IMG/VR virus record: IMGVR_UViG_3300025872_000131
Coordinates: 1-38,740 of that record
Strand: one strand, 5' to 3'
Length of the DNA stretch: 38,740 nt
Source: a virus
In this document: positions 1-38,740 of the stretch, one piece after another
Layout of the letters: every line of letters begins with the position of its first letter
Numbering within the stretch: the first letter of the stretch is position 1
The notes under the pieces: model-generated
Told to the model about the DNA's origin: nothing
Seen by the model: the letters and a program-made list of their open reading frames with translations, nothing else
Databases searched by the model: none
Program-made: the position numbers and the translations under genes

Positions 1-1224
1 GGTTTTTACGGCAATCCTTCCAGCATCAGCAACCGCTGGCGTTGTGGCATCGTAATAAAACTGATTAAACAAAATACCCGTTCCGGTATTTGTCATTGAA
101 GCCGCATTGCCGCTGTTAGTAAGCTCTAACAAATCCGTTGTGGCTGCTGCTGTTCCTGCTTTTTGTACATCAAGAATGCTTGAAGGCGAACTCGTCCCAA
201 TCCCCAAATTCCCACTCGCATCCAGCGTCATCGCCTGCGTGAAGGTGATAGCGTTACCTGCTGTGCCGGAGGGGGCGGTGAACCATGCGTGACCAGATTC
301 ATTCAGACGGTAGCGCATTGATGCGCCGCCAGTGTATTTGTACCGCCAGTTTGTGTTGTCGTTGTATGCGTTGAACACAGGGCCGTAGTCGCCAACACCA
401 GCGGTCGATGCGGCAAGAGAACCAACAATCGTTTGATCAAGTACTTTCCAGTTATTCCCCCAAGCACTCGGCGTCACCCCAAGGCCGAGGTTGCCGGAGG
501 AGTCGAGGGTTGCTCTGGTTACAGTGCCAGCATTATTTGTTTGCCTGAAATTGAAGCCAATATAGTCAGTAGAAAGGGTGTTTATCGTATCAAGATAACC
601 CTCACCTGTTGATGTTGACATTGCAATGTATTGATTTGCGCTTCCCCTTTTCGCAGCAAGTGTCCCCTCAACAGTCAACTTATAAGCAGGCGAACTCGTC
701 CCAATCCCCACGTCACCCGCAGCCGTGACAACAAAAGGCGTAGAGTCAGGATTAGTCGAATCTTCAACAAGCAAAGCATTGCCTGTGCCGGTTTGTGTAA
801 TCCGTAAGGCATCGCCACTGGACGAACCAGAGATAACGACCCCAGGTTGAACAGTGCCTGTCAACGTAATCGTGTCTGTGGTTGCATCGCCAAGGGTTGT
901 GTTGCCATTGGCCGTTAGCGTGGATGACAAGACAACAGCACCGCTAAACGTAACGTTGCTGGATGCGCTTAAGGTTGTAAACGAACCAGCAGCCGCCAAT
1001 GACTGACCAATGGTCACGCTATTGATCGTTCCCGATCCCGTTAGGTTTCCGCCAAGCGTAAGCGTCTTGCCGCTGCCCACGTTCATGGAAACGCTTGTGC
1101 CGTTCGATGCAAAGATTGCATCAATCGTGTCAAGGTCCGTGTTGAGTTTGTTACCCCAAGTGTCAGTGCTTGCGCCAACTTCGGGTTTGGTCAATCCTAG
1201 ATTTGTGGTCGTGGTATCAGCCAT
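1..1224 (-). CDS. Tail fibre protein, N-terminal part (runs off left edge)
   Basis: This is the N-terminal and central part of a receptor-binding tail fibre; 408 codons are open and the frame leaves the window at base 1. It starts [19 protein letters not shown] followed by [17 protein letters not shown], an N-terminal virion-anchor pattern common in fibres of environmental podoviruses. A low-complexity beta-rich shaft follows, with repeated [10 protein letters not shown]-type motifs ([30 protein letters not shown]). The ATG at 1222-1224 overlaps the upstream stop as TAATG, so translation is probably coupled. Codons 113-155 come from a 127-bp stretch repeated exactly at the right end of the window. 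The distal part encoded by 1-759 probably belongs to an alternative allele; the S74 C-terminus at 37768-38740 is the other continuation. The role is clear from domain style and context; the receptor is unknown. Confidence 0.85.
760..886. repeat. 127-bp exact repeat, copy 1 (matches right terminus)
   Basis: This stretch is identical to 38614-38740. Identity stops at once upstream (759 a versus 38613 c), and the flanks share only scattered fibre-module similarity. It encodes fibre residues around [19 protein letters not shown] in the same frame in both copies. The length of exactly 127 and its position flush with the contig end are what a de Bruijn assembler with k=127 leaves at a branching node, so it most likely marks where the circle closes. 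A genuine module duplicated within one longer fibre cannot be excluded. Confidence 0.9.
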
Positions 1225-2369
1225 TATGCTGCCTCTTTATAGAATGGACTTACAGGTGTCCAAGTTTCACTTGATGGAGACTGTGCGCCCCAAGATTCAT
1301 CGCCAACCACTTGCGGCGTCCATGTTGCGCTGCTTGCAGTTTGATTGCTCCAGGACTCAGCACCAACAGTTTGCTCATCCCATGTTTCAGGGTTAACAGG
1401 CACCGGAATCCATGGCACATAAGGCGAGCAAGTAGATTGCGCTTCAATGTCAGTGGCGCCTGATGCTGTGTAGCACCCAAACGGCTCAACATTTGACGCG
1501 GCAGCAATAAGCGTAATCCCGCCACGATAAGCACGCCCCAAGACGCTAACCGTTGACGTAGCCGCGACGCTAACAAGGCCAAGGCCAATACGATTGCCAA
1601 CTGTGGTAACCGTTGACGCTGCACTAATAGAGACTGCTGCAAGACGTATCTTGGTGCCCGTTGTACTGACAACGGATTGCCCATCAACATTGACAATGCC
1701 CTCAGATACTTCCGACCCTGAAGCACTAACAGTTGACTGCGCAGCAACACTTGTTGCACCTGACGCTGTAATGTTTGCTGATGGCGATGTAAGCGATTGC
1801 GCATTAAGGCTCGTTGCACCTGACGCTGTAATATTGGCTGATGGCGTAACGTCTGAGTCGCCAGTAATTGATGCTTGACCGCCACGCGTTGCGTATCCAA
1901 CTGGCGTAACACTTGCTGATGATGCGATTGAAACGCTAGCTGTCCTGACAAGCCTGCCTGATGGCGAAACGCTTGAAAGCGCTGCAATAGACGTTGCAGC
2001 AAGCTGAACAAATGTGCCGGACGCCGAAACGGACGAACTTGCCGGAATGCTGACAGAACCATCAACATAATCGACGTCACGGCCATAAGTAGTAATGCCA
2101 TAGTCGCCAGTGCCGTAACTCTTAATTCTGTTCGGGACAATGCCCCTGGCAACAACACTAGACTGTGCCGTAACGGAAACTTGCCCGCCACGCGTAACGT
2201 AAGCAGTCGGGCTAACGTTTGCGCTTGCCGCAATCGAAACTTGACCGCCGCGCCTGGCGTAGCCAACAGCGACAACACTGCTGGCTGCGGTGATGCTAAC
2301 TGCGCCGGTAATATAGCCTGGTACGCCATAAGCGCTTTTGCCATAATTACCTGACCCATAACCGATCAT
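1224..2369 (-). CDS. Repetitive beta-structured tail/virion protein
   Basis: The product has 381 residues, built mostly of about a dozen degenerate units of roughly 20-25 residues with the core VSIxAxSSVxxxG (for example [47 protein letters not shown]). A YGxGxYGxxxYG element occurs at the N-terminus ([14 protein letters not shown]) and again near residue 88 ([14 protein letters not shown]). The C-terminus changes to Trp-rich repeats ([30 protein letters not shown]). It lies directly upstream of the fibre gene with TAATG coupling, and its own ATG shares TAATG with the preceding gene. Composition and context suggest an elongated tail-associated or fibre-connector protein; no named family is recognised. 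Because of the repeats a second minus-strand frame stays open across the gene, but it has no independent support. Confidence 0.75.
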
Positions 2370-2755
2370 TAGTCAAGCGACAAGTCAAAGTCGCCAGCAT
2401 TGAATCGAAACACGTCGTTCGTGCCAATAGCCTTTGACGCAGTAAGCTGACCAACGGCAAGCATGTTGCCTGACGTTGATGCGTCATACAAAGCTGTATG
2501 CGTTATTGTTCCCCATGACCCTGTGGCCGTAGGGAACTCAACGTTTGCCGTATTGGTTGCCGTATTGGTGGAAACAGTAAACGCCATAGATTGGCGCAGA
2601 TAACCGTTACCCGATACTTCGTTGCTTGAACCTGACTCGCCAGGGTCAGCGGTAAAAAGACCGACGTAAATTGTTGTTGGTGCCGTATAGGCTGAACCGC
2701 CAAACACATGAGCCAACACTTTATTTTCAAGATAGTCACTGAATGAATTAGCCAT
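2369..2755 (-). CDS. Conserved phage structural protein (tail/fibre-associated)
   Basis: The product has 128 residues starting MANSFSDYLENKVLAHVFGG and continuing SAYTAPTTIYVGLFTADPGE. This resembles a widespread small phage family with the pattern LxNxxLxHxxGxxAYTAPxTxYVxLFT, usually found next to tail fibre or adaptor genes. The rest is Thr/Ala/Ser-rich and probably beta-structured (GNGYLRQSMAFTV, HTALYDASTSGNMLAVGQLT). It sits between the adaptor and the repetitive tail protein, ending in TAATG with the next gene. A role in the virion tail is likely from context; the precise function is unknown. Confidence 0.75.
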   Translation of the reverse strand: MANSFSDYLENKVLAHVFGGSAYTAPTTIYVGLFTADPGESGSSNEVSGNGYLRQSMAFTVSTNTATNTANVEFPTATGSWGTITHTALYDASTSGNMLAVGQLTASKAIGTNDVFRFNAGDFDLSLD

Positions 2756-2758
2756 ACA

Positions 2759-3382
2759 TTACCCCAAAGGTTTTGCCCGGACGCGTGGCGTGGTTCCTGA
2801 ATAATTGGACCGGGCTTCTGATGCCGCCAACTGTTCCATGCCTTTGGCGTAAAGGCCAGCCCATGTGGCAATTCGCGCATCATCTTGCAGATAAGGCGCG
2901 GCTTGCAACAATGAGCCGTACAAGTAAAGGTCAGGATGATTCCCTAGAATCCAATTCGTTGTGTTTGAGTCAGATAGCGCAGGCACTTCCTTGTAATACG
3001 TCATCTGAACCGTAAATTCGCCTGATGGCGTTGGAACAAACCTTAACGTTTCGCCAATGATTGTGTAGTAACGAGGCGTCCCTGTAGCCGAAAAGTAACG
3101 CGTAAATATGTCATCAGCCTGTTCGTCGCTGAGGAATTCCAACTTGGTTGGCGTCGTTGTCAGAATGATCATGTTCTCCATTTGGAGAAAGTCATTCGGC
3201 AATTGCGTGTACTCGGCATCAATGACAGCGTTAGCGCGTACGATCATTTGCCTCGTGCGCAACGTCCTGTTGAATTCGGCTTCCGCCAGTGTAATGAAGT
3301 CGGGAATAACAGACGTCAAGTCGGATCGGTTAAGCCAATCACCGATAGACGTCTTGAGTTGTGAAAACGTTGAAAGTGCCAT
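2759..3382 (-). CDS. Head-tail adaptor protein (SU10 adaptor-like)
   Basis: The 207-residue protein starts MALSTFSQLKTSIGDWLNRS with DLTSVIPDFITLAEAEFNRTLR following. This matches the opening of podovirus adaptor proteins of the SU10 type, a helical N-terminus followed by LAEAExNRxLRxRxM. Such adaptors form a ring below the portal and connect it to the nozzle. Later text includes FVPTPSGEFTVQMTYYKEVPALSD and NWILGNHPDLYLYGSLLQAAP, both typical of the family. The ATG follows the stop of the upstream glycosyltransferase directly (TAGATG). Its place among capsid and tail genes supports the call. Confidence 0.8.
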   Translation of the reverse strand: MALSTFSQLKTSIGDWLNRSDLTSVIPDFITLAEAEFNRTLRTRQMIVRANAVIDAEYTQLPNDFLQMENMIILTTTPTKLEFLSDEQADDIFTRYFSATGTPRYYTIIGETLRFVPTPSGEFTVQMTYYKEVPALSDSNTTNWILGNHPDLYLYGSLLQAAPYLQDDARIATWAGLYAKGMEQLAASEARSNYSGTTPRVRAKPLG

Positions 3383-4093
3383 CTAGGCAGCGTCCTTTTT
3401 GCGAAGTTCGGTCTTCAGACCGATAGATGCGCGATACGCGTCTTCTTGCGGACGGATTGCCCAGGTGTGCTGATGCTTGTATTCCCAGGTTCCAATGTGT
3501 CCAATGTGTTTGGACAGGTCATGATCAATATACAACGGAATCTGATTGTCGCGCAATAACTTGCAAAAGTATATGTCTTCGCCCATGTAACCCTTAGCCG
3601 CCACATCCCATGGCGTAGCGAACCACGGCATCTCAATGGCGCGAAACACGTTTGTATCAACCATCATCACGCCAGTGCCCACAGCGTCTACTTGTTCAAC
3701 GCCCGTGTCATGCTCGCCGGTATAGACAGGCACCTTGCGTTGGGTTTCTGGATCATAGTTCGCCGCCGTCGGCCCTACTGGCATTCGCCTGCGCGGGCAG
3801 TTGGCAGCAACAACGAGTAAGTCGCGGTCAAGCAACTGCTTAATCGTATCCTGCGGGAAACGCATATCGCTATCGATAAACAACACCACGTCAGCGTTGT
3901 TTTCCATGGCGGTCATGACCAATTCTGAACGCTGGCTTACAAGCAACGTCCCCTTGGAAATGTTGACGTTTACTGCGTCATTTGGATGGTTTGCCACATG
4001 AAACGCCACAGCGTTTACAAGGTCAAACGCAAAGTCTGAATGCACTTCGTCCCTCGCAGGGACGCACACACTAATAATTCGTTTCTTATCCAT
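3383..4093 (-). CDS. Glycosyltransferase-like protein (GT-A fold) in the head gene cluster
   Basis: The product has 236 residues from the ATG at 4091-4093, which overlaps the upstream stop as TGATG; a GTG one codon earlier is less likely. It begins with a Rossmann-like strand (IISVCVPARDEVHSDFAFDL). A DxD-type nucleotide-sugar/metal motif appears in DVVLFIDSDMRFPQDTI near residue 75. A later GYMGEDIYFCKLLRDN resembles the acceptor-side acidic motif of GT2-type enzymes. A sugar-transfer role is inferred from these motifs; donor and acceptor are unknown. Its place between capsid and adaptor genes is unusual and suggests a moron inserted in the late operon, or an enzyme that acts on virion proteins. 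Confidence 0.75.
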   Translation of the reverse strand: MDKKRIISVCVPARDEVHSDFAFDLVNAVAFHVANHPNDAVNVNISKGTLLVSQRSELVMTAMENNADVVLFIDSDMRFPQDTIKQLLDRDLLVVAANCPRRRMPVGPTAANYDPETQRKVPVYTGEHDTGVEQVDAVGTGVMMVDTNVFRAIEMPWFATPWDVAAKGYMGEDIYFCKLLRDNQIPLYIDHDLSKHIGHIGTWEYKHQHTWAIRPQEDAYRASIGLKTELRKKDAA

Positions 4094-4413
4094 CACACCC
4101 TTCCTGGTCGAGTCCTGAAAAATCGGTTATCGGGATCATTGAGCCACTTCTTGAAATCTTTTTCTGTGCGCGTGATGCCCTTGCTCACCAAGTCCATGTA
4201 GATGTTCATGGGGATGGATGCAACCTGTACGCCAAGACCTTCACCGTTCCACCTGGCGCGTTCGTCAATCGATGCGAACTCTGCCTTGTTGGTCTCAACG
4301 ATAGGTGTTGCGTCTTGAATCGTTTCAATCACCGCTGTGTCTGTGGCCTCGTCGTAATGCCAAATGCGCGTTAGGCCAAGAAGTGGATCATGCTCGAAAA
4401 GTTTTGATTCCAT
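4093..4413 (-). CDS. Conserved phage protein of unknown function (downstream of capsid)
   Basis: The 106-residue protein has no recognised domain. It begins MESKLFEHDPLLGLTRIWHY and ends with FKKWLNDPDNRFFRTRPGRV. This C-terminal pattern recurs in conserved hypothetical proteins of environmental podoviruses, often next to the major capsid gene; that is recall, not a search result. The stop overlaps the next ATG as TGATG. It is separated from the capsid gene by a 41-base gap holding a stem-loop, so its expression may be lower than capsid. A virion or assembly role is possible from context only. Confidence 0.7.
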   Translation of the reverse strand: MESKLFEHDPLLGLTRIWHYDEATDTAVIETIQDATPIVETNKAEFASIDERARWNGEGLGVQVASIPMNIYMDLVSKGITRTEKDFKKWLNDPDNRFFRTRPGRV

Positions 4414-4414
4414 G

Positions 4415-4442
4415 TGAAAACGGGAGCGTTTCCGCCCCCGTT
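4415..4442 (-). terminator. Stem-loop after capsid gene (attenuator or weak terminator)
   Basis: Read on the minus strand, AACGGGGGCG is followed by a GAAA tetraloop and CGCTCCCGTT, then TTTTC. The 10-bp arms pair with one mismatch. It lies between the capsid stop (4455) and the next ATG (4413). A GC-rich GAAA hairpin with a short T-run here would either stop part of the transcripts or protect the 3' end of capsid mRNA, raising capsid yield relative to downstream genes. Confidence 0.6.
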
Positions 4443-4454
4443 CCTTGTTGCTGG

Positions 4455-5414
4455 TTAGGTCGAAAGGTCAGCCGCCAAACCGTGTGCTTTCTCGTTGTAG
4501 ATGGCAAGGCCATATTCTGCGAGGAGCAAGCGCTTTTCAGCATCGCCCGTTGTTGCAAGCTCAACTTGCTGGAACGGACGAAGGAAATGCACACCGGCGT
4601 AGTCAGGTGACAGCACAAACGCGTCACGATCACGCTGGAAACGGTTAGGAACGATGTTGACTTGTCCAAAGTCACCAACATACACATCAGCGGCGCCAAT
4701 GATCTGCGCTTGCTTACCAGCAGGCACATCACGATAGCGCGTTGCGATACCGTTGAAGCCAGAAACAACTTGCTTGTTCTTGGCACCAACCATCACAATC
4801 GAAGGATCGCCGCCCTGCTCCCACACTTTCTGAAGCACATTCTTGAGAATGGTTTCAGTGAATGCGCGGGTTACGCCATCGCTGCGATCATCGTTAGGCA
4901 GCGTGGTGTAAGAGGGATCAGCACCGTTCGTACCCTTGTCGGTGTTGGTCTTAATGAACGCGAGCAACGATCCGGTCTTTTGGGCCGTTGTCGAGTCACC
5001 AGCGGATGCTGCCTGGTTGGCTAGCATGATGGTTTCCATATCGCGCTTCAGTTCAGCCGCACGCTTTGCCAACTGGTAGGCCAATTCTGACTTGCGGCCT
5101 GCTTTATTGACAGCTTCAACCGTACCAGAAATCACCACAGTCTTACGGCTGATCTGTGTGTAATTGGTCAGTTGAACGGTTGGCGTTACAGCGTCATACG
5201 TCGAAATGTCATCACCTTGCAGTTGCGCGTTTGCGGTGGTGTTGTCCGCCAACGTGTCTGTCTGCCACTGGAACAGCGTGTTGCTAGCTGTGCCGCGTCC
5301 AATGTTGTTCATGAACGGTGTGGTTTCAGGGCTGATGTTGTAAATCTGATTGCTCAAATCCTCACGAATACCCTTTGCAGAGTAAGTGAGGAAGGTGTTT
5401 GATGCGATAGTCAT
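4455..5414 (-). CDS. Major capsid protein (SU10 type, DUF5309-like)
   Basis: The product has 319 residues, near the usual length for an HK97-fold capsid protein of this group. Diagnostic text includes FLTYSAKGIREDLSNQIYNI, SPETTPFMNNIGRG, NYTQISRKTVVISGTVEAVN, KAGRKSELAYQLAKRAAELK and the preceding FQWQTDTLAD. Together these match the SU10 major capsid family. The C-terminal region includes VYVGDFGQVNIVPNRF and HFLRPFQQVELATTGDAEKR, typical of the P-domain end of such proteins. It follows the scaffold gene and has a good ribosome site (AAAGGAAACCCAA before ATG). It builds the icosahedral shell. Confidence is high. Confidence 0.93.
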   Translation of the reverse strand: MTIASNTFLTYSAKGIREDLSNQIYNISPETTPFMNNIGRGTASNTLFQWQTDTLADNTTANAQLQGDDISTYDAVTPTVQLTNYTQISRKTVVISGTVEAVNKAGRKSELAYQLAKRAAELKRDMETIMLANQAASAGDSTTAQKTGSLLAFIKTNTDKGTNGADPSYTTLPNDDRSDGVTRAFTETILKNVLQKVWEQGGDPSIVMVGAKNKQVVSGFNGIATRYRDVPAGKQAQIIGAADVYVGDFGQVNIVPNRFQRDRDAFVLSPDYAGVHFLRPFQQVELATTGDAEKRLLLAEYGLAIYNEKAHGLAADLST

Positions 5415-5425
5415 TTGGGTTTCCT

Positions 5426-6442
5426 TTAGATGAGATGTTCAAACAGTTTGGCAGCGTCACGGACGTTGCCGGTTTTTGCAAGGCGCTGTTTGGCTCGGAC
5501 TACTTCACTCGTGGAAACTTTGGCGGACTTAGGGTTACCAGGTGCAATGACTTTGGACTGCTGTACGGTTGGCGGCTTAGGCTTGATCGTTGCCTGTTTG
5601 GCCGTAATCCTGTCGTATAGCATTGCTTTACGAAGTAACTTGACAACGCGGTGATCAGCCACGCCCTTCAAATCATCTTCCTGAAAGCCTTCCTTCAAAC
5701 CAAATTCAATCAAAGCCGCCTTTTCGGATTTGGCCGTATCAGCGTTCTTCCATTCAGGTATGGCCTCCACAAGAAGTTGTGCTTCTTGCTCAAGCCTGGC
5801 TTTCATTGATCGTTGCACTTCGGCCTGCTGCAACTGATTTAAGCGTTGGAGTTCGGCTTGTGATGCTGCCAATTTCTCGTTGCGCTGACGTTGCAACTCG
5901 GTTTGCCGCACCCATTCGATTGGATCGTCCCTGTATAGACTCTCCATATCAATCGGGTTTTCCTGCTGCTGTTGGATTTGCTGTTGCAAAGCCGTAAGCA
6001 ATTGAGCGTAAGTTTGCCGCTCTTCACGCACTGCGTTCAGCTCGGCTTCAGCGGCCTTGCGCTGTTCAGCCAATGCTTGCGTTTTGCGTGTGTAGTCAGC
6101 CGTTCGCTGGTAGCCGTTGATCAACTCATTGAGTTCAACCTCTTGTTCTTTGCCATCAATCTTGACGGTGAACTTTGGTGGCTCGCTGGATTGCTCTGAC
6201 TCTTGAGCGTCTTCGTCTGACTCGCTCGATGCTTCAACGTCTTCGGACCCTTCGCCTTGCTCTTCCGCGTCTGTCTCTACATCGCCAACATCATCGGATT
6301 CAGCTTGCGCTTCATCCGTTTGCGCCTTGGCTTCTGTCTGTTCTCCGGGTTCGGCAAACATCGACTCAAAGGCTTTGGCGGCTTCCGCCACCGTCATCCC
6401 CGCTGTGCTTTCGCTTTCAACGGTTGCTAAATTCTCACTCAT
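5426..6442 (-). CDS. Capsid scaffolding protein
   Basis: The 338-residue protein lies directly upstream of the major capsid gene, the classic scaffold position. Residues 30-95 are very acidic (runs of E, D, S and Q such as DVGDVETDAEEQGEGSEDVE). A segment around 95-125 follows (KFTVKIDGKEQEVELNELIN), a small motif common in phage scaffolds of this type. A long Gln/Glu/Arg-rich coiled coil spans about 130-220 (AEQRKAAEAELNAVREERQT). The C-terminus is basic with KPKPPTVQQSKV and RLAKTGNVRDAAKLFEHLI. It would direct procapsid assembly and be lost on maturation. Composition and position make this secure even without sequence-level homology. Confidence 0.88.
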   Translation of the reverse strand: MSENLATVESESTAGMTVAEAAKAFESMFAEPGEQTEAKAQTDEAQAESDDVGDVETDAEEQGEGSEDVEASSESDEDAQESEQSSEPPKFTVKIDGKEQEVELNELINGYQRTADYTRKTQALAEQRKAAEAELNAVREERQTYAQLLTALQQQIQQQQENPIDMESLYRDDPIEWVRQTELQRQRNEKLAASQAELQRLNQLQQAEVQRSMKARLEQEAQLLVEAIPEWKNADTAKSEKAALIEFGLKEGFQEDDLKGVADHRVVKLLRKAMLYDRITAKQATIKPKPPTVQQSKVIAPGNPKSAKVSTSEVVRAKQRLAKTGNVRDAAKLFEHLI

Positions 6443-6455
6443 TTATTGCGCTCCA

Positions 6456-6716
6456 TCAAGTTTTGGTCAGTTTCCGTTGGCGATCAGCCGCCATGCGGGT
6501 CAACGTACCGCTGGTTATCACGCTTCCAAAGTAGGTCTGAAGACGGTCCATGGCTTTAAAATCATGAAAGATTGCCTCTCGATGCTTGGCATCTTCCGAG
6601 TGCGTCCACTCTTCAAACAATGACTCTCTAATCTGCTGCCACGCTTCCTGATAAAGCGTGGAGTTGATAATTCGTTCGGCTTCCTGTGCGCGTCGTATTT
6701 TTTCGTCGTTTGTCAT
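6456..6716 (-). CDS. Small helical phage protein between portal and scaffold
   Basis: The product has 86 residues and is mostly charged and helical (MTNDEKIRRAQEAERIINST, REAIFHDFKAMDRLQTYFGS). No family is assigned. Its ATG overlaps the portal stop by four bases (ATGA), so it is translated with the portal gene. Short helical proteins at this position are common in podoviruses of this type; a structural or assembly function is possible but cannot be read from the sequence. Confidence 0.75.
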   Translation of the reverse strand: MTNDEKIRRAQEAERIINSTLYQEAWQQIRESLFEEWTHSEDAKHREAIFHDFKAMDRLQTYFGSVITSGTLTRMAADRQRKLTKT

Positions 6717-8857
6717 TGCATGGGTTGCGCCGCTGTAACGGCTTGTTGGGCTTGGTTGATGGCTTGCATTTGCATCCGTTCACGATCCATTGCCACTTTG
6801 GCGTCAATCTCTGCCTGTGTTGCCGCCAAGTTAACTTGATACTTTAACTCCATTTCCTGGCGTTTCAGGATGCCATCTTGCGCTATACGATCACGCTCAC
6901 GGTCATCAGCGCGGATCATCTTCTCGCGCTCAAGGGCAAGCTCGGCGGCTTTCTTTTGAATGTCAGCCTGAATCGATTGAATCTGAACTTGCGCCAAGGC
7001 TTGCGTTGGGTCGGGTTGCGGTGGTTGCTGTGGCGGTGCGTAATCCATCGGCAATTGGTTAAAAAACTGCGACGAGTCTTTGTATCCCGCCATCTCAACT
7101 AACTTGGTGAGCGTATTTGCGTACTGACCCATGGTGACTAAGGGGTTGTTTGGCCCAAGCGTTTGGAGTAACTGTTCTTGCTTGCCGGCAATGGCTTGCA
7201 AGAATTGAATCTTTTCATCAATGCCGCCCGTACCAAGGCCAACGTTCACGCTTACGTCCATCGAGGCATCCCAACCGCGTGGGTCGATCTGCACCCACTG
7301 ATTGCGCAAGCGAATGACGCGTGGCTTGTCTTGATGCTGCGTAATCAAACGCAACAAACCTTTGAACAAACGCTTCATGCCGATTTCAGAGAACACGCGA
7401 GCAATCAACTCAATGTGTTGCTGCGCGGCTTGAACGGTGGCTTGTACCGCCAACTTAGTTGTCGATTGCAGTGCGTCGGCATTTAGACCCATGGAGGCTT
7501 TGGACATGCCAGTGCGTGCCTCTTTCACCTGGTCCATGTACTCCATCATCGGGAATGCCTGACCGCCAACAAATGGTGTGGTGAACGGCTGCACCATACC
7601 CGGCGCACGCATTCTAATAATGGCGCCGTTCTCGTTATTCAGCACGTCGTCAAGATTGACCTGGCCTTCAACAACGCCTGTGCGCGGATGAATGGATTGC
7701 GCCAATGAATCAAGCATATTGCGCAAAATCACTGACTTGATGCGCTGAATGTCCATGGTTACATCAGCCGTGGACATACCAAAAAGTGTGTGAGGCTCAG
7801 GATCAGGACAGAAATAAGCAAAAGGCACATCATCAGCCGGATCATTGGCAACAATCTTGTAGGACGGACCCATGGTGCAAATCTTGCGAAGTTCCGCCAC
7901 ACCATCACCGTCTTGATCAAGCCTTATATAACTTTCTGTGTAAAGCACACGGCGTTGCGCAGGATTGTTGGCGGATTCGCCAAACATCATTTGTGCGGGA
8001 TTACGCGCAATGCGCTCAATGTTTGTGTCAAGTTCGTCTTCGCCTGTGTTGGACTCAACCAACTCTTGGTCATAGCCCATGGCAACAAGCTCAGACACGG
8101 TGGCAAGCTTCCTATGCGCCACAATGTCTGCGTCTTCGAGCGTTCGCGCTCTACGGTCAACGATAAATTCTTCAGGTGCCAGGCTTTCAACGCGGAAACG
8201 CTTAGTGATGACTTTGCGGCTCACGGTTACGTCGTGAATCATCACGGTTGGCGTCAGTTGCTGGCCGCTTAATGGATCAATCACGGGCGGCGGTGCTGAA
8301 GGGTCTTCGGCAGACATTAAGTCAACCATCTCAACGCCTTCCTGACCAAGAATCAACGACAGTTGCGCATCATCAAGTCCCGTGTAGTTTTCATTCTTGA
8401 TTTCAATGTGCTCATCAACCCACCACTTGCAAACACCTGTCTTGCGCACCAAGGCGTCCTTGAAGATGGAGTGAAACAGCACAAAGCCATTGTTGTCTTC
8501 GTTCAAGATATAGCGCACATAGTCCGTGGCCTGCTCTGCCATCGGCGCATCTTCCATGCTACGCGGCACATACTGAACAACGTTCTCGGATGAGAAGAAA
8601 ATGCGCATGAGGCTCGGCAAAATGGCCTGCACTGTGTCGCGCACATCCATTGATACAACCTGGCTGCGCCCCTCTTCTTCATCGCCAAATGGATCGCCAA
8701 AATAGTATTCCGTGGCGCGGGCGCGAAGATTGCCAATCTCTAAATCAATGAAATTGGTAGCGTCAACAAGTTCAGCCGCAACAATGGCTTGAACTTCAGT
8801 CTCGTCCATAGGTTCGCCGGACTTGATGCCGGTAGCAAGGTTCATTTCAACGTCCAT
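6713..8857 (-). CDS. Portal protein
   Basis: The protein has 714 residues, the usual size of large podovirus (P22/SU10-like) portals. The N-terminal half has hallmarks of this family: RARATEYYFGDPFGDEEEGR, SMDVRDTVQAILPSLMRIFF, SSENVVQYVPRS, and FKDALVRKTGVCKWWVDE. The middle has FAYFCPDPEPHTLFGMSTAD and IQRIKSVILRNMLDSLAQ, matching the wing/clip region. The C-terminus (about 600-714) is a Gln/Arg/Glu-rich coiled coil that may form a barrel. It makes the dodecameric DNA channel at the capsid vertex. ATG at 8855-8857 is preceded by the upstream stop; an in-frame ATG four codons later is also possible. Confidence 0.93.
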   Translation of the reverse strand: MDVEMNLATGIKSGEPMDETEVQAIVAAELVDATNFIDLEIGNLRARATEYYFGDPFGDEEEGRSQVVSMDVRDTVQAILPSLMRIFFSSENVVQYVPRSMEDAPMAEQATDYVRYILNEDNNGFVLFHSIFKDALVRKTGVCKWWVDEHIEIKNENYTGLDDAQLSLILGQEGVEMVDLMSAEDPSAPPPVIDPLSGQQLTPTVMIHDVTVSRKVITKRFRVESLAPEEFIVDRRARTLEDADIVAHRKLATVSELVAMGYDQELVESNTGEDELDTNIERIARNPAQMMFGESANNPAQRRVLYTESYIRLDQDGDGVAELRKICTMGPSYKIVANDPADDVPFAYFCPDPEPHTLFGMSTADVTMDIQRIKSVILRNMLDSLAQSIHPRTGVVEGQVNLDDVLNNENGAIIRMRAPGMVQPFTTPFVGGQAFPMMEYMDQVKEARTGMSKASMGLNADALQSTTKLAVQATVQAAQQHIELIARVFSEIGMKRLFKGLLRLITQHQDKPRVIRLRNQWVQIDPRGWDASMDVSVNVGLGTGGIDEKIQFLQAIAGKQEQLLQTLGPNNPLVTMGQYANTLTKLVEMAGYKDSSQFFNQLPMDYAPPQQPPQPDPTQALAQVQIQSIQADIQKKAAELALEREKMIRADDRERDRIAQDGILKRQEMELKYQVNLAATQAEIDAKVAMDRERMQMQAINQAQQAVTAAQPMQ

Positions 8858-8860
8858 AGT

Positions 8861-9112
8861 TCACCATTTGACTTTGTTGGCCCAATAAGCCGCACTCATT
8901 TTGCCCTTGGCAATATTCGCAGCATGTCTTGCTTTGAATGCCTCGTTGCGTTTGGTGCCTTCCGGTGAACCTTGAACGCCTTGTTGCCCAAAACGAATCA
9001 GTTTGACCTCATCACCTGATTTCGCCAATACAGCGTGGCTTTTCTTAGGATGATTCGGCGTTTTCTTAGGCTTGTTATAACCAGAAAACGTTTCTGACCC
9101 GCGCTTAATCAT
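8861..9112 (-). CDS. Conserved small basic phage protein upstream of portal
   Basis: This is an 83-residue, strongly basic protein starting from the ATG at 9110-9112, which overlaps the upstream stop as TGATG. Text such as KSHAVLAKSGDEVKLIRFGQ, QGVQGSPEGTKRNEAFKARH and NIAKGKMSAAYWANKVKW is characteristic of a family I recall as very common next to podovirus portal or terminase genes. The function is unknown; the high Lys/Arg content and the ordered C-terminus suggest nucleic-acid contact or a packaged virion component. Confidence 0.8.
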   Translation of the reverse strand: MIKRGSETFSGYNKPKKTPNHPKKSHAVLAKSGDEVKLIRFGQQGVQGSPEGTKRNEAFKARHAANIAKGKMSAAYWANKVKW

Positions 9113-9621
9113 CAATCTTCCTCACGCATAAAGTTAACGCGTTGAAACTCAACGGCTTCGCGCTGGCGGCGTGAGTTCGCCATTGATGTAATGGGTCCGC
9201 CAACCAACCAGGCGTCACAGGTGCGTGCCGCTGCACATTTGAAGTGGAATAGTTCGCAATAACCAAGATCGGCAGCGTCTTGCACCGCCATCTCTAAGTC
9301 TTCGTTCTCTTCGCTTTCGCCTTCTTCGTATGATTCGCCGTTTTCTTCGCCATTTTCTTCGCCGTTCTCTTCTTTGCTTTCACCCTCCATACCGCCTGTA
9401 ATGCACTCAATCATTTCAGGCGTTTGGATGAAGGCTGCGCAGTTACCGCAACGCATTGACTTGGCTTGCGCCAGGTCCGTGTTCCACGTTTCGGCTTTGG
9501 CGTTCCAGAATTCACGGTTAGGCAATTCAGGATTAGCGGGACCGTAACCCACATTGGCAAACGCCCAATTGCGATGCTTTAGATTCGCAACCGGGTCTTT
9601 GGTTTCAATAGGACATTCCAT
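9112..9621 (-). CDS. Cys-rich phage protein with acidic repeat insert
   Basis: The product has 169 residues from the ATG at 9619-9621, part of a TGATG overlap. Two cysteine clusters flank a variable middle: MRCGNCAAFIQTPEMIECI near residues 57-75 and LGYCELFHFKCAAARTCDAW near 127-146. The spacing suggests one metal-binding fold. Between them is an acidic tract of repeated ENGE units (about residues 79-112), encoded by near-tandem codons. The cysteine pattern is familiar from phage proteins near portal genes that lack the acidic insert (recall only). A zinc-binding structural or regulatory role is possible; nothing more can be said. Confidence 0.72.
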   Translation of the reverse strand: MECPIETKDPVANLKHRNWAFANVGYGPANPELPNREFWNAKAETWNTDLAQAKSMRCGNCAAFIQTPEMIECITGGMEGESKEENGEENGEENGESYEEGESEENEDLEMAVQDAADLGYCELFHFKCAAARTCDAWLVGGPITSMANSRRQREAVEFQRVNFMREED

Positions 9622-9779
9622 CACTTTTTCTTCGCTTTACCGGCTTCAGACAGCGCAATGGCTATGGCCTGCTTAGGGTTTGTCACTTCCGGCCCTTTCT
9701 TGCTACCGGAATGCAACTTGCCCGCCTTGTATTCGCGCATGACTTTGGAGATTTTCTTCTCGGCTTTGGTCTTTTTCAT
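9621..9779 (-). CDS. Small basic phage protein (DUF6496-like)
   Basis: This is a 52-residue gene below the usual length cut-off. It reads MKKTKAEKKISKVMREYKAG and then KLHSGSKKGPEVTNPKQAIA, ending IALSEAGKAKKK. The pattern VMxExKxGxLHSGSKxGPxVxNxKQAIAIALSEA is the DUF6496 signature, found in many phages and bacteria. Both ends use TGATG overlaps with neighbours, which strongly supports it as a real gene. The function is unknown; the family is short, lysine-rich and probably nucleic-acid associated. Confidence 0.85.
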   Translation of the reverse strand: MKKTKAEKKISKVMREYKAGKLHSGSKKGPEVTNPKQAIAIALSEAGKAKKK

Positions 9780-10111
9780 CATGATGGCAGTATGTCCGTC
9801 ATAGAAACACGCATAGTGTGGTTTTGCTCTGCAACGACAGCCACTTTATCGCCAGCCGAAACGGTAATATAAACCACCGTATTAGCGGGAATGATCGGTG
9901 ATAACTCGGATGCCGTTGGATTGCCACCTACCTCAAAATGACAGTGATAACCGGCATTTGATCCGTTGGCAATCCGCATCAGCGTCACTCCAGTGCCAGC
10001 GGCGTGCGATTGTTGGCTTACATCGGATGTGGTGATGTTGGTGTTTGTGCCAAGCCTTCCGACAATCTCAGGCCACAAATGCCCGGCTGAATCTCGTACT
10101 TGCTTGCTCAT
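9779..10111 (-). CDS. Small conserved phage protein, possibly virion surface/decoration
   Basis: The product has 110 residues, predicted all-beta with little charge (TGVTLMRIANGSNAGYHCHF, NTVVYITVSAGDKVAVVAEQ). It starts MSKQVRDSAGHLWPEIVGRL. No family is recognised. The stop overlaps the DUF6496-like start (TGATG) and the start overlaps the previous stop (ATGA). The compact beta pattern would fit a decoration or stabilising protein, but that is a guess from composition. Confidence 0.7.
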   Translation of the reverse strand: MSKQVRDSAGHLWPEIVGRLGTNTNITTSDVSQQSHAAGTGVTLMRIANGSNAGYHCHFEVGGNPTASELSPIIPANTVVYITVSAGDKVAVVAEQNHTMRVSMTDILPS

Positions 10112-10272
10112 TTCTTGGACCTTGCAGCACGCATATTGTCAACGAGGTTTGGGTAAGGTCTTCCAGCGGATTTCGCCATGGCTTTAGCGCTGGCTTTCTC
10201 CTTTTTGGATAACGGTTCGCTTTTGCCCAACGACTTCGGACGCGCTTTATCCCATACCGGCTTGGCTTTCAT
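10108..10272 (-). CDS. Small basic phage protein of 54 residues
   Basis: This 54-codon gene is short but well supported. It reads MKAKPVWDKARPKSLGKSEP, later KASAKAMAKSAGRPYPNLVD and ends NMRAARSKK. I recall the pattern PVWDKxRPKxLGKSxxLSxxxKxxAKxxAKxAGRPYPNLVDNMRAA as a recurrent small protein of podoviruses. The stop overlaps the next ATG as ATGA. Its ribosome site (GGGGGTAG) lies in the 3' arm of a hairpin, so initiation could be modulated. The function is unknown. Confidence 0.8.
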   Translation of the reverse strand: MKAKPVWDKARPKSLGKSEPLSKKEKASAKAMAKSAGRPYPNLVDNMRAARSKK

Positions 10273-10279
10273 GGCACTA

Positions 10280-10293
10280 CCCCCATTTGGGGG
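10280..10293 (-). promoter_or_regulatory. Hairpin covering the ribosome site of the 54-residue gene
   Basis: On the minus strand CCCCCAAATGGGGG forms a perfect 5-bp stem with a four-base loop, eight bases before the ATG at 10272. The purine-rich arm GGGGGTAG is the only plausible Shine-Dalgarno, so it would be partly hidden in the folded mRNA. There is no T-run, so a terminator is unlikely. Confidence 0.45.
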
Positions 10294-10315
10294 CCGACAC
10301 TAGCACATTCGCGCA

Positions 10316-11254
10316 TCAATGCGCAAGATTCATGCGCAACGCGTGGTAATCCTGAAGAAATCCGCTCATGCTGGCAAGTTTGTTGAACGCCATATCTGCT
10401 GACAAACGCGAGTGAAATAAACGCAACTGCGGTCTGCGCTCCATCTCAGCCCAGTAGGTTTGCAAAACCGTACGCCCCCAATCTTCAGCGGTTACGCGAT
10501 TAATGTTGCCGCCAAGATATTCATACCGCATAAACATTTCCCAATCCACAATCCCTAATGTGTGGCGCGGGTTGTCCTTATTGGAGTCTTGGTTTGCGTG
10601 CAAACGAAACGCCCCCAGGTGCGCCCCACCACCTACCGCCGGCCCGTGGCGCGTGGCTTCCAGATACGAAGTCACGTCACCCAAATAATGCCTTGGTGCC
10701 AACTCGCCAAGTGGCGCGTAGGTCATGGTGAATGCGCACTTGGAGCGATCCATCATCACAAACGAAGGCTCGCCAATAAAGTTCTTGTGCATCGCCATCA
10801 AGCGCAGAATGTTCTCGCGCGATGACTTCATCAGTTCATCTTGATTAATAAAGCCTGGTGCGCGAAGAAACCGCCCGGAACCATCAATCCAATGGCGTTG
10901 GTGCCAAAACATCACGGCGTCACGGTGATGATCCGCCAAATCAACTAAGTAAGACGTTGAAGATGGGTAAATTACATCATCGTCATACACAAAGCGCACT
11001 AAATCGGAATCTGCCTGATCCCAAAGATAAGCGTAATGCGCCACCTGATCGCCAGGACAGATAAGGTGTGTGTCAATGACTTCAAAGTCATAGCGCTGCG
11101 CCATATCGTTGATCATGTGGTGGTCATTCTCATCAGGACTGTGATTGCCAATGATGACTTTGATGCGCGGATAGGTCTGCGCGTCAATGCTGGCTAGTGT
11201 CGTGTATAGGTGCTCAGGCTTATAAGCTGGAACAAGAATGGTTACGGGTCTCAT
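10316..11254 (-). CDS. Glycosyltransferase family 2-like
   Basis: The product has 312 residues from the ATG at 11252-11254, which overlaps the upstream stop as ATGA; a TTG four codons earlier is rejected. It begins VTILVPAYKPEHLYTTLASI with DAQTYPRIKVIIGN, the standard GT2 start. The metal-binding DxD motif lies in DLVRFVYDDDVIYPSSTS near residue 90. The rest includes HRDAVMFWHQRHWIDGSG and a C-terminal helical part. It would transfer a sugar from a nucleotide donor; the acceptor is not visible. It sits in the late operon between terL and portal and is transcribed with virion genes, which fits modification of a virion protein or of the cell surface late in infection. Confidence 0.85.
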   Translation of the reverse strand: MRPVTILVPAYKPEHLYTTLASIDAQTYPRIKVIIGNHSPDENDHHMINDMAQRYDFEVIDTHLICPGDQVAHYAYLWDQADSDLVRFVYDDDVIYPSSTSYLVDLADHHRDAVMFWHQRHWIDGSGRFLRAPGFINQDELMKSSRENILRLMAMHKNFIGEPSFVMMDRSKCAFTMTYAPLGELAPRHYLGDVTSYLEATRHGPAVGGGAHLGAFRLHANQDSNKDNPRHTLGIVDWEMFMRYEYLGGNINRVTAEDWGRTVLQTYWAEMERRPQLRLFHSRLSADMAFNKLASMSGFLQDYHALRMNLAH

Positions 11255-11433
11255 GATTTCCCCCAACGCTTACGCTCAAGCTCGGCAAGTTGTACAAGTT
11301 CACGCGTGCGGCGCTCCAGCTCCATCACCATCTCTTCAAGCACTTCCCACTGCAATTTCTCGTACTCGCCTCGTGGAAAGTTCTCAAGCAATCCATTAAC
11401 CCAGGCTTTTCTCGCCATATCGTTCAGGTTCAT
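11251..11433 (-). CDS. Small hypothetical protein (60 residues)
   Basis: This is a highly charged helical protein (MNLNDMARKAWVNGLLENFP, EMVMELERRTRELVQLAELE). No family is recognised. Its stop overlaps the glycosyltransferase ATG as ATGA and its ATG overlaps the previous gene, so it is part of the same translational chain. The C-terminal half is a likely coiled coil. Confidence 0.65.
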   Translation of the reverse strand: MNLNDMARKAWVNGLLENFPRGEYEKLQWEVLEEMVMELERRTRELVQLAELERKRWGKS

Positions 11434-11624
11434 CCCTGTCCTTTCAATAGTTCAGCCGCATCGTCATAGCCGTTTTTCTCCAGCAACTCAATGCAATGGT
11501 TTAAGCGTGCTTCGCCTGCAACAAACTCAATCTGCGCCGCAAAGATAAAAAGATTCTCTGCGTGCTGATCAAACCCTGTGTTTCTGGCAATGCCCATCAC
11601 ATCGCCAATCGTCAAATCTTTCAC
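11430..11624 (-). CDS. Small hypothetical protein (64 residues)
   Basis: The protein starts at GTG (11622-11624) in a GTGA overlap with the preceding stop. It reads MKDLTIGDVMGIARNTGFDQ and ends HCIELLEKNGYDDAAELLKG. It is helical and acidic, with no recognised family. Its GTG start is chosen because of the tight overlap and the upstream AGGAGG-like element (TAAGGAGGTATTGAC). Confidence 0.65.
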   Translation of the reverse strand: MKDLTIGDVMGIARNTGFDQHAENLFIFAAQIEFVAGEARLNHCIELLEKNGYDDAAELLKGQG

Positions 11625-11806
11625 GTCAATACCTCCTTAATGTGTTGAGGCACCCTTGGCAGTGGCGCCCAGGCAACCGCCCACTCAGACCAGGTGCCAA
11701 TGACGCACACGCCGCCAGGATTAAGTAGCAATATCTTTACGCCTAGTGGCGGCGGGTCATCTTCGGGCGTGCGCCAGGTGGCCTGGCCGGCGAGGTAGTC
11801 TCTCAC
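11621..11806 (-). CDS. DUF551-like small protein
   Basis: The protein has 61 residues and starts at GTG (11804-11806), overlapping the upstream stop as GTGA. The arrangement TPEDDPPPLGVKILLLNPGG followed by GTWSEWAVAWAPLPRVPQ fits the DUF551 style: W/P-rich, xxPPxGVxVLxx near the start and WxPLPxxP at the end. DUF551 proteins are common phage accessory proteins of unknown function. The assignment rests on pattern memory only. Confidence 0.6.
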   Translation of the reverse strand: MRDYLAGQATWRTPEDDPPPLGVKILLLNPGGVCVIGTWSEWAVAWAPLPRVPQHIKEVLT

Positions 11807-12120
11807 GCCGCCCTTATCCCAAATGGGTTATGCCACAGTACGGGTGCTTTAGGCTTACGCGGCTTAAAGGTCTTGTACTGCTCCTTAACCTCGAAGTAGT
11901 TCACCATCACTTTCTTCCAGGGTATCTCAACGTCTTTTATGCCCTTGGACTTCACAATAAGATCATCTCCCGCCAACTCGGTCATGAGTTGATCAATCCT
12001 TTTGGTGGTCATATCAAACTTTGCAGCCAAATGCCAAGCATTCACAGGGTTCTTCAACCCCTTCAAATAATCAAAAATCATCTTCTTGCTTTCTGATCTG
12101 CGCATTTTTCGTTTCGCCAT
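11803..12120 (-). CDS. Small putative winged-helix DNA-binding protein
   Basis: This 105-residue basic protein starts MAKRKMRRSESKKMIFDYLK. The N-terminal 60 residues are consistent with a helix-turn-helix of winged type (NPVNAWHLAAKFDMTTKRID then QLMTELAGDDLIVKSKG), where a recognition helix is followed by a short hairpin. The C-terminus is basic with KPRKPKAPVLWHNPFG. It directly follows terL in the operon and has a good ribosome site (GAGGGGTAGAA). It could be a late regulator or a packaging accessory factor. The HTH reading is moderate confidence. Confidence 0.6.
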   Translation of the reverse strand: MAKRKMRRSESKKMIFDYLKGLKNPVNAWHLAAKFDMTTKRIDQLMTELAGDDLIVKSKGIKDVEIPWKKVMVNYFEVKEQYKTFKPRKPKAPVLWHNPFGIRAA

Positions 12121-12135
12121 TTCTACCCCTCTCGA

Positions 12136-13554
12136 TTAAACAACTGCCCTCAAATTCCTTTTAATTGGCTTGCCCCACTGTGAGTTGTAAGCCTTCCCGT
12201 ACAACGCTGTTCCTGCATCGCTCGCAAAGGTCAACGCCAAAGCATCAGCCATATCAGGCGATCCAATCCCGCGCTTTCTCATCTCGTCTTTGCTCTCTAG
12301 CTTCATCTTCCCGTTGCTATTAAACGAATAGCGTGGCGAAACTAATTCCGCCAATAACGACTCATCCTTAGGTATCTTGCAATCGCGCTTTTCCAACCAC
12401 GCCTTCATCTTTCCCCATAGCTCAGCACGCAAATTCACATAAATCGTTCCCATGGCGGGAGACTCAGCCACGTTAATCCCACGCGCAGGCAGATTCAATT
12501 CGCGCAAGCGGTCCACAACGCCGGCCCCTAAGCCAATCGAATCGACAAGGATTTCAACGGGCCTGTCTTCTGGCTTCATGGCCTCGTACTCAGCGACCAC
12601 CGCGCCCGTGGTTTGCATCAAATCCAACCCTCGCCACTTGCGTATCTCAGTCACCGCATTACCTTTACGCTTTGCCAACGCCGTGGCGTCCGTCCCAAAT
12701 CGCGCTACATCCAAACCCCACACCGTTTGCGTGTCCGTCGTTTCAACATCACGGTGAAAAGCGCTGTCCACCAGCTCAACGCCAATCAAGGTATCGTCAT
12801 CGGTACGCGGAAACTCACCCAACACGCGAACACGGAAAGCGTTGGATTCTTCGCCATACCTTGACGCCATATCCTTGATATAGGCGTCGCTAACCCTTTT
12901 AGAGTCATAGCAGGACACGCGACGTGTCCACCACTCATCCTTCAATCGGTTATGCGTGTCAAAGAAAAACCCGCTGGACTTCGTTGGGTTACCCAACAAA
13001 ATCGTCACAGCGTTATGCCCCGACATGGAACCCGCCGCCGCCTCGAACACGGACTCAGGAATCCCTGATGCTTCATCCGCCACAAGCATCACATGGTCCG
13101 AATGCACACCCTGCAACGCTTCAGGTTGCTCGGCACGCGATGTACGGGCGGAGATGAACGACTCTTGAGGCGCCGCACGCATCTCAATGCGATCGGTCTT
13201 AACCTCCAAACGATCACCCCAAGCATTAGGCAACTCTTTCACCCAACGCTTTAGCTCGGCAAATAGGGCGTCGTACAACTGGCTCGAAGTCGGCGCAGTC
13301 ACCACAATCTTTGCAGGACCGCGCGTTAGCATGTACCAAATCATCGCCCAGGAAGCCACCGTGGACTTCCCAACACCGTGGCCGGAGCGCACGCTGATCT
13401 TGCGCTCGCCGCGGGATATGGCCTCCAAAAACTCCACTTGCCAAGGGTCAGGATCAACCCCCAACACTTCGCGCACAAACAACGGCGCGTTGGGCCTGTA
13501 GCGGCGCACCAGCTCAAGGTAGCGCTTAAATATTTCGTTATTAGGCGTGTTCAT
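12136..13554 (-). CDS. terL: Terminase large subunit
   Basis: The product has 472 residues, the usual size. Walker A is SGHGVGKST at about residues 57-65 and Walker B is MLVADEAS with D160/E161; LLGNPTKSSGFFF is a coupling motif region. The RNaseH-like nuclease domain has its three acidic sites in VWGLDVARFGTDATALAKRK, EILVDSIGLGAGVVDRLREL and a final D in GIGSPDMADALALTF. It pumps DNA into the procapsid through the portal and cuts concatemers. The ATG at 13552-13554 overlaps the recombinase end by 14 bases; a GTG five codons upstream would also be in frame but lacks an advantage. Confidence 0.95.
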   Translation of the reverse strand: MNTPNNEIFKRYLELVRRYRPNAPLFVREVLGVDPDPWQVEFLEAISRGERKISVRSGHGVGKSTVASWAMIWYMLTRGPAKIVVTAPTSSQLYDALFAELKRWVKELPNAWGDRLEVKTDRIEMRAAPQESFISARTSRAEQPEALQGVHSDHVMLVADEASGIPESVFEAAAGSMSGHNAVTILLGNPTKSSGFFFDTHNRLKDEWWTRRVSCYDSKRVSDAYIKDMASRYGEESNAFRVRVLGEFPRTDDDTLIGVELVDSAFHRDVETTDTQTVWGLDVARFGTDATALAKRKGNAVTEIRKWRGLDLMQTTGAVVAEYEAMKPEDRPVEILVDSIGLGAGVVDRLRELNLPARGINVAESPAMGTIYVNLRAELWGKMKAWLEKRDCKIPKDESLLAELVSPRYSFNSNGKMKLESKDEMRKRGIGSPDMADALALTFASDAGTALYGKAYNSQWGKPIKRNLRAVV

Positions 13555-14221
13555 AACTTGCCACCGCACGATGCACCAAGGTATGCGTCACCGCCATACC
13601 AAACTGATCCTTCACCATCTCAGCAATCTTGCGATAGCTCTTGCGCTCTTTGGCTTTGTCCGCCATAAACATCAAGATGGGATAGGTCGATTCATCCTTC
13701 ACAAGTTTGGCCGACTTGCCATCACCATCCTTACGAAACCCAAACGGCACATGACCGCCAACCCAACCACCGGCTTGCGCCTTACTCTTACGCCCATCAG
13801 CCATGCGCTCTGCAATCCTGCGTCGCTCAAGCCTAGCCACTGCCGCCATCAACGTAAAGAAAAACTCAGACCAGCTCGACCCATTGTTCACCGGGTCCGT
13901 ACCCAGGGCCAGCACAATCATCTTAACGCCTTGCTCCTTCCAAGCCTCGGCCATCGTTAACGCGTCAACCGTGTCACGAAACGCACGATCCAATTGCGTC
14001 ATAACCACCACATCACCTGGCTGAAGTACCGCCACTAAACGCGAACCCGCTTCACGCTTGGCAAGTTGCACGGAACCGCTCACACCTTCATCCGTAAACA
14101 CCTCGCCCACATCATCGCCGCGAATCAACGCCAATCCCTGAATCTTCCTAATCTGCTCGGCTAGCGACGTGTTGTCTATCTGCTCCTGCGTACTAACCCT
14201 TGCATAACCATAAACCGCCAT
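13541..14221 (-). CDS. Serine recombinase, resolvase/invertase size
   Basis: The product has 226 residues. The N-terminal catalytic domain starts MAVYGYARVSTQEQ with nucleophile Ser10; conserved arginines appear in MTQLDRAFRDTVDALTMAEA and ARLERRRIAERMADGR. The long E helix and a C-terminal helix-turn-helix (SYRKIAEMVKDQFGMAVTHT) follow. The length matches resolvases and invertases rather than large serine integrases. It could resolve genome multimers, invert a segment or act as a transposon-type recombinase. It sits, unusually, between terS and terL and overlaps terL. A dyad GTTAC-N11-GTAAC (14239-14259) just upstream may be its operator or site. No inverted-repeat segment is seen around the fibre gene in the window. 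Confidence 0.9.
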   Translation of the reverse strand: MAVYGYARVSTQEQIDNTSLAEQIRKIQGLALIRGDDVGEVFTDEGVSGSVQLAKREAGSRLVAVLQPGDVVVMTQLDRAFRDTVDALTMAEAWKEQGVKMIVLALGTDPVNNGSSWSEFFFTLMAAVARLERRRIAERMADGRKSKAQAGGWVGGHVPFGFRKDGDGKSAKLVKDESTYPILMFMADKAKERKSYRKIAEMVKDQFGMAVTHTLVHRAVASYEHA

Positions 14222-14238
14222 CTCGTTCCCCTGTTTTC

Positions 14239-14259
14239 GTTACTTGTTGCAAGCGTAAC
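14239..14259. promoter_or_regulatory. Inverted repeat upstream of the recombinase gene
   Basis: GTTAC at 14239-14243 and GTAAC at 14255-14259 flank TTGTTGCAAGC, where TTG and CAA extend the symmetry. It lies 18 bases before the recombinase ATG. Placement suits an operator for autoregulation or a recombination core, but no functional evidence is visible. Confidence 0.4.
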
Positions 14260-14283
14260 AGTGTTTCGCTCACTTGTGAAAAT

Positions 14284-14547
14284 TTTTTTGGGGGCCGTTC
14301 GTCGGGGCGATGGGCGGTGTAGGGGGGGGCGAAGCACAAGTTGGCGGATTGCAGCGGCAGGGCACAAAACAACGGTTGCAGCGGCAGGGCACAATTGCCA
14401 GGTGTGCGAAGCACAAGTTGGCGCGTGTGGAGTGCCGCCGAAACTCCGCCCCGTCGATCTGCTGACGGGGGGGGTAATCGGTCAGATTGTCAGTTTTTGC
14501 GCGTTTGCGCGACAATTGGTGCGTTTGGTAAAGCGATCAAGACGCGG
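14284..14547. repeat. Noncoding GC-rich repeat region between terS and recombinase (candidate packaging site)
   Basis: This part of the 326-base gap has no convincing gene. It holds two exact interleaved direct repeats: GCGAAGCACAAGTTGGCG at 14329-14346 and 14406-14423, and TTGCAGCGGCAGGGCACAA at 14349-14367 and 14376-14394. Two G8 tracts occur at 14322-14329 and 14467-14474. G-runs at 14290-14294, 14304-14307, 14311-14314 and 14322-14329 could form a G-quadruplex on the plus strand. Repeated motifs just after terS, the usual place of pac or cos sites, suggest small-terminase recognition; a role in recombination or replication is also possible. Open frames here are compositional shadows. Confidence 0.6.
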
Positions 14548-14964
14548 TTAATCATGCTGCGTTGCATCAATTGTCAGTGCTTCGGTTTGCTTGATCGCGT
14601 GCCAAGCTTGCGAGTCGATGTTTATCGCCACGACTGGCGCGCGATTCTCTGCCCATGATCGCGGATCAAGGCGCGCAGCAAACCATTTGCGCGTATCAAC
14701 GCGCAACCGCGGATCGTCTTTCGCCTCGTCGGCAATCGTCAGCGCCTCCTCCGCCAGCGCCGAAGCTCGCTCCTCGCGTGCGCGTGTGTACTGAGCGCTG
14801 CGCTCCGGCGCCAGTAGCCACCTATTCAAATGCCCTTGTTTTACTCCAATGCTTTCGGCTATAGCCCGGACACTTTCGCCAGCGCTTATACGCTCGAGAA
14901 TCTCCTCCTCGCCTATCTTTTCGATAACCGCAAGCGCTGCCCGCTTTTGTGGTTGTCCCGCCAT
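14548..14964 (-). CDS. terS: Terminase small subunit (Sf6-like)
   Basis: The protein has 138 residues. An N-terminal helix-turn-helix covers roughly residues 17-50 (EEEILERISAGESVRAIAES, then IGVKQGHLNRWLL). A central oligomerisation helix with REERASALAEEALTIADEA follows, and then DDPRLRVDTRKWFAARLDPR, a sequence characteristic of the Sf6-type small terminase. It recognises the packaging site and regulates TerL. The separation from terL by a recombinase gene is uncommon. ATG at 14962-14964 has GAGGGG seven bases upstream. It is the first gene of the presumed late operon. Confidence 0.85.
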   Translation of the reverse strand: MAGQPQKRAALAVIEKIGEEEILERISAGESVRAIAESIGVKQGHLNRWLLAPERSAQYTRAREERASALAEEALTIADEAKDDPRLRVDTRKWFAARLDPRSWAENRAPVVAINIDSQAWHAIKQTEALTIDATQHD

Positions 14965-15075
14965 ATAAACCCCTCAATGGTTGAAATTGTCCGACAAACG
15001 GATGCTACGCCAACAGTTAATTATGATATTGTTTCGCTTGCAGTATCAATCGAAACACTAAAAGGAGTCTTAATC
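14965..15075. promoter_or_regulatory. Divergent control region between terS and the plus-strand island
   Basis: This 111-base gap separates genes read in opposite directions, so it must hold at least two promoters. Besides the minus-strand promoter, it contains TTGTCCGACAA (14987-14997), a near-palindrome sharing GTCCGA with the iteron-like array at 17367-17555. A GTTTCG-N14-CGAAAC dyad lies at 15031-15056. The plus-strand promoter is not clear: TTGAAA (14981) has a poor -10, and TATGAT (15022) has a poor -35. Confidence 0.55.
15020..15049 (-). promoter_or_regulatory. Sigma70-like promoter for the late operon (terS onward)
   Basis: On the minus strand, a -35 of TTGATA (15049 to 15044) is separated by 18 bases from a -10 of CATAAT (15025 to 15020). 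Each hexamer differs from consensus at one position. It points at terS, 56 bases away. It is embedded in a dyad GTTTCG/CGAAAC (15031-15036 and 15051-15056), suggesting repressor control. The same -10 hexamer occurs in the promoter at 24825-24853. Confidence 0.6.
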
Positions 15076-15384
15076 ATGAAACGCATTATCAACGGAAAAG
15101 TTTATAACACTGAGACAGCGGAAAAGGTTGCATTTTGGGACAATGATCTATTTGCGAATGATTTTGGTTACATGTCAGAAGCGCTCTATGTAACGCGCAA
15201 GGGCAATTATTTTATACACGGCAAAGGAGGAGCAACAAGTAAGTATGCAACGCACGCCTATGGCGGGCGCATGGCGGGAGAAAGTATTGTTGCCATAGCC
15301 GAAAAAGACGCTCTCGAATGGTGCGAAACAAGAGAAATTGATACTGAGATTGTGTCTTCGCATTTTGAAATTGAAGAAGCATAG
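15076..15384 (+). CDS. Conserved accessory protein of phages and plasmids (102 residues)
   Basis: The gene starts at the ATG at 15076, ten bases after AAAGGAG; the longer open frame upstream is noncoding. The product reads MKRIINGKVYNTETAEKVAF, with later ALYVTRKGNYFIHGKGGATS and EKDALEWCETRE. This pattern (KRIxxGKxYxTETAExVxxWDN, LYxTxxGxxFLxGxGGAxSxYA) is a widespread hypothetical family on bacterial mobile elements. The function is unknown. It and its two followers are the only genes on this strand and look like an accessory cassette. Confidence 0.85.
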   Translation: MKRIINGKVYNTETAEKVAFWDNDLFANDFGYMSEALYVTRKGNYFIHGKGGATSKYATHAYGGRMAGESIVAIAEKDALEWCETREIDTEIVSSHFEIEEA

Positions 15385-15398
15385 AAGGAGCCAATATC

Positions 15399-16130
15399 AT
15401 GCGCAAGCCAAACGGATTTGTTTTTTATCGCGGATTCTCGCCAATCGATCAAGCGCCAATCGTCGGGATCGCGGTTTTTGAGTCTAGCAATGTCAAAACC
15501 GGGAACATGGTTCAAACGTACATCATTCGATCGGATGTAAACCCTATTACTGCCGTCAATACTGGCAAGGATAAAAGCATTTGTGGCGATTGTGTTCACC
15601 GCGGCAATGAAAGCCAAAAGCGAACATGCTACGTTGATTACTCCAAAAGCGTTAACGCGGTTTATAAAGCTTTCGAGCGCGGATCCTATCCCGATTTTTC
15701 GCACAATGTAAAGCTTGCAGCGCTCTGGTTAAAGAATCGCAAGGTTCGTTTAGGCGCCTATGGCGATCCCGCCATGATTCCCGCGGAAAATTGGCTTGAA
15801 TTGCTCGAGCTCGCCAGTGATTGGACCGGTTACACGCACCAATGGCGCGAACCCTTCGCACAATCGCATCGTGAGCTGTGCATGGCAAGCGCTGACAGTC
15901 TTAGCGATCGCGACGTTGCGCGCGCTATGGGCTGGCGCACTTTTCGCGTCATCCCGATCGGATCAGCGCTTAAGCTTCAAAACGAAGCAATTTGCCCCGC
16001 CAGCCTCGAGGGTGGAGACAAAAAACAATGCATCACGTGCGGAGCATGCGACGGCGCTTTAAAGCCAAGCGCTGCATCAATCGCTATTGTCGTACACGGA
16101 AAATCAGCAAAACAATTTGCGGAGGTTTAA
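15399..16130 (+). CDS. Conserved phage protein with Cys clusters
   Basis: This 243-residue protein has a strong ribosome site (GAAGGAGCCAATATC before ATG). Text such as MRKPNGFVFYRGFSPIDQAP, DKSICGDCVHRGNESQKRTC, VRLGAYGDPAMIPAENWLEL and DWTGYTHQWREPF matches a family I recall in many phages and plasmids. Cysteines come in two groups: CxxC with a third Cys near residues 62-77, and CPAS...CITCGACDG near 200-218. The spacing suggests metal or iron-sulfur binding, reminiscent of radical-SAM/ferredoxin style clusters, but no catalytic motif is clear. The function is unknown. The stop is followed by the small membrane ORF. Confidence 0.85.
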   Translation: MRKPNGFVFYRGFSPIDQAPIVGIAVFESSNVKTGNMVQTYIIRSDVNPITAVNTGKDKSICGDCVHRGNESQKRTCYVDYSKSVNAVYKAFERGSYPDFSHNVKLAALWLKNRKVRLGAYGDPAMIPAENWLELLELASDWTGYTHQWREPFAQSHRELCMASADSLSDRDVARAMGWRTFRVIPIGSALKLQNEAICPASLEGGDKKQCITCGACDGALKPSAASIAIVVHGKSAKQFAEV

Positions 16131-16133
16131 GCC

Positions 16134-16211
16134 ATGCAAGCTTTAATTGATTGGACCATAGCACTAATTTTTGGCGTCGCACTCGCGTGCGCGATTTTTT
16201 TTAACCTTTGA
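16134..16211 (+). CDS. Tiny putative membrane peptide (25 residues)
   Basis: The frame reads MQALIDWTIALIFGVALACA then IFFNL. It is almost one transmembrane helix. A GGAGG lies ten bases before the ATG, and a rho-independent terminator follows 20 bases after the stop, so it sits properly at the end of the plus-strand operon. Similar single-helix peptides occur as toxins or membrane modulators, but no family can be named. Confidence 0.55.
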   Translation: MQALIDWTIALIFGVALACAIFFNL

Positions 16212-16231
16212 AAATGATTGACATTTAACCT

Positions 16232-16253
16232 AAGCCCTTCGGGGCTTTTTTTT
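16232..16253 (+). terminator. Rho-independent terminator of the plus-strand island
   Basis: AAGCCC, loop TTCG, GGGCTT, then a run of eight T (16246-16253). The stem has six pairs with a stable UUCG loop. It closes the three-gene plus-strand unit. Confidence 0.9.
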
Positions 16254-16659
16254 CGCGCGCCAAGCGCTTCGCGCACTGGCGCCATTTTGCGTTATTGATC
16301 GCCAAGCGCTTTGCGCACTGGCGCACTGCGCACGCCTAAGCTTTACGCTTGGCGCTTGCATGCGCTCGTCGTAATACTTTGAAGGATAAAGCCATAGAAT
16401 CGCCGACAATCGATTTTCTCAAAAGCATGTAGGGTGATAGCCATGGCCCTAAAAAATCGCCTACAAGGGCGCTTTCCGCGCGCCTATGGCTACGCCAATG
16501 CGCCAATGAAGCCTAAGCGCCATTTCGTAGGCTTTGCATCACGTCGCATGGCTATAGTGGAGAGAAACGCGCAAACACGATGAACCAACACATAGTTACG
16601 CTTAAGCGCAACCCCCATATTAATGTCTTGATAACAATCAAAAAGATAAGATTTAGTTT
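16254..16659. repeat. Noncoding stretch with 24-bp direct repeats between convergent operons
   Basis: About 400 bases lie between the plus-strand terminator and the end of the minus-strand early operon. A 24-bp unit with GCCAAGCGCT at one end and GCACTGGCGC at the other occurs at 16259-16282 and 16301-16324 with one difference (C/T). A partial inverted copy, CGCTTGGCGC, lies near 16337-16346. AAGCGCTT is itself a palindrome. The second half holds a possible small basic ORF. Repeats between convergent units may be an origin, a packaging or recombination site, or transfer remnants; nothing decides among these. Confidence 0.6.
16443..16583 (+). CDS. Possible small basic protein (46 residues), uncertain
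   Basis: An ATG at 16443 opens a frame of 46 residues rich in Arg and Lys (MALKNRLQGRFPRAYGYANA, then PMKPKRHFVGFASRRMAIVE). A weak purine element (AGGGTGATAG) precedes it. A second frame starts at 16580 in an ATGA overlap but runs into the convergent gene. Neither has a recognised homologue. It could be chance coding in a repeat-rich gap. Confidence 0.25.
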   Translation: MALKNRLQGRFPRAYGYANAPMKPKRHFVGFASRRMAIVERNAQTR

Positions 16660-16676
16660 TCAATCCATTGAAAACT
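16655..16676 (-). terminator. Hairpin at the end of the early operon (weak terminator)
   Basis: AGTTTTCAA and TTGAAAACT form a perfect 9-bp inverted repeat with a four-base loop, overlapping the stop codon at 16660-16662. The following minus-strand sequence is A/T-rich (AAATCTTATCTTTTTG) but lacks an immediate T-run, so termination would be partial. Confidence 0.45.
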
Positions 16677-17325
16677 TTGATTGCTCCATAGCCTTTAACG
16701 CGTCCTTGCTCAACGCGTAAGCCTGATCACTGCTTCCCTTGTACACCGGACCAATATCTTCTTCCGCCATCAGCGTCAACACCTCAGCGCCAGGCATTGC
16801 CCGTTTAATGCTCACCGCCTGCGTGAAAAATTCCTGCTGCAAGATAACCGCCACCTCATCCATCGTCCAGCAGTCGCACTCAGGTCTCATTGCCGCGTAG
16901 GCGTGGACAGTTGCCGGATCAGCGCAAATCGCAAACACGCTCCCGTCATCCCGTTGACCCTCCATAACACTTACCGCCAACGGTTGAGCGTTCATCGCCT
17001 TTGCTTCAGCCTCCAACACGTCATAAGCCCGCATCATCCCGCCACAAGCCAACCTATACGCCTCAACGTCTCTCGCTTTCCTCGCATCCCTACACCGCCA
17101 TAACTGCTTCCAAAACCTTAACCGCGTTTCCTCGCTCACGAGTTCCGCCAAACGATCCAAACCCCAAACCTTATCCGCCTCACGCTTCCGCTTCATCACA
17201 CTGACCGCCACACTATTCATCGCCAACACGATCTGGTCATCCTCTTCAAAAGGATTCTTCAACCGATCCTCTGATCCGCCATACAAACCATCTCTAACCT
17301 TTCCGCGCTTATCTTTTGCCGCCAT
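16660..17325 (-). CDS. Hypothetical protein, last gene of the early operon
   Basis: The product has 221 residues from the ATG at 17323-17325, which has AAAGGA ten bases upstream; an extension of nine codons with a poor start is rejected. Text: MAAKDKRGKVRDGLYGGSED, VMKRKREADKVWGLDRLAEL, WKQLWRCRDARKARDVEAYR. The N-terminal half is basic and helical. The C-terminal part (DDGSVFAICADPATVHAYAA, SIKRAMPGAEVLTLMAEEDI) is mixed alpha/beta. No family is recognised. It follows the iteron-like array, so a replication or copy-control role is possible from position only. Confidence 0.75.
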   Translation of the reverse strand: MAAKDKRGKVRDGLYGGSEDRLKNPFEEDDQIVLAMNSVAVSVMKRKREADKVWGLDRLAELVSEETRLRFWKQLWRCRDARKARDVEAYRLACGGMMRAYDVLEAEAKAMNAQPLAVSVMEGQRDDGSVFAICADPATVHAYAAMRPECDCWTMDEVAVILQQEFFTQAVSIKRAMPGAEVLTLMAEEDIGPVYKGSSDQAYALSKDALKAMEQSKFSMD

Positions 17326-17355
17326 AACCCAAATCCTTTCTCTACAAATCACACA

Positions 17356-17562
17356 TCAAACATCAAGCGTCCGAAACATTGAAGCGTCCGAATGTGTGTC
17401 TTTCAGACACACACACATTTCGGACGCGTTCACTTCTTGTTCTACAACGCTTTCGGACAACTTCGTACGCGTTTTCGGACGCTTAAAGGACAAAACATCA
17501 ACTTTAGGACACCCTAATTCGGACGCCAAAACATCACTTTCGGACATTCGGACGCTTAACAT
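17356..17562 (-). CDS. Possible 68-residue protein overlapping the repeat array
   Basis: The ATG at 17560-17562 overlaps the primase-helicase stop as TGATG, the same coupling used by many genes here, and the frame is open to 17356. The product (MLSVRMSESDVLASELGCPK, then VDVLSFKRPKTRTKL) has no recognised family. The DNA repeats fall in different reading frames, so they are not a protein repeat. The open frame may be accidental over a cis-acting array, or the array may be embedded in a gene. Confidence 0.35.
   Translation of the reverse strand: MLSVRMSESDVLASELGCPKVDVLSFKRPKTRTKLSESVVEQEVNASEMCVCLKDTHSDASMFRTLDV
17367..17555. repeat. Iteron-like array of TTCGGACGC (candidate origin or operator cluster)
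   Basis: Six exact copies of the 9-mer TTCGGACGC or its complement lie at 17367, 17384, 17419, 17474, 17518 and 17547. Shorter or variant copies lie at 17452 and 17539 (TTCGGAC), 17462 (TTCGTACGC) and 17504 (TTAGGAC). The first two are inverted relative to the rest. Two more exact copies are inside the primase-helicase gene (18307, 18321). Dense short repeats beside a RepA-like helicase gene are the layout of iteron origins; an alternative is a repressor-binding cluster controlling the last gene. Confidence 0.75.
17384..17427. repeat. Large hairpin within the iteron array
   Basis: GCGTCCGAA (17384-17392) pairs with TTCGGACGC (17419-17427); inside it TGTGTGTCT (17393-17401) pairs with AGACACACA (17405-17413). 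The loop is TTC and a five-base bulge CACAT lies at 17414-17418. Eighteen base pairs in total could extrude as a cruciform or fold in RNA. No T-run follows on either strand, so a simple terminator is less likely than an origin or regulatory structure. Confidence 0.7.
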
Positions 17563-19634
17563 CAAAATCCTTCCTGATTAATCGGCTTGATCCACACCAA
17601 ATCGTTTCTTATGGCGGCAAACTCAAGCTCAACTAACTTGTCCTTCACCTCCTTCCAACGCTTCCGCTTATCGCTATCCTCTACATCATTCCCTAGCCTG
17701 GCGTACACCTCATCCCGCCAACGCTCTAACGTCACCACGCGATGGCGTTCCCCTTGAACGATCTGGTATTGCCCTTCCGTCTTCACGATATGGCGTAACG
17801 CTTCCCTACCCATCGATTGATGCTTACCGCGTCCTGCGTTCGGCTTTGCGTTTTGTGGCGGTCTAAAGCCAACGCCATCGGGTAATTCACCCTCGAATGG
17901 TTTGACTACAAGCGTATTGGCCGAGTCATCCTCAAACCCCAAGTTGAGCTTGGCGGCTGACGTTTCATGCGTTTCGTTCGTTTCCTGCTGATCAAAGTTC
18001 ACCGTTTCCATGGAGAAATGAATCTCCACACCATCCTTGCCATCCTTTTGCTTGGTTACACGCAACGTGCCCGACATTTGATCTGTATGGCGGGTAATCT
18101 CAATCTGCGTATCCACAGCACCTAAAAAGCTGGAGTGACCGCGTAGACCTAATGAGGCATCCTTGCCACTATGGTGGACAACGAGCAACGCTGCGCCCGT
18201 GGCTTCTTGCAGGCGTCCACAATTGCTGATGAAACTGCCCATGTCCTCGGACGCGTTCTCGTTGCCGCCGCCAAAGGCGCGGGCCAAGGTGTCAATGATG
18301 ATCAATTTCGGACGCTGGATTTCGGACGCTCGTATGGCGGCTATCAAGTCAGCAAAATCCTGATCCGATGACCTTAAGTTAACTTGCGACCTGATCACGC
18401 CAACGGGTATGTCCTTGAGTTCATACGCATGGCGTAAACCCGAAATCCTTGTCCCAATACCGCCATGGCCTTCACCCGCGATGTATAAGACTTCACCGGC
18501 TTGCGGCACTTCGTGCGCCAGCCACGAATCCCCACTGGCGATCATGGCGGCTAAGTGCAGCGCGATAAACGATTTGAACGTGCCTGGAGGCCCATAGAGC
18601 GCCATAAATCCCTTCTCCGGCACAATCCTATCCACCAACCACTTAACCGGCTCATCCTTCGCGTCACGCCACATCTCAACCCTGTAGCGTTGCGCTTCCT
18701 GCGCTTCAACCACTTCGGCAAACGGTTCCTTCTCAGGCACAACGGATTCGGGTTCCGTCTCGGCTTTCTCATCAATCACTAGTCGCTGTGGCGGCTCAAC
18801 GTCCTCAAAGTCCTCAACCACTTTGGCTTCGGCAATGCGCCTGGCGAACTCCTCAAACGTAAACCCTCGTCCGATAAACTCTTCAGCGTCATCGCCAATG
18901 GCTGACTCGTCATCGGCTAAATCAACCACCTTGATCGCTTGCGCTACACCCTGCAAGTCCCTAACGACACGTTTGGCGTACTTCCAACCAGGTCTATCGT
19001 TATCCGGCAGCACAACCACCAATCGACCATGAAACCATGGCGTTATGGCGGCAGGCCATTCGCTCGAACCCGCGTGCGCCGATATGGCGACCACATCGAA
19101 CATGCCAACCAAAAACTCAGCGGCCTTTTCGCCCTCGGTCACAAATACCGGCGCCATGGGTCTTGCAATCATGAGCGGTAAGCCAAACGGTATGGGCGTC
19201 CAATTGCGGATCGTTGGTACGCGCTCGCCATTGATAAGGTGATATTGGCGATAAGTCTTACCTCCACCTTCAACGTCATACCTGACCTTTTGCGCCGTGA
19301 CTTCACCGTTTTCATCGATGTAATCCCACGCCATCACTTCTTTCATCGTTGACGGAACTATCGGCCTGACACCCGATAAAGGATCACGCGCAACCAGCGG
19401 GCGGTTCCAGTTCAACGAATTAGGCAAGTGCGGTTTGATGGCGGCAAACACATCCTCTTGATCGCACCCGCCAAAGCACTTGAATAGAAACTTCTCACCG
19501 AGTTGCGTAATCGCAAGCGATGGATGCCGATCACCCTTGCCATTGCCATGCCCGGGTACCGGGCAAGACGCAAGCCACCCCCTCTTGTAGCGCTTGGCGT
19601 TACCAAGCGCTGCGGCTAATAGTTCTGCGTTCAT
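17562..19634 (-). CDS. Primase-helicase (zinc finger, TOPRIM, RepA-like AAA+/RecA ATPase)
   Basis: The product has 690 residues. Residues 20-60 form a CHC2-like zinc finger (C24, H29, C53, C57). A TOPRIM-type fold follows, with VFVTEGEK (E168) and VVVLPDNDRPGWKYAKRVV (D211, D213). A linker around 275-320 is acidic. The C-terminal ATPase of the RepA/AAA_25 group has Walker A GPPGTFKS (348-355), Walker B KLIIIDTLARAF (D448) and LLVVHHSGKDASLGLRGHSS. It would unwind DNA and prime replication. No DNA polymerase gene is visible, so host polymerase is presumably recruited. The stop overlaps the next ATG; ATGA overlap with NeuD-like gene upstream. Confidence 0.9.
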   Translation of the reverse strand: MNAELLAAALGNAKRYKRGWLASCPVPGHGNGKGDRHPSLAITQLGEKFLFKCFGGCDQEDVFAAIKPHLPNSLNWNRPLVARDPLSGVRPIVPSTMKEVMAWDYIDENGEVTAQKVRYDVEGGGKTYRQYHLINGERVPTIRNWTPIPFGLPLMIARPMAPVFVTEGEKAAEFLVGMFDVVAISAHAGSSEWPAAITPWFHGRLVVVLPDNDRPGWKYAKRVVRDLQGVAQAIKVVDLADDESAIGDDAEEFIGRGFTFEEFARRIAEAKVVEDFEDVEPPQRLVIDEKAETEPESVVPEKEPFAEVVEAQEAQRYRVEMWRDAKDEPVKWLVDRIVPEKGFMALYGPPGTFKSFIALHLAAMIASGDSWLAHEVPQAGEVLYIAGEGHGGIGTRISGLRHAYELKDIPVGVIRSQVNLRSSDQDFADLIAAIRASEIQRPKLIIIDTLARAFGGGNENASEDMGSFISNCGRLQEATGAALLVVHHSGKDASLGLRGHSSFLGAVDTQIEITRHTDQMSGTLRVTKQKDGKDGVEIHFSMETVNFDQQETNETHETSAAKLNLGFEDDSANTLVVKPFEGELPDGVGFRPPQNAKPNAGRGKHQSMGREALRHIVKTEGQYQIVQGERHRVVTLERWRDEVYARLGNDVEDSDKRKRWKEVKDKLVELEFAAIRNDLVWIKPINQEGF

Positions 19635-20287
19635 CTAGGCGCCGCCGGATTGCCTTGCAGCACAATGCCTTCGTGCACCGGACCTTTGAAGTCATGGCGG
19701 ACAATGGACCCTGCTGAAATCTTCACGCGATTGGCGATTTGCTTGCCTGGCAGTACATAGGACCCAATACCCATGATCACCGCCACGCCAATCACGCAAT
19801 CCCCGCACACTTCCGTATTCGGAAACATCGTTGTCCATGCGTGAATTACCGAGTCATGCCCAACCGTTGCATTGGTATTCATAAACACAAAATCGTTGAT
19901 CCAGGCATCCGCTGTAACGATCACTTGCGGTGCTAAAACGCATCCCTTACCAATCTTCGCGTATGGCGATACCGTACAAGTGCTGTGTATGTACGTTCCC
20001 CATCTTTCTTCGTTCTTAGCAACAATGGCTTGCTTTGCATCGGGGTCCGCCACAGCCAGCAGGAATTCAGCACCAGGAAACGCGCCCTCTCGAATGCTTT
20101 CCACCACGGGATACTTGGCGGCATAACGCTTATTGTTAAACGGTTGCGTTGAAACCACGCACACAATCTCGTGCGTGCCTTCTTCCTCGATGTAGCCAAT
20201 CAATTCCTTGGCAAGCCCTCCTGAACCAAAGATGACGTACTGGTTTTTGCGCTTTGCCTTTTGATACATATTGTGATCGCCGCTCAT
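19631..20287 (-). CDS. NeuD/PglD-like sugar O/N-acetyltransferase (left-handed beta-helix)
   Basis: The 218-residue protein begins with a Rossmann-like domain (NQYVIFGSGGLAKELIGYIE). It continues in hexapeptide repeats of a left-handed beta-helix (IGKGCVLAPQVIVTADAWIN, FMNTNATVGHDSVIH, CVIGVAVIMGIGSYVLPGKQ, ISAGSIVRHDF), ending LQGNPA as these enzymes do. The catalytic-type His is in NATVGHDSVI. Known members acetylate nucleotide-sugar amines or sialic acids. With the neighbouring aminotransferase and methyltransferase it suggests synthesis of a modified amino sugar. The start uses AAAGGGG upstream. Confidence 0.85.
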   Translation of the reverse strand: MSGDHNMYQKAKRKNQYVIFGSGGLAKELIGYIEEEGTHEIVCVVSTQPFNNKRYAAKYPVVESIREGAFPGAEFLLAVADPDAKQAIVAKNEERWGTYIHSTCTVSPYAKIGKGCVLAPQVIVTADAWINDFVFMNTNATVGHDSVIHAWTTMFPNTEVCGDCVIGVAVIMGIGSYVLPGKQIANRVKISAGSIVRHDFKGPVHEGIVLQGNPAAPR

Positions 20288-20338
20288 TGATTGCGCCCCT
20301 TTAACTTGATTCTTTCAGTCGTAGTCCTGTTACGATAT

Positions 20339-20731
20339 TTACCACTTGTTCTTCTCCTTTAACTTGGCTTCGATAGCTTCCGCAAAATCCAACACGTTCT
20401 GATGTGCATAGCAAATGTGAAACTCCACAGCACTGCCACTCGCTTTGTTGCATTTCCAGATTTCATCTGCGGTCAGACCAACCCATTCACGCCTTATGCG
20501 CTCTTCAATTTGCCACTCAAGCTCTTTCAGCAGGTCTTCAATGTTGTCGCCGTGTCCTGTAGCGTAGCCTTGTCGCATCATCCACTGCGCTACCTTCTCA
20601 CGCTCGGCAGCAGCGACAAGTGCGGCGAAGTATTCGTACCTTTTCGCTTTAATCTCAGCAACGTCTGCGTGTTGCCAATCAACTTTGAACCCAGCCTCCC
20701 GCGCCAGCTTGATGATGTCTTCTCTATCCAT
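20339..20731 (-). CDS. Conserved hypothetical phage protein (REWVGLT type)
   Basis: This 130-residue protein starts MDREDIIKLAREAGFKVDWQ, has ALVAAAEREKVAQWMMRQ in the middle, and carries RREWVGLTADEIWKC near residue 80. This type is common in phages and prophages of Burkholderiales, often as modular versions sharing the blocks MDREDIIxxAREAG and REWVGLTxxEI. The function is unknown. Its ATG overlaps the upstream gene by eight bases. The shared REWVGLT block with the next protein shows module duplication. Confidence 0.8.
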   Translation of the reverse strand: MDREDIIKLAREAGFKVDWQHADVAEIKAKRYEYFAALVAAAEREKVAQWMMRQGYATGHGDNIEDLLKELEWQIEERIRREWVGLTADEIWKCNKASGSAVEFHICYAHQNVLDFAEAIEAKLKEKNKW

Positions 20732-21041
20732 GATTCTTTTCCTTCAAGGCTTGCTCAACGGCGCGGTAAAAACCAAAACAATCAAACCAAGGTGAATTGC
20801 TTGCATCAATTTTTTGAGATAGATAAATCAAGTCATGGATTTCTTCATCCGTCAGACCAACCCATTCACGCTTTGGCGGTACCGTGTACACAGGTTGCGG
20901 GCTAAACACTTTGTCCTGTGGCTTTTTGCGAAAGTACACATGCCCGGTGCCAGTTGTGTGCATCCACGCCACAGGCTTTTGCTCTGTCTCCAGTAATTGG
21001 CAGCAATGCCCGCACCTTGGACATTCAAAGTCTTGATTCAT
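20724..21041 (-). CDS. Conserved hypothetical phage protein with CxxC-like N-terminus
   Basis: This 105-residue protein has FECPRCGHCCQLLETEQKPV at the start, which looks like a small zinc knuckle. It continues VAWMHTTGTGHVYFRKKPQD and KREWVGLTDEEIHDLIY. The KPVAWM and REWVGLTDEEI blocks are typical of accessory proteins in betaproteobacterial phages. The function is unknown. It is coupled upstream by ATGA with the methyltransferase and overlaps the next gene. Confidence 0.8.
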   Translation of the reverse strand: MNQDFECPRCGHCCQLLETEQKPVAWMHTTGTGHVYFRKKPQDKVFSPQPVYTVPPKREWVGLTDEEIHDLIYLSQKIDASNSPWFDCFGFYRAVEQALKEKNHG

Positions 21042-21673
21042 TGATCACCCCCTAAAAGTTTTTGGACAATAAAGCAATTGCCATCCGTAAATGATGGCTG
21101 GAAACCCCTAGCGCCTAACGTGTTTGGCAGCGTTCCATAAACACGGAAAGCAGACGGATTCAGTGCTTCACTAATATCGTTCACGGCTTGCTTTACCTCT
21201 GGCGAATACTTTTCATCGTTGTAATCATCAAAAACTATCCACCCGCCAGGCACTACAAGTTGGCTGTACATTTCCCAATCTTGCTTGACGCCATCACCCG
21301 TGTGATCACCGTCGATAAAAAGTACATCAACACTTAAATCGCTAACACGCTCAAATGTCTCTTTTTGGTGGGAATCGCCAAGTACATAACGAAAAGTGTT
21401 TTTATTGGGATTGTTCGCTTTGACGTTTGCCTCAACAACCGATTGCGGAATTGGAGCGCCAACATCAATACTGACTGCGTGCATCCGATCTTTTTGCAGC
21501 ATCAAAATCGCACTTGCCCCGGCATAGCAACCAATCTCCAAGTAAGTTGGTCGATGTACGCTAGGCAACGGCAAGTCATAAAGAATATGAAAATGATGAT
21601 GAAATGTTTGGTTTTCTATGCGATCAGAAATGCGCCTAACGATCTCTAAAGATTCAATCGTTGGCGTAATCAT
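21038..21673 (-). CDS. Class I SAM-dependent methyltransferase (Methyltransf_24-like)
   Basis: The product has 211 residues. Motif I is YLEIGCYAGASAI (residues 44-56). A motif with the SAM ribose-binding acid is in HAVSIDVGAPI, and VDVLFIDGDHTGDGVKQDWE followed by LVVPGGWIVFDDYN is characteristic of the Methyltransf_24/cephalosporin-hydroxylase-like group used on sugars and small molecules. It is bracketed by ATGA overlaps with the aminotransferase and the Cys protein. With its neighbours it probably modifies a sugar intermediate or a glycan; DNA methylation is unlikely because no DPPY/NPPY motif is present. Confidence 0.85.
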   Translation of the reverse strand: MITPTIESLEIVRRISDRIENQTFHHHFHILYDLPLPSVHRPTYLEIGCYAGASAILMLQKDRMHAVSIDVGAPIPQSVVEANVKANNPNKNTFRYVLGDSHQKETFERVSDLSVDVLFIDGDHTGDGVKQDWEMYSQLVVPGGWIVFDDYNDEKYSPEVKQAVNDISEALNPSAFRVYGTLPNTLGARGFQPSFTDGNCFIVQKLLGGDQ

Positions 21674-22311
21674 CGATCACTCCCAAACGCGTAAATCGGA
21701 AACTTGGACAAATCCGGATAGCTCATCTCAATGTCCTCCATCACCTTTGGCGAACCATCACGATGCCAGAATTGATTCATAAGCAATAAGCCACGCGCTG
21801 CTACATCAGGCATCATGTAAAAATTCCAGCCGATCATGTCGAAATGATCATCGTGATAGGAACACTCACGCCGCCCGCTGAAACGCGCACGCTTAAACCA
21901 CAGCATGGCGGCATAGTCATCAGTGAGAATCGCACCGCCCTTGCCCAGCTTTAAGTGCTTGTACGGTCCTGTAAACGACACGCACATATGCGAGCCTTTG
22001 ATGTACATATTGGAGGTAAACGACAGCGCAGCATCCCACACACGCGTCGGTGCAAGCTGATACGCGCCCTTAATCGTTCTTCCTTCAACCGGATAAAAGT
22101 CAACCTTTGCGCCGGCATGAATCACTTCGCAAGGCACGCCTGGATAAGTTCTTGCCGGTAGCCTGATCGTCGTTCCCGCCACACGTTCATAGGTCAACGC
22201 TAAGAACAAAGCGTTGCAGCAGTTATCTACCGCCACACAGTATGGTGCACCGGTGTACTCGGCAACCTTTTCTTCAAACGATTCCGTTATTTTGTAAACG
22301 CCATCTGCCAT
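21670..22311 (-). CDS. DegT/DnrJ/EryC1-like sugar aminotransferase (short form)
   Basis: The product has 213 residues against 360-400 for typical members. It keeps the PLP-binding core: YCVAVDNCCNALFLAL, RVWDAALSF (D93 for the pyridine nitrogen) and SFTGPYKHLKLGKGG with K118 as the probable Schiff-base lysine. A late FKRARFSGRREC segment resembles the substrate region. The C-terminal domain is largely missing. It would aminate a keto-sugar nucleotide, feeding the NeuD-like acetyltransferase. The shortness may mean a minimal phage version or loss of activity. It starts after the terminator at 22332-22360 with AAGGGGATGAC as ribosome site. Confidence 0.8.
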   Translation of the reverse strand: MADGVYKITESFEEKVAEYTGAPYCVAVDNCCNALFLALTYERVAGTTIRLPARTYPGVPCEVIHAGAKVDFYPVEGRTIKGAYQLAPTRVWDAALSFTSNMYIKGSHMCVSFTGPYKHLKLGKGGAILTDDYAAMLWFKRARFSGRRECSYHDDHFDMIGWNFYMMPDVAARGLLLMNQFWHRDGSPKVMEDIEMSYPDLSKFPIYAFGSDR

Positions 22312-22331
22312 GTCATCCCCTTAAGAGTCAA

Positions 22332-22360
22332 AAAATCCCGGCCTAAAAAGACCGGGTTTT
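22332..22360 (-). terminator. Rho-independent terminator after the ssDNA-binding-like gene
   Basis: On the minus strand CCCGG (22356 to 22352), a ten-base interior and CCGGG (22341 to 22337) form a hairpin, followed by ATTTTTTG. It lies 17 bases after the stop at 22377 and upstream of the aminotransferase, so it probably separates strongly expressed DNA-processing genes from the sugar genes, by partial read-through. Confidence 0.8.
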
Positions 22361-22376
22361 GTGAATAAGTGATTAC

Positions 22377-22913
22377 TTAAAACTCTTCACCTTTTGCGGG
22401 CGCAGCGGCCACAGGCTCAGGCGCAGCAACGGGCGCGGCACCCGCATCATCTGCTGGCCTTGGTGCCCAACCCGTGATGTTCCACTTGGGCTTGCGCGTG
22501 TTGCCTTTGCCAACCTTCATGGCCTCAGCGCCCACATACTCAATGATCGGCAACTTGCCAGCGTTCGCATTGCGATCCTTGGCGGCTGCCGTGTAAAGCG
22601 CTTCCAACCCCATGTTTGGCCCTGCGCCATTTGATGACCATTCAACCCAACCCATTTCGCGGCTAAAGAAACGCACCACAAATCCGCGCTTATGCGCATC
22701 GCTTGGCTTTTGTCCTTGCCTGCCTAACTCTTGATCCGGTTGCCAATCACGCACACCGGCTTCGAGCAACAACCAACCTGTTTGCACGTTGTCAATGTCA
22801 AACAACATTTTTTTTAGTTGGATTTCCTGACCCGTCTTGTCGCTCCACATATTCATCGATGGAGAGAAACGAATGTAGGGGAGTCCTGATCCACCACCTG
22901 TAAGTCCTAGCAT
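22377..22913 (-). CDS. Putative single-stranded DNA-binding protein
   Basis: The product has 178 residues. The body is beta-rich (LPYIRFSPSMNMWSDKTGQE, GFVVRFFSREMGWVEWSSNG, WNITGWAPRPADD), followed by an Ala/Pro-rich tail ending AKGEEF. A globular body plus disordered, acidic-tipped tail is the layout of ssDNA-binding proteins, and its neighbours are a DUF2800 nuclease and a primase-helicase, the usual company of a phage recombination/replication protein. The family itself is not recognised, so the function is inference. A strong terminator follows, suggesting high expression. Confidence 0.55.
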   Translation of the reverse strand: MLGLTGGGSGLPYIRFSPSMNMWSDKTGQEIQLKKMLFDIDNVQTGWLLLEAGVRDWQPDQELGRQGQKPSDAHKRGFVVRFFSREMGWVEWSSNGAGPNMGLEALYTAAAKDRNANAGKLPIIEYVGAEAMKVGKGNTRKPKWNITGWAPRPADDAGAAPVAAPEPVAAAPAKGEEF

Positions 22914-22929
22914 GTCAAAGTTTCCTATT

Positions 22930-24000
22930 TCAAAGTGAGGTCAAATTTGGCGCGGGTTTGCGCCCAAGTGTCAAGCCACTTGATTCAGCGGTGACCTTAT
23001 CCGCGAATTCCTGATAAAGATTTGGGTATTTCTTTTCCAATTGCGCTGGCGTGATGGGCACTGTTTTCACGGCACCTTTATGCGCACTCAGCAATCCCGC
23101 CATCAGCTCATCGCTTTGCCATTTGCGCGTTGCGCGTTTCGGCACAAGCGTCCAATCATTCAGTTGGCGTCCATCTTCCAATGCTTTTGTGATGCGCTCT
23201 TTGATCGCTTCAATCGTATGCGCTGCATCGTCCGCCACATTCATCATGGCGTTCAATTCCTCTTCCGTAGCTTCATCAATTTGCTTTGGCGTTACTCCGG
23301 CAAAACTTTCTACCCTGGCAATCTTTGCCGGGCACTTTGACCTGGCCGGGCACCAGCGGCAGTGCTCACCCTCATTCGTTGGTGGGAACGGTGCTAACGT
23401 ATCGCGCAATGCCGGCTCCAACACATTGGCGGACCAATCAATGAGTTCAGCCTTCGTCATAAACGCCAAACTGATCTGAGGTTCCTGCGTTGGCTGAATG
23501 ATTGCAAGCGTAATGTTCTTCACGCTTGCCGGTGCCTTTTGCAGTGCGCCTAGCGCGTAAATCTTAAGTTGCGGACCTTCAACATCAACCTTAATGCGGC
23601 CAGTTTTAAGGTCTCCAACAACCAGGTCAACATCGTTAAAGCAAATAAGATCGGCAGTGCCGTACACATCAGCGCCAGCGTAATTAGGAATCCTAAGACG
23701 CTCTTCGATGAGGCAAGCACTTTCCATGCGCTTTTCCAGTTCGCCCGCAAAGTCCGTATAGACCTCGGCCCAAGACGCCATCTCTTCGCTAATCTCAACA
23801 CCTTCAAATTCCTTTCCAACAAATGTATGTGGCGCTGAACCTGTCAGCATCACCGTTTCCGCCAATGCGTGCACGGCTGTTCCAATCTTTGCAGCCTCTC
23901 CTGCTTCGCGTGGCGGCACGCCTCGTGAGAGTTTGATCGATGCCGGGCACGCTATCCATCGCTCGGCGGCTGATGGTGACCATTCTGAGTGTGCGTTCAT
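22930..24000 (-). CDS. DUF2800 / PD-(D/E)XK nuclease (Cas4/RecB-like)
   Basis: The 356-residue protein contains WIACPASIKLSRGV (C18), KIGTAVHALAETVM, ADVYGTADLICF (D117), DLVVGDLKTGRI (D130, K132) and EGPQLKIYALGAL (Q144, Y148). This is the D-(D/E)xK-QxxxY arrangement of RecB-family exonucleases. A C-terminal cluster CRWCPARSKCPA with C18 fits an iron-sulfur site as in Cas4. DUF2800 proteins are phage nucleases tied to replication or recombination. The start overlaps the HNH gene stop as ATGA. Confidence 0.88.
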   Translation of the reverse strand: MNAHSEWSPSAAERWIACPASIKLSRGVPPREAGEAAKIGTAVHALAETVMLTGSAPHTFVGKEFEGVEISEEMASWAEVYTDFAGELEKRMESACLIEERLRIPNYAGADVYGTADLICFNDVDLVVGDLKTGRIKVDVEGPQLKIYALGALQKAPASVKNITLAIIQPTQEPQISLAFMTKAELIDWSANVLEPALRDTLAPFPPTNEGEHCRWCPARSKCPAKIARVESFAGVTPKQIDEATEEELNAMMNVADDAAHTIEAIKERITKALEDGRQLNDWTLVPKRATRKWQSDELMAGLLSAHKGAVKTVPITPAQLEKKYPNLYQEFADKVTAESSGLTLGRKPAPNLTSL

Positions 24001-24383
24001 GACTTTTTCCTCTTGTGTTTAAGTTTTAATTTTTTGCGTTTTAGCTTGCGCTCTTCGTGATGCAAGATGCGATGGCAGTTGGAGCAAACCGCAATACACT
24101 TTTTGATTTCCTCGAAGGCTTTTCCGTAAGACCCTGCCGTGACAAGCGCATTGATGTTTCGTTTTGGCGGCGTTCGATCAACGTGGTGAAAGTCAATGAC
24201 CGCTTCGTGCTGAATGCCGCACCGCTCGCAATGAAGTGATGCTTTGTATGCTCGCCACTTTGCACGCAATACGCGGTTTGACGCGACACTTGCCTTGATT
24301 GTTTTTTCTCGATTTCGCTCGTAATACTTTCGAGCATAAATCTTTTGCTTGGCGGTTCTAGTCTTCGGGTCTTTGTACGGCAA
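23997..24383 (-). CDS. HNH endonuclease
   Basis: The product has 128 residues, starting at TTG (24381-24383), chosen because GGAGGA lies directly upstream. The N-terminus is basic (KQKIYARKYYERNREKTIKA). The core has HCERCGI, then VIDFHHVDRTPPK (first HH), and CIAVCSNCHRILHHEE, giving the zinc-anchored HNH beta-beta-alpha fold. It may be a homing endonuclease or a nicking enzyme for packaging; its place in the early operon, 26 bases into the GNAT gene end, is more like a free-standing homing or DNA-processing gene. The C-terminus is Lys-rich. Confidence 0.88.
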   Translation of the reverse strand: MPYKDPKTRTAKQKIYARKYYERNREKTIKASVASNRVLRAKWRAYKASLHCERCGIQHEAVIDFHHVDRTPPKRNINALVTAGSYGKAFEEIKKCIAVCSNCHRILHHEERKLKRKKLKLKHKRKKS

Positions 24384-24801
24384 AAGCCTTCCTCCAATAC
24401 AACGTATTGGGCGAACCCCAAGGATCGTCTGGCTCGAACATCCTGAAGCCTGTGGCGATCAACGCGTTGGCAGACGCCACATTGTCCGTCGTATCTGTAA
24501 TGGCCTGCGTTAAACCTAAGTCCTTGGCGAACTTTAAACGCTCTCGAATCAATTTCTTTTGCAGTCCCCGGCCACGAAACGCTTCCAGCGTTCCGGCCCT
24601 GGCTAAGTATGCGGCTTGCGGTGTTTTGCTGGATTGCAGCATGGCGGCAAACCCTGCTAACCGACCGTCGCAATACGCCATCCACCACCAACCGTTCTTG
24701 GGGCTTAGGACCGTATCCAATGGCAAGCACTCTTTTTGAAGAAAGCGTATGGCTTGCTCCGTGGTTTGGGACATTTCCACAACCCGCTTGATCCGAAACA
24801 T
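24358..24801 (-). CDS. GNAT-family N-acetyltransferase
   Basis: The product has 147 residues. The acetyl-CoA site is RAGTLEAFRGRGLQKKLIRE (R/Q-x-x-G-x-G/A pattern), followed by FAKDLGLTQAITDTTDNVAS and SANALIATGFRMF, the final motif of GNAT proteins. The N-terminus includes DTVLSPKNGWWWMAYCDGRL. The substrate could be a peptide, small molecule or amino sugar. A sigma70-like promoter with a palindromic operator lies 24 bases upstream, so this gene begins a promoter-controlled segment of the early operon. Confidence 0.88.
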   Translation of the reverse strand: MFRIKRVVEMSQTTEQAIRFLQKECLPLDTVLSPKNGWWWMAYCDGRLAGFAAMLQSSKTPQAAYLARAGTLEAFRGRGLQKKLIRERLKFAKDLGLTQAITDTTDNVASANALIATGFRMFEPDDPWGSPNTLYWRKAFAVQRPED

Positions 24802-24824
24802 GAAGCATCCTCGTGAACTCCACG

Positions 24825-24853
24825 ATTATGCTATAAGTCTTGTGTCGTTTCAA
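24825..24853 (-). promoter_or_regulatory. Sigma70-like promoter with overlapping palindromic operator
   Basis: On the minus strand the -35 is TTGAAA (24853 to 24848), the spacer is 17 bases and the -10 is CATAAT (24830 to 24825). A perfect 6+3+6 palindrome CGTTTCAACGAAACG (24846-24860) covers the -35. It drives the GNAT gene and those after it. Only one mismatch from consensus in each hexamer makes it the best promoter in the window. Confidence 0.75.
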
Positions 24854-25064
24854 CGAAACGCTCAATCACCCAAGTGCGCATCCACAATGGGCGCATGGTT
24901 TGTTTGGCGTGCCGCTCTTCAAGCCATGTCGTTGTCCTTGTTATGCCTCCAGGTGCAACCCAGTGATAGGGTTTGACGTAGTGCGGCACATAAGGCATAC
25001 CCTCCAACATGTATACTGGCATGGGATGCAATTCTGCTTTCTTGTCGCTGTTGTTGATGTTCAT
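24831..25064 (-). CDS. Small hypothetical protein (77 residues)
   Basis: The ATG at 25062-25064 overlaps the upstream glycosyltransferase stop as ATGA; an ATG four codons earlier is possible. The product reads MNINNSDKKAELHPMPVYML, then EGMPYVPHYVKPYHWVA and ends WVIERFVETTQDL. It is rich in Pro, Tyr, His and Trp. No family is recognised. Its 3' end overlaps the promoter of the next gene. Confidence 0.65.
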   Translation of the reverse strand: MNINNSDKKAELHPMPVYMLEGMPYVPHYVKPYHWVAPGGITRTTTWLEERHAKQTMRPLWMRTWVIERFVETTQDL

Positions 25065-25744
25065 TTGCCTTGCCATTTATCTAAGTAACGCTGCGCTGAT
25101 TCTTTCCACGTCGGACCCATCAAGCCTTGACTGTGATGGATGGCGGAAATCGATGACACATAAATTGACAAACCTTTCTCTGTGAATTGGCGGCAAATGT
25201 CCATGTCGTAATGATGAAAGGTGAATTGCTCATCAAACTTTATATCGTTGTCATGAAACGTCTTCGAGTAAGCCGCCATAAACAAACCGTCAATCAGAGA
25301 CACTTGACGATTAGGCGATGCAAACACATCCCAACTTGTCAAATACTCGCCGTTGCCACGCGCTACGCAACCGGCCCATGATTGGCGATCAGATAACGTG
25401 CCTTCCATGTCCGTGATGGCCCATGATGTTTGACCTGGTGATGGCTGACAGTTACCCGCCAATCCAACCAGGTGATGATCATCAAGTGACGCACCTAGAC
25501 GCATGTACCAATACCAGTCGACAATCTCAACGTCATCGTGCACAAATACGAGTAACGCCGGCTCGTTCTTGGCGGCTTCAATCGCTTCGTTATAGCGTTG
25601 GCACAATCCTGCCGTGTTGTTAGTGAACAGTTGCGCCTCAATAAATGACAGATGCGCAAAGCGTTGAATCGTTACGCCTAGCGGTGTTCCTGCAAAATCT
25701 TTTCTGTTATGGCGAGTACACGCCACAATCCTTATCGGTATCAT
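25061..25744 (-). CDS. Glycosyltransferase (Glyco_tranf_2_5-like)
   Basis: The 227-residue protein has PIRIVACTRHNRKDFAGTPL at the start, ALLVFVHDDVEIVDWYWYMR with an HDDV-type metal motif near residue 68, and VSLIDGLFMAAYSKTF followed by DEQFTFHHYDMDICRQFTEK near the C-terminus. This DG-FDE-H-x-YDxD arrangement is characteristic of Glyco_tranf_2_5. The sugar donor is unknown. It is coupled by ATGA overlaps to the preceding glycosyltransferase and to the small gene after it. Confidence 0.88.
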   Translation of the reverse strand: MIPIRIVACTRHNRKDFAGTPLGVTIQRFAHLSFIEAQLFTNNTAGLCQRYNEAIEAAKNEPALLVFVHDDVEIVDWYWYMRLGASLDDHHLVGLAGNCQPSPGQTSWAITDMEGTLSDRQSWAGCVARGNGEYLTSWDVFASPNRQVSLIDGLFMAAYSKTFHDNDIKFDEQFTFHHYDMDICRQFTEKGLSIYVSSISAIHHSQGLMGPTWKESAQRYLDKWQGK

Positions 25745-26403
25745 TCAATCCCCCATTGTTCTAAATAGTGCGGCCTATGCGATTTCATCCACGGCAATGA
25801 CTGTTGAAGATTCGATTGCATGTCAACGCCAATCGTCATTGATCCAACGTGGTGGATGTAGCTACGGCTAATCCAATGGCTAAAGCCAAGTGCCACAAGG
25901 TCAGCGCACATCACATCATCGCTAAACCAATTCAATGGCGGAAACGGTGCTTGCTCATACGCTAGACGCGGCAACCATGCAAACAAAGGCGATACCACTT
26001 TGTTCTTCTTGACCGCGCCCTCGCCCTTCCAACGCATACCAACAAACTGGTCCCTATCGTCTCGCGGTATGCGAATGTTTTGCGAAGGGCGCACATAGTC
26101 GGATCGCGCTGCAACGAGTCCCAACTTAGGGCCACACAATTTCTTTAACGCTTCAACATCTTCCATGAGCAATCGCAACGAGTAAGGCGCAAGCACAATG
26201 TCATCGTTGGCGATGATTACGCCATCGTCGTCCTTTGACATGAAACGCTCAATGGCCCTGTTGTAATCATCACCAAACGTTGGCCCTTTTCCGTTCTCAA
26301 TGCAAAGGTCAACTTCTGGCGCATAAGCATCAACGCTTGCCGCCAGTACGTGTAACGATCCCTTATCAGGCTTAATCGTTGACACGATCATTTTTATGCC
26401 CAT
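25741..26403 (-). CDS. Glycosyltransferase-like protein (GT-A fold)
   Basis: The product is about 220 residues; ATG 26403 (overlap ten bases) or ATG 26391 (just after the upstream stop, protein starting MIVSTIKPDKGSLHVLAASV) are both plausible, the second beginning at the core strand. It has KGPTFGDDYNRAIERFMS and a DD metal motif in DDDGVIIANDDIVLAPYSLR. Later text (PLNWFSDDVMCADLVALGF, SYIHHVGSMTIG) resembles the acceptor-side region of phage GT-A enzymes. It forms a tandem with the next glycosyltransferase. Confidence 0.8.
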   Translation of the reverse strand: MGIKMIVSTIKPDKGSLHVLAASVDAYAPEVDLCIENGKGPTFGDDYNRAIERFMSKDDDGVIIANDDIVLAPYSLRLLMEDVEALKKLCGPKLGLVAARSDYVRPSQNIRIPRDDRDQFVGMRWKGEGAVKKNKVVSPLFAWLPRLAYEQAPFPPLNWFSDDVMCADLVALGFSHWISRSYIHHVGSMTIGVDMQSNLQQSLPWMKSHRPHYLEQWGIE

Positions 26404-26690
26404 GCGCCAATCCTTTTGAGGCATTCCAATGCGCGGCGGCGAACAACGGAATCGTTAAAGCGTCCATAGCTTTCTAAACCTTTGAGCGTTTCAACACAAT
26501 CCGCCAGATTCTCTAGCGCAATGTTCAAACGCTTTTCAAGTTCGCCAACTTCCACGTTAGCTTTTGGTGTTCGTCCCTTTTTCGGTGCTATTGCCTCGAA
26601 ACCAAACGTATCGTCCGCCTGATGCTCTGAGTGGGCAGTCTCTTCCTTGATTACAGTACCCGTTGCAGCAATCGTTATTTTTTGTTCCAT
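26394..26690 (-). CDS. Small hypothetical protein (98 residues)
   Basis: The ATG at 26688-26690 follows AAAGGGATCGC and is preferred over a longer in-frame extension. The product reads MEQKITIAATGTVIKEETAH, has PKKGRTPKANVEVGELEKRL and a helical C-terminus (LADCVETLKGLESYGRF). No family is recognised. It lies just before the tandem glycosyltransferases. Confidence 0.65.
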   Translation of the reverse strand: MEQKITIAATGTVIKEETAHSEHQADDTFGFEAIAPKKGRTPKANVEVGELEKRLNIALENLADCVETLKGLESYGRFNDSVVRRRALECLKRIGAWA

Positions 26691-26765
26691 TGCGATCCCT
26701 TTCAGGTTTGCGAGACAGTGCTCGCCATAAAGCGTTAAGTGAAAAGTTTTTAACAAAAGGCATCT

Positions 26766-27014
26766 TCATCGCTGCAACAAGTAGCGTGCAATCTGTCCAA
26801 GCATCAAGACACCGCCCAAGTAAAGCGAACCAAGCAAAAGCAACTTAGCCTGCCTGTCGCGTATGGCGTAAGCCGGCACGCGCTTAAACGTGTAGATACT
26901 CTGTATCCATAATTGATCATCCGCCAAATAGTTTGGCTTTGGCGGCTCATAGGCTGATCCAATCTTTGGTCGATCAACGACAACCACGGTTTCACCATCG
27001 CGTTGGATCAGCAT
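26766..27014 (-). CDS. Small membrane protein (82 residues)
   Basis: The ATG at 27012-27014 is in a TGATG overlap. The N-terminus is soluble (MLIQRDGETVVVVDRPKIGS) and the C-terminal 25 residues form a transmembrane helix (KLLLLGSLYLGGVLMLGQIA). It is a C-terminally anchored inner-membrane protein with the main part in the cytoplasm. No family is recognised; it might be a superinfection or membrane-modifying factor. Confidence 0.65.
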   Translation of the reverse strand: MLIQRDGETVVVVDRPKIGSAYEPPKPNYLADDQLWIQSIYTFKRVPAYAIRDRQAKLLLLGSLYLGGVLMLGQIARYLLQR

Positions 27015-27205
27015 CACATGATCCTTTGCAAAACGTTGTAAGCATGGCTGCGAACCTGATCAGACACTTGACCGCCAAGGCGTTCAACGTCGGTTAGTTC
27101 GCCAATGAACTGCCTAGCGGTGCGCAACTTGCGATCTGAATCGGCTGCGATTTGGCGGGTATACGCCAACAATTCTTTCAAGTTTTCCACTTCCTGTGTT
27201 TTCAT
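27014..27205 (-). CDS. Small helical hypothetical protein (63 residues)
   Basis: The protein is charged and helical: MKTQEVENLKELLAYTRQIA, DSDRKLRTARQFIGELTDVE, ending VRSHAYNVLQRIM. It has a good ribosome site (ATAGGAGTCACT). No family is recognised. It follows the RuvC-like gene by eight bases. Confidence 0.7.
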   Translation of the reverse strand: MKTQEVENLKELLAYTRQIAADSDRKLRTARQFIGELTDVERLGGQVSDQVRSHAYNVLQRIM

Positions 27206-27213
27206 AGTGACTC

Positions 27214-27690
27214 CTATTGCATCGAACCATACAAAGCGATCAAGGCAGCGTCCGCCCGTCCGTTGTCCTTGACACGGCTAAACGCTGAACTCATTTCTGG
27301 AAACATTTGCATCGCCAGGGCGCGTGCGCCTTCCTTGCCGCCTGTTAAGCGCACAGCGCGTTGCCATGTCATTGGCGGTACAAAGTGGTAGCGAATCTTG
27401 AGACTCGCCAATACGCCTTCCACGTTACCGAGCGAGCGTCCAAAGTTGAACATCGACGTTACGCCTTGTCCTGGCATGGCGGACACTTGCTCAATGAAGC
27501 ATTCGCACTCATGATCAATCAAGAATGCCGCCAACTCCGTATGGAGTTCGTGCGGCGCAACAAAACGTTTTACTGACTTGCCAACCTTACGTTCAACCGT
27601 AGGCATGTCAAACACGCTCACAAGTTTCTGACCTTGAACGGCTGCAATTGCGCCGCTCAACCCTGGATCAATGCCGAGAATGATTTTCAT
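27214..27690 (-). CDS. RuvC-like Holliday-junction resolvase
   Basis: The product has 158 residues from the ATG at 27688-27690; a TTG three codons upstream is possible. The RNaseH-fold active site is visible: ILGIDPGLSGAIA (D8), CECFIEQVSAMPGQG (E67) and VKDNGRADAALIALYG (D142, D147). GVTSMFNFGRSLGNVEGVLA is the conserved segment of phage RuvC-like enzymes. It would cut branched DNA before packaging. It is the first gene of the early operon, immediately after the palindromic promoter region. Confidence 0.9.
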   Translation of the reverse strand: MKIILGIDPGLSGAIAAVQGQKLVSVFDMPTVERKVGKSVKRFVAPHELHTELAAFLIDHECECFIEQVSAMPGQGVTSMFNFGRSLGNVEGVLASLKIRYHFVPPMTWQRAVRLTGGKEGARALAMQMFPEMSSAFSRVKDNGRADAALIALYGSMQ

Positions 27691-27716
27691 GGTTTGCAAT
27701 CATGCACCATGTTTAC

Positions 27717-27749
27717 GAAATGGTTAGACCATTTCAGACGAACGGTCAA
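27717..27749 (-). promoter_or_regulatory. Early promoter region with a 19-bp perfect palindrome
   Basis: GAAATGGTTAGACCATTTC (27717-27735) has perfect 8-bp arms. On the minus strand a TTGACC -35 (27749 to 27744) sits next to it, but the expected -10 (TAACCA) is poor. The late-operon terminator ends directly upstream, so the early genes beginning at 27690 need a promoter here. The palindrome is a strong candidate operator for a repressor or activator. Confidence 0.6.
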
Positions 27750-27774
27750 AAAAAAGCCGCCATCGGTAGGCGGC
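27748..27774 (-). terminator. Strong rho-independent terminator of the late operon
   Basis: On the minus strand GCCGCC, loop TACCGAT, GGCGGC, then eight T. It lies about 48 bases beyond the stop of the last late gene (27822) and before the early promoter, so it separates late from early transcription. Confidence 0.93.
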
Positions 27775-27821
27775 AAACACTCTCAGGGGGAGAATGACAC
27801 AGGAGGAGTCCAGATGGTAGT

Positions 27822-29918
27822 TTACCTTCGATATCCCTCGGTGAGAAGCCCTCCCATTACAGGGAATGGCGCAACTTGGAACGGGCCAACTTGGAACGGA
27901 CCGGCCATGCGTTGCGCAAGCATCCTGCGCTGCCTCTCGCGCTCAAGCGCAGCGGCAGGCGATACAACGCCGCCTTGCGCCGCAACTTGTGTCGCTTCCA
28001 CATTGGCGGCAGTTTGCATACGCTGCGAAATGTTTTGCGCCATAGGCCCAACTAGCGGCACATTGCCGCCAACACCACGCGTCACAATATTCATGAGCGT
28101 TGGCGCTGTGCCTGATCGATTGATAAGTGGCACGCCGCCTGTTGCTGGCTCGCCAAACGCTGCGGTTGATGCTCGACCGATACGCTTTAACTGGTCAACC
28201 TCTTCTTTATTGAAAAGCACTTCAAGTTTCGGTTGAATGCGTTTTAACGCGGCGTTAAATCCTGCCTGGCTAAACGCACCTGACGTACCAACGGCACTAT
28301 CAATAAGCCATTGAACTGTTTGCGCCCTAACGTCATCCCATGCCGCTTTGGCCTGATCGAGCACTGCTTGGTCAATCTTTGCACCGCGTGGCTTAGTAAG
28401 CGTATCGCGTAAAGCAATGACGTCTTTGGTTTGCCCGCCAATGATGAATCGTTGAAAAAATTGATCTTGATTGGCTTGACCGGCAACGATTGGTTTGAAT
28501 GGTTCAAATTCCCTTGCTCTGGCGGCTGACAGATTGATGCCTTCGCGGAACTTTTGCACCGCTTCGTTTGCTTCCAATCCTTGCGTGGCTTCAGCCAAAT
28601 AAACATCGAGTTGGCGTTTAATGTCACCCATTGCTTTGGCGGAACCAGGGTTTTCGCCAGCTCGTTGCGTAAGTAACTGACGAAACTTGATCGCTTCTTC
28701 AATACTAAATGGGCGTCCATCTTCACCGCCAATAGCAAACTGATCAATTCTTTTTTTAACAGGCGCAGGAATAACATCTTCAAAGTCATCAAGCGTCGCT
28801 TGAATGCGTTGGCGGAAATCGCCAAAAGGTATTTGATCTTTTGCGCCTGGCAATCCACGCGCTGCGTTGTAAGCCGCGTCAATGTCAGCACCTAACGCAC
28901 CAAAAATACCGCTACGATCAACGCGCTGACCAATTGCGCCTGTTACGGCTTCACCCGTTGCCAATGGCGTCGGTTGCGCCTGGCCGCGTATTGCTTCAAG
29001 CCGTTCGCGCAACAGACGCGGCTGCTGCGTAAAAATGTCAAGTAATGGCTGGCCTGATTGCTCAATGGCGGCTAAGTTGCGCTCCATAGCAAATTGCCTT
29101 GGATCACGCGTAACTTGCCCTGCCGTGTAGGGCATACCTAGTTTTTCAAAATCTTCACGGCGTATCAACGATGCCGGGTCAAGATTTCCTGTGGCGCGTA
29201 ACTGTTGCTTTGCACCTTCAGCCAATCGCGCTTGCGCGGTTGCTGTGAGTTGCGAAATGTCAGCCTGTGGATCGAGCGATTTGATGTAATTGTTGATCTC
29301 AACACGCACTTGTGCCGGCGGCATCGTTACTGCCTGGCGGGCCATGCCGCCAACCACATCTTTTCCGCCTAACGCAAGACGCGTTGCGCCTTTCACTACT
29401 TCAGGCGCCACCACACCGGCAACAGCGCCTGTTGCCGCTTGCGCAAGTTTAGATTCCGGCGTTCCTGCTTCGCTGTACATCGCTGCGGCTGGCAAGGCGC
29501 CCTGAAGTGTCCGCGCCGTTATGCCTCCAAGCGTCAACTCGCGGCCACCAGGTATGAGCATGGCCGGCGCAGTTGCCATGACATTGCCAACCATACGCGG
29601 AATGTCTGCCGCTGGTCCTGCATCGGTACGCATACCGCGCTCGCCATAAATGCTAGGCGGCTGCGCAGTGCCAATTGCGGCCTCATACAAAGCCAAATCT
29701 CTATTGACTTTTTGAGTGTACTTGGCGGCTTCTTCAGGATCAGTTGCCATTAAATACAACTGCTTAATACCCTGCCCAACATCCATAAACCCACGAATCG
29801 TTCGCTCGCCAATGGTTGGTGATGGCGGACGCTCTATGCGCGGCGTTTCAACGGGTATCAAACGCACCTCGCGCTTTTCTTCATCATCCTCAACGGGTAT
29901 GAGTCGGGCTTCAGCCAT
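27822..29918 (-). CDS. Large internal virion (ejection) protein
   Basis: The 698-residue protein opens MAEARLIPVEDDEEKREVRL, repeating RLIPVE twice, then has a hydrophobic/glycine-rich segment (PAMLIPGGRELTLGGITART, VAGVVAPEVVKGATRLALGG) that could insert in membranes. Long Ala/Gln/Arg-rich helices follow. It ends MAGPFQVGPFQVAPFPV. It is the last gene of the late operon, next to two other ejection-type proteins. Such proteins are packaged in the capsid and form a channel into the cell. The assignment is from size, composition and position rather than a sequence family. Confidence 0.75.
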   Translation of the reverse strand: MAEARLIPVEDDEEKREVRLIPVETPRIERPPSPTIGERTIRGFMDVGQGIKQLYLMATDPEEAAKYTQKVNRDLALYEAAIGTAQPPSIYGERGMRTDAGPAADIPRMVGNVMATAPAMLIPGGRELTLGGITARTLQGALPAAAMYSEAGTPESKLAQAATGAVAGVVAPEVVKGATRLALGGKDVVGGMARQAVTMPPAQVRVEINNYIKSLDPQADISQLTATAQARLAEGAKQQLRATGNLDPASLIRREDFEKLGMPYTAGQVTRDPRQFAMERNLAAIEQSGQPLLDIFTQQPRLLRERLEAIRGQAQPTPLATGEAVTGAIGQRVDRSGIFGALGADIDAAYNAARGLPGAKDQIPFGDFRQRIQATLDDFEDVIPAPVKKRIDQFAIGGEDGRPFSIEEAIKFRQLLTQRAGENPGSAKAMGDIKRQLDVYLAEATQGLEANEAVQKFREGINLSAARAREFEPFKPIVAGQANQDQFFQRFIIGGQTKDVIALRDTLTKPRGAKIDQAVLDQAKAAWDDVRAQTVQWLIDSAVGTSGAFSQAGFNAALKRIQPKLEVLFNKEEVDQLKRIGRASTAAFGEPATGGVPLINRSGTAPTLMNIVTRGVGGNVPLVGPMAQNISQRMQTAANVEATQVAAQGGVVSPAAALERERQRRMLAQRMAGPFQVGPFQVAPFPVMGGLLTEGYRR

Positions 29919-29921
29919 GAT

Positions 29922-31352
29922 TTATTCCTCTACGCGGTAACGCTTGCCGTTAACAGTTACATAGTAATTGTCATCTGTGCCTTTTGTGGCGGTCATTGAT
30001 TTGCCTTGCACTGTGACTTGTTTGGAGTACGGCTTTGGCTCATTGATTTGATACAGCGGTGCAAATTGCTGCATACCAGGCGTTGCAAGGATCGTCTGAG
30101 CCGCATTGCGTCCGCGCTTGATTAATTCACGATCAACGCGATCAGAGATGTCTAGTGCTTGGCGCAACGATGCCTCGCCAACTGAAATATCGGCGTTTGA
30201 TACTTTTGTGAGCAACAAGATATCCGAATCAGACAGTACGCCTTTCATCTTCGATGCGTTGTTCAACGTGCGTTGCGCAAGTTGAGGAATCAATGTGGCG
30301 GTATTTGCAATCCTTTGATCGTTTTGATTAAACCCTAACGCTTGAGCTGCCTGGCCTAACTTAAGCCTTCCTTCAGCACCAAAGCCAGTAATCACGCCCT
30401 GATCAAGCAACGCTCTAACGCGGTTGCTATTTTCAATCTGACTTGCTGATGACTGCCCTTGTTCAACTTGTAATTGAGCTTGACCGGCGGCACCCTTTGC
30501 TATTTCCTTGGCAAAGGTTTCCCCCGTCGAAACACTAATGTTTGTTTGCGGCTTTCCTGCTTGAGCAAGTAGTGTTTTCATCCTAAGTACGGCTTGACCA
30601 GCAGGAGAATCAAGATAGTTTGGATTAGCCATGATCTCTTGCTCAAAACTTAATTGCTTTTTTTCTTCTGGCTTAAACGGCGCCTCAGCAATCAATCTTC
30701 CTGTTGGACTAACCGCTCTTGCGCCCGGCGAAAGAATGGTTGGTTTTTGGACTTCAGTAATGTTTTGTGCAAGTTCCGTCAAAGCCTTGGCTTGTGCCGC
30801 TCCGCCTGGTTCAAGTGCTAATTCTGAAGCCACACTTCGCAACAAATCAGCCCTCATTTGTTGGCGGGTATCTTCAGGTATGCGCTGACCAACCATTTGT
30901 GCGGCTTGTTCCGTCGGTCCGCCACCACCAGCAAGCGCCATGGCTGGCGTTACTTCGGTTGGCAATCCTTGTAAGCGTTGGCGTAATCCAGCCATACGTT
31001 GCGATAATTGCTGTTGCTCAAGCAACTTGCGCTGTTGCTCGTTAAGTTGCATTTGAAACAACTGCCTTTGCAACCCTTGTTGCTGCACACCTTGCAAGCC
31101 TTCAGCCAGTGTGCCGCCACGAGCAACCGTTGAGCCTAATTGCGCAAGCGTTAGCAAGCGCTGTCTGCGCCGCTCTTCCTCGTCCATCGGCATGGCGGGC
31201 AAGCCAGGGTACTGTTGCAAGCGATCAAGTCCAGTGCCAAAGCGATCAAAGATGTTTGGCGCGTAACCTTGTGATGCAGCTTCAGGCGAATTGGGCAATT
31301 GTTGCCCGCCAAAACTGCCGCTGCCCGTAAAAAAGTCTAGTAATGACGCCAT
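29922..31352 (-). CDS. Internal virion (ejection) protein
   Basis: The product has 476 residues. The N-terminus (MASLLDFFTGSGSFGGQQLP) is hydrophobic and Gly-rich, the middle is dominated by Gln/Arg/Leu coiled coil (GLQRQLFQMQLNEQQRKLLE), and the C-terminal half is globular (GFGAEGRLKLGQAAQALGFN, VLSDSDILLLTKVSNADISV). The end QVTVQGKSMTATKG plus YYVTVNGKRYRVEE looks like a small beta domain. Composition and neighbours suggest a protein ejected with DNA. No named family. Confidence 0.75.
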   Translation of the reverse strand: MASLLDFFTGSGSFGGQQLPNSPEAASQGYAPNIFDRFGTGLDRLQQYPGLPAMPMDEEERRRQRLLTLAQLGSTVARGGTLAEGLQGVQQQGLQRQLFQMQLNEQQRKLLEQQQLSQRMAGLRQRLQGLPTEVTPAMALAGGGGPTEQAAQMVGQRIPEDTRQQMRADLLRSVASELALEPGGAAQAKALTELAQNITEVQKPTILSPGARAVSPTGRLIAEAPFKPEEKKQLSFEQEIMANPNYLDSPAGQAVLRMKTLLAQAGKPQTNISVSTGETFAKEIAKGAAGQAQLQVEQGQSSASQIENSNRVRALLDQGVITGFGAEGRLKLGQAAQALGFNQNDQRIANTATLIPQLAQRTLNNASKMKGVLSDSDILLLTKVSNADISVGEASLRQALDISDRVDRELIKRGRNAAQTILATPGMQQFAPLYQINEPKPYSKQVTVQGKSMTATKGTDDNYYVTVNGKRYRVEE

Positions 31353-31354
31353 GC

Positions 31355-32440
31355 TTATCCCCTTGTCCTGCGATCAAGTTCCTTTACAGCTTCAACTAAT
31401 AGGCCGGTTACCTTTGGATAATTCACCGCCATCATGCCGTCATTACGCATAGACACAGCATCAGGCATAACTCGTCGAACGTCTTGCGCCATTACACCGC
31501 CAGTTCGTTGATCATCGCCCTTGTAGTTGTAGTCATACCCCGTCAATTTGCCAAGTTGCGACAATGGCGAATCCATGCGATCAACGTTTTCTTTCATGCG
31601 CTTATCTGAACCAGTCATAAGATAAGCAAGTGACGCCAACGTACTAACGCCCTGACCAAACTGTTGACCTGGTGATAAACGCTGTGACGCGATTTGTTGA
31701 TTCTCAGCGGGAAACCCGCTTAAGCCTTGCGATCTAATGTTCAATTGTTGCAACGGGTAGGCTTGTTGGCGCAAGAAATCTTGATACGCCAAATCGAGTT
31801 GCGCTTGTTGTTGCGCCTGCTCTTGTGCGCCAACGCCAAGCAGTTGTTGCGCTTGTTGTTGGCGGATTGCTTGTTGCTGTGCACCTAGCCCCGCCAGTTG
31901 CGCAGCCTGCGCCTGGCGCGTTGCAACGTCTTGCTGTGCAAGTTGCGCCGCTTGACCAAACCCTTGATAAGCCAAGTTGCCAGCCGTTTGGCCTGCCGCT
32001 TGCAAAGCATTGAGATTGGTCATTGCCTCAACAACGCCCTGGCGCGATCCGCCAAAGGCGCGTGCGCGTGTGGCGGCTGCGGCGTTTTGCAATTGCTGTT
32101 GCGCTCGTTGATTCTCAATATTTTGCAATGCCGTTCCAATGACTTGCTGCTGAAACGGATTGATGTATTGCTGAATGTTACCGGCAATGCTCGTCGGTTG
32201 CAGTGCCAATGCCGTTGCGTAATCAACGGTCTGCGTACCTGGCCCCATAGCCCCGGCGGATGCAAGTTGCTGCAAGCCCAGTTGCGTTGCCGCCGTGGGC
32301 GCGGCTATTCTTGCGCCGCCATAAGGCGTGTATTCCTGGGCGGCTAGTTGCTTAGAAAACTCATAGTTCTCTAGCGCCGCCTGTTTGAATGCCGGGTCAA
32401 GTTCAACACGCGTTGTCTGACCGCCGCCGCTTTTACTCAT
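31355..32440 (-). CDS. Ala/Gln-rich internal virion protein with S74 chaperone domain
   Basis: The 361-residue protein has MSKSGGGQTTRVELDPAFKQ at the N-terminus and then a long Ala/Gln-rich helical part (RAQQQLQNAAAATRARAFGG, ARQAQAAQL-type repeats). The C-terminal 75 residues carry an intramolecular chaperone of the S74 type: TGSDKRMKENVDRMDSPLSQ, GYDYNYKGDDQRTGGVMAQD and VNYPKVTGLLVEAVKELDRR. The SDxRxKExV motif carries the catalytic-type serine. S74 domains usually fold trimeric fibres; one on an ejection-type protein is unusual. It is likely to be cleaved off after folding. Confidence 0.8.
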   Translation of the reverse strand: MSKSGGGQTTRVELDPAFKQAALENYEFSKQLAAQEYTPYGGARIAAPTAATQLGLQQLASAGAMGPGTQTVDYATALALQPTSIAGNIQQYINPFQQQVIGTALQNIENQRAQQQLQNAAAATRARAFGGSRQGVVEAMTNLNALQAAGQTAGNLAYQGFGQAAQLAQQDVATRQAQAAQLAGLGAQQQAIRQQQAQQLLGVGAQEQAQQQAQLDLAYQDFLRQQAYPLQQLNIRSQGLSGFPAENQQIASQRLSPGQQFGQGVSTLASLAYLMTGSDKRMKENVDRMDSPLSQLGKLTGYDYNYKGDDQRTGGVMAQDVRRVMPDAVSMRNDGMMAVNYPKVTGLLVEAVKELDRRTRG

Positions 32441-32816
32441 GATTCAACTCCTTGGACATGACAGTCCATTTCTCTTCATAACCTTCGTCCGCCAAAAACG
32501 TACGCAGCCAACCACGTCTTCCGGCAAGTGTCACACGATTGCATCCGATTGATTGCGCCCATCTCTCAAGGATTGGACGCATACGCGAGAGTTCTTCTAA
32601 GTCCCCGCCAGCAAGAAAATAGTGCATCCCTTTGGCTTGTGGGTAACTCTGAATCTCAGTGATGACAGCGGATTGTTGACCTGGCCAAAACTGCATTTCA
32701 TTGGCGTCAACGGCTCGCTTTATGTCCTCAATGGTATGTGTTCCGCCAGTGAAAGACAATGCCGCTTCAATAAATGGCCGGCATCGATCCCAGTGGCTTA
32801 AATCGTGTGCGTTCAC
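32433..32816 (-). CDS. Conserved phage protein of GNAT-like fold
   Basis: The product has 127 residues starting at GTG (32814-32816) in a GTGA overlap. Text: RPFIEAALSFTGGTHTIEDI, NEMQFWPGQQSAVITEIQSY, MHYFLAGGDLEELSRMRPIL, and GCNRVTLAGRRGWLRTFLAD. This recurrent podovirus protein beside ejection genes resembles a GNAT fold (LAGGDLEEL, GRRGW) although the acetyl-CoA loop is not obvious. Acetyl transfer or an accessory virion role is possible. Confidence 0.75.
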   Translation of the reverse strand: MNAHDLSHWDRCRPFIEAALSFTGGTHTIEDIKRAVDANEMQFWPGQQSAVITEIQSYPQAKGMHYFLAGGDLEELSRMRPILERWAQSIGCNRVTLAGRRGWLRTFLADEGYEEKWTVMSKELNHE

Positions 32817-34510
32817 TTGTACGCCAATAAGTTTTCGCCAGCCACTAACGGCAGAGTTCCTGATAGCAATCCTTGCACATAAGGCAATGAGGCACCTTGG
32901 TTTAAGGTGGAAAGGATTGAGCCTGTGACTTGTGGCGATAAATTAGACTTTTGCGCCTCAGCGCGTAAATCGTTGAATGTTGTACCCGTGTTGAGCAACC
33001 CTTGACCTGTGGCGGCTAACTGCTGCGCCGTTGGCGCTCCTTGCGGCATGGCGTAAAAGGATGCGGGCAATGTCACTTGATTGGCGGCAACGTATGGTGC
33101 AAGCAATCCAGCCGTTGGTGTACCACCATAAGATGCCGCATAAAAAGCATCCATGTAATTTTGAATCTGCTGACCCGTTGGGCCTTTGATGTTTGTGAGC
33201 AACCCTTGCTCTGGTCCGTACCCGTATTGCAACTGCGCCTGCGGAACAACGGCTTTGCCATAAGTTGCCGGCGGTAACGCTTGGTTAGCTTTATAAAAAG
33301 CATAGTCAGGCGTTGACATGAGGTAAGTTGTCAAGGCATCTGTTGACGTGAACGGCGTTGTGCCTTGCTGATAACCTCTAAAGTTTGCCAACTCTGTAGC
33401 ATTTGGCACGCGCCCAAACACGCTTTGAAAAACGGCTGATGCTTGCACGTCATTGATCGGTACGCCAGGTGCAGACGTAGGTGCCGGTGTTGGCGCAGGC
33501 GTTACTGTCGGTGTTGGTGTAGGTGCAGGCGTTACCGTTGGCGTTGGTGTTGTAGTTGGAGACGGTGTTGGAGCTGGTGTAGCTGTAGGTGCTGGTGTAC
33601 CAGTAGGTGCTGGCGTAACCGTCGGGGTTGGCGTTGGGGATGGTGTAGCTGTAGGCGTTGGCGTCGGTGCTGGTGTTACAAAGTTTGAAAGCAACCCTTT
33701 GACATAAGCATCATAGTCAGGCGTTGATTTCAGGTAATTGTAAAACGCCGTTTCTGATGACAATGCCGGGTTTTTATCGTTTAGTGCTATTTTGAAGTTG
33801 GCAATTTCTGCATCATTTGGGCGTCTGTCAAACAAACCCTCAAACACCAAACTTGCTTGCTCTAAAGTAATCATATTTCCACCCGTCAAAAGTCCGCCGC
33901 CACTTGGCGCTGAGGTTGGTGCCGGTGTTGTTGTAGGTGCCGGCGTTGTTGTAGGTACTGGCGTTGAGGTCGGTGCCGGCGTCGGCGTAGGTGCTGGCGT
34001 TGTGGTTGGTGCCGGCGTAGGCGCAGGCGTCGCAAACGTTATGTTGCCAAGGATTGCCTGCGCTTCATCAGCGGTTAGGCCAAGCGAATAAACGCCAAAG
34101 TTGTATAGATCGGTTGGCGTGTAGCCTTGATTGGCGCGAATTTGTGTTTGGTTAACAATGTCCTGAAACGAAAGTCCGTTGTAAGGCGTTCTTACTGGTT
34201 CATAGTACCCATAATCAGGTTCATTGACATCGGTAAAACCGGGCGATGTATCAAGCAATCCGCCACCTTGCACTGGTGCTGATGTAGGCGCTGGCGTTGG
34301 TGTAGGTTCTTGCGTTGAAACAGGTGCTGAAGTTGGCGCTGGCGTTGAAACAGGTGCTGATGTAGGTTCCGGTGTAGGTTGTCCGCCACTAATGTAAGAC
34401 AGCATATCGTCAAGCGTAATGCCATAGCTTGCCGCCAACTTAACAAAGTTGGGATCATTAGCGAGACCCCATGCAAAGTCTTCTGGCGATCCGTAAACAC
34501 TTAAGTCCAT
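32813..34510 (-). CDS. Virion-type protein with Pro/Thr-rich mucin-like linkers
   Basis: The 565-residue protein alternates short folded modules with long Pro/Thr/Ala linkers. Linkers lie around residues 47-80, 165-200 and 280-345, made of repeats such as PAPTSAPV, TPAPTPTP and TVTPAP. Modules of about 60 residues repeat a DUF4214-like pattern: ASLVFEGLFDRRPNDAEIAN with STPDYDAYVKGLL, and ASAVFQSVFGRVPNATELAN with STPDYAFYKANQ. The C-terminal 160 residues are globular. It lies between the nozzle and ejection genes, so it is probably part of the virion. The Thr-rich linkers resemble O-glycosylated regions. GVGVGAG frames on the other strand are shadows. Confidence 0.75.
   Translation of the reverse strand: MDLSVYGSPEDFAWGLANDPNFVKLAASYGITLDDMLSYISGGQPTPEPTSAPVSTPAPTSAPVSTQEPTPTPAPTSAPVQGGGLLDTSPGFTDVNEPDYGYYEPVRTPYNGLSFQDIVNQTQIRANQGYTPTDLYNFGVYSLGLTADEAQAILGNITFATPAPTPAPTTTPAPTPTPAPTSTPVPTTTPAPTTTPAPTSAPSGGGLLTGGNMITLEQASLVFEGLFDRRPNDAEIANFKIALNDKNPALSSETAFYNYLKSTPDYDAYVKGLLSNFVTPAPTPTPTATPSPTPTPTVTPAPTGTPAPTATPAPTPSPTTTPTPTVTPAPTPTPTVTPAPTPAPTSAPGVPINDVQASAVFQSVFGRVPNATELANFRGYQQGTTPFTSTDALTTYLMSTPDYAFYKANQALPPATYGKAVVPQAQLQYGYGPEQGLLTNIKGPTGQQIQNYMDAFYAASYGGTPTAGLLAPYVAANQVTLPASFYAMPQGAPTAQQLAATGQGLLNTGTTFNDLRAEAQKSNLSPQVTGSILSTLNQGASLPYVQGLLSGTLPLVAGENLLAYK
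33470..34030. repeat. Tandem short repeats coding for Pro/Thr linkers
   Basis: Two blocks (about 33470-33680 and 33905-34030) consist of degenerate 6- and 12-base units such as GGTGCTGGCGTT and GTTGGTGTAGGT. They encode PT/PA repeats on the minus strand. Such tracts can change length by slippage, so linker length may vary between isolates or be misassembled. Confidence 0.85.
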
Positions 34511-34517
34511 GGCTTGC

Positions 34518-34727
34518 TCACATCGTTGTGGCGCTCAACGCGCCAACATTGGAAACGGTTAAGTAGTAACGCGTCCCATTGGGCGAACGAATGACAAGTT
34601 TTTCATCTTGCCCAAGTTCAATATCAACGTTCTTTTTACGATTCAACGCGTCAGCCAATTCAAGCGCACGTCGCAGCGACAACTGGTCAGCCGTATCGTA
34701 TTCGAGCGTTGGGCGCTGAAGTTTCAT
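34518..34727 (-). CDS. Small hypothetical protein (69 residues)
   Basis: The protein reads MKLQRPTLEYDTADQLSLRR, then ALELADALNRKKNVDIEL and VIRSPNGTRYYLTVSNVG. An N-terminal helix and C-terminal beta hairpin are likely. ATG at 34725-34727 overlaps the nozzle stop as ATGA. No family is recognised. A small virion component is possible from the neighbours. Confidence 0.7.
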   Translation of the reverse strand: MKLQRPTLEYDTADQLSLRRALELADALNRKKNVDIELGQDEKLVIRSPNGTRYYLTVSNVGALSATTM

Positions 34728-36211
34728 CGTTTGCTACCCGATTGAGCATCAAAGCGCATAATGCCAACCCGCCAATCCGTATTGTTGTTACTTGTGACGC
34801 GTACCTTAACCTGGCGTCCCTGCAAGCGTACCGACGTTGGATTAGCAAGCGAATACGGCCCATACGTTGTTTCTGTTCCTGTTGGGTACAGGCGCGTTTT
34901 GAATGTTGCCGTTACATCGCCCAACGTTTTATCGTCAGGCACCAATTGACTTGCCACAAGCAAATTGTCGCCCATGCCAATCTCATACGGTCCCGATTCG
35001 GCATAAGGCGTTTCGCCATCGTAATCCCATCCAATTTCATGCTCGTAAATGTGACCATCTTGCGAACAAAGCATGGGGTATGGAAATACCGTTTGACCTG
35101 TACCAACCGTACGCGTTAGCGCACCAATTGACCAATGGTTCTCCCTGTAATTCCAAACAACATATGAATCAATCTCAATCGCCGCAAGCGATGGGTAAAA
35201 CCAAATGATTTCGCCAAACTTGGCATTGTGAATTGCAGCAACTTTAGATGACTGGATACGATTCAGATTAGAAAACACATAGTCGGAAACATCACTTGGT
35301 AGCGGTTTGGCGTAACCATCAAACAACCAAAATCCGCTCGCTCCCATCCACGCTGCAAACGTATCGGCAGCGGCAATACTCAATACGCCAACGGCACCGC
35401 AACCCGTCCCAACGCGCTCAAACCCGTACACATATGGCGGTCCTTGATACTGTGCAAAGTGAGCATCAACATCAGTAAGAATCAAGACGCCACCGCGCAC
35501 GCGGCGGGCGCAAACAATTGAGCCAGGCGTTGAAAGCGTAAAGTCACCCGCTTGATTGTTGGCGGCTGGCGTCCAAACCGTATTGTCTTCCTGGTCAGAC
35601 CATTGCACTTTTCTTGGATCGCCGCCAGCGCCAAGAGCAAACAGAAAACGCTCTTCAGAGACAATCAAACCCTTGCAACTCGTTGGCGCGTTCGTGATGG
35701 CAACGGCTTTGGTTGGCGTTGTAAAGTCAAGTTGCCACTCGTACAGCTTACCGTCGTAATCCGAACACGCCACAAGATACTGGCCCCAGTTATCCATCGA
35801 CCATGTTGTGGCGGGCTGAATAGCTAAGGTTGATTTGAATGATCTTGCAGTGCCGTAAGCCTCTTGTCCGTAATCTCTTCCGCCATACGATAAGTTAGGC
35901 GTGGCATCCGTTCGGCCAGCGCTAAAACTTGTTGGCGTAATGTCTGCGCGATCAGCATCGCCTTGATACGCGTAAAGTTTTGATGCCGTACCAACAGCAA
36001 GCCAAATATTGTTTGAGTTGTCCTTCCATGCGTGCATACCGCGAGGAACGCCTGACGTTGCTGAGGATGACCATTGCCGCCATCCGCCCATGGGTCTAAG
36101 CGTGCCTTCAAACCAACGCACAAGGTTGGCGTCATACCAACGGCCCTTCGATTGGTACTCAGTGCCGTTTCGGTAGACGCCTGGAGGAAGTTTGATAGGG
36201 ACGAGTGGCAT
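34724..36211 (-). CDS. Beta-propeller-like tail nozzle/stabilisation protein
   Basis: The 495-residue protein begins MPLVPIKLPPGVYRNGTEYQ and has RWYDANLVRWFEGTLRPMGG, HAWKDNSNNIWLAVGTASKL, WGQYLVACSDYDGKLYEWQL, and EERFLFALGAGGDPRKVQWS. Repeated Trp/Gly-rich beta-strands suggest a propeller. This type of protein is common in SU10- and P22-like podoviruses at the tail nozzle or head-closure position, connecting the adaptor to the needle. The family name is uncertain (P22 gp10-like is one option). It lies between lysozyme and small genes. Confidence 0.75.
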   Translation of the reverse strand: MPLVPIKLPPGVYRNGTEYQSKGRWYDANLVRWFEGTLRPMGGWRQWSSSATSGVPRGMHAWKDNSNNIWLAVGTASKLYAYQGDADRADITPTSFSAGRTDATPNLSYGGRDYGQEAYGTARSFKSTLAIQPATTWSMDNWGQYLVACSDYDGKLYEWQLDFTTPTKAVAITNAPTSCKGLIVSEERFLFALGAGGDPRKVQWSDQEDNTVWTPAANNQAGDFTLSTPGSIVCARRVRGGVLILTDVDAHFAQYQGPPYVYGFERVGTGCGAVGVLSIAAADTFAAWMGASGFWLFDGYAKPLPSDVSDYVFSNLNRIQSSKVAAIHNAKFGEIIWFYPSLAAIEIDSYVVWNYRENHWSIGALTRTVGTGQTVFPYPMLCSQDGHIYEHEIGWDYDGETPYAESGPYEIGMGDNLLVASQLVPDDKTLGDVTATFKTRLYPTGTETTYGPYSLANPTSVRLQGRQVKVRVTSNNNTDWRVGIMRFDAQSGSKR

Positions 36212-36212
36212 G

Positions 36213-36689
36213 TCAGTTGCTCATGTAAAGGGCCATTTCATCGCGGCGGCGTTTGACCAGGCCCGGCAACTCTTTCCCTGCCGCTTTAGTCCACATCTTA
36301 AACGCAACTGCTGCGCCCGTATAGTCGCCTCGATTATGGCGCATCCTTAACGTTGATCGCTGAAGGTTTCCTAACCCCACATTGAACGAAAAGCTGACGA
36401 GTGCATCAAGGCGAGGCTGAGTAAGACCAGCAGGACATAATCGTGATACGCCAGCTTCAAAGCGTTGTAAGTCCTTTGTAAGTATGTCGTCAATTTCCGC
36501 CATCGATAACGTGCGATCCCAACCCGGTGGGATGGGTAAGGCTTTACGCTCTTCAACTTTGACGTTGATGTGCGATGGGTCAATGACATGGCCAACACCC
36601 ACGGTCCAAAGCAACGCGGGGCAGCGATACGGCCGCGCACGCACACCTTCGTGATGCTTGATCATTTGTAGGGCAAGCGGACTGATCAT
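36213..36689 (-). CDS. Endolysin (GH24 lysozyme)
   Basis: The product has 158 residues from the ATG at 36687-36689, which forms an ATGA overlap with the holin stop; a longer in-frame start is rejected. The GH24 catalytic triad spacing E-8-C-5-T is present: HHEGVRARPYRCPALLWT (E14, C23, T29), followed by VGVGHVID. The Asp of T4 lysozyme is replaced by Cys, as in some phage 21-type endolysins. LDALVSFSFNVGLGNLQRST and RRRDEMALYMSN fit the family C-terminus. It cleaves peptidoglycan for host release. No signal sequence is evident, so release depends on the holin. Confidence 0.92.
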   Translation of the reverse strand: MISPLALQMIKHHEGVRARPYRCPALLWTVGVGHVIDPSHINVKVEERKALPIPPGWDRTLSMAEIDDILTKDLQRFEAGVSRLCPAGLTQPRLDALVSFSFNVGLGNLQRSTLRMRHNRGDYTGAAVAFKMWTKAAGKELPGLVKRRRDEMALYMSN

Positions 36690-37168
36690 TTCGCAAAGGC
36701 TCGTGACCCAAAGTGAAAGGCCACAATCGCGGCCCAAATCTGCTGCGTATCGTCATCCCATAGCTGATCAAGCATCAAATCGAATGGCACATTGGTTGTC
36801 CACGCGTACCAGAATCCGCCAATCTCAACGAATACCAACAGCATGAACATGCCATAGGTCAACACAGGACGCACCAACGCTCTGGCGTTCTTGACCCACT
36901 GGCTTGTTCCTTCGCCAATTGCAATATCATGCGCATACAGCGCTTTCATTTCTTCGGCTTGCGTTTGCATTGCCACTTGCTCGGTGTGAATCTCTTCAAT
37001 GCGTTGCTGCGCAAGCAATCCCATGGCGGCTAACTCACGCTCACGTTCATTTTGCATACGGGCAAGTTCCAGCTCGTGCGCCTTATCCTTGGAGTCCTGC
37101 CAAAGGTCAAGCAACTTGGGCACGCCACCGGCTAAGAATGACAGGAGCGTCGATAAAAGCGTCATCAT
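36686..37168 (-). CDS. Holin (3TM GTA_holin-like)
   Basis: The 160-residue protein has an N-terminal hydrophobic stretch (LLSTLLSFLAGGVPKLLDLW), a long amphipathic coiled coil (ELELARMQNERERELAAMGL), and two close transmembrane helices in the C-terminal half (PVLTYGMFMLLVFVEIGGFW and the AAIVAFHFGSRAF end). This is the arrangement of the 3TM holin family (PF11351 type). It directly precedes the endolysin with ATGA overlap. A second ATG is in frame one codon later. Confidence 0.85.
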   Translation of the reverse strand: MMTLLSTLLSFLAGGVPKLLDLWQDSKDKAHELELARMQNERERELAAMGLLAQQRIEEIHTEQVAMQTQAEEMKALYAHDIAIGEGTSQWVKNARALVRPVLTYGMFMLLVFVEIGGFWYAWTTNVPFDLMLDQLWDDDTQQIWAAIVAFHFGSRAFAK

Positions 37169-37169
37169 G

Positions 37170-37355
37170 CTAGGCTGACCCTTGGCACTTTTCGTTCAAC
37201 TCGTTCACCTTTTCCCATAGTGCTGTGATTTGTTTGTCGTAATTCTTTTCAAGATAATCAAGGCGCACTTTGATCGTTACCGCATAAGCCGCAATGGCAA
37301 CCACTGCTGCACCCAAGTACCACAGTTTGCCGATTGCGTCGGTTATTGCTTCCAT
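37170..37355 (-). CDS. Small membrane protein of the lysis cassette (61 residues)
   Basis: The protein has one N-terminal transmembrane helix (WYLGAAVVAIAAYAVTIKV) and a short coiled coil (DYLEKNYDKQITALWEKVNE) ending NEKCQGSA. This resembles a spanin-like or auxiliary holin architecture, with the coil either in the cytoplasm or periplasm. Its place upstream of the holin supports a lysis role. The exact function is not determined. Confidence 0.72.
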   Translation of the reverse strand: MEAITDAIGKLWYLGAAVVAIAAYAVTIKVRLDYLEKNYDKQITALWEKVNELNEKCQGSA

Positions 37356-37379
37356 GGAGGCGTATGGCTTGCTGAATGC

Positions 37380-37550
37380 TTATTTCAACTTCAGCGCTAA
37401 ATTCAAAAGCAAAATGATGATGGTGCCCGCCGTGGTCATAAGGATCATCTCCAATCTTTTGAGCCTGGCGTTGATTTGCGAATAGCGTTCGTCGCACACT
37501 GCTTCGTGAACTTCAATGCGTTTTAAGGCTTCGGAGTCGGCTGAAGTCAT
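37380..37550 (-). CDS. Small coiled-coil, C-terminally anchored membrane protein (XhlA-like)
   Basis: This 56-residue gene is below usual cut-offs. It reads MTSADSEALKRIEVHEAVCD, then ERYSQINARLKRLEMILM and a transmembrane end TTAGTIIILLLNLALKLK. A ribosome site AAAGGTG lies eight bases upstream. Charged coil followed by a C-terminal helix is the XhlA type of lysis-associated protein. It fits the lysis cassette. A rival ATG at 37554 runs into an early stop. Confidence 0.7.
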   Translation of the reverse strand: MTSADSEALKRIEVHEAVCDERYSQINARLKRLEMILMTTAGTIIILLLNLALKLK

Positions 37551-37559
37551 ACATCACCT

Positions 37560-37700
37560 TTATTGCTCGTCTTTCGGAATTTGCGCCTCAGCCTGCTCCT
37601 TGATCTTCACAATCAAAGGCCACACGCCTGTCTTTGCCGGTAGATCACCAAGCACGTTGAGGATAAATTGGATTTCGTTTTGGTCGAGGTTCAAGTTCAT
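37560..37700 (-). CDS. Small conserved phage protein (46 residues, LPxK type)
   Basis: The product reads MNLNLDQNEIQFILNVLGDL, then PAKTGVWPLIVKIKEQAEAQ. The pattern NLxxxExxxILxxLGxLPxKxxxxLIxKIxxQ is a widespread tiny phage protein. The function is unknown. The ATG overlaps the stop of the 24-codon frame upstream as ATGA, and the stop is ten bases before the XhlA-like start. Confidence 0.8.
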   Translation of the reverse strand: MNLNLDQNEIQFILNVLGDLPAKTGVWPLIVKIKEQAEAQIPKDEQ

Positions 37701-37771
37701 AGCCAAGGCAATGGTGGTTTAGTGATTGGTGGGTTCTTGCTTGTTTCGATTTGGGCTAGGTTTAGGTTCAT
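37697..37771 (-). CDS. Possible 24-residue leader, partial duplicate of next gene
   Basis: The ATG at 37769-37771 overlaps the fibre stop (ATGA), and the stop overlaps the next ATG (ATGA). The product is MNLNLAQIETSKNPPITKPP ending LPWL. Its first nine residues resemble the start of the 46-residue protein (MNLNLDQNEI). It may be a decayed duplicate or serve as a translational relay between fibre and next gene. Confidence 0.45.
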   Translation of the reverse strand: MNLNLAQIETSKNPPITKPPLPWL

Positions 37772-38740
37772 TGAGCCTCCAATGCTGCAACCTTTGCTTC
37801 TAGCTGTTCGATGCGTTGATTTTGACGCTTCACAATGTCAAGCAGCATCACCGTCAAGCGATCATACTGAACACCGTCTGGAGCAAGTTGAGCATCTGCT
37901 TTTAACTTACGCTCAGACTTTGTTTCGGTTTCCGTATAGGTTTCTGTTTCCGTAACGGCAGGCTCAACAACATTGCCTTCGTCATCTAAAACCGCTGGCG
38001 TTACTTTAACTTCACGGGTCTTTTCAATCTCTGTCTGAGTCTCAATTGTTTCAAATTGATCTTCGGGGTATGACCAGTGAACAAGCCTTGGTTCAACCTG
38101 AGCGACTTCTTCGGCAATTAAACCGTACCATGACCAATCTTTGCGGTCAGCCTCAGCTTTGGAGCGATACCATACAGGACGCAAGTTAAGAACGGCATCG
38201 GCTTTAGCGTGGTCAAGCGTTTCAACATCTGTCTTATAACGCAGCGACGATGTTGATCTCAGCAATTGATTTGCTGGTGTTGATCCGTTATTAAGATAAG
38301 CATTCGCAGCCGAGGCTGTTGTTCCAACGCTTGGGAAATAAACTTCACCCCCGCTGCCGATACGGGCGCGTTCGGTGCTAGCGGTTGCGTCAAAGAACCC
38401 AAGTCCTCCACCGCCTGTCGTTGTATAGGTAATAAACGAACTCTGACCAGACGAGCCGGACAGAGAAAGCTGTGCAAAGCCGCTAGACGAGCTGATCGTA
38501 GATGTAATGTTCCCTGCGCCAGTGACAACCAGTTTTGTACCCGGCGAAGTCGTCCCAATCCCCACGTTGCCGGAAGCATTTACAACAAAAGGCGAAGAGT
38601 CAGGATTGGTCTCATCTTCAACAAGCAAAGCATTGCCTGTGCCGGTTTGTGTAATCCGTAAGGCATCGCCACTGGACGAACCAGAGATAACGACCCCAGG
38701 TTGAACAGTGCCTGTCAACGTAATCGTGTCTGTGGTTGCA
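37768..38740 (-). CDS. Tail fibre C-terminus with S74 intramolecular chaperone (5' end at window edge)
   Basis: The frame enters at the right edge and stops at 37768. It encodes shaft modules (GNVGIGTTSP, TSTISSSSGFAQLSLSGSSG) and then an S74 chaperone: SLRYKTDVETLDHAKADAVL, RPVWYRSKAEADRKDWSWYG, LIAEEVAQVEPRLVHW and a C-terminal coiled coil (RLTVMLLDIVKRQNQRIEQL). The S74 domain assists trimer folding and is released by self-cleavage. Joined at 38740 to 887, the fibre is a continuous 436-residue protein ending here. A TTG at 38718 is not a true start. The insertion VTPAVLDDEGNVVEPAVTET before the coil is unusual in this region. Confidence 0.88.
   Translation of the reverse strand, partial: ATTDTITLTGTVQPGVVISGSSSGDALRITQTGTGNALLVEDETNPDSSPFVVNASGNVGIGTTSPGTKLVVTGAGNITSTISSSSGFAQLSLSGSSGQSSFITYTTTGGGGLGFFDATASTERARIGSGGEVYFPSVGTTASAANAYLNNGSTPANQLLRSTSSLRYKTDVETLDHAKADAVLNLRPVWYRSKAEADRKDWSWYGLIAEEVAQVEPRLVHWSYPEDQFETIETQTEIEKTREVKVTPAVLDDEGNVVEPAVTETETYTETETKSERKLKADAQLAPDGVQYDRLTVMLLDIVKRQNQRIEQLEAKVAALEAQ
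38614..38740. repeat. 127-bp exact repeat, copy 2 (window right end)
   Basis: This stretch is identical to 760-886 and lies flush with the end of the window. Immediately left of it (38613) the two copies diverge. Frames match: codon boundaries in the fibre ORF coincide with those of the left copy. It is the probable circularisation overlap. Confidence 0.9.

Follow-up and report, generated by a model that had tools for sequence, protein, structure and literature searches.

The C-terminal domains of SaPI Rep and SCCmec Cch2 bind iterons that are located directly downstream of the helicase gene (PMC7581432). In Gram-negative PICIs the pri-rep-ori region supports plasmid maintenance, and the pri-rep-ori of EcCICFT073 works as a replicon; the same study stated that the origin organisation of PICIs is found in no other known bacterial replicon (PMC6092414). 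Phage P4 alpha carries primase, helicase and origin recognition on one polypeptide (Ziegelin 1993, cited in PMC8628076). P4 alpha has other types of helicase and primase than the protein described below and needs a second site, crr. The oriV of RSF1010 (IncQ) contains iterons plus hairpin ssi sites, and IncQ plasmids use a separate iteron binder, RepC. The iterons of phage lambda form part of the O gene, and the O protein depends on P for recruitment of the host helicase.

Here, we analysed the complete 38,740 bases of the IMG/VR virus record IMGVR_UViG_3300025872_000131 (the window), which stem from a podovirus-like phage with genes for portal, scaffold, major head, DNA-ejection, terminase and S74-type tail proteins. 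A serine recombinase gene (integrase/invertase-like, 13541-14221) overlaps the 5´ end of the gene for the terminase large subunit, and sugar-modification genes were found at 19631-20287, 21038-22311, 25061-25744 and 10316-11266; this set comprises a hexapeptide acyltransferase just before the primase, a methyltransferase, a DegT aminotransferase fragment and two glycosyltransferase-like proteins. The locus of interest consists of the following features:

17367 to 17555, both orientations: iteron-like array with eight GTCCGAA cores, six of them within the 9-mer GCGTCCGAA
17384 to 17427, minus strand: hairpin of two inverted iterons (GCGTCCGAA / TTCGGACGC), based on folding and compensatory changes
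17562 to 19634, minus strand: 690-aa primase-helicase with a primase-like N-terminus, an AAA_25/RepA-type helicase (residues 322-493) and a C-terminal winged-helix domain
17589 to 17837, minus strand: C-terminal winged-helix domain (about residues 600-682), the proposed reader of the array, based on an AlphaFold2 model and covariation
16660 to 17352, minus strand: next gene, 230 aa (221 from ATG), no family, following the array in this phage family only

As in the SaPI/PICI Rep-ori systems, the array is located immediately 3´ of the initiator helicase gene, and the primase is fused or adjacent. As to the reading of iterons by a C-terminal domain, covariation and co-exchange of domain and motif were observed here, from which binding is only inferred. 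In contrast to the SaPI, PICI and Cch2 helicases, which are of the DUF927 or D5/Primase_Cterm type (PMC7581432), the window helicase has a RecA fold of the AAA_25/RepA type, so that this feature of the known systems is not met. PICI origins contain two iteron sets flanking an AT-rich region, whereas the window has one continuous array with an AT content of 54-56% (about 45% in the surroundings) and no clearly AT-rich melting region is apparent. The carriers also differ, being tailed phages and phage-plasmids. Since the helicase fold is different, we regard the locus as the same kind of device on another machine and not as a member of the SaPI/PICI families.

The window protein is like P4 alpha in combining primase, helicase and, putatively, origin recognition on one polypeptide, but unlike P4 with its ori and crr the window phage has no second array. 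With RSF1010 it shares a RepA-type hexameric helicase (distant profile match to 1G8Y, E 4.9e-11), and the combination of iterons and a hairpin recalls oriV with its ssi sites. In contrast to IncQ, the iteron binder appears to be fused to the helicase, which is an inference; no RepC was recognised among the scanned window proteins, small ORFs being only partly covered. As with lambda O and its ori, phage iterons would be read by a phage initiator, although this reading is inferred here.

The array occupies the entire 209-bp gap from the primase-helicase stop to the next gene. The sequence-only reading had claimed six exact copies of a 9-mer in 17367-17555, two of them inverted, and this count of TTCGGACGC held exactly. 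It had also claimed at least four variant copies; variant sites are present as GTCCTAA at 17504, GTACGAA at 17462 and GTCTGAA at 17402. The sites are mostly on the minus (coding) strand, with the two inverted ones at 17367-17375 and 17384-17392. Outside the array, exact TTCGGACGC occurs at three window positions (10235, 18307 and 18321). The last two form a pair (18307-18329), 14 bp apart inside the helicase coding sequence, that is retained in close relatives and missing in the group with 63% identity. Counted over the whole window with up to one mismatch, the 9-mer is ordinary (14 found versus 10.4 expected), but its clustering is exceptional: GTCCGAA, with eight copies in 210 bp (nine with GTCCTAA), is the most clustered 7-mer in the window, and in 100 dinucleotide shuffles of the window 7-mer clustering was never above two copies. 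The sites are short (7-9 bp), occur in both orientations and are irregularly spaced (8-33 bp), and thus are not classical plasmid iterons; the array fails the criterion for a classical iteron plasmid origin, namely 17-22-bp direct repeats with regular spacing. The earlier suggestion of an iteron-like origin beside the primase-helicase is supported by the comparisons below, and origin firing remains an inference.

The two inverted iterons had been proposed to form an 18-bp-paired hairpin. The hairpin held, with 19 pairs and a 4-base bulge; a GT/AC stem joins the two iterons around a GAA loop. The whole gap has a fold z-score of -5.9 as DNA and -5.3 as RNA. Among relatives the hairpin is nearly invariant, and where changes are present they are mostly found on both sides: compensatory double changes occur at four pairs in nine distinct relatives, and 95% of cells are paired. 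Sliding the partner strand as a control on the covariation destroys the pairing. Base-pair covariation of the hairpin is shown by these data; its role is inferred, probably that of a single-strand structure needed when replication begins, with priming and loading as examples of what it might do. A different hairpin, CCC-[AT]-GGG, was observed within or next to the array at 25 of 74 loci (L145-L245 set, 330 bp after the helicase stop) versus 3 of 404 upstream windows. Its presence in many other arrays suggests a second shared element, perhaps a single-strand initiation element.

The same primase-helicase is encoded at 73 loci with 63-99% identity. All relatives that were readable past the stop have the array at this position. 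In 17 representative relatives it contains 4 to 12 forward sites and one or two inverted sites; the motif GTCC[GT]AA is constant, but the sites turn over in number and spacing. Ten larger relative records have one array per genome, with no second array found. No relative of the primase-helicase was recovered from bacterial genomes, and a nucleotide search against annotated phages gave no match.

Arrays at the equivalent position are not restricted to this family. The window helicase is distantly related to helicases of many phages, among them Rhizobium phage 16-3, in which GCGTGACA occurs 11 times beginning at the stop of p101, and Roseobacter phage CRP-811, with 11 copies of CTACAAA after the helicase. 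Among loci collected as relatives of these two, the best repeat cluster was at the helicase 3´ end in 8 of 8 and 66 of 75 loci. The motifs are many and unrelated (CCAGACA, GGGACAA, CCATACA, GTCCTAA, ATGTGAA, GTATGAA, TGTAGAA, CGTACCA, CGTAACA, ATACCAA and others). A uniform survey counted copies of one 7-mer within -60 to +300 of the stop at 82 AAA_25-helicase loci and in 1136 background windows. Six or more copies were present at 59 loci versus no background window, five or more at 75 loci versus two background windows; the remaining seven loci (four copies or fewer) have a weak array or none. Since near-identical contigs and eight loci of the window's own family are included, the 82 loci are not independent cases; dereplication of the strong loci leaves 45. 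The primase part varies, being TOPRIM-like in the window phage, Prim-Pol in 16-3 and N65 and a separate Toprim gene in Methylobacterium currus. The next gene after the array differs between families, leaving the helicase as the constant neighbour.

Of six circular plasmid-listed elements examined, five have an array:

Caenibius p1, a 38-kb phage-plasmid: TGCGGAA, 12 copies
Klebsiella 17-kb element: TGCCGCA, 6 copies
Methylobacterium currus element: CGCAACA, 8 copies
Xanthobacter element: CGGGACA, 7 copies
pMRAD08: ACCGGAC, 6 copies

No array was found at the helicase locus of the sixth, a Polaromonas plasmid. Terminase or tail genes are present on three of these elements, which therefore appear to be phage-plasmids. 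Because such circular elements must own an origin, their arrays count in favour of an origin function. The Klebsiella element (CP018459, 17 kb, circular) encodes an integrase and a capsid protein beside the AAA_25 helicase with its TGCCGCA array, and resembles a capsid-bearing satellite or island more than it does a plasmid. A different location was observed in a podovirus-like record from Manatee Spring (MW202711, L141), where a cluster of GAACGTGCG at 34545-34720 does not follow the stop but is part of the repA coding sequence, ahead of the region for the helicase, which recalls lambda O with its iterons in the gene.

An array is absent at the helicase 3´ end in RedMaple, TPA2, Velene, Superphikiman, Nibbles, Vibrio 1258 and two Guernseyvirinae; the first three of these encode DNA polymerase I. 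In these eight array-less phage relatives the winged-helix profile is unmatched or at noise level, whereas most array-bearing relatives match it. RHph_N65 (GGCGGAGAT) and Caenibius p1 (TGCGGAAG) have arrays with another kind of C-terminus; their C-termini resemble each other (28% identity, E 4e-11), and the motif core GCGGA is common to both.

Which part of the protein reads the repeats is indicated by motif and C-terminus changing together. In pairs with 90-97% identical helicase domains, the C-terminus is on average 74% identical if the motif is shared and 46% if it is not, while the corresponding values for the N-terminus are 81% and 75%. These pairs are not independent of one another; after dereplication, the excess C-terminal identity in same-motif pairs was reached in 0 of 5000 permutations, phylogeny not being modelled. 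The exchange can be seen directly by sequence comparison of L158 (CTACAAA) and L167 (GTCCTAA), which share 87% identity between -2917 and -313 and once more beyond +216 but cannot be aligned in the interval, showing that a block of about 530 bp containing the C-terminal domain and the array was exchanged. Such two-sided blocks were found in 20 pairs, with left bounds mostly between -280 and -340, in a few cases between -100 and -180, and right bounds between +175 and +450. By comparison, the alignments of L145/L235, L162/L159 and L206/L211, which are pairs with a shared motif, continue through this region without interruption. The C-terminal domain adjoins the array, and recombination linkage therefore contributes to the co-exchange; nevertheless, high identity returns just beyond the array, which argues that the block acts as a unit. 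Thus, equivalent arrays with other motifs exist in unrelated elements, and their motifs covary and are co-exchanged with the C-terminal domain.

As the motif varies together with the C-terminus of the helicase, we infer that the repeats are probably read by this domain of the 690-aa protein. Both this protein and the downstream one (221 aa from ATG) had been proposed as binder; the latter was rejected because unrelated genes occupy its place in other families. For the last approximately 100 residues of the helicase, AlphaFold2 predicts a winged-helix fold (pLDDT 82, pTM 0.70), and Foldseek matches of this domain in the PDB are mostly winged-helix proteins, all weak (best E 0.009). The assignment of the N-terminal primase-like TOPRIM region rests on PHROG matches and motif inspection.

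Taken together, we consider it very likely (probability about 0.85) that the array is the replication origin of the phage and consists of iterons to which a self-contained primase-helicase binds with its C-terminal domain; binding, helicase loading and origin firing are inferred. The primase-helicase encoded just upstream would bind the GTCCGAA sites through its winged-helix domain, gather on the array as a RecA-fold (RepA-type) hexamer and melt or thread the DNA there, the winged helix thereby placing the helicase at the origin. Its own primase-like N-terminus would start synthesis, and a host polymerase would continue; no phage DNA polymerase was recognised.

Several observations count against an origin or do not clearly support it. 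The GC-skew switch that the sequence-only reading had named as a check failed to appear: around 17.4 kb, the whole-sequence and third-codon-position skews show only a local extreme without sign switch, and the array does not coincide with a genome-scale switch. Minus-strand GC3 skew is 0.30-0.57 just left of the array and mostly 0.05-0.24 to its right, a difference in the expected direction but not decisive. For the minus genes at 11803-17352, this third-position skew (0.30-0.57) is unusual in its height, and it has dropped to about 0 at 11.2 kb. A lone DnaA-box-like site is located at about 22.36 kb, 5 kb from the array. Further points against an origin are the lack of a clearly AT-rich melting region, the RepA-helicase loci with weak or no arrays, the other C-terminus type of RHph_N65 and Caenibius p1, the weak Foldseek matches, and the AlphaFold2 model of the full-length protein (pLDDT 61.5), which is too poor to use.

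The array could instead be a transcriptional operator, on which a phage regulator controls the downstream gene while replication starts elsewhere. The array is located in a gap before a co-oriented gene, and repeated operators are common in phages. However, no sigma-70-like promoter was found in 16.5-20.5 kb (0 versus 3.8 expected) and nothing promoter-like at the array, different families share the helicase but not the gene that follows the array, and the motif covaries with the helicase C-terminus. We consider this explanation very unlikely, but it might be possible that the initiator autoregulates at the array as a second role.

The array might also act as RNA, as a structured leader or terminator in which proteins bind to stems formed by the repeats. 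Folding of the strand as RNA is much stronger than that of shuffles (z -5.3), and the hairpin contains compensatory changes. Against this, no T-run terminator was found at the array or hairpin, an Rfam search of the array region matched no family, most equivalent arrays elsewhere do not form a single large hairpin, and only short repeats in both orientations are kept. There is thus very little room for this reading.

The array might also serve in packaging (pac/cos) or partition (centromere), with terminase or a ParB-like protein as the binder. This would agree with terminase genes 2.6-5.4 kb away and with the repeats, which are typical of such sites. However, the constant neighbour across families is the helicase and not terminase or parA/parB, and the motif follows the helicase C-terminus, making this reading highly improbable as well.

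Functionless low-complexity or coding repeats are all but excluded: a single 69-aa ORF spans the array, but chance is excluded by shuffles and background windows, and the ORF is not conserved while the motif outlasts the turnover of sites. In many relatives the longest open stretch is down to 27-43 codons, and the ORF matched no family; a conserved peptide over the array was rejected, and the possibility that the repeats are merely codons of a conserved small protein, which would have refuted the original proposal, does not apply.

A bolder reading goes beyond the origin of this phage. The loci might represent a widespread and apparently undescribed class of phage origins, in which a RepA-type primase-helicase, a C-terminal winged helix and a matched downstream array are exchanged as one specificity cassette. 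Co-infecting phages, plasmids and satellites may compete through their origins (incompatibility), and selection to avoid this may be what drives the exchange. We put this forward tentatively and consider it somewhat less likely than not. A search of the open-licence literature found no report of such an arrangement with RepA-type helicases, which does not prove the absence of a prior description.

The analysis provides a rule by which a probable origin and its reading domain can be found in many uncharacterised phages and phage-plasmids, namely by inspecting the sequence after the stop of the AAA_25 helicase. The origin organisation described for phage-inducible islands is now also seen on an unrelated helicase. 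With about 25 different motifs and their matching C-terminal domains, the DNA specificity of winged helices could be decoded from a natural data set, and because domain and array are exchanged so cleanly, incompatibility of origins among phages, plasmids and satellites can be tested directly.

Follow-up and report, generated by a model that had tools for sequence, protein, structure and literature searches.

Results

Fibre gene parts and other features of the window

The window, i.e. the whole stretch of 38,740 bp deposited as IMGVR_UViG_3300025872_000131, carries parts of tail fibre genes at both of its ends, all of them on the minus strand. At the left end, positions 887–1224 (338 nt) encode an N-terminal part that begins with MADTTTTN and falls into class 1 of our fibre comparison, and positions 1–759 encode a distal fibre tip (tip B). 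At the right end, positions 37768–38740 encode the gene's own distal part (tip A), which contains a Peptidase_S74 (PF13884) chaperone domain (Pfam E-value 4.9e-8, 33.6 bits with a cut-off of 22). The phage to which the class-1 N-terminus and tip A belong is referred to as phage A; it is podophage-like with an SU10-type portal, and for positions 1–24000 no match to a named phage at near identity was found.

Several other genes were noted on the minus strand. A small serine recombinase (13541–14221; Resolvase, PHROG integrase/invertase families) overlaps the start of the terminase gene with its last bases and has homologues at 40–45% identity in seven of the eight relatives searched. In the structural region a 565-aa protein (32813–34510) with long proline-threonine-alanine repeat tracts accounts for 18 of the 19 copies of repeat family D1. 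Genes at 3383–4096, 10316–11266, 19631–22311 and 25061–26424 look, by eye alone, like sugar-handling genes of the glycosyltransferase, acetyltransferase, methyltransferase and aminotransferase types, which would be many for a 38-kb phage. The capsid gene gave one host lead, a relative among 18 stretches that lies on a Rhodospirillaceae MAG contig; at 46% identity it is too distant to name a host.

A 127-bp repeat at the right end recurs inside the left fibre part

The initial annotation had pointed to an exact 127-bp match of 38614–38740 to 760–886, flush with the right end of the window, and our sequence comparison bears this out. Both copies of this repeat, termed repeat V, lie on the minus strand within open frames (1–1224 and 37768–38739), and on the tip side the first base beyond the repeat differs (A at 759, C at 38613). 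Two contigs from another assembly, L006 and L084, also end at repeat V. The pair is the sole exact direct repeat of at least 25 bp in the window, all 103 directly repeated 25-mers belonging to it with an offset of 37,854, and the window contains no exact inverted repeat of 20 bp, so that repeat V is not a chance match. Weaker homology extends it to 198 bp (689–886 versus 38543–38740, 94% identity), the 12 mismatches between the extended copies involving all four bases.

Three known ways of varying a fibre were rejected. The search for the reverse transcriptase (PF00078) of a diversity-generating retroelement gave none (0 of 1), and the mismatches between the two copies are, as stated, not confined to particular bases. 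For an invertible segment of the Mu G type convincing inverted repeats flanking the alternative tips are missing: none was detected in 1–1300 and only three imperfect pairs of 12–15 nt in 37300–38740, and between the two fibre regions inverted repeats were tested at 20 nt or more only. Finally, the serine recombinase was set aside as a tip switch, though not disproved as one, since it lies beside the terminase, seven of the eight relatives searched have a homologue although their tips differ, and a second copy of tip B was not found in 887–38740.

Identical sequence near both ends might also represent a physical direct terminal repeat of the phage genome. The left copy, however, begins at 760 instead of 1, both copies are located inside a coding frame, and in the relatives L007, L020 and L051 the corresponding place lies well inside the contig, so that we regard a terminal repeat as barely credible.

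An exact overlap of an odd and plausible k-mer length that ends at 38740 and has two continuations on its far side (759 versus 38613) is what a branch point in a de Bruijn graph leaves behind. Both continuations are present in other contigs, one in L004 and the other in L005 and L084 (see below). Together with the path simulation described further down, these observations support the earlier proposal of a branch at k=127, although the use of this k by the assembler is something we infer.

The earlier argument from the reading frame was reproduced as well: joining 38740 to 887 yields 1311 nt, i.e. 437 codons including the stop, and joining 38740 to 1 breaks the frame. It carries less weight than had been assumed. 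The translations show that the reading frame through repeat V does not differ between its two copies, so that any join through it keeps the frame and in-frame closure is to be expected, making it weak evidence by itself.

Positions 887–38740 very probably represent a complete genome

Stronger evidence for closure comes from related contigs. L005 (IMG/VR 3300025732_001528, 4351 bp) matches 3950–689 and 38740–37454 of the window without a break at 99.2% identity. It is thus contiguous across 887 and 38740, demonstrating that the closure sequence occurs in nature. The protein obtained by joining 37768–38740 to 887–1224 (436 aa) is found whole in L005, with one changed residue noticed near its end. 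The best explanation is that the true fibre of phage A has 436 residues and consists of the class-1 N-terminus, repeat V and tip A with its S74 chaperone domain.

We also asked how often the two ends of the window adjoin in one contig, requiring sequence from both 887–3500 and 34701–38100. Among the best 80 of 206 loci, with the repeat fetches L086 and L162–L165 excluded, 35 carry both ends in one contig. All 35 are collinear on a single strand, with 641–3126 bases between the two ends; the remaining 45 fell below the threshold of this both-sides test. A second set of loci comprised the best 80 of 82. Moreover, the fibre gene lies well inside the contigs of L007 (37,225 bp) and L020 (36,734 bp). 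Since L005 carries the joined gene unbroken and 35 of the 80 loci are collinear at both ends, 887–38740 very probably represents, as judged from sequence, a complete genome of 37,854 bp that assembles as a circle and closes at repeat V. The proposal of the initial annotation that this segment is the likely circular genome is thereby supported.

Tip B is identical to the fibre of another phage

The key to the remaining 759 bp is L004 (3300025635_000656, 7246 bp), which is 100% identical to positions 1–894 of the window, then shows mismatches at 895 and 910 and ceases to align at 923. In L004 tip B is complete as far as a stop codon and is preceded by another N-terminal part; its fibre aligns with tip A around repeat V only, over 65 residues. 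The two fibre genes consequently share exactly 135 bp (760–894) and differ on both sides, and within these 135 bp the window switches from one to the other.

The fibre of L004 is itself a patchwork (1–2704 of L004) of an L085-like start, an L058-like middle and the tip present in window 1–894. Its start is cut off; the first 70 residues are 97% identical to L085, the start of which differs from class 1, and residues 62–277 are 98% identical to L058, whose fibre begins with an Mtd_N domain. Since start and middle match two such different fibres, the non-class-1 fibres are, by these alignments, mosaics of at least two starts.

Beyond the fibre, L004 codes for a metallophosphoesterase, a GH108 endolysin, a GTA-type holin and a YqaJ exonuclease, and 4 kb downstream are 93.5% identical to L085. 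When 37 window proteins were compared with L004, a relative turned up for the two fibre halves only; a 46-aa ORF outside these 37 is the other item common to both. The best capsid PHROG is 21712 for L085, 267 for L058 and 1328 for phage A. L058 and L089 do have some affinity to phage A: a portal piece of L058 weakly matches the portal family of phage A (PHROG 1216, E 1.4e-11), and two further proteins of L089 have counterparts in the window, over stretches of 55 and 75 residues. The assignment of L004 to a phage different from phage A, here called phage B, appears well supported by these comparisons. A piece of 7 kb does not justify calling the two unrelated; capsid and terminase genes are not among the sequence seen of these 7,246 bp.

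Fibre tips are probably exchanged between different phages within recurring edges

Class-1 fibres have a common first part, beyond which they diverge. The comparison comprised 51 rows, counting one contig twice (L007 and L086) and including one misread start (L037); 39 of the fibres are complete, and they have 22 distinct strings of 40 C-terminal residues, which is an upper bound as near-identical strings are included. Even where the backbones are at least 99% identical (2369–3382 in L005, L013 and L032) there are three different fibre ends. Conversely, the S74 end of tip A recurs at 95–97% DNA identity in L085, L087 and L089, contigs that depart from phage A in fibre start or neighbouring genes; for L085 and L089 the capsid PHROG is also a different one. 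Near-identical tips are therefore found on different backbones, as expected for tip exchange between different phages; tip B of the window, being possibly part of a chimera, was not counted here.

On the proximal side the exchange is bounded by a 64-bp linker (860–923, minus strand) that is common to class-1 and other fibre genes, as seen in the L004 alignment and in the locus search, where it was found over at least 40 nt in 30 loci, repeat fetches included. The distal boundary of the shared segment is the 46-aa ORF (37560–37700, minus strand) directly downstream of the fibre gene. It has no match in Pfam or PHROG at E 0.001 and is kept in non-class-1 phages, with 93% amino acid identity over 45 residues in six such loci (L004, L057, L058, L085, L087 and L089). 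The ORF seems to travel with the fibre tips. Between it and the fibre gene lies a 24-residue ORF (37697–37771, minus strand), the last 20 residues of which match the C-terminal end of a 101-aa protein of L004 at 90%; judged by this match, it is apparently a remnant left by exchange. It is plausible that the linker and the 46-aa ORF, as recurring flanks, offer footholds for homologous recombination so that the tips may move as a unit.

The window is best described as a spur joined to a closed loop

The repeat, the joined gene of L005, the identity of 1–894 to L004 and the sum of spur and loop lengths are direct observations. The explanation that we judge probable as a whole is that the window is a path through a de Bruijn graph, composed of a spur (1–759) outside the 37,854-bp genome and a closed loop (887–38740). 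The spur would be part of the fibre tip of an L004-like phage B present together with phage A. As the 135 bp shared by the two fibre genes exceed k=127, the assembler would have been unable to pair tips with N-termini and would have run the tip of phage B into the N-terminus of phage A. This presupposes that phage B was in the sample of the window at low coverage, that the N-terminal side of its fibre was absent from the graph, and that there was no phage A genome with tip B. The shared 135 bp themselves may have arisen by fibre-tip exchange through recombination at the conserved flanks.

We simulated the unbranched paths expected for a phage A circle and a tip B spur at k=127. The spur of 886 and the loop edge of 37,981 minus the overlap of 127 add up to 38,740, precisely the length of the window. 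At base 1, where L004 continues, the spur breaks off within the gene, as a branch of low coverage would. The two contigs ending in repeat V provide a further check. L006 and L084 (sample 3300006641) are 100% identical to the window over 7,990 and 10,963 bp and end at 760 and 38733, respectively. These are the ends predicted by the spur model with 120-base nodes, a node size deduced from the 120-base overlap, the assembler of these contigs not being known. If all of phage B is placed in the graph, the N-terminal edge of phage A would end at 768 (k=127) or 775 (120-base nodes). The window passes through 760–775 and cannot discriminate, and L006, being 100% identical to it, possibly stems from the same reads.

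The same loop ends would result at k=127 if the fibre of phage A were longer and duplicated internally, an alternative already named in the initial annotation, with the order N-terminus, repeat V, tip B, an unassembled part X, repeat V and tip A, and many class-1 relatives do exceed 436 aa, reaching up to 841 aa. Yet L005, at 99.2% identity, has the short gene with a single repeat V, and tip B in L004 reaches its stop codon without tip A. With 120-base nodes and random filler for X the duplication predicts that L006 ends at 767, not at the observed 760. We consider this arrangement very improbable.

The spur model fits two situations, an assembly chimera lacking the N-terminal branch of phage B and a real hybrid, in which part of the phage A population has tip B on the class-1 N-terminus after recombining with phage B within the 135 bp common to both. 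The end of L006 at 760, as if a single N-terminus met repeat V, speaks for the hybrid; a chimera requires that the N-terminal branch of phage B was lost while its tip survived. L004, moreover, comes from another assembly (3300025635), so that the presence of phage B in the sample of the window is something we infer. Tip replacement is common, as the three fibre ends on near-identical backbones illustrate, and the similarity of relatives to the class-1 gene breaks off at 856 (L032), 855 (L013), 855 (L026) and 884 (L014), within the stretch where the window switches. On the other hand, no contig besides the window joins class 1 to tip B, although very near records possibly lay outside the searches and this absence is not strong. 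A 26-mer of tip B retrieved three contigs: L004 with the whole tip on its other N-terminus, and L057 and L058, which share only 1–206 and have other sequence upstream. A 38-mer of repeat V retrieved four: L004 (tip B, other N-terminus), L005 (class 1, tip A), and L006 and L084, which end in the repeat and are uninformative. The lack of any difference from L004 over 894 bp would also require a very recent event. A hybrid is thus possible but doubtful. Rather unlikely, in our estimation, is the further-reaching scenario of a live exchange, in which a subpopulation of phage A has just taken the tip of a phage of another lineage via the 135 bp, the tip forming a mobile cassette bounded by the 64-bp linker and the 46-residue ORF and host recognition being traded as a plug-in unit.

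Because no other contig combines class 1 with tip B, the match to L004 shows no difference and the branch comes to an end within a gene, we favour the chimera, which we take to be about twice as likely as the hybrid or better. The spur-plus-loop assembly, with tip B of a different phage mis-joined to phage A, probably accounts for the window. The initial annotation had interpreted 1–759 as a second version of the distal fibre from a sibling strain or a rearranged subpopulation. That the segment encodes an alternative distal tip holds; a sibling strain is not its best explanation, as L004 has 1–894 together with another fibre start and other neighbouring genes, those for lysis among them, and, by the sequence comparisons, a mis-join to the fibre of another phage appears likelier than a rearranged subpopulation.

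Discussion

Taken at face value, the record describes a contig of 38,740 bp whose fibre is a truncated hybrid. Read as spur plus loop it becomes a probably complete genome of 37,854 bp with the correct receptor-binding protein, and a host prediction based on the tip at 1–759 would probably concern a different phage. Further complete phage genomes may be concealed by this branch geometry in contigs that break within fibre genes. A tip shared across lineages within fixed, conserved edges fits known tail-fibre mosaicism and provides a defined unit of exchange whose occurrences in metagenomes can be counted.

The assembly behaviour has a parallel in the passages on COBRA in PMC10914622, according to which end overlaps of maxK length in de Bruijn assemblies suggest joins and COBRA can neither fix nor detect assembly chimeras. 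The window likewise has an exact overlap of k length flush with a contig end, in a stretch common to different genomes or variants. In contrast to the overlaps treated in those passages, the sequence that pairs with the right end is internal to the window's own contig (760–886). Because the contig consists of spur plus loop and the partner is internal, an end-to-end comparison would miss this overlap.

The fibre itself resembles fibres with an endosialidase-type S74 intramolecular chaperone in that tip A contains PF13884. The eight best of 58 phage records match at 37–39% identity over 58–59% of the query; all eight are Escherichia phages, and some of the proteins are annotated as S74 or tail fibre proteins. 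The rest of the phage A fibre, in contrast, is unmatched in those records.

Tail-fibre exchange is of an already known kind, of which the system described here is another instance. The part of PMC10579305 concerned with the Alteromonas phages A5, V22 and P24 reports that these distantly related phages share tail fibre and chaperone modules, and here, too, a host-recognition module is common to otherwise different phages. Compared with what is reported there, the unit found here is the tip part of one gene plus a small ORF, with the 64-bp linker and the 46-aa ORF as its edges, and it occurs in uncultured phages.
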